Part shown: piece after piece, positions 1 through 64,000 of the stretch
Layout of the letters: each line of letters starts with the position of its first letter
Numbering within the stretch: position 1 is the first letter of the stretch
Position numbers and translations under genes: made by a program
Assembly (NCBI GenBank): GCA_018389105.1
Contig: JACATO010001040.1
Location: forward strand, 466,357 to 530,356
DNA: 64,000 nt
Source of the DNA: Nautilus pompilius
Taxonomy: Eukaryota; Mollusca; Cephalopoda; Nautilida; Nautilidae
Direction of reading: 5' to 3'
The notes under the pieces: model-generated
Seen by the model: the letters and a program-made list of their open reading frames with translations, nothing else
Databases searched by the model: none
What the model was told of the DNA's origin: nothing

Positions 1-982
1 GATTGTAGTCATTGGATGGACATTAAAAATGCAGTATCTGTTCTGCCCAGTGATGTAATGTCCATCAGTATGCATGCCTGATTACCAATTAAACATTTTA
101 TTCATGAACCTACTACTAGCTTTGGCCTAGACACAAAATGGCTCGGTGGTTAGGCTACTGGACTGTCAGGATGAAAGCCTAGTTTGGTCAGTCAGAAGCA
201 GCTGAAATTCTGATAGATTGTGCACTATACATCCCACACACACAAAACAAGGATTTTAATGCTACAGTGAATGAAGGCCATAAATTTTATTTTATCTAGA
301 TGTTTTTTGTCATGCTCATAAACTTCAAGATGAACATCTCAAATAACCCCCCCAATCCCAAAGGCATTTAATGAGTTTCGGTTCAATTAAGTGAAAAATT
401 TCAGTCCTATTTTGTATTTTAAAATATTTAGTACTACAGCCCAACATGGCTAAACAGAGTTGCAAAAACTGTAATCTTTCCTTTTTGATCCTATTTTATA
501 CAAATATAAATAGACAAAGTTAACCAAAATATAAAAACTTTTAATTCAAAGAAAGTAAAAAATAAAATAAAACAAAAACAAACAAACAATTAATTTACAA
601 TTATTTTTATTTGAATGAGATCTGATGGACTGGCATGGAAAAAAGACAGCAAAGTTTGGCTTGGCTGGAAGGCAGAAAAATTTTTTACATCTTTGAAAAA
701 TATGGAGTTAGGACCAGTGGACTGAAACTATACTACAGAGGTCAAAGTCAGATGGAAAAGGGGTTGTTTTTTTTTTTTGTGAGAGAGAGAGAGAGATATT
801 ACAGCACCACTACCAGGAGAAAGAACTGTATAGACAGACCATCCCAGGTACAGCAGAATGTGCGACTAGATACAGGAACTTGAGCTGTACACATACAGAT
901 GAGAGATGCCAGGATGAAACTGCAGTGTGAATAAACTTTTCTCTGCTTATTTATATATATATATATATGTATATATTTTCTT
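1..982 (-). other. CaM: Calmodulin 3' UTR (probable, partial) with candidate poly(A) signals
   Basis: This is AT-rich sequence directly downstream of the stop codon with no open frame of note. On the minus strand AATAAA hexamers lie at 606-611, 286-291 and 97-102, so several 3' ends are possible. Calmodulin transcripts commonly have alternative 3' ends (family knowledge). Which site is used cannot be read from sequence. Confidence 0.6.
140..235 (+). repeat. Possible degenerate tRNA-derived SINE fragment
   Basis: TGGCTCGGTGGTTAGGC resembles a pol III A box. About 30 nt downstream, AGTTTGGTCAGTC is a poor B-box match, where GGTTCGAnTCC would be expected. The spacing and order fit a decayed tRNA-like SINE head lying in the calmodulin 3' UTR region. 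No second copy was seen in this window, so the call rests on the two boxes alone. Confidence 0.25.
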
Positions 983-10951
<9,969 letters not shown>

Positions 10952-11533
10952 TGCGGATTTTCAGAGACCTGGGTAAGGAAATTTTCTCGGGTGGAAATGC
11001 AAAATGGCTGGCGTGTGTCTGTTTTTTTTGTTGTTTTGTTGTTGTTGTTTGTTGTTGTTGTTTTTTCTTCTTCCCTTTTCTCTCCCCGGCGGCTAACACA
11101 GTCGGCTCTGAGATACGATGGTCGAAACGGTCAGTAGTAATTCTTCCGCGCCGTCCCCCGATTCGAACGTTCCGAAGACACTTTCCCCCGTATAAATTCT
11201 CGGCGGTTGTAAGTCGGAGTGCGATCGATTAAATGTTGAAAGACGAACCCCGAAAAAAAAAAACTTAAATATTCGACGAGCGGCTGCGACCGAACTACTT
11301 CGCTCCTCTCTACTTACAACACAGGACACGGTTATTAGGCTGTGTTCGGGCGCCAACATTCATAACGGAAACCATAGCAACGACGTTTTTCATTGGTCAG
11401 TTAACACCTGCAATGCGACAGCGGTCGCCCTGCATTGATGCCGAGTTCAGAAAGCCGGAAAATGTCCCTGCAGGCTGACGTGGATTTCGCCCCGATGGCC
11501 CGAGGAGGGGGGAAAACCGTGTGAACGATAGAA
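10952..11533 (-). promoter_or_regulatory. Proximal calmodulin 5' UTR and promoter
   Basis: CpG-rich DNA upstream of the ATG exon. Motifs, moving away from the ATG, are a TATA-like GAATTTATAC (plus-strand TATAAAT at 11191-11197), an RFX X-box-like GAAACC-AT-AGCAAC (plus strand 11368-11381), a CCAAT box (plus-strand ATTGG at 11392-11396) and a CRE-like TGACGTGG (11476-11483). All four are kept in the distal copy. A TTG-rich tract at 11029-11065 would lie in the 5' UTR. Motif identities are sequence matches; activity is inferred. Confidence 0.65.
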
Positions 11534-14500
11534 CTTTCGCTCGTCTAGAATTATTTGTCGGAAAGGAGACGAACCCACAGATATCGCACGCATATTATAT
11601 AAACCACGCAGAGTATGGCAGAACCAACCTAACACGATATGGTATTTCTCCACCCCCCCTCCCTTCCTCTTCTTTTTTGAAAAGAAAATCATTTACTGTT
11701 ACATATTCATTCATTTAATTCCACAGAAATTTTATAAATTTCAAAATTCGTAAAGATAACCTACTAACTAACCTAAGCCTTCCCCCCCCCAAAAAAGGAA
11801 GGAAAAAAAATATATATTTTCAATCAATATTGTGGATTATGTTAATAAATCGGCTCGTCCTCAGTTTGGTAGCCGTCTGCCCCACCCCAACCTGTACGTC
11901 CGGGTGGTAATCAATGCTTATTTACACACTGGCGGGTGTCCGTTCGACATTAACCCTGACGACGACGGGATTCGTTCCATCTACAGCTTCACGTACACAC
12001 ACACACAGGTCTCCGCAATTAGAAGCAAAGCAAAACAAACATTGGGGCGGGGCTAATTAGCAGTCGGCGATATCACACCTGCTGACAACAAGTACCCGGA
12101 AACCCTCGTAGTGCAGATGCGATGTTAAGTATATTTGTTGTCCGGTTAAAGCAAAAGCAGACGTTTGTTTGGTGTGTGGGAAACGAACATTAATCTTAAT
12201 TATATGGAAGTTCTCTTCACCCCCATCAATCCGGTCGCCAGCCAGCCCCACCATAGATCGCACAAATGTTTCGGTTCGGTGCCGTATTTAATTCACAAAC
12301 CCCTGAAGTGTACACGTGTACGTATTCTGTTATAATCACATTAAGCTGCTGCTAAAGATGTTCGATCTTTCTCTTAAGGCGACACGGAAAGAAAAACAAA
12401 CCAGCGGAAGTTGTCCAGTATCACTGACTGACTGACGGACGGTGGGACGAACCAGCTTAAAATACTGCAATAACTAACCACCTCATTACTCTGGCTGGCT
12501 GGCTGCTTACCCTAAACTACCTGTAGACTCGCAGACCCATCGTATCCGCCAATTTAATTTAAGAAGATCCATCCCTCCAGAACGGGGGTTCCGGACCGGT
12601 TGTGCTTCCGTACGTTGATTATTGGCTATCGGCAGGCAACCCCCCCCCCTGAAAGAGGCAATCCAGGTTCTGGAACCCAACACAGGTCCCTTGGTCTCTC
12701 TCTGACAGACGTGCTACCCGAAAGCTTATCTCACTCCACCGACTAAAGAGCATTCTATCAGAATCCAATGAGCCTCAGATAATTTAGGAGATTTTATTGT
12801 CGTAAAACGTCATCTCATTCCTTCAACAGCAGTACCATTTTCAATACAAAATGTTCTACACACACATATTCTAAATCTCTACATCATATCTGTGGCAATT
12901 ACTAGAACACCTTTTTAGACAGAGGTCTTCTGAGTGCACATCATTGCCACCTGCGTAAATGAGCAGTAATGAATTCATTCACAGTCATATTACTGTGTAG
13001 AGAGGTATGTAGTAACTAGTTTCAGTATTAAAATGAAATATAGCTGCTGCCCCTCCCCAAATGGAAGAAAAACACTTTAGAAAGATGAAGTGGAACTCTA
13101 CTTCTGCTATCATTAAGGACAAAAGCTATGATGCTTAATGAAGAGATTCTTGAATTTGAAAGTCTATTATCTTGGTTCAAATGAGCAGCATTGGCTGAGT
13201 AACACACGTTCAGGATTTGGAGCATTGAGGAAGGAAGATGTAAAATTTGCTTACAATATAAGGGACATGATGCTTTTCAAGAAGAAAGAAAAAAATACTT
13301 AAATTTTCTCAGCAATTAAATGCTGTTTTTTTCTATCATGGTTAAAATAAGAACTGTAATTTCCTTTTTGAGAATAAAAGTTGGTAGACCCTGGGTCAGA
13401 ATTTTTTTTTATTTCTTCATGAATTCAGAGAGACTTTAAATTGGCTGCTCACTTGATTTGTTTCTTTATCTTTTTTTCAAAAGACTGAATTCCAGTGTGT
13501 CAGTTATTTTTATTGTAACAATTCAATACTGCATATTTCAACATTTTAACAGGACAAGTGGTAACACTCATTTGGTAATCTCTGCATATACTTTGGTAGT
13601 ATTTGGATACTAAACACACCGAGATTATAACTGCACTACAGTATTAATTATGTATTTTTTTTTTTAAGACCCTGTGCTTGACATGCATTAACCCTTTCAG
13701 TCAAGCATTGACAAGTCATTTGATGGATCACATGTTTATACTACAGATATACATGCAGGAGGATGCTTGTCTATATATATAGCCAGCAGAATGGTACATA
13801 AAAGCTTCTCCCAACAAAATTGCCATTATTAGTCAAGCTACTTATGCAACCAACTTGGATTATCCACCTGATAGAATCCAACACTGAATCCTTCCCTTCT
13901 GGTGATATGGAGGTCTTGAGTGTTCATACTGTGGATCTATCTTATCTTATTTAGTGAGAGAGTGACAGAAACATCAGATGTGGAGTGTGCTGACATTTTT
14001 GCAGCCCAACAGCCCAAAGATTAATGTCTGTATGATGCCAGACCAGTGGAATTTCTTTGAGTAGATAGCAAAGGATTTCTTTTACCACAATGCTTAGGAG
14101 ACAAAATGCTATGCAGCACAAACCCAGAGCCAATACACCAGGGAAATGAAAGCTTTTCTGGCAGTAAAAATTACCACTGATCTCCATTCTGTACCATCCA
14201 TTGAAAATTTTTGGAGGATGAGAGAAATGTCAAAAGTAATGACAGTGAGATTTAAGAAACTGAATCAGTATCAGTACCTGTGACAAGAGTAACTTTACTC
14301 CACTTTTTTAACTTTCTGCACTATAAATTGAACAAATTAAAAATAATGCAAATAAATGAATTATGAGCTATACATGTGAATATATATATACATATTACCC
14401 ACACACACACACGTTTGTAGAGCCTTAAAGATTGATTTGTAGATGCACCAGTCAATATAATATTAACACTGATTTAAATACTATTTTGTCCTGTAATTCT

Positions 14501-17500
14501 GGAATTTATATTATTTAAAGAATTTTGAAATTTTGTGTATGAAAAGCTAAATGATACCAAACATTTAGAATTTAAACTATTATACACCACAAAGGAAGCA
14601 ACTTTTCATTGTTAGAATAACAGTTTAAAGATTTGTGTTCAAGTAAATCTTAATATCCATCACGTTTGAAGGATATTAGAAAATCAATTAATTTGGTTTG
14701 CATCACTAAGATAAGATACAAAAATTAGAAAAGAAAAAAGAATTGCATTTAAGCAAGTCACAATAAATAGGTACTTTCTAAAATCAATCCAACAAAGATT
14801 GATTAAAATGACTTAAGGGTTTAATCATTTGAAATACGCTGAATGATTAAGAATATTACTAGTGATAAAAATGAAACACAGACATTATTAAAGCTAGGTT
14901 CATTTGAACACAAGCTTTTCGTGCTATGTACATAGGGTAGTCCAGGGAATTTTTCTACAAATATTCTGCATGAATTTTTTTTTTTTTCTTCAGAGTTTTA
15001 AAATCAAAACTAATATATCAGATAAGTAAATGTGATAGTATAGATGGCAATTACTGCAATTATAGCCATCACTAAATATTGCTTGACCGTACAGTGTGAT
15101 CTCGTGTTGGTAAAGTACATTGTGATTGTTTTTAATTCACAAACCTCTGGTAAAGTAAAAATACTGCCAGAATTGAAATTATCACCTTCTAGAGCCACAA
15201 CTATTCAGAATTTTGTTACACATAGGTAAAAAGAGAAGAATAATGTTTATAGATTTTTTAACAATCAAACATCTCAGTAAACACTTGCTTTTTGCTACAG
15301 AGATGCTGCATTATATACATATAATTTACAATTGCACTCCAAAGCTATGGCCCTCTTTCCGTACAGGGTTATTTAAATCTACTAGTTTTTTTTTTTTTTC
15401 AGAAAATAAAATAACATTGGTAAAGCACAAATACAAATTATAGTTTACTAAACTCACCTATTTTTCATTCTATTTAAAATTTAGTAAATACCAAACACAA
15501 TGTAAAGATTACCACACTGCTTTGAAATACAATGCGTATTATGTTAAATGACTTGTTTTTAAAAATAATCCAGCATAAATTTTCCTCTTCCATTGTATTT
15601 TCTTGCTTTTGCAATACCAAAATTAAAGCTTGATCTTCTTTCAAAAATGATTTCAAAGTTTCAATTCAAATAGCCAGCCAACTTAATTAGCCAAGCACTG
15701 CGAGCATGTAAAGTGATGCTTAAATGTACATAAATGAAGCTAATTACCATGCATCGGTATGTCTGCCAACATGATTTCTATTAGAATAGAAATGAGCAGT
15801 AGTCTCATACTCATACCAGTGATGACAAATGTTTTCTTCTTTGGAAACTATCTTTCTATTTTTAAAATTTAAAGAAAATGCAGGATTAAGCAAAGAATTT
15901 TTTAAAAAATATTGTTTAATTTTATCCTGTGCCCATACCTACATAAAATATATTGTTTGCTAATCATCTCAAATACTATTTTGCCCAGTTATTTTCTTCA
16001 CAATCACCCATCCTGACAGCAAGGTCTTCAGAACATCACAGTAGTGAGCTAGGAGAGAGATGTGGGGCATCAGCCTTTATGACCAAGGTAGGCCTGAGTA
16101 CAGTTGACGGATCTTAAACAATGGTCAAGAGTAGCTTTGTAGAAACTCTGTTTAGCTGTGGGAGGAAAAAGATTGCCAAGAGGAAACCCCATGTAGACAG
16201 ATAGGTACAGAATGAGAAGAAAACCATGCCACAAGTGGTTACCAAACCAAGTTGGATACTGATAGAAATCAGACATGGGCCCTCAACTGTCTGGCCCTTG
16301 ATATTTTCTGCAGTCATAACGGAATTTATTAATTTTCATAATCCACTGCTGTCAGTTGTCAAGATCAGGCATGAAATGGTGGTTGTTGTTTCAATTAATA
16401 ACATACATGCATTAAAAAATAAAACCATGCTTTAATTTAACAAATACTACTCAGCCTGACAAGGGGGAGATCATAACAAAAAGTTTCAAATTGGAAATCT
16501 TAACAATTGTTGCAATAAAAGAAAAATTAGCAGAAAAGGCTACTACATGCAAGTTTTTCTTAAGTATGGAGACCAACGTGCTGATTGCATTTACTTCTTT
16601 TAATTCTCTAGTTTAACATTAATTACCTACATAATCAATGTCTTCTTTTTGTTTTAAGACCAGTAATTAATTCCTAAAGCCACTTTATTAATAAAAATTA
16701 CTTTTCTGCATTTTATAACGTAAACATGCACACGGAGATGGACACGCTGAATGTTTCTGGCATCCAGTTATTAAATGATTCTATGTACATCATTGATTTA
16801 GGTACTCAAGGCACTTTTTTAAAAAAGGTATGCAAGAAAATGAGTGTCACATTTAAAAGAATTTTTCTAAATAGGAGATAATTAGGAATTGAAAAAAATT
16901 GAGTTATTTCACTTAAACCAATTTTGCTTAATAATGTCTTAGCAAGTAAAAAGGATTCAAACACTTAAAATGGTTTTGTTTTTTAAAGACAAAAACAATA
17001 AACTAAATAAAACTTTAGTCTCTACATTAAATTACCTGGGTAAATCAATAAGTCATTCAGAACAAATATCAAACCAATGTGGTATAATCTGAAAAGAATG
17101 AAATCAAAGATAAAATATGCATGCCATACCTAATCAAAGATAAAACTGTTTGGTGACAAGCACACAACTTCTTTCCAAGACATTTTTTTCACATAAACAG
17201 AAGAAGCAATATTGTTTCCTTCTCCAGAATGATGTGTGATGAAGGAGCTGGTTTTGGCAGTTAAGCAAACTTTGGATACAGCAATTGCTGGAATTGGTAC
17301 CTGATTGCAGAAATTACCATTTGATTACTGCTGGGCACTTGGAAGCCAAAAAATTTATTTCTGTACAGAGATCATTACAGTATAACGTTAATGTCTGATT
17401 TTCATGATTAAAAAAAAAAAAAAGCTTCACGGTTTTCTTTTGCTTATTTATTTATTCATAGCAATATTATCTGTGATGACTGATCAAGAATTAAAAATTA

Positions 17501-19229
17501 AAGTAATTGTCCTTTAAAATATTAACAAGCTGCTGAGTGATCCAGCTGTCATTGTGATCTTATTTCTCCTATGGACAATATCTAATCCAAGTATCTATGC
17601 AACTGTTTGGTATGTACTGTGATAAGAGCCACGTGGCAGTAGCTGGAATTGATAACCACGGAAGGGGACACTATAAGACCTAGTTAATCAATCAATCATG
17701 GTTGTCATAAAACCTATTGAATACTGGAGCTGGTTACATTTTTTTAATGCTATTTAGCTAAGGAATTAAGAGTTAGAACTATAGAAGGCTGACCACTCTT
17801 TTCCAGATAAGTGCCTGGGCATAGATATTTTAAAGGTAGAGATGTCTTCAAAAAGCTTTGTATGAAATTATTTTATGATTAAGGAAGATTATATCAAATT
17901 TAAATGCAAGCTTTGCAATCCAGAAATCTCGGTGAAACTGCAAAGACATTTACAAACTACTAAAATAATAAACAATAAGATAAACATGCCACCAAATACA
18001 ATGCAAAAATGGTTCAGCAGATAAAGACACCCCCTCCTGGCTGCTGCAACTAGGAAACCTTTAGAATTCAGGACAGGGGCTATAAGAAATAAATGACTTT
18101 GAAAGAATCCTTTGACAAGAAAAAGTTGAAGTGCATCAGAGATCCTCATATCACAGCCATGCCCCAAAGGATAGATTGTTGTTGCTGAGTTATAACCTTG
18201 CAGACATTGAAATTAGGAAGCTAAGCTATTCAGTTGTCTCTTAACTATAATAAACAACAGAGTAACTTTTCCATTCAAGCAGCAATATCAGATATGTACA
18301 ATGTTGTCTTCCAAAATACCAAAAGATGCTACAAAAAGAAATGACAACAACTGGGCAGCTAGTATTGCTGGAACACCATTTGTTAGTATGACTGGTTATT
18401 GGTTAACTTCTGAATTTTAAAGGCAGAGAGCCATCCTACATGTGGTTCAATTTCCAAAATCACAACCACATCAGCAAGCAAATTTTGGTTGGTTTGAACA
18501 GAGTTAAAATACCACTGGATAAAGTCTATTTGGTTTTTAGAAATACTGCTGCTAACATTGCTGGACTTCTCAAAACTGGATTACCATCACTATACCTTGT
18601 TTTATCCATACTCTACAGCTATGCATTGATTATGCCTTATTTGGACTGAGCAGTCAAGGATATCTTTCATTTTAACTGAGAATTGATCATTTCCACCATT
18701 CTCCTGTTGTTTTAGAAACTGAAAGTTCCCAAACATAGGCTTCTACAGGATGTATTCACCAAATGTAAGTTCATATTACATGCTAGAATGTGATACTGAA
18801 GATGCTCAGCATAAGCAGTAGACCATAATATTCCCTAACTCCATATCAATGAAGCCTTTTATAGCTCTTTGAAAAAACCACAAAAGTTGTTAGTCAGAAT
18901 AATGCAACCTTCATTTAAATTACATCAATTTTAGCTATAGAACTCTTCCTAGACAAAGCTACCACTATACTACTTTCAAAGAAATACTGACAACTGTGCA
19001 AAGGAGTTTACATAAGTATTAAGCAAATAATAAACCGTTATTTTCACATGGCTAAACCCTTGCTTAGAACTGGAAAGACAGGAAAAACCTCAAGAATAAA
19101 TGTAATCACAGATTTGATAGGAGAACTCCTGATCCAGACATCAATAGTGACAGTTCCATGGCTTGGGGATTGTTATGAAGAAATAGCAACATAAGAAAAA
19201 GAAAAACAAAGCTGCCAGTTCTTCTACAG
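11534..19229. other. Inter-promoter region (intron 1 if the distal promoter is used), first part
   Basis: CpG-bearing DNA continues to about 12.75 kb, then AT-rich, apparently CpG-poor DNA. It contains short simple repeats ((CA)n near 14399-14413, TA runs) and many A/T homopolymers. I recognise no protein-coding exon or transposon motif here. Confidence 0.7.
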
Positions 19230-20326
19230 CAGGGGTTCCCAACGTTTGGCACTCGCGACCCCTTAGCTAAAAGTTTGAAAGCCATGCGACCCCTTACTTA
19301 GGGCTTACTATCAACAGCTTAAATTTTCCTCTTATTTCTTTGAAGGAGAAGAAAGAAAACATCAGAAATAATTTATAGTTAAATAATAGAAAATAATAAA
19401 TATAATAATAGACAATTATAGAAAATAATAAATAGTTAAATCACATTGGGACAATCTGAATTGACAGAAAGAACATATATTCCTTAAAATAACATAAACA
19501 TAGGTTTGAACAGCTATTAAACCCGCTAGTGTGATACCTGATGTTGCATTTCAGCAGCAAGCTTTGAAATTCGTGGTCGGGCGTTTGTTAGAGCCAGTCT
19601 CATGTCATCTCCAACATCCCATCTGTTCCTATTCTTTGTTTTTATATTAACAAGAGTGGAAAATCCTGCCTCACACAAGTAGGTAGAAGCAAATGGAACA
19701 AGGACACGTAAAGCTGTCATGCTGACTTTGGAGTATGATTGATTACATAGCACACCAGAACTGAATCATGGATTTCTCCTTGAAGAGATCACAAGCTGAA
19801 GAGTCGTTCCTTAGATCCAGAAAGTCATCTTGGATATCATCTGGGATGCTGGATACATCAAGTTTCCAATCAAAATGTCATATCACAACAGAATGCTTGT
19901 CAAACACAACTCACCTCTACTGCTTGCTAAAATGAAATAAAAAATTGAATAAGGCAACCTTTGGGCCGCCAGCAGAACACTGATTACTTGTGGTGGGTGC
20001 AGGAAGAGTAATGAATATGATGGGATAAGTATTGGTAGGGAGGGGAGGGAGCGTGGCCAGTGTGGCCAGTGGCGCCATTCTTCATCCACCAATCAGCAAC
20101 TGAGAGAGTGACTCACGTGTCGCCAGTGAGCACGCACGTACGCGCGCACGCGCACACACACACACACACACACTTGAGGGAATCGGCCAGTCGAAAACAA
20201 AGAAATTGGTTAGAAAATTAATATTGTGTAACAAGGCTACGGGACTCCTCAGACAAGGCTTCGCGACCCCCTGCCAAGGCTTCGCGACCCCCAAGGGGGT
20301 CGCGACCCACCGGTTGGGAACCCCTG
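19230..20326 (-). mobile_element. hAT-superfamily DNA transposon, internally deleted, with 8-bp target duplication
   Basis: The left end begins CAGGGGTTCCCAACG and the right end finishes CCGGTTGGGAACCCCTG, forming terminal inverted repeats typical of the hAT superfamily. Both ends abut the direct 8-bp repeat TTCTACAG (19222-19229 and 20327-20334), a perfect hAT-type target duplication. Inside, on the minus strand, is only the C-terminal dimerisation part of a transposase. At 1,097 bp it is too short to be autonomous. It also carries an alternating purine-pyrimidine tract (CG/CA) at 20132-20172. It lies in the inter-promoter DNA of calmodulin. Confidence 0.95.
19526..19753 (-). pseudogene. hAT transposase C-terminal relic (dimerisation domain)
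   Basis: About 75 codons reading VLVPFASTYLCEAGFSTLVN, then KTKNRNRWDVGDDMRLALTN. This matches the hallmark hAT C-terminal motif (PF..TYLCE.GFS with the following K.R.RL.V..DLR.AL) found in Charlie/ZBED-type transposases. The N-terminal BED finger and catalytic core are absent. An upstream stretch at about 19754-19870 may encode more of the same protein in a broken frame. It is not functional. Confidence 0.88.
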
Positions 20327-20519
20327 TTCTACAGGAAAGCAAATTGGAAATCCTCAAGAAATAAAAGCAAAACAAGTATGGCTGTTATAGAAAGAGACTG
20401 GTGAGTATTATAATTCACTTCTACTGCCCAGACATGAAGATCTTTTGTTATAGTGTGAAGGAAGTATTCTCTACTTCAAAAAGCTAGTAAAAGAGTAACT
20501 CTATATTCCATAGATAGTA

Positions 20520-21342
20520 TTAGGTTGTTACAAATGTTTTGCCATTTTTTGCCACAACAATGAGACTTCATATCGTTGCCGAACATGAAGTTTATTAATC
20601 AAAGTAAATTCTATTACAATCAGTACACTTCTGCCAACGAGTTACAGTTGCATTTATACCATTTCAAAAGAAATCTGGATTTCTGAAGTCAATAAACTGT
20701 TGGAAGGCAGTTTCAATTGCTGCTTGGTTGGAGGATTTCATACAGAGGAAGCTGTTGAGGTGTTTGAAAAGGTGGTAATATGTGAGAGAAAGGTTTGGTG
20801 AATAGGCTGGATGAGGGAGAGTTTTTTTACCCAAACGTGTTCACTTTCTGAAGAGTCATTTTTGCAACATGAGGATGAGCACTGTCATGGAACAGGATTG
20901 GGCCTCTTTGATTTACCAATGCTGGCTGTTGTTGGGAGATTCTGATGAACATTTAATTCATGACAGGAATTTTCAGCTATGATGGTTTTGCCAGGTTGCA
21001 AGAAGTTATTGTGAGATAACACCAGTTGCAGTCCACCAAACAATTTTTTTGTTGTTCATTCAATTTGTGAGGCACCCACTTGTCAAGTCGTTTCACCTTA
21101 CTGATTCTGTCAAGATATCGGGAAACAGTTGCAGTGCTTACGCCAAGCTCTCCAGCAATTTCTCGTTCTGTTTTTCTTGGATTGACTTCAACTGAGGCTT
21201 GCAAAAGGTTGTCATCACAGCTGGAAGGACGTCAAGTTCCTTATCTTCGAGGCTCACATCTCCTGATCGAAACTTTGCAAACCATCATTGCACTGTGCGC
21301 TCATTTTCTGTGTCCTTGCTCCATGCTTGGCCTTCACCCACT
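20520..21342 (-). mobile_element. Mariner transposon, truncated copy (minus orientation)
   Basis: The 3' terminal repeat TTAGGTTGTTACAAATG starts at 20520 next to a TA at 20518-20519. The minus strand encodes a mariner helix-turn-helix region: VEVNPRKTEREIAGELGVS, then TATVSRYL, KVKRLDKWVPHKLNE. Homology with the second copy (30099-31172) stops near 21342, so the 5' terminal repeat is missing. The frame is interrupted and the element is dead. The motif set is that of Hsmar1/SETMAR-like mariner transposases (family knowledge). Confidence 0.9.
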
Positions 21343-24300
21343 TATGTGCAGGATGTCAATCCTGGATTGGGGAAAAAGGTCTGAGGTGAGAGGAGCAACT
21401 GTCCCACAAAATTTGTACATATAAAGACTGTGTGGTGGAGGGTAGGTGGTGAGTGAATGAATGAATGCCTATGAGATTTACCACCCCCCCCTCTTCAAGC
21501 CAGTTTGATGCCTCTGGTTGTGTGTTAATTTGCATAAACTTATTTATTGATAAAACTTGTTTTAGTATGAAACATGCAAAAAGGAGCAATATTATAATTC
21601 TTTCTTACTAAAAAGTCTTCCATTCATTAATCAATTAAACTGCAAAATGACCAATTACCTGTTGATTGATCGGCACATCCATAGATGCAAGTAGGACATC
21701 TTTTATCAATGAGGGAAATAAACACAAGCAGGATGGTAAGCAATCTTATGCCAGCTTCTTGCAGTTATTGCTTTTGAGCTCAACCTTGATAAACTTCATC
21801 AATACTCATGTATTCAGAGTCCAGATATTACCTTGATGTATCTAAAAGGATTGGTAAATTTGATTGCAACAGCTAACCCCAGTAAGCTTTTGGCAGATTT
21901 CTTGCAATTTCTTTAGTAATTAAATAGGAAATAAAGCAATTTCACTTATAATTCACAAAATCACCACATATTCCAAGAGATATAATTTCTAGTCTCTACA
22001 AGCCATATAGTTGTTTATTTTACTTTAATTTTACAATTTTGAAAATTTTATATAATTAAAATTAACCCAAAATTGTGACACTATACAAAATGTAAGCACT
22101 TTTAGAAGACTTTAAGAACTAATAAAAATCTGTTTCAAGCAATTTTTCTAAAAAAAAGAGAAAAAAAATTGATTGTGAAATATCTTCATCTTTAGATCTG
22201 CATGCTGACACTGGCACTTAAAGCATTCACCAGAAACCTCCTGGTTTCAGTTTCTTGTTATCCAAACACCTTAATAAAATATATTAGTGTTCATTTAAGT
22301 GCTGATGTTATTTATGCTTAGATGACAAAAAAAATTGTTTGTACTTTAATTTCGCAGCATTATACTATTAGCATAGTTGAGTGCACAGATAGCATAGAAA
22401 AAGTCGAGAGCTTCAATTTTTGCTTTAAAAAGGTAGCAAGTACTTGATGTGTAGGTCCAAGCAATGAAATGAAGTGAGGAACATAACTAAAATTAAGTAC
22501 AGTGCCCAGCATTTCTGACAAAAATAAGCAAACTCCAAATCCCAATTAAACATATATGATATTATGAGTTTTTTCTCCTCCTATCAGTTTTGTTTAATCA
22601 ATATGATTATTACTATTAATTCTTAAAAATGGCCAATACATGAAATTCTAGAATTAGAATTAGAAACACTGTTACTCATATCAGTGACAATTTTTTTCAA
22701 ATGTTTCAAAATGGATCACAAAATTATAATAATAAAATCATAACATGCATATTATATACAGAAGTATATATTTACGGCAACACCAAAATATATTTCAAGT
22801 TTAATAGAAAATTCAGTTTAAAAATATAGCTAGGTACTAAGTAGTACTAAATAATAGATAAACAGCCAATAACTACTTAATATTTTGCTTTGAATTTTAT
22901 ACTTCAGATAAAGTTTCTAACCAACCATACTATGTCAAGCATAAATACAAAATAAAATTTTAAATGATACCAGCAATAGACCTATTAGGAAAAAGAAAAT
23001 TACATAGATTATTACATAGCTAATTCAGTTTTTTGTCTTCAATTTAAAAAATTTGCCTTTTTAAATGTGGTAAAGCATGTGCAATAAGTAACCTTAGTCG
23101 AGTCATCAATATTGTACTGTTAAATATCATGATGCATCAATACACATTATTGCTCTACCCGTACAAAGAATTAGGAATTGAATATGTATTTATTTTATAA
23201 AATAATAAAAGACAAAAAACTCAAGTTATGCCACATCAGTTTTTGCCAACAGTGCCTGTCCTGGAACAAACTTCCTTGTTATCAGAATAAAATGCTTCAG
23301 CCCTGGAAGATAAGCATGGGTGGGATTGAAATGTATGATACAATTTGGGGTAAAATCACTTCCTTCAAACCTAGAATTGCTTTTGTCTTCATTGAAAATT
23401 GCCATTTTCCAAGCCCACATCTTTTAAGCTTGATTTTGAATCCTAAAACAGTGAGCCATAGTGATTTTACATTAATGTTTATTCCAGTACCATTCTTATT
23501 ATTTATTGCATTTCTATTATCATTTAAACTCCAACAATGCAAACATATGGTTTCATAAATATAGTCAAAAGAATGATAAATTTATTAGTTTTCACCTAAG
23601 CTTGATTCATTTAACTACAAAAGAAACTATTAGTATTTTTATGAGGTTTTGTGGAAACTGATTGAAACCATTCAAGACATTTTATGAAATTAGTAAATAA
23701 CATAAACCAGAAATGTACTTCAGGTTTTTGTATCACTACCTCCTGTTAAAGAAATGGTACTAAATTAAATTTGAAGTACATTTATTCCAGGAAACTAAAC
23801 TTTACTGAAACATGACTGAAATTTGGAGATTTAAATTTGCAAACTTTACATGGAAAAATAAAGCAGAAGTAAAAAAAAATATAATCTAACACATAACCAT
23901 TTCCCACAAAAAAAAATAGGAAAGATGGAACTTTAGATATAAATGTTCCCTAACCAAAAGTAATAATATTTGGTTTGAGATTTCACAATTTAATCAAAGC
24001 TATTCCTGCTCCCCTTCCTAAATTTAGTATTTCTTTTTGTTTCATGGTCAATGAATGCCTTTAAAACGTTATTAAAAATTTTAAGAATTCTGTAAAATGG
24101 TAAATAATCTCCTGAATTTATTTTATTTGGTGGACATTAATACTTGCCATCTGGGATCACAAACAAATCAGAGTTAGACAAGCCAACCATCTGGGTATGG
24201 TTAGCCTCTTCACAGAATAAAAGCATCTCAGTAAGCACTTAAAGTTGGTGAAAGATGTGATGTCATTACTAGTGTGATCCACAGCAATAGAATCCCTTAA

Positions 24301-25780
24301 AGTGTGAGAAGACCTACTCCTATTAAGTTCCAGAATAAATAGATAAATTTTACTTTTGCTATATCAGTTACTTTCCATTTTCAGTTTCAGACATTTGTAT
24401 TTACACTATGTGAAAATAAACATGTACATTAAAAATATTAACCATAATTTCCACTACTGATTAATGATAGCAATGAATAATTTTTCCCCCTGATTTACCA
24501 TAACTGGTTCCTTTTCTGAATACTAAATAATTCCTCTAAAGTTACATCTAAGATAGAACTTTAGTTAGACTGCCTCTTTTTTTTAAAAAAAAATGTAATT
24601 TCTTTAAAAGAATGTGTTCTTTTTTTCTCAGTTTTTAAAATCTCCCAAAATAATATTTATGTTATTCATTTTTTTAATAATTTAAATGCAGCACATAATT
24701 CAAAAAAATTTGACAGGATTGATAAAAACAAACAAACGCCCAAAGTCAATAACCAAATAATGAAAATCAATTTTGGGCTATTAAAAAACAACAACAAAAA
24801 ATGACCAACCTAATTTTCAACATACTACAGTCAGATGCTTTTGACTCAATACCTGTCATTGTCTTATAAAGGATTTACAGCAGCCTTCATTTCTTAATGG
24901 TAAAAAAAAAATAAGTAAACAACACAAAGACATGATCTGTTTTGAAAATTTATTACATCTTAAGAGTTTAGATTTCTGCAAAAGTTGTTGCTGCTTGATA
25001 TTCAGACAGTATCATTGGAGGCCATATATTGGAATATTAAGAACTTTACAATTTGAAAATCATGGAAATGTGCTACTGCATATGATTAACTATTTAATTT
25101 TCAACCCTTAGTCTACTATCTTCCCCTTATATGACTTCAAAAATTTCTGGATAAGTTTGAAGATTTTTTTTTTTTTAATGTTGCATCATAGCAGAGAGAA
25201 TCATCTGTCTTTCTATTTAAAATGCTTTTGTCAGTTTCCATAACATCCAAAATAGTTGGTATTTAAAAAAAAAAAATTCTGCACACAATTGCCATTGTTA
25301 TTACAGCTAACATAATAGATTAAAAAAAAACAATGTTACCATTAGTATTTTTGTTGTCCTATTAAAGCAATTTGCACGACCATATTAGAGGAACAGCAAT
25401 ACATTGTAGGATGACTGAAGAACTGGAATACCTACAGGGCAGGAAAGCTGAAGACTACATTTAATTCGTAGTGCCTAAGAGTATGAACAGATGCTCTCTG
25501 AAAGGTGTGTAAGAGGAAAACAGAGTGTGGTAACATAGAAAAACAAAACAATGTTACAAATATTACAGAAAACAGGCATAGGTTTTGGAGATATAGATCT
25601 CCAAGTGCAAACATTCAGGCCACTCCCTCTACTAGCTTCTTGTTTTGTTTTTTTTTTTTTTCAATGTGATCATCAATCTAATTAATAGAAGAGTGAACAC
25701 ATTTTTAAGTACATCACCCCACACCCAATGTTGACTGCATGAAATGGCTTTTTCCAGCATTAGTGTGCCCTAAACGAACC
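21343..25780. other. Inter-promoter region, second part
   Basis: AT-rich, apparently CpG-poor, with many A/T homopolymers. I see no exon, terminal repeat or transposase motif. Under the distal-promoter model this is intron 1 sequence. Confidence 0.7.
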
Positions 25781-26299
25781 CCAGAATATTTAAGTAACGC
25801 AGCAGTACACCTGAACAGTAGTAGCATCACGAGTATTGTGGTGATGGAGAACCCTAATATCCATTTCTAGAAACATCGAGCGCATAAATAATCGCATAGA
25901 GTGAAATAAGCAACAACGGTTTGGAACAGATTCAGACCGACTACTGCAGTCTCGTGTACCCCTGACACTTTTCCGGTTCCGGGTGTCCGTCATTACCCAC
26001 ACCCCGGGGGGGGGGGGCCGCTCGCCGATGTCCCTTTGTCGGTCGTCGCCATTGTTAGTTCTTTGAAATGCAGCAGCTGTGAAAACTAAAGGGGGATATG
26101 GTTGCCTTGGAATTTCTAGAATCAGGTAGAACCAAACGAACGAACAACAAAAACCAGAGAGAGAGGCAGGAATTTCTTAATAGTTTGAAAAGCTGGTGCA
26201 CTTTTATCGGATACGATGATAACCAGTCGGTCGGAACCGACAGGAGGGGGTTCATCTGCTTCTGAGTATCCGGGGAAGGGAGGAGGAGGTGCGCGGGGG
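25781..26299. other. CpG-rich flank of the distal promoter block
   Basis: GC and CpG content rise abruptly near 25.78 kb. No exon can be supported. A G12-type run lies near 26006-26017. The block is intronic if the distal promoter is used. Confidence 0.5.
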
Positions 26300-26302
26300 G
26301 GG

Positions 26303-26525
26303 GGGACACTTTTGTTTACCAGACCGACTCCAGGTTACTGAGAGACGACAGCGGGTCCAGCCACAGACCGGGGGGGGGTCGTCGTCGTCGTCAATACGAT
26401 TCCGGGGAGGAGGAGTCCGGGGGGGGGGGACACTTTGTTTACCAGACCGACTCCAGGTTACTGAGATGACGACAGCGGGTCCACCCACAGACGGGGGGGG
26501 GGGTCGTCGTCAATACGATTCCGGG
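26303..26525 (+). repeat. Two direct repeats of about 110 bp inside the distal block
   Basis: Same unit as at 10283-10500, starting near 26312 and 26434. Each has the TTTACCAGACCGACTCCAGG core, a (GTC)n run and a long G-run. The G-runs are longer here than in the proximal copy. A third, very degenerate unit edge may exist at 26258-26305 (GAGTATCCGGGG). Confidence 0.85.
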
Positions 26526-26984
26526 GGGGGGCAGGGACCAGGTCGGAGGTTGTCATGGTCCAGCGATCTGGGTCACTCAGTTGTTTTGGCCACCGCGGGC
26601 GACTCTCTTCAGTCAAACAACAAAGATGATCGATGTTCCGCACGACGACGAGGAGGAGGAGGAGGGAGCAGCAGCAGCCGTCACCGTATTTACGGATATC
26701 CTCGAATAGAAGCCGAAATAACCCGCCGCCCTTTTCTCCCCCCCTCCCAAGCCAACTCTTCCTCTGGAAAGTGGGGGGGGGAGAGAGAGTGAGAGAGACC
26801 TCCCACCACCACCACCACCTACCCCCGGGGGGGTGGGGGGAGGGTCATCAGTTTTCCAACCGTCGGCTCCCCGGCCGAAGACCGGAAGACACCTGGAAAT
26901 GTCGGCTGCGAGCCGAACGTTTTGCGCGGTTATTCCGACCAAGAATCAAAAATGGAAGACGAGAAAAAGAGAAGTTTCACTCAC

Positions 26985-26987
26985 CAT
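26985..26987 (-). CDS. CaM: Alternative distal calmodulin exon 1 (ATG only)
   Basis: The minus strand reads GAAAATCCGCA-ATG|gtgagtga, identical around the boundary to the proximal exon at 10949-10951. Splicing from here to the acceptor at 7394 would give the same 149-residue protein from a 19.6-kb first intron. The neighbouring promoter motifs are also duplicated. It could be a second working promoter, a tissue-specific first exon or a silent duplicate; sequence alone cannot decide. Confidence 0.6.
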
Positions 26988-27625
26988 TGCGGATTTTCAG
27001 AGACCTGGGTAAGGAAATTTTCTCGGGTGGAATAAAAGGGGTGGAATAAAACGCCCCAGAAGACGACACCGACTGCGTGCGTTTGTTGTTTTGTTGTTGT
27101 TTTTTTTTTTCTCCCCTGTTGTTGTTGTTGTTGTTTTCTTCCCCCCCAACGGGCGATGGTCGAAACAGTCGGTAGTAATTCTTCCGCGCCGTCCCCGATT
27201 CGAACGTTCCGAAGACACTTCCCCGTATAAATTCTCGGCGGTTGTAAGCCGAAGCACGGTCGGACGAGCGTTTAAATGTCGAAAGACGAACCTCCCCCCT
27301 CCCCCCTCCCCAAACCCCAAAAAAAAAAAAAAGAAAAACGACACCTCGTCCAATATTCGACGAGCGGCTGCGACCGGACTACTTCGCTCCTCTCCTTTAC
27401 AACACGTGGAGGGAACGCGGTTGTTCGGCTGTGTTCGGGCGCCAACACATTCATAACGGAAACCATAGCAACGACGTTTTTCATTGGTCAGTTAACGCCT
27501 GCAATGCGACAGCGGTCGCCCTGCATTGATGCCGAGTTCAGAAAGCCGGGAAATGTCCCTGCGGGCTGACGTGGATTTCGCCCCGATGGCCCGAGGAGGG
27601 GGGGAAAACCGTGTGAACGATAGAA
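26988..27625 (-). promoter_or_regulatory. Distal calmodulin 5' UTR and promoter copy
   Basis: It holds the same ordered motifs as the proximal promoter: TATAAAT on the plus strand at 27226-27232, X-box-like GAAACC-AT-AGCAAC at 27459-27472, ATTGG at 27483-27487 and TGACGTGG at 27567-27574. Spacing between the X-box, the CCAAT box and TGACGTGG is nearly the same as in the proximal copy, while TTG and C-rich tracts in between have drifted. This suggests the core motifs were under constraint, or that the duplication is young. Confidence 0.55.
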
Positions 27626-30098
27626 GTAGAAATTTCCAGTCGTACCCTGTCTGTCCCTTTATCGAGAGGGAGTGCCGATCGGGGGGATAAGCCCCGCTTC
27701 TGTAGCGAGTAGTATACCGAATAGCAGTAGTGGTACCTCATCGCCATTTCCGTCGGCCGGTGTTTCCTGATGATGATGATGATTCTCCTGCCTTCCCTCC
27801 CCCCCCCCCAACCCGGTTCTCTCTGTTAGGATTTATTTACACACATTTCCACGAAATCTGGGCAAACTTTGCTTAAGAATCAAGACGGAAAGGAAACTTT
27901 CCTTTTCCGTATATATATATATATTCTGGGCCATCTATTTCCAGCATCCGTCTTCCCCCTCCGGTGTAAGTCGATCGAAACAAGTGTTTTCAGCTGTTCT
28001 CCACAGAATTATTTGGATCAGTGCTGACACGGAGAAGCCCCTAATTTCGAGCTGATGGTTTTTATTTAACCATTTAGCTCTTGGTTTGTTTTTTTTCGAT
28101 TCAGATGGTCCCGGGAGTGGGGGAGGGAGTGTGGCAAGACAACCCGATATCGATGCATGCGCTCGGGGTCTCTCCTCCACCCCCCACCGTTTTGTCTGAA
28201 TGCCTCTTCGCCTCTAAACTAAACAAAAATAAATATTTACGGGGGCCCCCTAAAAGGAGGGGTGGTGGTTTTGCCCGTCGGTGAGAGAGCACATGTTGGG
28301 AAGTGCTTTAGCTCGTACGTATTTCGGTCAGACTCCTCCCCGACGGTAATAGTGCAGCAGGCTCTCCCCGGTGGCAGCTCGGGGGAAGTTCGCCGCATTG
28401 CGGACAGGATGTTTTAAAAATATTTTTCATTTTTGAACTCTCGCAGGCTGAAGGGCGGGCGGGACTCGGCCGATGCCGAACGGCTAAGGCTCGGTGCTCC
28501 GGAAGGAATAGCATTCGCGAGTCCTAACTGGCTTGCATCAGAATTTTTTTTTTCTTTTTACTACTTCCTCTTGTCGTGACTCGGGATTGTCGGTATTCTT
28601 TCGACCGTAAACGCCGTGTATTTTGACCACCCCCAGTCAAGTTTGGACATGTTCCGTTTAACAATAAATTTACACGTCGCGAAAGTTCTCAGCCCCCCCC
28701 CCCCGGGTGTTGCTTCATGTCGGAACGAGTCGATTCCCAACTGCCTTCCAATAATCGCAAAATTGCTGCTGTGGTGATCTTATCAAGGGGTACCCCCCTC
28801 CTTTTTTTTGTTTTTTTTTTTTTTTTTTTTTTGCAGTAGTTTAATAGAAACATCTAAATGAAAGCGAGCGAGCTTTCCGAAACACGTGTTTCCGGTTGGA
28901 TTTGCCGCACTCACCTGTCTGTTTATTATTGTATTTTTTGGTTGATTACACGCCCCCAGTGCTGTATTAAATAGTCACCAGTGTATAGTGCGAGAAAGAA
29001 TGTTGCCTGACATTTCTTGGATACCTTCTCTCTCTCTCTTTTTTTTTTTTAGTGTTGTAATAAAAGCATAAGAGGCTTTGAATTCAGGTGTTTATTGCTT
29101 TCATCAGTTTCTCACATCCCACCCGATAAAACGGACTCCCTGGTGCAATTTAGCCCTTAAGTGGAGAACATTTGTACGACAGTGATGGGTCAGTTGATGC
29201 CTCCACAAGGTTCGGGCACCGTTAAGGTTTAAAAGGCTTAGCTATGCGAATGTCAAGTTGTCTGCTGAAGTACAGTGATTAAACAATAATATCTAAAAAG
29301 ACTTATTTTCATGAACACTGAAGATCGTGAAGGCATTTTAAAATTGTTTATACAAATGTGTATAAAACTCGAAATCAAAATGGACCTGGATACGTCCGAG
29401 CGGTTCAAATGTCCTTCTTTATAGGTCTGTATGCAGCCTTCGCAGATAGGTTTCGTTACTAAGTGATCTCCACATACAGTTTCTTATTATTATTATTATT
29501 ATTTTTGCATCTTCCATGCAATCGCTTTGATGTTCGGTCCTTCCTCTAGTCCCACAGGTAGCGCCTGGAATGTCTAGCTGTTGTTTCTTGTCTCATTCTT
29601 AGTGATCTACTAAACAAGTGATGCGTCTCCGGCAACATCCCAAAGATTGCTAAAGTATGTCAAAGGTCATCCGTTAGCCCGCTGCTTGGTCGCATATGTG
29701 TGGACTAACTGATTTAAAGCATCCGCTTCACTTTTTGGTTGTAAGATTCGATAATCTACCGTCATCTTCAGCATCAGGATGCATACTCATCTGCAAGACT
29801 ACACATTTTCCTACTCTCGGAACATATGAGACAGGCATATTAGTCTTTCTGAAAACGAAATATAAAGCAGCTAAGCTGCCCGTGTTTGTTTGGAAGAAAT
29901 TACTTTGGTATAAATTACTTTTATTTTGAACATACCGACCAATGTTAACCCATTTTCACGAAGAATTACAGCTAGTTGTAAGTCTGTGAAGTAGTCAGGC
30001 TCGGTTTACTGCTGTGGAATGGCTCTGTCATTTCTAAGACTCTGCTTTGCCAAATCATCTTGTGCATTATGCTCAGGGTATGAATCATGTATATTCTA
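27626..30098. other. Upstream flank of the distal promoter, no gene seen
   Basis: CpG-rich to about 28.8 kb, then mixed. It contains C-runs, a poly-T tract at about 28803-28832 and an (ATT)n run near 29486-29504. No exon with supportable splice sites was found. Confidence 0.6.
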
Positions 30099-31172
30099 TT
30101 AGGTCATTACAAAAGTTTTGTCGGTTTTAATTATGTTAATTTGGAGTATATTTTTGCATGCTCATTAAGGTATATGTAAATAAGTTATATATCGTTTGTA
30201 GCGTGTGCTTTGGCATACATTATGCAAAATCTACCTTTTTAAAAATCATTAAATGAATATTTGTTTCAGAGTTCTGAGTGAAATGTGTATAGAAAAGATT
30301 ATTATGTGCCATTTTGCTTCACGAGTTCAAACCAGGCTATAAAACGAGCAAGGCAACTCGTAACATTAAGCAAGCATGGGGCAAGGACACAGAAAATGAG
30401 CGCACAGTGCAATGATGGTTTGCAAAGTTTCGATCAGGAGATGTGAGCCTCGAAGATAAGGAACTTGACGTCCTTCCAGCTGTGATGACAACCTTTTGCA
30501 AACCTCAGTTGAAGCCAATCCAAGAAAAACAGAACGAGAAATTGCTGGAGAGCTTGGCGTAAGCACTGCAACTGTTTCCCGATATCTTGACAGAATCAGT
30601 AAGGTGAAACGACTTGACAAGTGGGTGCCTCACAAATTGAATGAACTACAAAAAATCGATTGGTGGACTGCAACTGGTGTCATCTCACAATAACTTCTTG
30701 CAACCTGGCGAAACTACCATAGCTGAAAGATCCTATCGTGAATTAAATGTTCATCAGAATCTCTCCCAACGACAGCCGGCATTGGTAAATAAAGAAGCCC
30801 AATCCTGCTCCAGAACAATGCTCATCCTCGTGTTGCAAAAGTGACTCCTCAGAAAGGGAACACGTTGGGGTAAAAAACTCTCCCTCATCCAGGCTATTCA
30901 CCAAACCTTTCTCTCACATATTACCCCTTTTTAAAACTTCCTCCGTATGAAACCCTTCTCCAACCAAGCAGCAATTGAAACTGCCTTCCAACAGTTTGTC
31001 GACTCCAGAAATCCAGATTTTTTTTCAAAATGGTATAAATGCGCTGGTAACTCGTTGGCAGAAGTGTACTGATTGTAATGGAACTTGCTTTGATTAATAG
31101 ACTGCACGTTTAGCAACGTTATGAAGTCTCATTGTTGCGGTAAAAAATCGCAAAACGTTTGTGACAACCTAA
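30099..31172 (+). mobile_element. Mariner transposon with both terminal repeats, defective
   Basis: The element is bounded by TTAGGTCATTACAAAAG and its imperfect inverse ending CAAACGTTTTG reversed, GTGACAACCTAA. It is flanked by TA on both sides (30097-30098 and 31173-31174), the expected mariner target duplication. At 1,074 bp it is shorter than an intact mariner of about 1.3 kb. Transposase pieces in order are FAKFRSGDVSLEDKE, EANPRKTEREIAGELGVSTA, KVKRLDKWVPHKLNE and RQPALVNKE. The frame is broken several times and part of the catalytic core is lost. It is in inverted orientation to the copy at 20520-21342. Confidence 0.93.
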
Positions 31173-31174
31173 TA

Positions 31175-33900
31175 GAATCATTAATAGCGAAGATTTTATT
31201 CATACGGGCCTCACTATAGAACGGTGTCATAAAATACATGTAGAAAAATTTATATTGTTTCCAGATTTTTATGCTAAATGTCACTGCCAAAAAATGGAAG
31301 TGTTTCATACTTGAAGAATACGTATGAGAACAAATTATACTACTGAAAATGGATGACTGGGTCTGACAGACCTAATTTAGCAACTTCATGGTTTAAAAGA
31401 AAATGGTGCTGATTCCTCAAATATTTTTTTGTTTGAATTAATAGAGCAAGCACAATCTGGAAAGACAGACTATTATTGATGGTGGGTTTAGTTAATATTT
31501 TGAAATCCGGGCCTAAAACTATTGGAAGGGTGACAATTTCCCCATGGTTCATAGTTGTTTTTTTGCCTACAGATGTAGAGATTTTGTTTAAATAAATGAA
31601 GTAATAAAAGAATTTTAGGATAAATCTAGAACACTTAAATTCGGAGCGCGTCATCTTCGATGTGAAGAAATTTCCTAACTTCTCAATGAAGATTCTTTGT
31701 TTTACTACATGTATTTGTCTGACTTATAGACAATAAGTTTAATAAACCGGATTTTGGAATCAGACATTTTGATTCGAAGCTGCGTGTTTGGGGGGGGGTT
31801 GCATCATCGGTTGACTGAAAATAAGTGGCTGCTTTTAGTCTTTGTAATCTGATTTCGAAGAAGCTCATAAAGCAGGTACAACAAACAAATTACGATTTCA
31901 CAAGAATGTAAAAAGGAAAGAATCTCAACCCGTTTATGAAATATAAAGCAAAGCCGAGTTTTCCGATGTTATGCTGTTCATATCGTATTCTTCGCACCCG
32001 GAAGTTCATGTGCACCCAACAAAAAAACAAACCGGAAACCGCTTACCAGACAAACAAAAGATGCAGCCGCGCACTGACTTACTAACCAATCTCGTATTTA
32101 CTTTTTTCTTTCTCTCTGTACAGTTACTTAGATGAGGGATTAAATAAACATTAAATTTAAAAAAAACACAAACGAGCCGACATTTTATTTGTGTGTGTTC
32201 TTTCTGTGCATAAAGACCTCGAATTTTGTAGCGTTATTGTATTTTCGGAAATAGCGTAACCATTAAAATTCATATTTAGGGAGTTTCGAGTATCCAATCA
32301 TGAAGATATAATTTTATCATCGATTTGTAACTAACAGAATGCCTCCGGTAAATCAACAGTGGCTAATCCCGTCTTGATGTCGTCTCGTTTACCGGAGCCT
32401 GCATCTTCACGCGCCGATCTTGTTTTTATAGGTTTCCCTATAAAGCGTAAAGTGTTCCCGCTGAAAACAGTAATTTATTCGAGTTGTTCTGTGCAGAAGA
32501 AGTTGGGCGATACCAGACTTCGGACGCTACAAAATCGAGCTAGATTTATTCTTCAGCAATGTAAGGATGGCGCGGTTCGATCTGAGACAATGCGATTTTT
32601 TTTTTTTTTTTTTAAATATTTTGACAAAAGACTTTTGGCGAACCAGGATAAATCATTTCGTTTTCTCTTTCCTTGTTAGCTTTTTTAAAAAAATATATAT
32701 ATATAGTTTAGTTGTAATCAATAAATACTCCCACAAAGAAGGTTTTGTCTTGGTTTGTCGTGCTTGGAGCGGAAGTTCTACCTTTACGGCGGGGGTCGTT
32801 GTCCCCAACATCTCCAAGCAAAGTACGTCGTAATTGAGACTCGGGGTAAACAACCTGCCCAATGTAGGAATCTCGAGTAGATTAGTCACAGGGCGCGGAT
32901 AGAAACGTGTGGAATGCATGGGGAAAAAAAAAAAAAAAAATCCTTTATTTTTCTGAATTATAGAACAAATTTCAAACAGAGTCTAAGATGTCACGTCTCG
33001 TGGGAACACTGGCGTCAAATTCTTCAAAATGCTGTGGCATGCGAACGGCTTATTTATCACCCGGAAAAACTGCCGCTAGCGAGTGTTCGTACACTTGAGC
33101 GACCATCCTTTCAAGGGTTAGTGATACAGAGGCAAAATCTTCGATGGGAAGAGGAAAGGTCAGTGGTAATAAGGAACTCTGTCTGCTATTAGTTATTTCT
33201 TTGTCTCTCCCCCCCCCCCCTCATCTCAAAAAAAAACGTAAAATCATTTCGGTTATCAGGTTACAAGAATCCGAGCATCGATTGTGTTATATTAACAGCA
33301 GATATAAAGTTACCGTCAAATTGTGTAAGATATCATGTGAGTCTCGGATGTGGCATCCGGTCGGCCCCGGTTTTCTTTGAAGGTTCCTAATATGTGAAAA
33401 ACACGTGACTATTCTAAAAAATGTAGTTGAAGACTGTGGCGAAGCAGCTGTATACCGCTTATCTAAATAAAACGACAACAGGGAAAAGCAGCATATCTAT
33501 TGCTGTAAAATATGTATTTTATTGCTCACCAAATAGTAATTCATTATCTCATAAAATAAACGTTATATGCAAAAACCGAGATAGGTATGTAATCAAAACC
33601 TCTCCGCAATTAATAGTCAGTATAACATTGTATTCGAGGGGTTGTGAGTTACCGCAGCATAGCAATCCGACATTATCTCAGTAAAACCCCGCAGATGTTG
33701 TCTGAGTCCAAGTTTTTCGCACCTCTCCGGCAGTTATTCTCACGATGTTGCTTCATTGGAGACAGCCAGATCTTTCAGTTTAGTGTCTGAGCAGTCACAA
33801 GCAGACAGCGTGATGAAAAGGATGCTTTGATAGGCTTTCTTGTTCATCATTTTACCTGACTCCCAATGATCTGTTTACCTTCCTTACCTGGAAGGAGCTG
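31175..33900. other. Intergenic stretch, no gene recognised
   Basis: Mixed-composition DNA with homopolymer runs (poly-T near 32594, poly-A near 32924, C-run near 33210). No motif-bearing frame was found. Confidence 0.6.
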
Positions 33901-33919
33901 CACAGTTTCGGTTTCATTT

Positions 33920-34250
33920 CCTTCCAGCCCTCGTCAGCAAAGGCGAAGGCTTTCCACTCTCAGCAATGCAGTTTCTGTACTGCTTGGCCTGTTCCGACCT
34001 GCTGTCACATACCGTGGTTTTAGAAGGGATTTCTTAACCGCAACTCTGACACGCAAGCCTGCTTCTCTGAATCTCCTGTTGACCGGAAAATTCCTTAGCA
34101 CCACTGGACTAATTCAGCTGATTTATGAGGTCCCGCGATGTCTGGCCACGATCATGGAGAATGGGAACCTTGATGCATTGGTCTACGTGGATAGTGGTAA
34201 CTCCGTTTCGATCTTGACTAAGCTGATTTCCCACTTTGCCATTTGATTGG
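33920..34250 (-). pseudogene. Tc1-type transposase relic (DNA-binding region), minus strand
   Basis: The minus-strand translation contains FREAGLRVRVAVKKSLLKPR, close to the Tc1-family signature RRRLREAGL+AR.A.KKPLL that joins the helix-turn-helix region to the catalytic domain. It is preceded by a degenerate N-terminal region and interrupted by stops. The catalytic domain was not found downstream. It is a dead fragment. Confidence 0.6.
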
Positions 34251-34639
34251 AACTTCATGATAATGTAGGATACGAATCCCTGGCTCGTTTTAACGTTTAA
34301 CTGCCTGCAGTCTCTACAGATTTCCTTCCTCCCGTAGCGGTCCTTATTTCAGTTTATGAACTTTCATCCTGTCCTCTGTGGAAATGGTCCTCCTTTCCTA
34401 TCCGAGGCTTTTTACCTCACTGCTGTTCACTGTATAGCATTTCATTTATAATGTGGGTAAGCATACACAATGGCGGATTCATTTGCATATTTCTGTAACA
34501 ATTCAATTCAGTTTAGTCGCTAGAACGAAGCTAAAAGTCATTATGGCTAATACAAGGTTAACAGCGGGGAAAGAAGCGCCTTAGTACATCCCCTTCATTC
34601 GCAGCTCTACTGCTAAGTTGTATTCATTCGATGCGTCTG

Positions 34640-35375
34640 CACAGACCTTCTGAAGATGGTTACCTCCGCCCTAGTGGAATTCTGCGAGATTTGGCTTAAC
34701 AGAACTGCTGCCGGCCCACCACATTGTAAGGACAACATATCGTGGAATGACGAAAGTTTGTTCAAGCGAAATGGCCACGACGACGAACGTGATCGCATCA
34801 TATAAAATCATAATAATCCTCATGTTCTACAAGAAACGACAATGATCTGCCCTGATGTCATGGTTTAGGCAGGAATTCGGAGCTGCAGAAAAGGATTAAC
34901 TTGCCAGCAAGGTCTCTTCAGATGCCTTTTCTCCCACAAATGCCTAGTGCCACACCTTTTAATGAAAAGTGTTCCCCCTTCCACCCCCTTTTTTTTCAGC
35001 GTTCTGTCATCCCTCCCTTTTTCATCTTCATTCCTTCCTTCCCCTTTCTACCGCTCGAGAAGCAAACGTACCGTCAAGGTTCTTGGTAACTCGGTGGCTT
35101 TATGCAGGTCTCAGACAGCATTGTTGGCCCCTATTTCCCTTAAGAACAAGGTCAAGGGTGAGCCGTTATCGTGTATCTTTAAACGTATTACACGGACAAT
35201 TCATGGTTGTGTCAGAAGGGAGCCCGCTCGTTATCGCAGTATTAACCCCATCATGCCTGGATGAACTGGTTCCTGAGCGCTGGTTTGCCAGACGCGTTTT
35301 TTTTCGAATGACCTCCGAGATCTTTTGATTTAATACTACCACAACTTCTTTGTGGGGTCCCCCGGAGAAGGAAAG
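34640..35375 (+). pseudogene. Tc1/mariner-superfamily transposase relic (DDE type)
   Basis: Ordered motif remnants occur on the plus strand. WNDESLFKRNGHDDERDRII with NHNNPHVLQE resembles the first catalytic Asp block (DE.HF.LNG) of invertebrate Tc1/mariner-type transposases. Further on, CLDELVPERWFARR matches the C-terminal block LDE.FPERWIGR. It is followed by FFRMTSEIF and LWGPPEKE, a decayed counterpart of WPPRSPDLTPLDFFLWG. Several frameshifts and stops make it non-functional. Terminal repeats were not located. Confidence 0.6.
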
Positions 35376-35379
35376 AGAG

Positions 35380-37350
35380 CACGCATGCCGAGAAACCACA
35401 AACCCAGAGGGAAAACAGCGAGGCTGTGGCACGGAACCAGTCCTGTGCTGTTGGTCTGCAAACTTGCAGGAGTGCTCGAACAGAAACCGCGGGGACAAAA
35501 TGTATAAATGACTTCAGTTTCCTTTTTCTTATTTGCGACAGGTGTCGTATATAATGCAGAATAAGTCTGATCTAAAATGACCTTAAATCAGCTTCCTGCG
35601 TTATATTTTTTTTTTTTTTTTACTGTACCGAAAAATGGCCATTAGGTTAATTTTTGAACACCTATAGACATTGGCTTCCAACACGCATATTACGTTATAT
35701 GGTAGGCTGCACATAAGTTTCGGGCTGGAGTCTGCATCATTATTAAATTACGACTTTCGACATCCAACTCTTGGAAATCAGCAGGGAGCAGGCTGTAAAT
35801 GACCATAAGCCACACGCCACGTCCACTTTGTAAAATAACAGAAATGCACACCTCATCCGTATTATCAGGGAACATCGCAGGATTCAAACTATCCGGTTTA
35901 ACGTATGTTTGAAAAAGTCTGCCATGGAAAGAGAAGGTGAACGCCGTCTCCATAGCTACAATGGGTTCACCGGCCAAGCTTGTATTTCACTACCGGCTCA
36001 GGCTTTACGAACTCCGTTCTACTATTTTATTACTTTATTTTTTTTATGTCGTCTGCAGCTCCGCATATTGTTCCTCAGTACATTGTTATCTTTTTTTACT
36101 TGTTTTACTTTTCCCGTATACGTGTGTTATAGCTGTTCATCCTTCTTATACCATCCCATAAACTATACCCGGCTCGCCTACAACGTATATCTTCTTCCAA
36201 ACCGTCCAATTATTTCTTCTTTTTCTCGTTTATCTTCATTTATATCTAAAATGAAGAGGAATTTTAAAAAGAATTAATTACAGAGGTGTTCTGATTTCTT
36301 TATACTTATTTTCTGCTTTATCCTTTATTTTTTGTTTTTAAATTTTAAATCTCATTTCATCTATTATAGGAGTGCGAGGCCATGTCCGACTTCCGGAAAG
36401 GCACGCGCTCTCTCAGGGTGTGACGCGCCACCTGCACACCGGTGACTGGTCGGACCAAGTCCTCGGGACGATATCACATTTAAACAAGGTGCGCGCGCGA
36501 GATCGTGGAGCTGGGGCAGCAGGGATAGCCACTGACCAACTAACTCCTTTAAGAATTGTTAAATACAACCCTGGCCCGAACTCGCCCAAAATCAGTAGAA
36601 TTACGATGAGAGTAGATGCGGTGATGATTCATAAGGTTAAAATTAAAGAGTCCGTGGAGATCAGTATCCCAATATTTCACCTATCGGCGGAAATAGATAA
36701 GCCTTCTGAAAAAGGAGGCGTTGGTTTTGTAACATCCGTTAACAGGGAAGCCATTCCACCGTGAATACGATCCATGCGGACTCTGATGTCGCAGAGAGTC
36801 GATTTACTACAAGACATTTTGTGCTGTCGGTATACATCTATCTCCTTTTCGATGGCATATTAATAGAAAAGCTATTATAGAAGGGTTTTAGTCCGGAAAG
36901 AGCTGCATGGGAGGAGAATGGAAAATTCAAAAAGACTTCTGGACTTTGCATCAGAGAATCGGTCCACATATTTCTATATAAAAGCCACAGAACTATAGGT
37001 ACCTGGGATGGATCAGTCTGTGCAGCAATAATGATAGAGAGCTAGGATATAAAAACATCCGGAAAAATGGGCAAGAACTCGAAATGAGAGCATTTCAGTT
37101 TACCCCGATTGAAGCCACTGTTTATGTCAAAACGGAGAAGAGAGTGGTTAAAGCGTTGATCACACATTTTTCCAAACAAGCGACATTGACGCCCTCTTCA
37201 GGTAACAAGTGGGGGGGGGAAACGACAAAAAAACGATGTAACAGGAACTGATGGCGTCTAATTTTTTTCGCAGTTGCCAAAAGATGAAGATAACACTACA
37301 GAGCTTCAAGTGCGGCAAAAGTCCGGTACTTTAAGAGATCACAAATGAAA
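35380..37350. other. Stretch without a recognisable gene
   Basis: Contains a poly-T tract near 35609 and several short open frames with no motif. The portion from about 36.37 kb may be 5' sequence of the LINE that follows, since open frames there continue towards the RT domain, but I could not identify an endonuclease signature. Confidence 0.4.
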
Positions 37351-37359
37351 TAGGCCAAA

Positions 37360-39085
37360 AGCATGGATGGACCTGGTACTTCGGTTTTCAATAGATTTTG
37401 GCGTAAAGGTAAAATGCCAAATACGATATTTGGAGAAAAGTCATTATTTTTTCAAATTTTAAATAGAGGGGTTAGCTATAGACCAATTTCCCTCGCGAGC
37501 TGCTTGACTAGACTAATAGAACATCGCCATAGAACAGCGCTTGACTTGGTGGCTAGAATTTCAAAATATCGTTACAAAAGCACAGGCAGGGTTCGGAATA
37601 GCTAAATCAACATCTAAGCATCTGGTACAGTTTACATCCTGTGTAAAATGTGTTCCGGAGGGAAGAAAATACATTGGCAATATTCATAAATCTACAACCA
37701 ACACATGCTAAGTACGAAGCATTCGCTTCTTTCATCAACTCAGTAGATTAGCAGTACCTGTTCGAGTAATCAAATAGATTACATTTTTCATGTTGACAGG
37801 TATGTAGGGATGAAGACTGATGGCTACACTTCACTGTACCATATCTTGCGCAAAGGTCTACCACACGGAGCCGCCTAAAGCCCTGCATCTAATGTTTATA
37901 TCAATAGTATCACACAGTCCGTATAGAATGCTGGTGATATTATTATTTGGGCCTCTGATTTCGAAGTTTCTGCAACAGAAAGAGAATGAAATTATGAAGA
38001 TGCTGTTGCAGTGTAAGCGAGATTATAGAAGATGACCGTGAATGTGGCGAAGACTGTGACAAGTCTCCACTAATAATAGATGCCTTCGGAGAGTCTGCAT
38101 GGTTGATATTTTGCCAGAGATGAGGCACGTAAGTGTAGTGTGGACTGTCTGCGCCTTTTCAAAAGGTGTTGTTCGAGACCAGGCCGCCGGGTATATAACT
38201 GGCGCTCCACGCTTTAACAGCTATCCTCTTGCCGAGAAGCCGACTTGGCTCTCGTTACTCTACATCTTCAGAGTGAGGCAACGAGATTCGAAGAGAAAGT
38301 CAAACGTCAGCAGTCTGACCATCCCCGTAAGCCAAGACATGGAGGAAAACGTTCAACAAAGTTACAAACCGCTGAGTGAGAAGTTTTAGATTAATGGGCT
38401 GATGAAAGAAAAACCCATACGATGGAAATCACTGGCTGAAGCCCAGCAATCAGTACCATTGGTAGCGCCACAAAATATTATAATTAGTGAAAGCACCGCC
38501 ATACCGTGTTCTAAATCAGACCATCCTCAGTACTTATTCAACACGGCGAATAGAACATTGTGGATATATATATATACAGATGGAGCTGGAGAAGGTGTTT
38601 TCAGGTCTGGTGATGCAGGAGTTCGTGCAATGATGCTGGATAAGGAAAATAAAGAAAAGGAACCAGCCGCAGTTGTCTGCGGTGGCTACCGCACGGAGAC
38701 AGTAGCAGTTTCTATGCAGCCTAGAAGAGCTGCTTTCATTTGAGGTACCCTGCTGTATAAATATCCTCGCTGACCGAAAGTCTCTCCCACAACCTCTGGA
38801 GAAAGCAGAAAACACTGGTCTGGAGCTACAAGAGCCAAAAAAACGTATAATGTGAGACCCATCTGAAAGAAGATTCTCATTTGTATTGCAACGGTCACCG
38901 AGCAATGAAGAAGTTGACAAAACTGCCAAAGCTGCCACTGAACTCGGTCTGTTATTGACTTTTCGAGTATGTCACCCCCCCCTCAAAATTAAGATGGTTT
39001 TCATAAGTTACCCTGGGATTTAAATGTACAGATTATAGGATTACGTACAGGTCATCTCCTTCTAAATGGCCAAGCTCATAGAATT
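37360..39085 (+). mobile_element. Non-LTR retrotransposon (I/Jockey-like LINE with RNase H), decayed
   Basis: Plus-strand motifs occur in the correct order across several frames. VSYRPISLASCLTRLIE is RT block 1-2 (SYRPISL). QAGFGIAKSTSKHLVQF matches QAGFRKGRST. RKGLPHGAA and VYINSI match QGSVLSP / YIND. NAGDIIIWASDF is a decayed YADD box (Y.ADD.A.WA). Then follow an RNase H region (IYIYTDGAGEGV; INILADRKSLPQPLE; PSNEEVDKTAKAA) and a terminal GLRTGHLLLNGQAHRIGV, like RLRTGH..LN..LHRIG. An RNase H domain downstream of RT is seen in I-clade and related LINEs. Frameshifts and lost catalytic residues make it inactive. Confidence 0.88.
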
Positions 39086-41090
39086 GGTGTGGCCACTTCA
39101 AAGACGTTTAAAACAACGCTAAATGTGATAAACGGGGCGAGCAGAATACAATGATAGCTTTGTTAAATGGACCGTTAGAACGTTATGCTGAAGACACCAG
39201 ACGTCCTTTCTCTATCTTTTAATATTTAAGTTAAACCTCATTTGGACTATGCAGGCTAATCTTGGCGTCCTCATCTCGCTTAAGATGCTGCGACACGGGA
39301 GAGATTGCGAAGGGATTTTCCGGAAATTATACGGGGTATGAGAATAATAGTAATATTACTAGAACAAATTAGACTTTCGGGTCTGACATGTCGTAGATTA
39401 CGAAAGAATTCAATTGAATCAATTAATGGTAAAGCTAAAGAACATGTAGAGAAATCTGGGTGGGGGGTGATATGGTTATGGTATTTCGGGTTCCAAAACT
39501 ACACGTGGACTTGGTCTGAGCTAAAAGACTAAACTCCATAGTATCCTCCAGTAATAGAATAGAAAGGGCAAAGAATAATTTAACCTTGCGCAATTGGTGA
39601 ACGTAGCACCATTAATTGTTTTTTTTTTTTTTTTAAAAAATGGTTTGGATTGTTGTTCCGAAGGATCGTTTGGAAATGATTATGACTCTTTTACATGCCG
39701 TAATAATAGGGACAGATGCAGGCGCTTTAATGTCAGCAGCAAGTTCCGACAGTAATCCAAAGCTAAACACGCGCGACCTACTCCTAGCAGCCATGAATCT
39801 AGGTTTGGGGCCGGTCTTCTGACGGGGTCTTCCACGACCCCTTTTCCACCCCGGGCGTAAACCCGGAAACCTACTTAAGGTCCGACGAGAGAACTCTTCG
39901 TTTATAGATGTGGGAGGAAACTGGATTGCCGGAACTGCTAAAGCTACAGGTAATATTGATATTAATTAAATAATGAACCCGACAGATATTGTTTACGTGT
40001 CTGCACTACAAGTAATAGTTTTAGTTCTGACATTTTGGAAGCAAAATAAATGTCAAAGCGGACGATCTCCGATTTAAAATATATATATAATGGATCGGAA
40101 TGCGAGTTAATGTTCAATAACATGAAAAAAAAGGTAAAATAAAATTCGTGGGTTCGACTCGTAAACATGTACAGATGTCGGATTTAATAGGCTCAAGTTA
40201 CGACCAAATGGCTGGGGGGAAACAGGCGGTGACAGTCGGCTGTAAATGTTAGAAGTCAGCAACATCGATAGCGGGGAATACGATAATTTTTTTGGTAAAC
40301 TCCACTAAGTAAACTGTTCGTTTCTGGTGCTCTCGCCTGGGAATACCGTACAGCAGACCGCGCTATCGGTTGTGGTGAGGGGAGTACAGTATGTCAAACG
40401 CATTCACCCTCCGCTAACCCTGACATTTTTCTTTTAAAACCGGAACGCGATTCTTAGTGCCTCGTTTTCATTCTTCAATCGAATCACGTGACGGAGCGTA
40501 GTCGCTCCGAGCAAAAAAGACTTTAAAACAAACAAAGGTTAACTAACATCCTTGGTGCATTCATGCATTCCGATATATCGATCACCATCGCTCATTGATC
40601 ATCTGTTTCGGTTCGCACACCAACATCGCCACAAGGAAAGAACTACTCGGGTGGTCTGAAATTAAAGTACTTAACTGGATTCGCCCACTATCCTGACAAA
40701 TAGAAGATACGATACAGTGAAAGCTGCCGGTTTTTTTTCCTTCCTTCTTCCGGTTTACGTAAAATGGCAGCTTAATGACAAACTGCGCAGAAACGGTATC
40801 AATCTAATTAGTAGACGCTTATCCCCTCAAAATGAAAACTAAGATAAGAGAGCATTTTCGATAAATTCGTCCCACGTCCATTGGAGTAGCAAATACGTGC
40901 TTAAAACCCTTAAATTCACCAGCGGAAATTCTGCGATCAATCTGGGCCGCGAAGAACTCGGTAACAGTGACGTCAAAATCGCTGTCAGGCTTTTTTTTTT
41001 TTTACCTCCACTTGCGCCATCTGTCTGCAAGGTGTCGCTTCTGACGCGAGCTGATCATTACGCAGTAAGGACAATCTAATGGTAATCGTA
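39086..41090. other. Intergenic stretch, no gene recognised
   Basis: Mixed-composition DNA with a T15 tract near 39618 and an isolated TGACGTCA at 40968-40975. I see no supported exon or element. Confidence 0.55.
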
Positions 41091-41091
41091 C

Positions 41092-42318
41092 ACGCACTGG
41101 CTGGCCACTTTATTAGGGTCTACGCGCCCCTTTCAAAGCCTGACCTGCGTTAGAGATTCAAATTAGGTTGAGTACATGAGGTAACAGGCGACCTCTGTAG
41201 CTCTATATATTAGGCTTGGACTTTCCACATTCCCTGACAGTCCGACAGATATGGCGAAGGACAACGACATCACAACTTTTGAAAGAAGCTCGACGGTGGG
41301 TGCTAGAGAGTAGCCAAGACAGTTTCGGTCGAAGGCTTCTCCATGACCTTTTGAAAATAAAGTTTACCAACATTGGCACAAGGGGAAAACATGCCTGTTG
41401 CTGTGGCGGCGGCGGGGGCATTGTGGTCTCAAATATGTAGTGACAGAAAAAATTAGAAAAGCGGTTAGACAGAATATTAAAGCCCAACTGTCATCAAACA
41501 CTACAACGACTGAAAGAAACATCGAATGCGAGGCACCCCACACCCTCCTGTGGCCTACTTCGCGAAGAACATTGCAACCAAAAGACTATGACAGTAAGGG
41601 ATCCTTTCGTTTACCATTGAGCAGTTACCAGCATAAAAAGACAACATCTTGTGTGGAATAATGGCCAAAGATATTGGGACCAATGAAGACTGGCGAAGAG
41701 CGAAGCGGCCTCAGAAGTCACGCTTCACCATTTTTTTGCACAAATGGAAGAAAACAAATTTAGAGAAAGCCACACGAATCACTTGTTCCTTAAGTGGTCC
41801 CAACTGTCCAGTCCTCTGGTGGTGAGGTCGTTTTGGAGAATGTTTTACTCACATACCCTTGGCTCGGCTCCTTGTTCTCTTTAAATAGCAAAATGGACGC
41901 CAAAGCCGACCTCAACATCATATCCGATCGAGTGCGCCCACTCAGCGATGGCTAATGTATGTATGTGCGCGCTGATTGGAACAGCTACTTTTAATACGGC
42001 AAAGCTCCCATCTGCCGTATCTACATTGTGCGTTCATAGTTTGAGGAACCTGACAAAGATTTCAGGTATCTCTCATGGCCAACACAATTCCCGGATCTAA
42101 TCTAATTTGAGCATCTGTGGGATAAACGTGAAAGACACATTTGCATCACGATCTTTTCTGTCCTCCTCTCTCCATAAATTGCATACAATATTAATGGCTG
42201 AATGGGGAAATATCCCCAAGGAGAACTTCCAGCTCCTTCCGATTTCTGTGTCATGGCTGTTATTTGAGGGAAAGAGGGCCAAACTCGCTATTGGGTATAG
42301 GTCCTCGTAAAGTGTATA
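41092..42318 (+). mobile_element. Tc1-like transposon, decayed, with partial terminal repeats
   Basis: The left end has CTGGCCACTTTATTAGGGTC and the right end GGTCCTCGTAAAGTG, a degenerate inverse of it. CCACTTTATTAGG-type ends are seen in Tc1-like elements of other animals. Inside, WRRAKRPQKSRFTIF corresponds to W..V..SDES+FTIF. VVPTVQSSGGEVVLENV corresponds to VVPTVKHGGGNVMVW. WPTQFPDLI is followed, after a stop, by FEHLWDKRERHI, matching WPAQSPDLNPIEHLWD. Stops and frameshifts break it throughout. Confidence 0.72.
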
Positions 42319-42920
42319 TTTGACTTACGAGTACCCGAATGCATTTTTTAAAAAGATGTACCCAGCACCTGTCTTGTGGTTTCTGTGGCGGGCGGCGGGC
42401 GGTAAACACGCCCCATGCTCTTTAGAAAGAGAGAAACGAGCTTATCATTGGCTTCATCTTTTTGAGCTGTTTCTGCTCCTGTCATGGTTAAAGGAATAAT
42501 AACATTTGCAAATGCCAGGATTGAAAATACCTACTCCAAATGATCATGAGGGCGAATGCGATTCACTGCGGTGTATCCGTGGTGTGAAATTACCGAGCTC
42601 ATCAGACTTGGGCGCGACAGACAGTAATGGACTCGGGGTGAGCGAGGCTGGGACGGAAATGAAAAGCGAGCGCTTCTGCTAATTAGACTTTTTCTTGTGT
42701 ACTTCAGCGATCCGCTCGGTCGAGTGAAGAATAGCGGTTTCTGCCACTGGCCGGCCGTGTCTAGAGATGAACCCTCCCTCTTATCCCGTTCCATCCAATT
42801 ACGGTGAGGAAATTTATTTTTTCTCCAGATAGAAGCTCTTTATCGCGTTTATCTAGTTAAACACACGAGAGAATTAGGCGATGAGTTTCTCACAGTAGTT
42901 ATTCGTGTTTGAAAAAATTT
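42319..42920. other. Short intergenic stretch
   Basis: Nothing recognised. The GA-rich array begins immediately after it. Confidence 0.55.
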
Positions 42921-42924
42921 TCGC

Positions 42925-43096
42925 GAGAGAGAGAGAAGAGAAAGATGGAGAGAGATGGAGAAGATGGAGAGAGAGAGAGAGAGAGATGACGTCAGTACAG
43001 AGAGAGAGAGAGAAGAGAGAAGAGAAGATGGAGAGAGAGAGAGAAGAGAGAAGAGAAAGATGGAGAGAGATGGAGAAGAAGAGAGAGAGAGAGAGA
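42925..43096 (+). repeat. GA-rich tract with a single CRE palindrome
   Basis: Purine-rich (GA)n with GATGG interruptions and one GATGACGTCAGTACA core (TGACGTCA at 42987-42994). It is the reverse-strand form of the CT tract at 43697-44250 and so forms an inverted pair with it across about 600 bp. Apparent Arg/Glu-rich reading frames here are artefacts of the repeat. Confidence 0.9.
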
Positions 43097-43695
43097 ATCA
43101 CGAATACGGGAGGGAGGGGAAATATCATTATCTTATAAAAGGGGGTTGGTTAGTTTAGTTGGTCAATTTCTAAAGGGTAAAAACCCGTCAAATGGTTTTT
43201 GTAGTTTTCATTCCTCGATGTCACATAACATTTTTAAAGGGACCCGTGTTTATTAGAGGAGGGATTTATATACTATTTTCACAAATAGTTTAGTCGGTAA
43301 AAATAATGGCTGAAAACAAACTATTTGATTATATGGGCGAGTGGATTATTAGAATTATTTTCGTTTAATTGCGTCGCTTCCCAAATAGCGACTATTAGCT
43401 CAGCTATTTATTGCGCCCGTCCACACGCTGCAGAAAGCGGCACCGTGGTTATTCGTGTTCCAGTTTTGCCCCTCCGCCACCTTCTTAAAGACGGAAAACG
43501 ACTGGTGCAGACTGGCGCTGTCAGAAATCGGCTGAGAATTTCTTTTTTTCTTTAACTCACCCGACTTCAAAAAAAAACACTTTCCACGGAGATCGCGCGG
43601 CTCTCTGCCCGAATGATCTTCCCTATTTTATTTGGTTGAAATTTTCAATTGATTTGTTTGTTTTGTTTATACCTTGGCGTTTCAGTTTAGTACAA

Positions 43696-43696
<1 letters not shown>

Positions 43697-43756
<60 letters not shown>

Positions 43757-43785
43757 CCTTTCTCCCTCTCTCTGTACTGACGTCA

Positions 43786-43817
<32 letters not shown>

Positions 43818-43850
43818 CTTCTCCCTTTCTCCCTCTCTCTGTACTGACGT

Positions 43851-43901
<51 letters not shown>

Positions 43902-44191
43902 CCTCTCTCCCTCCTCTCTACTCTCTCCCTCTCCCTCTCTCCCTCTCTCTGTACTGACGTCATCTTCTCTCTCTCTCTCTCTCCCTCTCTCTGTACTGAC
44001 GTCATCTTTCTCTCTCACTCATCCTCTCTCTCTCTCCTGTACTGACGTCTCTCTCCATCTCCCTCTCTGTACTGACGTCATCTCTCTCTCCATCTCTCTC
44101 TCTCTCTCTGTACTGACGTCATCTTTCTCTCTCTCCATGTCTCTCTCTCTCTGTACTGCCGTCTCTTTCATCTCCCTCTCTGTACTGACGT

Positions 44192-44230
<39 letters not shown>

Positions 44231-44250
44231 CTGACGTCATCTCCCATCTC
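43697..44250 (-). repeat. CRE-palindrome satellite array in a CT tract
   Basis: Runs of CTCTCT are broken by the core TGTACTGACGTCATC. Perfect TGACGTCA occurs at 43778, 43955, 43997, 44073, 44114, 44186 and 44232. Three decayed cores (TGACGTCT twice, TGCCGTCT once) lie between. Spacing is irregular (about 40-180 bp). TGACGTCA is the consensus CREB/ATF site (established knowledge); whether it is bound here is unknown. Ser/Leu-rich or Arg/Glu-rich frames across it are repeat artefacts. Confidence 0.92.
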
Positions 44251-44465
44251 CCCCTCCCGGGAGTATCGAAATCCACGATCCTTTTACAAAAAACGGATTC
44301 TGGGTTCTAGCTCGATTTTTAAAGTGTAAGAACATTAGCTGGAATTTAATCTCCATTAAATTTGACCTCTAAATTCTGTTCAAATAAATATCAAATGTTA
44401 ACTTTTGGTTGGTTCACCAGAAACTCAAATTCTCATTAAGAGATTCACTTTGTGCTATCTGAAAA

Positions 44466-44497
<32 letters not shown>

Positions 44498-45228
44498 CAT
44501 TGGAAGAAAATTGATCTTTAGGATAATTATTTTCTTAAAGTATCATTTTGTGTTTACGGTGGCTTATTCGTTTGTTTGTTTGCTCCTAACACCGAGATCG
44601 CCCGTAAAGAATGTAGATTTTGTTTTAGTAAGAAAAGAATAACGGTTACCTCCCTTGTGCTTAAAAAAAAAAAAAAAAGTCATCGCCATTTGAACTATCG
44701 TCGTGCAAAACAATCGAATGAAGAATATCGAAATTCAGTTCTGTAATTTGAATGGATTAATAATAAAGCGGTAATATATACACTGGTGTTTTTTATTTTT
44801 TACTTCCATTTTACCGCCGGCGTAGATTACGTATTTTCCATCCTTATCGCTTACAATTTCGTTCCGCAGAGACGGAAGACCAACAACGAAAACAAACAGG
44901 AGCTGCTCAGAGTCGGGGGTTCCAGCCTTGACCTTTCTGCCCTCGCCCGGATGGGATCGAGAGACAAGACGTATCCATCGTCGAAAAAAAAAATAAAGGT
45001 TCCTCTAAGAAGGTTCCGCTATGATGGAAGCAGACTGTCTTCTCTTCCTTCTTTTTACAGCGAAGTCGGTTCGTTCCGCGGCCGGTGCCGGCGACGGGTT
45101 TTCGGCGGGGTCGGCCGGTGCAGCCAACCGTGACCTTTGACACTGAATAGAATTTCTGCACGCCATTTGTCGTAGAGCAGTTTCAGAAACGGAGTAACGT
45201 TGAAGGATGCGGGGAAACTTAAAAGTGA

Positions 45229-45270
<42 letters not shown>

Positions 45271-46380
45271 TAATAATAAAAAGAACAGCAAAATTTAATT
45301 TCTGTCGCCTGCGAGCTCCAGTTACTCTCGGTGGCTGCGGAATCCGGCATCGACTCCATCACTCGGAGCTGAGAGTTCTCCCGAAACAGTTTCGTGTGCT
45401 TAACCCGGCTAATGGTTTGGTTTCCTGCTGACAGACTCATCCAGGCCGAGCGATTGCGACCAGCTGGTCTCGAAGTAAAATTTCCTGTAGATGGCGCTGC
45501 TAAATTCTGCCAAAACCGCTGCCGCGGGCGAGAACAGGATGACTGACGTCTGGACCTGATGGGAAAGCAAAAGCTGTGAGGGTCGACGAAACGAAATTAA
45601 ATTTTTTAATCTTTTGCGCAAGTGGAATTTGGCTTTTCTCAAGAGACTGCTGTCTGCAACCATATATATAATGTGGCTTGATTTTACTGTTATATTTTCC
45701 ACATGTAATACTGTACAACATGACCATCTGATTGTGTGTCTCTGTGTGTGTGTCACAAATGCAACTTCATATTTACTCCTGACTACCGGCGTAAACTTTG
45801 AAAGCAAATAAAATAAATATTCATTCTATTATTAAAACTCTTGGTTAAACACCAAATTTAATAAAAGTCAGTAATTGAGTATTAATTAAAAAAAAAACAA
45901 AACACTGAAGATGTTTATGTTCAAACGACAGTTATGCCAAAAGACCTCCCCATCTTCTGCCTCGAAAGTATAGGTAGGCATCCATTAGTTAACTTTTCCT
46001 GTGTTCCAAAGTATACGGAGATGTCGCCATAACTGTGTTGTATTATGTGGGAATCGTTTGTCTCATTTTTCTATCAGTTTCGTCTCCCAGAAGCTGAAGA
46101 GTTAATATCTCTAAGGTTTGTGCAGACCAAACCTTGTTGAGAACCACTCTCTAGATTTTCGCCTCCCACTTCGTCCTTATAATTTAAATGGCTGTTTGAT
46201 CTTCTTGATTAAACCTCCCAGCCCTTACTGAATGTGTTTGATGCCTGGAGGAATTACACGTTGTTAGAATATTGCAGTCCTTCACTGTCTTTTACTGAGG
46301 CGGTAACACGTCCATACCGCCCTTTTCCTATACTCAGTATTCTTGCTTTCTCGCAGATTCCACACTGAAGCTTTTCTCTT
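44251..46380. other. Stretch without a supported gene
   Basis: Contains a poly-T tract at about 44468-44498 and an (ATA)n microsatellite at 45231-45282. A minus-strand ATG frame at about 45290-45440 begins MSLSAGNQTISRVKHTKLFR and looks protein-like. It runs into the microsatellite with no good donor, so I do not call it a gene. Confidence 0.5.
45231..45282 (+). repeat. (ATA)n microsatellite
   Basis: About 16 ATA/TAA units with one interruption. Confidence 0.93.
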
Positions 46381-46383
46381 TTT

Positions 46384-46678
46384 ATTTGCATCCCTGTGGT
46401 GTTCGTTTTGTTGTTGCAGGTCCAAACCTTTCAGCGTTATGAACAACACTGTCTTTGTCCAGCTGTATCGTAATTTTGCCTGCTGCTCCGCTTACTCGGA
46501 AATTTGCACTGTTTGCTTTTGGTTCGTGCTTTTTTCCACCACGAATTACTTTCTTGGAAGTGTACAATAAAACGCCTTTCCGGAACTCCAGGATTTCCGC
46601 TACTTCTCTTTTCCGATTCTCAAATTTCAAATAGCATTCGCGACATATTCGCTCTCTTCTGGCCAGACTGACGGTCAA
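46384..46678 (-). pseudogene. Possible Ty3-type LTR retrotransposon integrase C-terminal relic
   Basis: A minus-strand open stretch of about 98 codons reads FRKGVLLYTSKKVIRGGKKH, then EPKANSANFRVSGAAGKITI and QLDKDSVVHNAERFGP. The order resembles the tail of Ty3/gypsy polyproteins (F+.GD.VL.Y..K...RKGGK.EP+W.GPY.I........Q...G....VHN..R.+PY). The GPY motif is not intact. No LTRs, protease or RT were found nearby. This is a motif-level guess only. Confidence 0.35.
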
Positions 46679-46699
46679 GCCCCGCCGTCACAGCTGTAA

Positions 46700-48930
46700 C
46701 TTCTCTGAACTTATAGCAGGCTGCTGCTACTCCTATACGGTCCTAAGATACGTGACTAGTACCTGGCCGGTCGATTTTTTTGTACCAAAGCAGGCGACTC
46801 AACGAGTGACTGCGGCCATTTTGTGACTGTTTTACATGTCTCACGTGACAAATGCGACAGTTTCGATAGAAGTAACGTTTGAATATAAATATATCACGTA
46901 TTGTTATTATTTATTCTTTAAGTGTTCTCGTTGATGTATCATTTCACAGATTTGTTGTTCTAAACAGTTAAAAACTATTTTCTTCTAAAGTTTTGGCAGG
47001 TAGTGCGCGCATATATGTTCACGCCATAGATGTTACGCATGCGCATCTATTCTTCAATGAATATTCAGTAACTACTTGCAGCCATTTTCTTTGTCTGGCA
47101 AGAGCACATCCTGAATCGTTTGGCACGGGATCCTCAGCATTATCGACGGTAATCTGCTCCGGTTTTTCCCGGAGTTTGGAGCTATTCCCACCGTTTGCTA
47201 CTCTGATCTTGACCACCCGGTCTTCGATTGTTCATCAAGATGTTCCAGTAAGTGATCAAAGGCGAGCGATAAAACAACTGCGGTCTATCCAGCGCCTTCT
47301 AGACGTGTGACATGTCGCCGTGTCCCACTGAGAATTTTATAATCAGTTGCCGGCATGACACAGGGTATTCCCAACGGATATGCCACGTATCCAGGAGGAA
47401 TACAGATCTTCATAAACGGAAGGTCTGTTCTACCGCCGACGCCCGTTCAAACCACTGCTCCATATCGCCCACCTTGGCGTTTGTTTATAAAAGCAGTGGG
47501 GTCCAGAAACATGAGGGGGTGGGGGAAACGCCCCGTTCTCCAGACCCGCATCCCCCGTGTTGTAAGGGATCTGTATCAGGCCAGGCGAGGGCCGTCGTTA
47601 TTCGCATCTGTCCCTAGTAGCTTCGGTTAAGCGTTTCAGCCGGTGTAATCCAGTCAGTCGGTGTTCCGACCTAGGGATGTGGTGCTGCTCGCAACTCTGG
47701 CGGCCAAAGCTGGTTCCACTTCTCTCCCTGCAAGTTAATCGGCGCTGCCCCGAAACCTGTTGGGGGTGGAAATAGGGCATGTGGACTGACCGGATTCGGG
47801 TCAACCGCTCACTCGACCCCCTCCCGCTGTTTCGGCTACTACCACCTCTTTCGAGACATCAAACTTTCCGGGTAAAGGCCGTCATGACGGACCGATTGTT
47901 TCCGATGTCACAGACCCCCCCCCCAACCGCCGTGTCCTTTCCCCTGGGGCGGGCGCTTAAAAGAAGAACCGGAGAATGTGACCGATCACCAAGGATGTTA
48001 AAATCGAAAAAAAAATTAACTCGCTCCGGTTTAATTAAATTGTGTAGCGTATAGAATATCCAAACCTACAAAAGGCTGGTTAAATATATTCTGATAGACT
48101 TAAGGAGGAATTGGGTTCTAGTTTAGCTGTAGAATAAAGACAATTACAAAAGCTTTCCGTTTCGGTGTTGATTTAACGAAAATTCAGTTTCATCCTCTGC
48201 GCATGTCCGATGTTACTATGCGAATACCGGATCTGATAATGATTCATGGCGTGTGGAAATGCTAATATTGATTGCTTTTCTCTCCTTTAGCAGGTTAAAC
48301 GGTTTTTATGATCGGGTTGGTGTTATTCATCAAGTATAAGAATAACGTCATTAAAATCTGCAAAGGCCAGAGTACAAGAGCAAACCAGCCACTTACCAAG
48401 ATAAAATGTCATTTATCTGGGCACGAACGGAACGAAAACAGTTCGCCATTTTGGTGTACATAGACTCAGCGTTCGGTAATGGCTGGCGTTTGGAAAAATT
48501 TTCGGAAAGTATTTGCTCAGGTCTTCGTTTGCTGGCGTACTTCTAAAAAAAAAAAAAGAGGGGTTAATTAGGGGTCGACTTTACTTAATTTTAGATTTAC
48601 TGCAACACCTCCGCCTTCCTCATAAAGTAAAACAGAAACAAAAACAAAATCCAAGAGTACAACGATTCATAGTTTTCATAAATGTACCCGCGTGTAAAGT
48701 CTTGGACAGCCGTGGATCTTGTTATTTCTCATATTTCGGCCAGCAGACAAATAACAAAAACGATACGTTTTTTTAACAATTGAAGTTGGCCTTTAAACCT
48801 TCGAGTATTGGTCCTTTACCAGCAGTACTCTATTTCTACAGCCCAGACGTAATATCATTCGTGACGAGAACTGATGTTGCCCGCTCCCATGAAGGATAAC
48901 ATTCTCGGGAAAGATCAACAGAAAAGAGGG
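46700..48930. other. Stretch without a recognised gene
   Basis: CpG-containing DNA with several 90-105-codon open frames (for example at 46993-47310 and 47312-47630 plus) that carry no motif I know. A C9 run lies near 47916. Confidence 0.5.
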
Positions 48931-48932
48931 GG

Positions 48933-48934
<2 letters not shown>

Positions 48935-48982
<48 letters not shown>

Positions 48983-49000
48983 CTCTCTCTCTCTCTCTTC

Positions 49001-49037
<37 letters not shown>

Positions 49038-49085
49038 TCATCTCTCTCTCTCTCTCTCTCCATCATCCTCTCTCCTCTCTCATCA

Positions 49086-49141
<56 letters not shown>

Positions 49142-49203
49142 ATCTCTTCATCTCTCTCTCTCTCTCCATCATCTCTCTCTCTCTCTCTCTATCCATCTCT
49201 CCA

Positions 49204-49236
<33 letters not shown>

Positions 49237-49237
49237 C
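48935..49237 (+). repeat. Long CT microsatellite without CRE cores
   Basis: About 300 bp of (CT)n broken by CATC, CCATC and CTTC steps, with no TGACGTCA. Related in composition to the CRE arrays but lacking the core. Confidence 0.93.
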
Positions 49238-49468
49238 GCCAACCAGCCAGCCGTCGAATTGAGAACCCTTTCGACGTACGCAAGAACACAGTCATTCCTG
49301 TGATCACTGGCATAATTCAGTCAGAAGTGACTTGACACAGTGGCTACGGGGAGACTGATGCGGACATTTAAACTAACTATCATGTGGGCAGCTATGGTCA
49401 GTTTCAGCAAATAATAATAATAACAATATTAATAATAATAATTAATAAGAGAAGATGAAGAAGAAGAA

Positions 49469-49501
<33 letters not shown>

Positions 49502-49502
49502 A
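49469..49502 (+). repeat. (GAT)n microsatellite
   Basis: About ten tandem GAT units following a GAA-rich stretch. Confidence 0.93.
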
Positions 49503-51009
49503 ACTTTAGTAGCGATTTGATTTATCTTACCAGCTACATGAAAAATAAGCGGAAAAAGAATGGCCAATTTAACCTTTAATTTAAAGATGTCATACTATAA
49601 GCTTGGAATTTTTTTTTCTTTCCTTTTCCGCTCGCATTATTCAAACCGTTTGGTGGTGTTGCGCTGTAGCGCACCGGGGAGAATCGATATGGACCCACAA
49701 CTCCAATCCTTCGCCATCCTCGTTCAGCAAACAAAGAAAGTCGAGCCTGGAAGGTCTGGCTGTCAGCGATGGCTGGACGGCGACCGCGATCGATCCCGGC
49801 CCAGGACGATGAGAGACGCCAAAGTAAACAGTTATCTCTGCGAAGGATGGATTGCGACAAATTCGCTCCGGCAGATTGATAACATTCGCGAGTTCCACTA
49901 CTATGGCAGTTCTTCTATTCGCGCTGTTATTGACTTCCAAGGGGGTGGCGGCGGGATGGCTTACTGTTTAGAATACACTGTCTTTCTAATTCTACCGGGA
50001 TCCGCCGCAGGTGTTTGTTTTTTTCCCGACTGCGCTCAGAGATTGGAACCACGCGGCCAGGAGTCCGCACGATTGCGCGATAGGTTGCGCTGCGATCGGC
50101 CGAGCTATCTAAAGCGCGATAACTGAGAATGTGCTACTCGGCATACGGGCTCATCTATTTTGTTTATCGTTCTTATCATTATTACTTTTTAATTTTTAAA
50201 AAAAAATTGTTATTGTTATTATTATTATTATTATTATTAAATAAGACGATTTGAAATTTTTGCTTGGTTAAAGTCCGATTTTACGACGCAAAACGACTAG
50301 CGAAGCCGCCCCGATACCATGGTGTTTGTGTTTTTGAACATAAAAGCTGGGCTGGTGGCCTCGTTGTATGATGAACTAACCCTGAACAACCGATTAGCTT
50401 AATTCGATATATTGTTTTCTTGTTTCCGAAGTTAAATTAATGCGAGGCTCAAATATACGGGGAAACATCTGTGTAATAATATCTCGTAATTATTGGCAAC
50501 AGACAAAAGGGTAAAAGTCGTAATTTTCGATAACCGAAAAAGAAAAAAAAGAGGGAAGGAATTTTTTATGTTGCCATGGATTTTCAAACCGAGTCCTTCT
50601 TCAGTTAAGGGTCAAATTTAACTGCCTTTATATATATATATATCGGTCGATACTGATCAATATTAACGAATTGTATGGGAAACCATCCGCATCGGATCCG
50701 CTTGGCGCGTTTGACTCGCAGCTTTCGTCTAAAAAGAAATAGATCATTGCGAGTTAACAAGCAATTTACTTTTCTGACATGCAAACTACAAACTGACTAA
50801 ATGTGAAGGAGAGATGGCCAATAAAAGAACAACCCTAACCCCTGATTGGCTTGTTCGATAGAGAATTATTCAGCAATTATCGTGTACATTTTACCGTGTG
50901 GATATTTGAGCTACATCGCCTTCCCGCTGATCAAAGTTAGCGCGGCCTAGCGCCATAGATGAAAAAAAAAAATGGCATCAGGTCTATTTAAATAAATGCG
51001 AAATAATAC

Positions 51010-51040
<31 letters not shown>

Positions 51041-51285
51041 TTTTATTTTATTTAATTTCCAACAGTAAAGGAAAAAAAAAACCCATATGCAAATCTTTTT
51101 TAAAATTTAATTAAAAAGTAAAAAGCAAAATTAGATTTTAAAAAATACCAAAAATCTATTTTTGTTTAATTTGTTAAAATTAAATAACTCAGTAACAAGG
51201 TCGCCAACGTGTACAGTGTTGCAAATAATTATGGAGACAGGAAAAACTGTGTATAAAGCGCATATAACACGTGACAGGGTCACAT
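49503..51285. other. Stretch without a supported gene
   Basis: A 188-codon plus-strand frame at 49560-50126 has no recognisable domain and no family resemblance I can name; I treat it as chance. (ATT)n runs lie at 50214-50240 and 51003-51043. Confidence 0.5.
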
Positions 51286-51289
51286 CTCA

Positions 51290-52200
51290 TGCGTTAAAGC
51301 GAAATACTCCATAATGTAGTAAGGTGGTGGTCTAGCACAATCCGACTGGTTTTCCTGCGAGCAATCAGGAAGTGCCACACCGCAGAAGAACTGCATAAGC
51401 ACAGGCAATGATATCGCTGGAGTATCGGAAACGCTGAGGCTCCTGAGAAGGAAGGCAAGTGGACAGAAATCCAAAGACTTAGCTGGCGAGGGCTACGCCA
51501 TGCGGAAGATTGTAGGTTAACTTGAATTGAAGTTTCGGATGCAAGTCTGAAACTCGTCCCGTTGCCAGCAGACGCGGTCAGTAGAGATCTTGCAAATGAC
51601 CTGGCTGCCAGTAAACGTTTGTTCGAGAACAGCAGGATACAGTGCCAGTGTGGAGGGCCCCGGGTAGCTGCCGAGGAGAGGCAGCAGAGATAAAACAGTG
51701 GGATGAGAGCAAACCCGGATGAAGATGCTTCTCTTCGCAGATGAGTTCGTGTTCGAACTGTTTTGGCGATAGTCAGTGGTAGTTTGTTTGAAGACGAACC
51801 GTGGAGGCGGGCGGCGTACAACGGCTATGGTAAAGCGTGACGGTGGATCGATACAGGTGCGTGGCTGCATGATATCGGGTGCTCGCATGGTATACTGACC
51901 ACCGACACGTGCAGGCAGGTTCTCATACACCCGCCACTCCCTCGGGAAGACATAGCATCGGGAGGCGATTCACCTTCTGACGTGACCGTGATCCCACACG
52001 ACCAGCCGATGAGGCGGGGGTGGGGGGGGACATCTGGAACGTAAAGAAGTTGGTGGAACTTCTCACGGGACTATAAGTGGTCACGTGGCTACAGGGGAAG
52101 TCGAAAGGCGACGATGAATTGTGCAAAGCGGTACAGGCTGTTTAGAGCAGCATCTCAGTCAGTGGTGTCGTTGCTTTTCTAAGCACCTACATGTTTGAGT
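51290..52200 (+). pseudogene. Tc1-like transposase relic
   Basis: Motifs occur in family order on the plus strand. LFADEFVFELF corresponds to the first catalytic block (L.SDES+FELF). TTAMVKRDGGSIQVRGCMIS corresponds to VPTVKHGGGSVMVWGC.S. Near the end, DELCKAVQAV with SSISV resembles the C-terminal helix (ELW+AVQ..W..I). Multiple stops and frame changes make it inactive. Terminal repeats were not identified. Confidence 0.72.
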
Positions 52201-54040
52201 AATTACGGGAAAAGCTAACTGGACGGGCATCCGCAACACGGATATCATTCTAAACAATTTTGAAGCTTCTCAAAGAAATAAAAGCCGGGGGGGATCCGGA
52301 ATTTGATTGATATCTAATTTTAGGAGGAGACCAAGGGAAGGTCTAATTCTCTGCATATTCCATCTCCAAGATCATCATCTTAGCAAATGTATCTGCATAA
52401 AGATTGCAGATTTTGCATTCACATGGGGTAAGCACCGACACCCTCAGCGGTCCCTCACAACATTAACCTTACAAGGTCGGCCACCTTACAACTGCACCTA
52501 CATGAAGGATAAGCAGATCTCGCCATCTTCTTGTCTATCGCGATATTTAACCCTTTCGGGAGCGTGTTAAAAACACGCCAATCTCCGACCGAGGCCAGTT
52601 GTGTTTTTTTTTTTTTTTTTTTTTAATTTTGCAGACGAATCCGACTGATACTGAATAAAGGAACAACACGGCAGAGAGTGTAAAAGGGAAGGGTTAGTTT
52701 CCACGTCGCGTCTGCAGAAGCTCTCATAACAGGAGTCGGTCGGAAAAAAAGAAAAAAAACAAAAACAAGAAGTATATATATATTTTTTGGTCAAATTGCG
52801 CCATTTCTCAGATTCGCCATCCCGGTTAATTACTTTCACTATTCCGTTCGTGTCTCACGTAGGAAAGAAGTTTTTTTTTTTTGCGGCAATATTTACTTCT
52901 GTTGTTTTTATTCCTAAATGAATTCCTTCTAGCAAATGAGGTGATCGAAGTTGTCTACCTTGCATCATAAAGTTAGCGTCTAAATATAATATTCAAGACC
53001 GCAGATTCAAAACAGATTTTCTCGTTTGTTTGTTTCCTAATCACTGATATTTAATAGGTTTTTTTATCACTTATATAAAAGTAAACAGCATATCATTTGG
53101 TTGTCGCGATTGCGGAGTCGCATTTCGGTCTCCGATCTGTTTGGTCTTTAAGCCAGTTGGCGTTTAGCTAATTCCAGTTTTTCTGGGCCAGCCTCGTTCT
53201 ATGAGTTTTCCCAGGATTCGTCAGTTTACTTCCGCTACTAAGCAGAAGAGTTCTATCAGGTTCCCTCCAGCACCCACTCGATGATATTCTGCTCGCTTGT
53301 AGAAGCACTTTAGTTCGCACGCTTACAAAGCCCCTGTTCTCTGTCTCTCGTACTGCTAAATTAAGAACATGGTTTATTTCTGATAGTTTCTCCGACAAAA
53401 TCCTGAGCGGAATCCACATAATATGTCTGCAAGGACAACAGAGGTACCGACAAAATCAAACAGCTAAAATAAGAGGATATTTTGGTTGCACCGACTACCG
53501 ATTTCTAACCATATCTTCCTTTGGGGTTTAGGATCATTAAGGTTACATTTTCTGCATATGGACTGATTGTCATATGCTGGAGTTTAAGGTTTAGGTCGTT
53601 AGGCTTTTATGACTGTAGATACAGGAAGAAACTCGATCTCAAATGAAACTGAGGGTTCCGACCGGCAACTCGTGTGAAAACGATACAAAAACGTATGATT
53701 CAGCGAACATCATCGCATGTCAACGTGAAAAGGAATAGACAGCTCTTGCGAATTCAGAAAAGATAACCGGGTAATAGTTAATAGCCTGAAAGACGAAAAA
53801 TGTCTTTATCTGTTTGAAAAAAAAAAAAAAAAACGAAATGAACAAAACTATATACTCGGGTGGCGTCCATTTTCGCTTTTCTAAAAAAAATTTTTTAAAG
53901 AGTTACTGTCATTTTGTCATTTGTCATTTGTCTAAGTCAAATACCTACGCATACAGCCGGATGTTAAAAAAAATAGGAGAATCCCTGTGATGTCACAATG
54001 AGGAGTTAAATCCCTTAAAAGGACGATCACGTGTTCCGAG
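52201..54040. other. Stretch without a supported gene
   Basis: Contains the short inverted repeat GCGTGTT-AAA-AACACGC near 52562-52578 and poly-T / poly-A tracts (52603-52624, 53818-53834). A minus-strand frame at 53168-53419 with a true ATG has no recognisable domain. Confidence 0.5.
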
Positions 54041-54041
54041 A

Positions 54042-54628
54042 GAGAGAGAGAGAACGTCAGTATAGAGAGATATGACGTCAGCACATGGAGAGAGAGATAA
54101 CGTCAGTATAGAGAGATGTGACGTCAGTACTGAAAGTAATAACGTCAGTATAAAGAGATATGACGTCAGTACATGGAGAGAGATAACGTCAGTGTAGAGA
54201 GATATAACGTCAGTATAGAGAGATATGACGTCAGTATAGAGAGATATGACGTCAGTACTGAAAGTAATAACGTCAGTATAAAGAGATATGACGTCAGTAC
54301 ATGGAGAGAGATAACGTCAGTGTAGAGAGATATAACGTCAGTATAGAGAGATATGACGTCAGTATAGAGAGATGTGACGTCAGTACTGAGAGTAATAACG
54401 TCAGTATAAAGAGATATGACGTCAGTACATGGAGAGAGATAACGTCAGTGTAGAGAGATATAACGTCAGTATAGAGAGATATGACGTCAGTATAGAGAGA
54501 TGTGACGTCAGTACTGAGAGAGATAACGTCAGTATAGAGATATGACGTCAGTACATGGAGAGAGAGAGAACGTCAGTATAGAGAGATATGACGTCAGTAC
54601 ATGGAAGAGGAGAGAACGTCATATATCA
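54042..54628 (+). repeat. CRE-palindrome satellite array with 128-bp higher-order period
   Basis: By hand count there are 13 perfect TGACGTCA and about 14 related TAACGTCA/GAACGTCA cores in under 600 bp, set in GAGAGATAT spacers. Basic units are about 20-25 bp. A higher-order unit beginning TGACGTCAGTACTGA recurs at 54119, 54247, 54375 and 54503, exactly 128 bp apart each time. Purine-rich strand is plus here, opposite to the array at 43.7 kb. Confidence 0.95.
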
Positions 54629-55160
54629 GTCTATGAGATCATTATATAGATAACAGAATAATAGAGAGAGAATTTTTGAAAAAAAAAGCGATTCTTCTTC
54701 GAGCTTTTAATTACTGGAAAAGTTGCATATGTGGTACCTAACAAAGAGTTTGCAAACGGAGGAAAAGCTATGCTATAAAGCTTGAAATTAATATTGTGCT
54801 AAAAAAGTTAGAAACTAGCTCAATATTTATTAACCAAAACTAAACCTGACTCTGTGGTGACGTCATGTGTGGGTTCTGTCAGCGGATAACCGGCGGAGTG
54901 GTTTTTTTTTTTGCGCTGCACTAAATTCCCCTAGCTTTCTTCTGCTCCTGGTCAGGTGGCAGTCTGTAGTCTCTTCCGTAAGCTGGCAGTTTCCCCAGCA
55001 TCGTTCGACTCCTTTTCCCGCCTGCTGACTGTTATTTTTTTTCTCGTCACTGGGAAACGTTTTAAAAAAAAAGGTGGGGGGGGCAAATCTGTTTAGGGAG
55101 GGGACCGTATAGGAAGAACCACAAAAATCGCCAAAACAAATGTTCTTTTTCTTTCTCTTA
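54629..55160. other. Downstream flank of the candidate exon
   Basis: Contains an isolated TGACGTCA at 54858-54865. It would be intronic if the candidate exon at 55162-55355 is real. No next exon was recognised. Confidence 0.4.
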
Positions 55161-55161
55161 C

Positions 55162-55355
55162 AAGTCGGATTTCTCCTTCCGCGATCGGCTGAACCCTGGT
55201 CTTGAGAGGGTCTTCTCATACGACTCCAGTCGCTGATGGATTGATTTACAACATTGCAACATATCCGAGTAGTTGATTGGCGGCGTCCTACACACGATCC
55301 TGCCACTATTTAGCGCGGAGAGTATTACTGCGAAATGCTCTCGAAGTCCGCTCAT
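55162..55355 (-). CDS. Candidate 5' coding exon of an unidentified gene
   Basis: A minus-strand ATG (55353-55355) with G at -3 opens a frame of 64 codons plus 2 nt. It ends at a strong donor, CGACTT|gtaagag (exon end 55162). The peptide begins MSGLREHFAVILSALNSGRI, continues VCRTPPINYSDMLQCCKSIH and QRLESYEKTLSRP, and ends basic (RSRKEKSD). It is helix-prone and hydrophilic, with no signal peptide. Two ATTGG (inverted CCAAT) elements on the minus strand at about 55403-55407 and 55429-55433 lie just upstream, within CpG-rich DNA. That is the layout of a promoter-proximal first coding exon. I do not recognise the family. The next exon was not found; it would lie at lower coordinates. Confidence 0.4.
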
Positions 55356-55500
55356 TGCTGGCGATCCAAGCAAAGGTATTAATTGCTCGTTTACGTAAGC
55401 GGCCAATCAGCGCGGCGTCAGAAGCCTGCCAATAAGCTAAGACGTTACCGGATCTTCGGGAGGGAGGAGGGGCTGTATCAAAGCGCTCGACGGAGCGCAA
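55356..55500 (-). promoter_or_regulatory. CpG-rich putative promoter of the candidate exon
   Basis: GC- and CpG-rich sequence with two minus-strand ATTGG motifs (in CTGATTGGCCGC and CTTATTGGCAGG), typical NF-Y sites of TATA-less promoters. No TATA box was seen. Confidence 0.35.
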
Positions 55501-56440
55501 CTGCAGTAGCTGTGCCCTTTAAAGAAAATAGGAGATTGCCGGCGGTGAACAAAAAGACAATATTGCTTACAAGGGGCTCTCTTAAAGCCTGTGTGCCAGA
55601 AACAGGATGCACTGCAGAAAAAAAAACCCACAAATATCCAGGAAATGGCGAGCAGTCCACCCCACCGGTCTCCTTCGAGGGTCTGATTGTGAGACAACCC
55701 CCCGGCCAGGCCAGCTTCCGGTCCTGCACTTCATAAGGTTGCGCCGTGAATTCTCACCGAGATAACTTACTGATATCCGGTTGAGAACAATGTAATAAAT
55801 ACCTGATGAGCAAAAGAGATGTCGGAGAAGATCTGATGGATGCAAAGACCAACTACGGATTGATTAAAAGAAACCATTCGGTGGCGTTTCTCATAGCTTG
55901 GAATTATTAATGCGCGGAGGCGTACAGGCTGGGTCCAGTCCTCTTAAGTTTAGAAAGAGGGCAACGAAAGGTGGGGGAGGAAAACTAAAAAGGGGCCTTA
56001 CAATATGTCGGAGATATTGCGACATTTGAAATTGAAATCCAGAAAGGAATTTTCCAGCGAGATCCATTTTCACTGCACATCTGTTGCATCTCCTTACGTC
56101 CTTGCATCGAGGAGATGGGGACGTCTCAGCGACGTGATCTACAGGGGGGGGGACGCTGTTAGATACCAGCCTTGCTGACTGGGAAATTTACCTGGGTACG
56201 GTTTGCGGCTTCTGACCGGTTGGAGGGTGCAAGCCATTTTACATGTACCCGGCAGACCCTACCAGAATCTTTCCGTTTATCAGGTTCGGGAGGAAACTCG
56301 CGCGGCCGGTTGGTGAAGAGGGTCGAGAGCAAAGCTTTATGTGGATGACCTGAAGTTAAAGTAAAAACGGTGAAGAATCAAGAGGAAGCCGTCTTATCTG
56401 TGTCTCCAACAGGAGTTGTTTCTGGCAGAGACTGATGTAG
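55501..56440. other. Stretch without a recognised gene
   Basis: Several overlapping short frames without motifs. Nothing supported. Confidence 0.5.
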
Positions 56441-56444
56441 AGGA

Positions 56445-56558
56445 ATCTCTCTCTCTCGTCTCTCTCTCTCTCACTCTCTCTCTCTCTGCTCTCGCTCTCT
56501 CTCCTCTCTCTCCTCTCTCTCCTCCTCTCCATTCATCTCTCTCTCTCATCGCTCTCTC

Positions 56559-56601
<43 letters not shown>

Positions 56602-56614
56602 CTCATCTCTCTCT

Positions 56615-56654
<40 letters not shown>
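56445..56654 (+). repeat. CT microsatellite without CRE cores
   Basis: About 210 bp of (CT)n broken by CATC, CTCC and CTCG steps. No TGACGTCA. Confidence 0.92.
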
Positions 56655-56656
<2 letters not shown>

Positions 56657-57151
56657 GCATCTTAGGGAAATTGTTCGACTGTTTCCAGTGACCCAAGCCC
56701 CGAGGTTTGGCAGTAGAAGGTTAACTACGCTCGGCAAACACAGAGCTTTGTCTCCATCTCCTGCTTCCGCGGTGATGCCAGGAATTCTCTCCGAACGCAC
56801 TGCTGGCCTTTCTTTCCTCGATCAATTAAGACATCGATCTGGAGATAAAGAAACGGGGGAGCATGGGACGCGCTGGCATGGCCAATTAAAAAACAAAAAA
56901 AGGAGAAGCGTTGTCGACATGCAGTCTTCTGTTTTGCCTACAAGTTTAGTCTGGGACCGCAGGGTGTCAAGGTGGGAGCGGTGTTCCGGGAGATGAAGGG
57001 GCTACGGACCAGTAGGGAAGATTACGCACTTGGTTTTCTTTTCGCCCCATTTTGGGGCTGACTGAATGATGAGACTAAAAATGCGAGAAAACCGGGGGAA
57101 CAACTGTACGAAAGCACTGCGTTTACTAGACTCATCAATATAATAATAAAT

Positions 57152-57213
<62 letters not shown>

Positions 57214-58745
57214 GCAACATTCATACATACAGGCGTGCCCAACTATTCACGATGTTCTCCCCCATCCTGAGGCTGCTTTTGGATTAACTGTTGGCCACCA
57301 TGAAGAACACTGCTTGCTCTGTCAGCCATTTTCAGCTCGCTGCTTGTTTCATAAATAAGCAGCCAAACGAAGTGCGCGCGTAGACTTCAGCATCTTCCAA
57401 TGGAACCCTGACCCATCACACCCCTTCAGGGGTCTCCACGTGTATGGATGCTAATGCATGAATGCATAAGTGTGTGAGATACTGTAGATAATTTGACGCG
57501 GAGAAAAAAGATAATTGTGAAACAGTAAAAACTGGAGAGGACCTGACGAGGTCCCTAAGGCGGAACTTCTCGCGTCCGTATGAGAAGGGGAAAAAAGGAG
57601 AAAAAAAATTACCAAATCAGCTCGCGAACGACGTGCAGGCGCAGAAAAGCTGCAGATGGCGGGCAGGCGCAGCTTGAAGCAAGAAGAAGAAGAAGAAGAA
57701 GAAGATAAAACGCCCAGAGCAGGAAAGCGTCAACCGATGTGATGGGTATTTCGTGTTTCCGCGAGATGAATTAGGCTCGCCATTTGTTGCCATGACTACC
57801 AGCGAGCGACTGACTCGACCGAGACATTTCGAGACGGAATATACGGGAGCATGATTCTTTCTCTTAAAAATTAAAAAAAAAAAAAATATTCTTATCCGAA
57901 CGACTGCAATTAGTTTTGAGACCGCAGCCTCTTTTAACGTCCGGTGTTTGTTTGTTTTTTTTCGTTTCGTTATTTCCCGCCTCAGGTGCTTTTTGAGACG
58001 ACCCCCCTCCTCCCTACTCCTCCGGCTCAAGCGCGGAAATGCTGTTCAGAAGAAACAGCTTTAGGCGGGAAGGCTGAGCCGGTACAAAGGAGAGAACCCA
58101 GGAATGGGAGCGGGGGGGGGGGCGTTACCTCGTAGTAATCAACAGAACCTATTCTGGGATGGCGGACAGAAACGCGCCCGGCATCCGCAGAAACCAGACA
58201 GCTTCGTAGTGGCGCTGTTAATGAGCTCATCTCTGCGATCGTACGCTCCGCCAGGCGCGCGTCGACGGCGACCGGAACCGTTGGACACGTGTAACTCTGG
58301 CGCCAGTTGGAGCGCGGACGGGATCCATTAACCCGGCGGATAACTTTAGCGACCTCCCAAATACTTACGCAGTTACACACATCTGTCTCGGATGCGTGCC
58401 GCAACTGGTCTGACGCTGACTGGAAACGGAGCTGCTCCGCCCGAACTTTGGCGTTATTCAGCAAGAACGGAATCTGGAGAAGCGATTATTACGCGAATTC
58501 AGAACGCATTTCAGTCCTCCCACTTCTTAAAATCTGTTAGGGATGCGGGATACGAGTTGCCTTTACCTTTGAAACGGCGTTACGAAGAATCGGTCGCCTA
58601 AATAATCTTTGTCCGAAATCTTCAAAGAAATATCCTTTTTTTTTTGTTGTTTTTCATCCGCAATTAAAATTTTGTTGCAGTCAGATTTATAAATATCAAA
58701 ACTGTTTTTCTCTTGTTAAAGATGTTTATTCGAATGGCGCTTAAT
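56655..58745. other. Stretch without a supported gene
   Basis: Holds an (AAT)n microsatellite at about 57135-57213 and a (GAA)n run at 57677-57704. CpG-rich DNA at 58.0-58.6 kb has overlapping open frames on both strands, none with a recognisable domain. Confidence 0.5.
57135..57213 (+). repeat. (AAT)n microsatellite
   Basis: About 79 bp of AAT/ATA units, the longest trinucleotide repeat in the window. Confidence 0.93.
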
Positions 58746-58747
58746 GG

Positions 58748-59462
58748 AGATATACAAAGAGATATATATGACGTCACGTCATTATAAAGAGAGGTGTGAT
58801 GCCATTATAAAGACAGATATGACGTCATTAATAAGAGAAGTATGCCGCCAGTACAGCGAGAGATATGACGTCATTACAAAGAGATATATATGACGTCACG
58901 TCATTATAAAGAGAGGTGTGATGTCATTATAAAGACAGATATGACGTCATTAATAAGAGAAGTATGCCGCCAGTACAGCGAGAGATATGACGTCATTACA
59001 AAGAGAGATATGACGTCGTTACAAAGAGAGGTGTGATGTCATTATAAAGACGGATATGACGTCATTAATAAGAGAAGTATGTCGCCAGTACAGTGAGAGA
59101 TATGACGTCAGTATAGCGAGAGATATGACGTCATTACAAAGAGAAATATGGCGTCAATACATCGAGAGATATGACGTCATTACAAAGAGAGATATGACGT
59201 CATTATAAAGAGAGGTGTGATGTCATTATAAAGACAGATATGACGTCATTACAAAGAGAGATATGACGTCAGTACAAAGAGAGATATGACGTCAATACAT
59301 CGAGAGATATGACGTCATTATAAAGAGAGGTGTGATGTCATTATAAAGACAGATATGACGTCATTAATAAGAGAAGTATGCCGCCAGTACAGCGAGAGAT
59401 ATTATGTCATTACAAAGAGAGATATGACGTCAGTACAGCGAGAGATATGACGTCAGGAGAGA
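58748..59462 (+). repeat. CRE-palindrome satellite array, largest
   Basis: By hand count 18 perfect TGACGTCA between 58769 and 59455, plus decayed cores (TGATGTCA, TGATGCCA, TGACGTCG, TGCCGCCA, GGCGTCA). Units are of the form GAGAGATATGACGTCATTAC. A block of about 122 bp is repeated near the start (cores at 58769 and 58891; 58820 and 58942), after which the order becomes irregular. Two cores are fused as TGACGTCACGTCA. Confidence 0.95.
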
Positions 59463-60485
59463 GGGAGAGACTTTTAAAAAGGTGTATCACAGATACATAA
59501 AAAATTCGTGCATTTCCGGACAGGAGCGCGGGTGAAAACTGAGATAGGAGCGAAGTCACCATGCCGTCGACCCTAATTATAAATCACAATTAGCACCAGA
59601 AGCAGCAGCAGCAGCAGTGGTGGTGGTGCTAGGTTTGTCATTATTACGTCACAGATCCCATCCGGAAAAGATACGGATGAATAATCAACACGGCCTATAA
59701 ATATAACGCTGCTAAAGTGGATTCCAGTAAACCGTGAGTTGGAAAAAGCAGAGAGCGGTGAAATAACAGCTGATCCAAGGACCCGACGGTGGTGAACCAA
59801 CCGTTTTAGGCAGCTCGACCTGGGTTTAAGTTCCTTGGTTTGTTTCCATCGAAACTCTGCGAAGTTTCTAGGGCTAGAGAGAGGAAGAACACACAAAAAT
59901 GAAATGATAAAGATATTCTAAAATGTAGGAAATTTAAACAAAATTGGTGTTCAAACGGTGGGAGGGTTAGCACAGATTGCATGGCGAATTTGTAACGAGG
60001 CAGATAAAAGTTTTCGAGGCACCAAAAAAAGAAAGAAAGGGAACGATGTTTTTAGTGGACGATGGAACAGCTAAAAGATGAAACGCGTCTAATTTTAAGA
60101 CGAATCTCGGCTACATGGAAAACGATACAGTAGCGACACCACAGAACACCCTGAAGGGAGGCCACCGCTACATTCCTGTGCTAACTATAGCTCTAGGCAC
60201 GCAAACTCTATGAGTTTGTAGAGCAAAAATCGTAGCGTCGCATCGCCCGGGGTGACTGACGTGGAAGACAGAACTCCGCTCACCCGACAGACTGCAGCAA
60301 CTGCCAATGTGTTTCAACTGCAAATACCAGAAGAAAACAAATCCTTGCTGTTTGGTTATGTGAGTCTCAGCACAGCATAAAAACACAAAAACAAACAATC
60401 AAGCCAAACTGCTTTATTATGCGTCAAATGTGTGAATTCCTCCCCTCGCTGTACGGAGGTCATCTTTCTCTGTGTACTGACATCG
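59463..60485. other. Stretch without a recognised gene
   Basis: A short AGC-rich run lies at about 59598-59616. No supported exon. Confidence 0.5.
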
Positions 60486-60528
<43 letters not shown>

Positions 60529-60658
60529 ATCTCTTTTTCTTTCCATCTCTCGCTCTCTCTCTCTCTCTCTCCTCTCTCTCCTCTTCTCTCTCCTCTCTCT
60601 CTCTCTCTCTCTCCATCTCGTCTCATCTCTCTCTCTCATCGCTCCATCTCTCTCTCTC

Positions 60659-60689
<31 letters not shown>

Positions 60690-60727
60690 TCCCTCTCTCT
60701 CCATCTCTCTCTCTCTCCATCTCTCTG
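60459..60727 (-). repeat. CT tract with one decayed CRE core
   Basis: (CT)n with CATC and CTTTTTC interruptions. Its left edge has TGTGTACTGACATCGTCGC, a damaged form of the TGTACTGACGTCATC core, linking this plain CT tract to the CRE family. Confidence 0.88.
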
Positions 60728-61235
60728 TTGGCAGGAATTGATAATAAAATCTCCAATTCATTTGCTCTTTTATCGCTGAAAAAGAATTCAATACTCTGTG
60801 TATGTCGCTTGGCTCAATCGTGCTATCTGTTCACGACTTGTTGACGAAGCAAACTCTTATTTAATGAAATTACCTTGTTAACGTCGCCATAAATAAAATC
60901 ATTATTTATATTATTAATAGCCGATCATAAACACATGTAAGCTTTTGTTTTATTAAGGTTTCCGAACAGTTTGCCCATGCTACGCATTAATGAGTTTCTC
61001 TCTCTCACACACACACACACACGAGTCTTGTGCCAGCTAATGTGAACGCCACAGCTTTTCCCCACATTTTTCAGTCTACAGCTTCTTTTTTAGCCCGTAT
61101 GCACAAAGAATGTCAGAGTCTCGGAGATCTGTAGCGAAGGCTGCGGAGAACAGTTTAGACGCTGAGGCAGGCTCGATATCACCGAAAGGAAAACAGGAAT
61201 CTAAACAAAAGAGAAAGTTCTCAGCAAAAGACGAC
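60728..61235. other. Stretch before the last Tc1 relic
   Basis: Contains a (CA)n run at about 61005-61022. The part from about 61.09 kb may be N-terminal transposon sequence but shows no clear motif. Confidence 0.45.
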
Positions 61236-61239
61236 GCAC

Positions 61240-61870
61240 TACTACTTCAACAACAGAAGACTGGAGTTTCGGGACGCCAATGACAAGAAAGAATTGGGCG
61301 ATGATGGGATTCACGTGAATTCGTCGACTGTACGGCGAAGACTTCTGGAAGGTGGACGAAAAGCCAGAACGCTCTTAGAGAAGGGACTGCTGGGATAAAA
61401 GACACGTCATAGACGGAGGAAGGTTGGGAAAGGATGCAGCTTTAAGACGAATGTGCAAAGTCAAAGAAGCCGGTATGTTCGTTGGGCCAGCTGGGGAACA
61501 GCCAGGGGAAGATATTTTAAATGGATTTCTCTTGCCATTGGACAGGCTCGCCCGGTTCCAGTGGAAGGCACGATAAACAGCGAGAAGTACAGTGACATCC
61601 CAGAAAGGATAGTAGTTTCCAGAAAGATCTTGCACCTTTCCACGTATCAGGATCTGTTGAGCAGTTGCTGAGATAAAACGTGATGGGAAAGTTTAGACTG
61701 GCTTCAAAAATCCCTTGATCTCAATCCAGTAGAGAATCTGTGGACAGTTGAGAGTCTGCAAATCGAGGCTGAGAAAATTGGATTGTATTACAAAGGAGAA
61801 AATAGTCGAAACTCTGAAATTAAAAATCCATGATAGAACGTATTTTCGAGCATACTAAGCCAAGGTTGAA
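61240..61870 (+). pseudogene. Tc1-like transposase relic
   Basis: The plus strand carries DGIHVNSSTVRRRLLEGGRK with ARTLLEKGLL, matching the Tc1 helix-turn-helix junction (G.VHVS..TVRRRL.E.GLKAR...KPLL). Further on come VEGTINSEKYSDIPERIVV (G.MNSEKY.DIL...L) and LDLNPVENLWTVESLQIE (PDLNPVENLW). The catalytic middle is partly lost and the frame is broken. It is a different copy, probably a different lineage, from the relics at 41.1 and 51.3 kb. Confidence 0.8.
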
Positions 61871-62640
61871 CATATTTCGTAATAAACCTTTTACGACTGT
61901 AGAAATAATTTGTTTGGTATTCACATCCTAGAAAGATAATAATATTAACAGTATGTTCTGCACGCTTAGGAAAACAGATGGTTTAATAAATATTTGATGA
62001 TTACTGCTCATCAGCACTTCGTGCAATATTTCGACTTTTAAAAGTTTACTGAGTAGAATACTGTTATATATGCGTAAATTTCTCTTGGTTCATTAACGTT
62101 TGTTAATGAGTTTTGGACTTTTGATAAGATCACGTACTGCCATATTTGCATAAAATATGTGTGAGTCAGAACTTCATGGAGGCCAGTCTATGATATTTAA
62201 GGGTTTCTTTCGTCGCATGACAAGATCTGTTCCCTTATGTTGTCGATTACAGAGCGGATTGTTGTCGGGTGTATACTAACGTTGGTAATTTGCATCTTTT
62301 TTTCGGCATATGATTAAATATTTCTTTAGAACGTTTTATATTATTATTATTATTATATAAACTTCTTCATGCTATTACATCGTTAACTTCTATCCACCGC
62401 TGAATCATTGATGATCGCCCGCAATTCGCAATTTTGTTTTTTGAAGTTTTCATTAAAATTCTGTTTCATGTAAGAAAAGAAGAGACAACGCGATTTAGTT
62501 AAATCACTATATTTTAAATATTCATAGTGAAGTGTATTATAGCAAAGAGAACCTCAAGGCGAACAATGACAGCTTCTGCTTACTGTCCACTTCGTCGAAG
62601 ATTAGCGAAACAGCTGGTGCTTGAAATCAAATTTGCCTAT
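61871..62640. other. AT-rich stretch, no gene recognised
   Basis: AT-rich with an (ATT)n run at about 62338-62356. Confidence 0.55.
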
Positions 62641-62650
62641 GAATATGCAT

Positions 62651-62941
62651 TCTCTCTCTCTCTCTCTCTCTGTACTGACGCCATCTCTCTTTGTATTGAC
62701 GTCATATCTCTATGACGTCATATCTCTCTGTATTGATGTCATATCTCTCTCTGTAGTGACGTCATCTCTCTTTGACGTCATATCTCTCTCCCTGTAGTGA
62801 CGTCATCTCTCTTTGATGTCATCTATCTTTGACGTCATATCACTCTCTCTGTACTGACGCCATCTCTCTTTGTATTGACGTCATATCTCTTTGACGTCAT
62901 ATCTCTCTCTGTATTGATGTCATATCTCTCTCTGTATTGAC

Positions 62942-62975
<34 letters not shown>
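62651..62975 (-). repeat. CRE-palindrome satellite array in CT orientation
   Basis: Nine perfect TGACGTCA by hand count (first 62697, last 62938). TGATGTCA and TGACGCCA variants lie between them, in spacers such as CATATCTCTCTCTGTAT. A block of roughly 180 bp beginning CTGTACTGACGCCATCTC occurs twice (about 62670 and 62850). It ends in a plain CT run. Confidence 0.94.
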
Positions 62976-62977
<2 letters not shown>

Positions 62978-64000
62978 CCTCGGTAATGAACCGCTGGCCA
63001 AGAGAGTGGAGTTTGTTTTTGTCGAATATGAATGCATAAGCTATATATATGAAATCTGTCAAGGATTAGACCAATAATGTTTGTTTGCCCGATACAGCAC
63101 AGATGGACATGAACAGAGCAACTTTGCACTTTTCCTTCCGCTGAACCAGAGCGAGACGAGTTCGTTCATACGTCTCACTGATGCTGTAATATTATCTGTA
63201 GGCCAGCAGTGTTTAGCTTAAAAGGATCTGCTGTTCTCTTTGACTGAAAGAGGGAAGAAAGTTTCTTCTCTCGAGTAGTTCTCCCTGGATTTGGCAGACG
63301 ACGAGAGCTCAACCCCAACCTCTCTCAACAACAACAAAAAACACGCTTTGTATTGATTTCTAAAACGATAATTATCCAATGTCAGCTTGTGGGGTGGGAG
63401 GAAATCAGCCAAACTGGTGAATGCAAAAAAATCTTACAAATACGAGGAGATAACAGCAGCCCGAGAGACATTTCCATGCTGATCTGTTAACAATGGTTAC
63501 GGACTCTCAGATTTCATTGCTGGTGTGGAAACTGTCCACATTACGGGAAGCGAAATCGGATAGTACCAGTAATGGCTGGGTTCGAAATAAGGATTACACC
63601 GGTAAAAGCTAGTAATGACGGGTTATGTACACATATAGACGGAGTAGTCATTAAGATACGACTTTATTTAATCCGATTCCCCCCAAAGAACCACAGATAT
63701 GCATCATTTTCGCTGTTGCCTATCTGCTTAGGGCAGTTGGGGAAATTGTACGCCCACCCAGTACTCGGTTTCCCTTTGTTTCGTAAAATTGACGCCGAAC
63801 ATTCGCGAAACAACCGACGGGATCGGCAAGGAGATCTCGGAAAGCCACAGCGACAACTGGCATGGCGCCGACAACATCTCCATCGTGCGTGTGTTGCACC
63901 ATATTTTTTTTTTTTCTTCGTCGAAGCCAGGTATTCCGTGACTCTGGAATCGAGGAGTGCTCGCAACACGCCACTGACGGGAGGCTGACACTGGAGCTGT
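62976..64000. other. Window end, no gene recognised
   Basis: Mixed-composition DNA. A 138-codon plus-strand frame at 63572-63988 has no domain I recognise and includes a poly-Phe run from a T tract; I treat it as unsupported. Confidence 0.45.

Follow-up and report, generated by a model that had tools for sequence, protein, structure and literature searches.

The window, the whole 64,000-bp stretch of DNA analysed here, contains 50 exact copies of the CRE octamer TGACGTCA, where 100 dinucleotide shuffles gave a mean of 0.63 and a maximum of 3. Forty-eight of these copies fall into five arrays, with 1 at 42.9-43.1 kb, 7 at 43.69-44.26 kb, 13 at 54.03-54.64 kb, 18 at 58.74-59.47 kb and 9 at 62.65-62.98 kb, a recount identical to that of the initial annotation, and the other two are singletons at 40,968 and 54,858.

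Array 1 (42925..43097, plus strand) is a GA tract with a single exact core at 42987-42999. Array 2 (43696..44239, minus strand) is a TC tract, with GA on the minus strand, holding 10 cores, of which seven include a perfect CRE and all ten are followed by GTACA. Array 3 (54039..54621, plus strand) comprises 26 units, mostly of 21 bp, within a 128-bp higher-order repeat; 13 carry the perfect CRE, 11 carry TAACGTCA and 2 carry GAACGTCA. Array 4 (58753..59471, plus strand) has about 30 units, mostly of 23 bp, with the perfect CRE in 18 and TGATGTCA, TGCCGCCA and other variants in the remainder, and TTA follows the octamer in 18 of 30 units. Array 5 (62651..62974, minus strand) consists of 14 units spaced at 16-25 bp, nine with a perfect CRE. 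A sixth, degenerate array (60446..60726, minus strand) contains two decayed cores (60450 and 60473) adjoining a TC tract, and two further TC/GA tracts (48935..49237 and 56446..56654, both on the minus strand) lack the core. By core-matched counting, 48 of the 83 units in the window have a perfect CRE. As first reported, the arrays occur in both orientations, with GA on the plus strand at 42.9, 54 and 58.8 kb and on the minus strand at 43.7-44.3, 60.5 and 62.7 kb, the degenerate array included.

TRF returned periods of 21, 23 and 62 bp and the higher-order period of 128 bp, which corresponds to a head-to-tail minisatellite (unit 9-100 bp). No gene was recognised by eye among the open frames listed for 30-64 kb, Pfam searches of 20 open frames near the arrays gave only matches far under the curated cut-offs, and Rfam (gathering thresholds) and a tRNA scan gave no match in the window.

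Repeat unit and spacing

The repeat unit is an asymmetric 13-nt core, TGACGTCAGTACA, set within (GA)n and wider than the octamer alone; a 9-nt form, TGACGTCAG, also occurs, and each locus holds one to about thirty cores inside a GA/TC microsatellite. The wider core in GA/CT tracts described initially is thus upheld as a GA-embedded core, but its form is the asymmetric 13-mer, and TGTACTGACGTCATC is exact in only some of the window arrays. The description as a microsatellite with the CRE as its unit is similarly imprecise: the palindrome does recur in the repeat, but the structure is really a compound of dinucleotide microsatellite and 13-nt spacer.

We compared 34 arrays, a non-random sample comprising 23 on one contig, found through the exact core, 6 in the window and 5 in arbitrary stretches. 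Core orientation was fixed relative to the GA strand: with arrays turned by the core, GAGAGA exceeded TCTCTC in 34 of 34, and all 141 exact 12-mers in the sampled arrays shared one orientation. Successive perfect CREs in the 13-30 bp class were separated by an odd number of base pairs in 112 of 126 cases, following a 13+2k pattern; the modal spacing was odd in 19 of 22 arrays, and spacings of 17-25 bp were the most frequent. Odd values are expected where a spacer of 13 or 9 nt is followed by an integral number of GA/TA dinucleotides. CRE spacing is therefore set by dinucleotide slippage and not by helical phasing, which was rejected at 10.5 bp with a coherence of 0.07 over 195 spacings.

Genomic extent, flanks and dispersal

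Across the 728-Mb genome, exact TGACGTCAGTAC occurs 30,964 times, compared with 250 for its reversed control. The genome-wide count of TGACGTCA in any context, proposed in the initial annotation, gave 93,914 against 19,528 for the reversed control, a 4.8-fold ratio that is only rough because the control word contains no CpG. The exact core recurs at many unlinked loci, arrays are present in 3 of 17 arbitrary genome stretches, and extrapolation from one contig gives about 7,000 arrays genome-wide. These copies establish the dispersed family that had been suggested. A unit consensus lacking the palindrome elsewhere, which would have pointed to chance fixation of the motif here, is not what the genome holds, because the genome-wide consensus also carries the palindrome; the 30,964 exact extended cores and the arrays in arbitrary stretches rule out fixation by chance at this locus alone.

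Array spans range from 96 to 1,176 bp (34 arrays, a few of which reach the end of the stretch examined), and the homogeneous many-kb blocks of a long-array, centromeric-type satellite were not seen. On the contig with 23 arrays, scoring by eye gave 9 minus and 14 plus arrays in 8 runs (hand-worked runs test, approximately p 0.04, one-sided).

For 308 units in 29 arrays, the nearest other unit lay in the same array for 52%, compared with 4% expected, so likeness within arrays exceeds likeness between arrays, as in a minisatellite. Array ends were plain GA in 30 of 34 cases on the left and 31 of 34 on the right (word-based ends), and were inspected for target-site duplications by eye only, the GA ends blurring the borders. 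No common flanking element, and hence no shared body or termini of the kind expected from a transposable element, was found in 60 of the 68 flanks (those longer than 40 bp, 8 being dropped), apart from three matches of 15-18 bp between arrays.

These flanks bear directly on the idea that a mobile element (a Helitron, a SINE or a non-LTR retrotransposon with a GA-rich tail), its body short or eroded, seeded each locus. Thousands of one-orientation loci lacking common flanks would also be expected from a very short insert, and the available text of a study of Lepidoptera describes microsatellite families associated with RTE retrotransposons, from which their shared sequence derives (PMC2887409). 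Against such seeding stand the absence of common sequence in the flanks compared, the plain GA at most array ends and the finding, in an arbitrary sample, that outside GA arrays the core appears only as two-mismatch words. We consider a mobile origin unlikely.

Local homogenisation of units, GA linkage, fixed orientation, unshared flanks and 13+2k spacing are all evident in these data. We favour, as the probable explanation, a genome-wide dispersed compound minisatellite that has spread as GA tracts copied the core from one another and has grown through slippage and unequal exchange, with the CRE as a passenger. Dinucleotide slippage, together with unequal exchange, would lengthen the arrays. 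A new locus would arise when one GA tract passes its core to another, the GA sequence common to both permitting template switching or ectopic conversion. The CRE palindrome would belong to the spacer and would not cause the spread. GA tracts are available as acceptors, since 12 of 24 GA domains of at least 30 bp (17 stretches plus the window, by a method that missed window arrays 4 and 5) had no core-like word. The copying between GA tracts is a step that we infer, because neither an empty site nor a donor-recipient pair was found.

Octamer conservation and candidate functions

The test for constraint on the octamer was based on the sampled arrays. GA-anchored substitutions numbered 103 in the 8 CRE positions and 58 in the following 4 (GTAC), with p 0.50. 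When the two CpG positions were excluded, 63 substitutions in 6 CRE positions stood against 58 in 4, a weak deficit (p 0.078) that is compatible with mild constraint; the most frequent single change was C>T at CpG. The core was exact in 93 of 204 GA-anchored 12-mers, which requires either recent spread or some constraint. All six sampled stretches with arrays were CpG-normal.

The initial annotation had read the arrays as an enhancer cluster or transcription-factor sink, and selection for CREB/ATF-occupied enhancer clusters (with GA-binding factors) or for a genome-wide sink would account for several of these features. Perfect octamers are clustered, as in a functional CRE cluster, they exceed the reversed control (roughly) across the genome, the exact core lies at many unlinked loci, the CpG-normal context is one where a CRE can remain unmethylated, and non-CpG substitutions are weakly depleted. 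However, conservation of the octamer does not significantly exceed that of the adjoining positions, whether or not the CpG is counted, the perfect site is absent from 13 of 26 array 3 units and 12 of 30 array 4 units, spacing obeys slippage parity instead of helical turns, and limited looks recognised no gene near the window arrays. We consider such selection improbable. Under the passenger minisatellite, CREB/ATF proteins could still bind the sites as a side effect, since most of the sampled arrays are found in DNA of normal CpG content, which is presumably unmethylated.

Repair of meiotic breaks tends to erase the cut allele instead of copying it, which weighs against another proposal: that the repeat might have multiplied and dispersed through the repair of meiotic breaks, provoked where Atf1/Pcr1-type bZIP proteins bind ATGACGT(CA) and open the chromatin. 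Breaks within repeats would account for expansion, and A precedes 214 of 265 CREs in 34 arrays, giving ATGACGT, the M26 heptamer bound by such proteins in fission yeast (PMC9775316). That A is also supplied by (GA)n or (TA)n alone, however, and the available text of this review establishes the mechanism for fission yeast and notes that not every CRE is a hotspot (PMC9775316). We regard this route as very improbable.

A broader possibility, which we hold to be doubtful, is that a GA microsatellite has turned into a self-propagating platform on which bZIP proteins land: its consensus CREs, numbering in the tens of thousands across presumably unmethylated DNA, might be abundant enough to rival promoters for CREB/ATF, or might act as bZIP-opened recombination hotspots driving the spread of the repeat itself. 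If the sites are bound, the genome holds several times more consensus CREs than reversed control words, and repeat buffering versus rewiring of transcription factors becomes directly testable. If they are passive, a fixed short core in thousands of GA microsatellites, with no visible mobile carrier, offers a tractable system for minisatellite dispersal.

Relation to known systems

The extended core, in four spellings, had no match in the literature searched, and each of two extended patterns gave 0 loci in viral contigs. A triple-CRE scan of viral (26) and prokaryote (at least 119) contig stretches found at least two GAGA or TCTC words close to the sites in 6 of the 145 stretches listed, and the 12-mer anywhere in 2 of the 145.

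GGAA microsatellites, which serve EWS-FLI1 as enhancers, likewise offer many transcription-factor sites; in that case the repeat unit doubles as the binding site and occupancy is demonstrated, whereas in the present arrays the candidate site separates one GA tract from the next. The HRAS1 VNTR also carries a transcription-factor site (rel/NF-kappaB, with reporter data) within a minisatellite unit, but it is a single locus with a different, longer unit. The MSL recognition elements of Drosophila, GA-rich, X-enriched and with demonstrated binding, resemble the present arrays as a dispersed GA repeat with a fixed core, but have no CRE core. In the available text on Lepidoptera, microsatellite families similarly comprise many loci per genome that have non-random sequence in common along with the repeat; what those loci share is TE-derived flank (PMC2887409), whereas the present arrays have in common a 13-nt core within the tract and nothing in the flanks compared. 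The M26/CRE hotspots of fission yeast, as described in the available text, have the same motif, ATGACGT / TGACGTCA, in single sites with genetically shown function, whereas here it forms tandem arrays (PMC9775316).

CRE arrays in the window and across the genome

The CRE palindrome octamer, TGACGTCA, has 50 exact matches in the window, against 0.63 from shuffles, and tops all 8-bp palindromes there by frequency. The initial annotation had placed about 48 such sites in five arrays (42.99, 43.8-44.2, 54.1-54.6, 58.8-59.5 and 62.7-62.9 kb), and its per-array numbers proved exact, with 48 of the 50 sites falling in these arrays. On the GA strand, the unit reads (GA)n, an optional TA, TGACGTCAGTACA and (GA)n; it is asymmetric because of the 5-mer after the octamer, and each array keeps a single orientation. 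A core-based criterion yielded 83 core-like units in the window, 48 of them with a perfect CRE. The array at 54 kb consists of 21-bp units within a 128-bp higher-order repeat, and that at 58.8 kb of 23-bp units. A sixth, degenerate array lies at 60.45 kb, and GA tracts without the core are present at 48.9 and 56.4 kb.

The window also carries an inverted pair of transposase remnants with broken frames (20513-21329, minus strand; 30371-31179, plus strand), presumably mariner-like, whose matched arms are 86-99% alike. A duplicated segment forms two G-rich copies approximately 16 kb apart (10285-11516 and 26309-27607), which are 92-100% alike where matched and contain 123-bp tandem repeats.

The assembly comprises 727,640,739 bp in 2,558 contigs, one of which, 530,356 bp long, ends with the window. 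The proposal that the clustered CRE sites form a family dispersed beyond this locus was borne out: the extended 12-mer, an exact core word, occurs 30,964 times genome-wide (reversed control, 250), and arrays are present in three of 17 arbitrary stretches (159,602 bp in total). The corresponding octamer counts were 93,914 for TGACGTCA and 19,528 for its reversed control ACTGCAGT, a rough comparison because the control is without CpG. Within the 17 stretches, TGACGTCA occurs 34 times (29 in GA context) and the next CpG palindrome seven times, and family words top the commonest complex 12-mers. On C1, another contig of the same genome, 100 sites among the matches listed gave 23 arrays, reaching to about 11 kb before the contig end. 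Scaling the genome-wide 12-mer count by this site-to-array ratio from the matches listed extrapolates to approximately 7,000 arrays.

Repeats of TGACGTCA were also seen in Bacteroidota contigs, with an exact 21-bp period in L088, L049, L107 and L058 and a 21-22 bp period in L041 (Hymenobacter). The units shown differ from one another and are without a GA tract; in L088, L049 and L041, stops interrupt every one of the six frames of the 180-bp stretch inspected. The Bacteroidota 21-bp repeats had no match in the literature searched.

Growth and spread of the arrays

We collected 34 arrays: six from the window, 23 from C1 (20 plus three further loci, picked by exact core) and five from the arbitrary stretches L157, L159 and L166. 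When turned by the core, all 34 carry GA, not TC, on that strand, and all 141 exact 12-mers share one orientation to the GA strand. Successive perfect CREs 13-30 bp apart are separated by an odd distance in 112 of 126 cases, as expected if a 13-nt or 9-nt spacer is combined with whole dinucleotides; 10.5-bp phasing was not detected (coherence 0.07; 195 spacings up to 60 bp). Among 308 distinct units, taken from the 29 arrays that have three or more, 52% find their nearest other unit within the same array (4% expected), and identical 32-mers are common to as many as four arrays. Together, these two features point to local amplification superimposed on recent common descent.

The flanks of different arrays have no sequence in common beyond three 15-18 bp matches (60 of 68 flanks, those >40 bp), and no empty site of an array was found. 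In the 17 stretches, the core is confined to GA arrays, with only six two-mismatch words elsewhere. The core was probably copied from GA tract to GA tract. Outside any GA tract, L156 (7966-8400) holds a minisatellite of 11 copies of a 37-bp unit that includes ATATGACGTAGTACG, similar to the core ATATGACGTCAGTACA minus CA.

Constraint on the octamer and CpG context

The arrays had been read as a possible CREB/ATF enhancer cluster or transcription-factor sink. A core-based count over the 83 window units makes the octamer appear better conserved than its flanks; it was set aside because the criterion selects on the octamer. We instead anchored units by GA context, which gave 204 instances (112 distinct per array) in 29 arrays once words with >6 differences were left out. 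The eight CRE positions held 103 substitutions and the four that follow held 58 (p 0.50); minus CpG, the figures were 63 in six positions and 58 in four (p 0.078). Array-level events numbered 73 versus 39 (p 0.76), or 47 versus 39 minus CpG (p 0.32). The most frequent single change was C to T at CpG (21 distinct units). These counts provide no evidence of octamer selection, and they do not argue strongly against selection of a weak kind.

In the window, the CpG observed/expected ratio changes sharply: it is 0.42 up to 26 kb, or 0.25 once a CpG-rich patch (10-12.5 kb) is excluded, and 0.97 beyond. We compared 25 stretches, of which 17 were arbitrary and eight were blocks of the window. Ratios in the six that hold arrays run from 0.98 to 1.04, and TGACGTCA is absent from all 11 whose ratio is 0.86 or less. 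On C1, the outer 400 bp of 20 array loci gave a pooled ratio of 0.80 (range 0.06-1.38; <0.5 in three), and CpG ratio correlates modestly with array density (20 two-kb samples; Spearman 0.48, p 0.03); the association is weaker there than among the 25 stretches. CpG depletion would suggest methylation state, and the shift at about 26 kb (1-26000 versus 26001-64000; L191) resembles a methylated/unmethylated domain border.

Relation to known repeats

Four spellings of the extended core had no match in the literature searched, and matches to TGACGTCA with 'satellite DNA' were unrelated, judged by title and abstract opening; as far as this literature shows, the CRE repeat family is undescribed. Points of comparison are the M26 hotspot, microsatellite families of Lepidoptera, GGAA microsatellites, the HRAS1 VNTR and MSL elements. 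The CRE content of the family is striking, but a passenger role is the likelier reading for the palindrome and a functional role the less probable one. The arrays constitute a real genome-wide repeat family whose general kind is already known.
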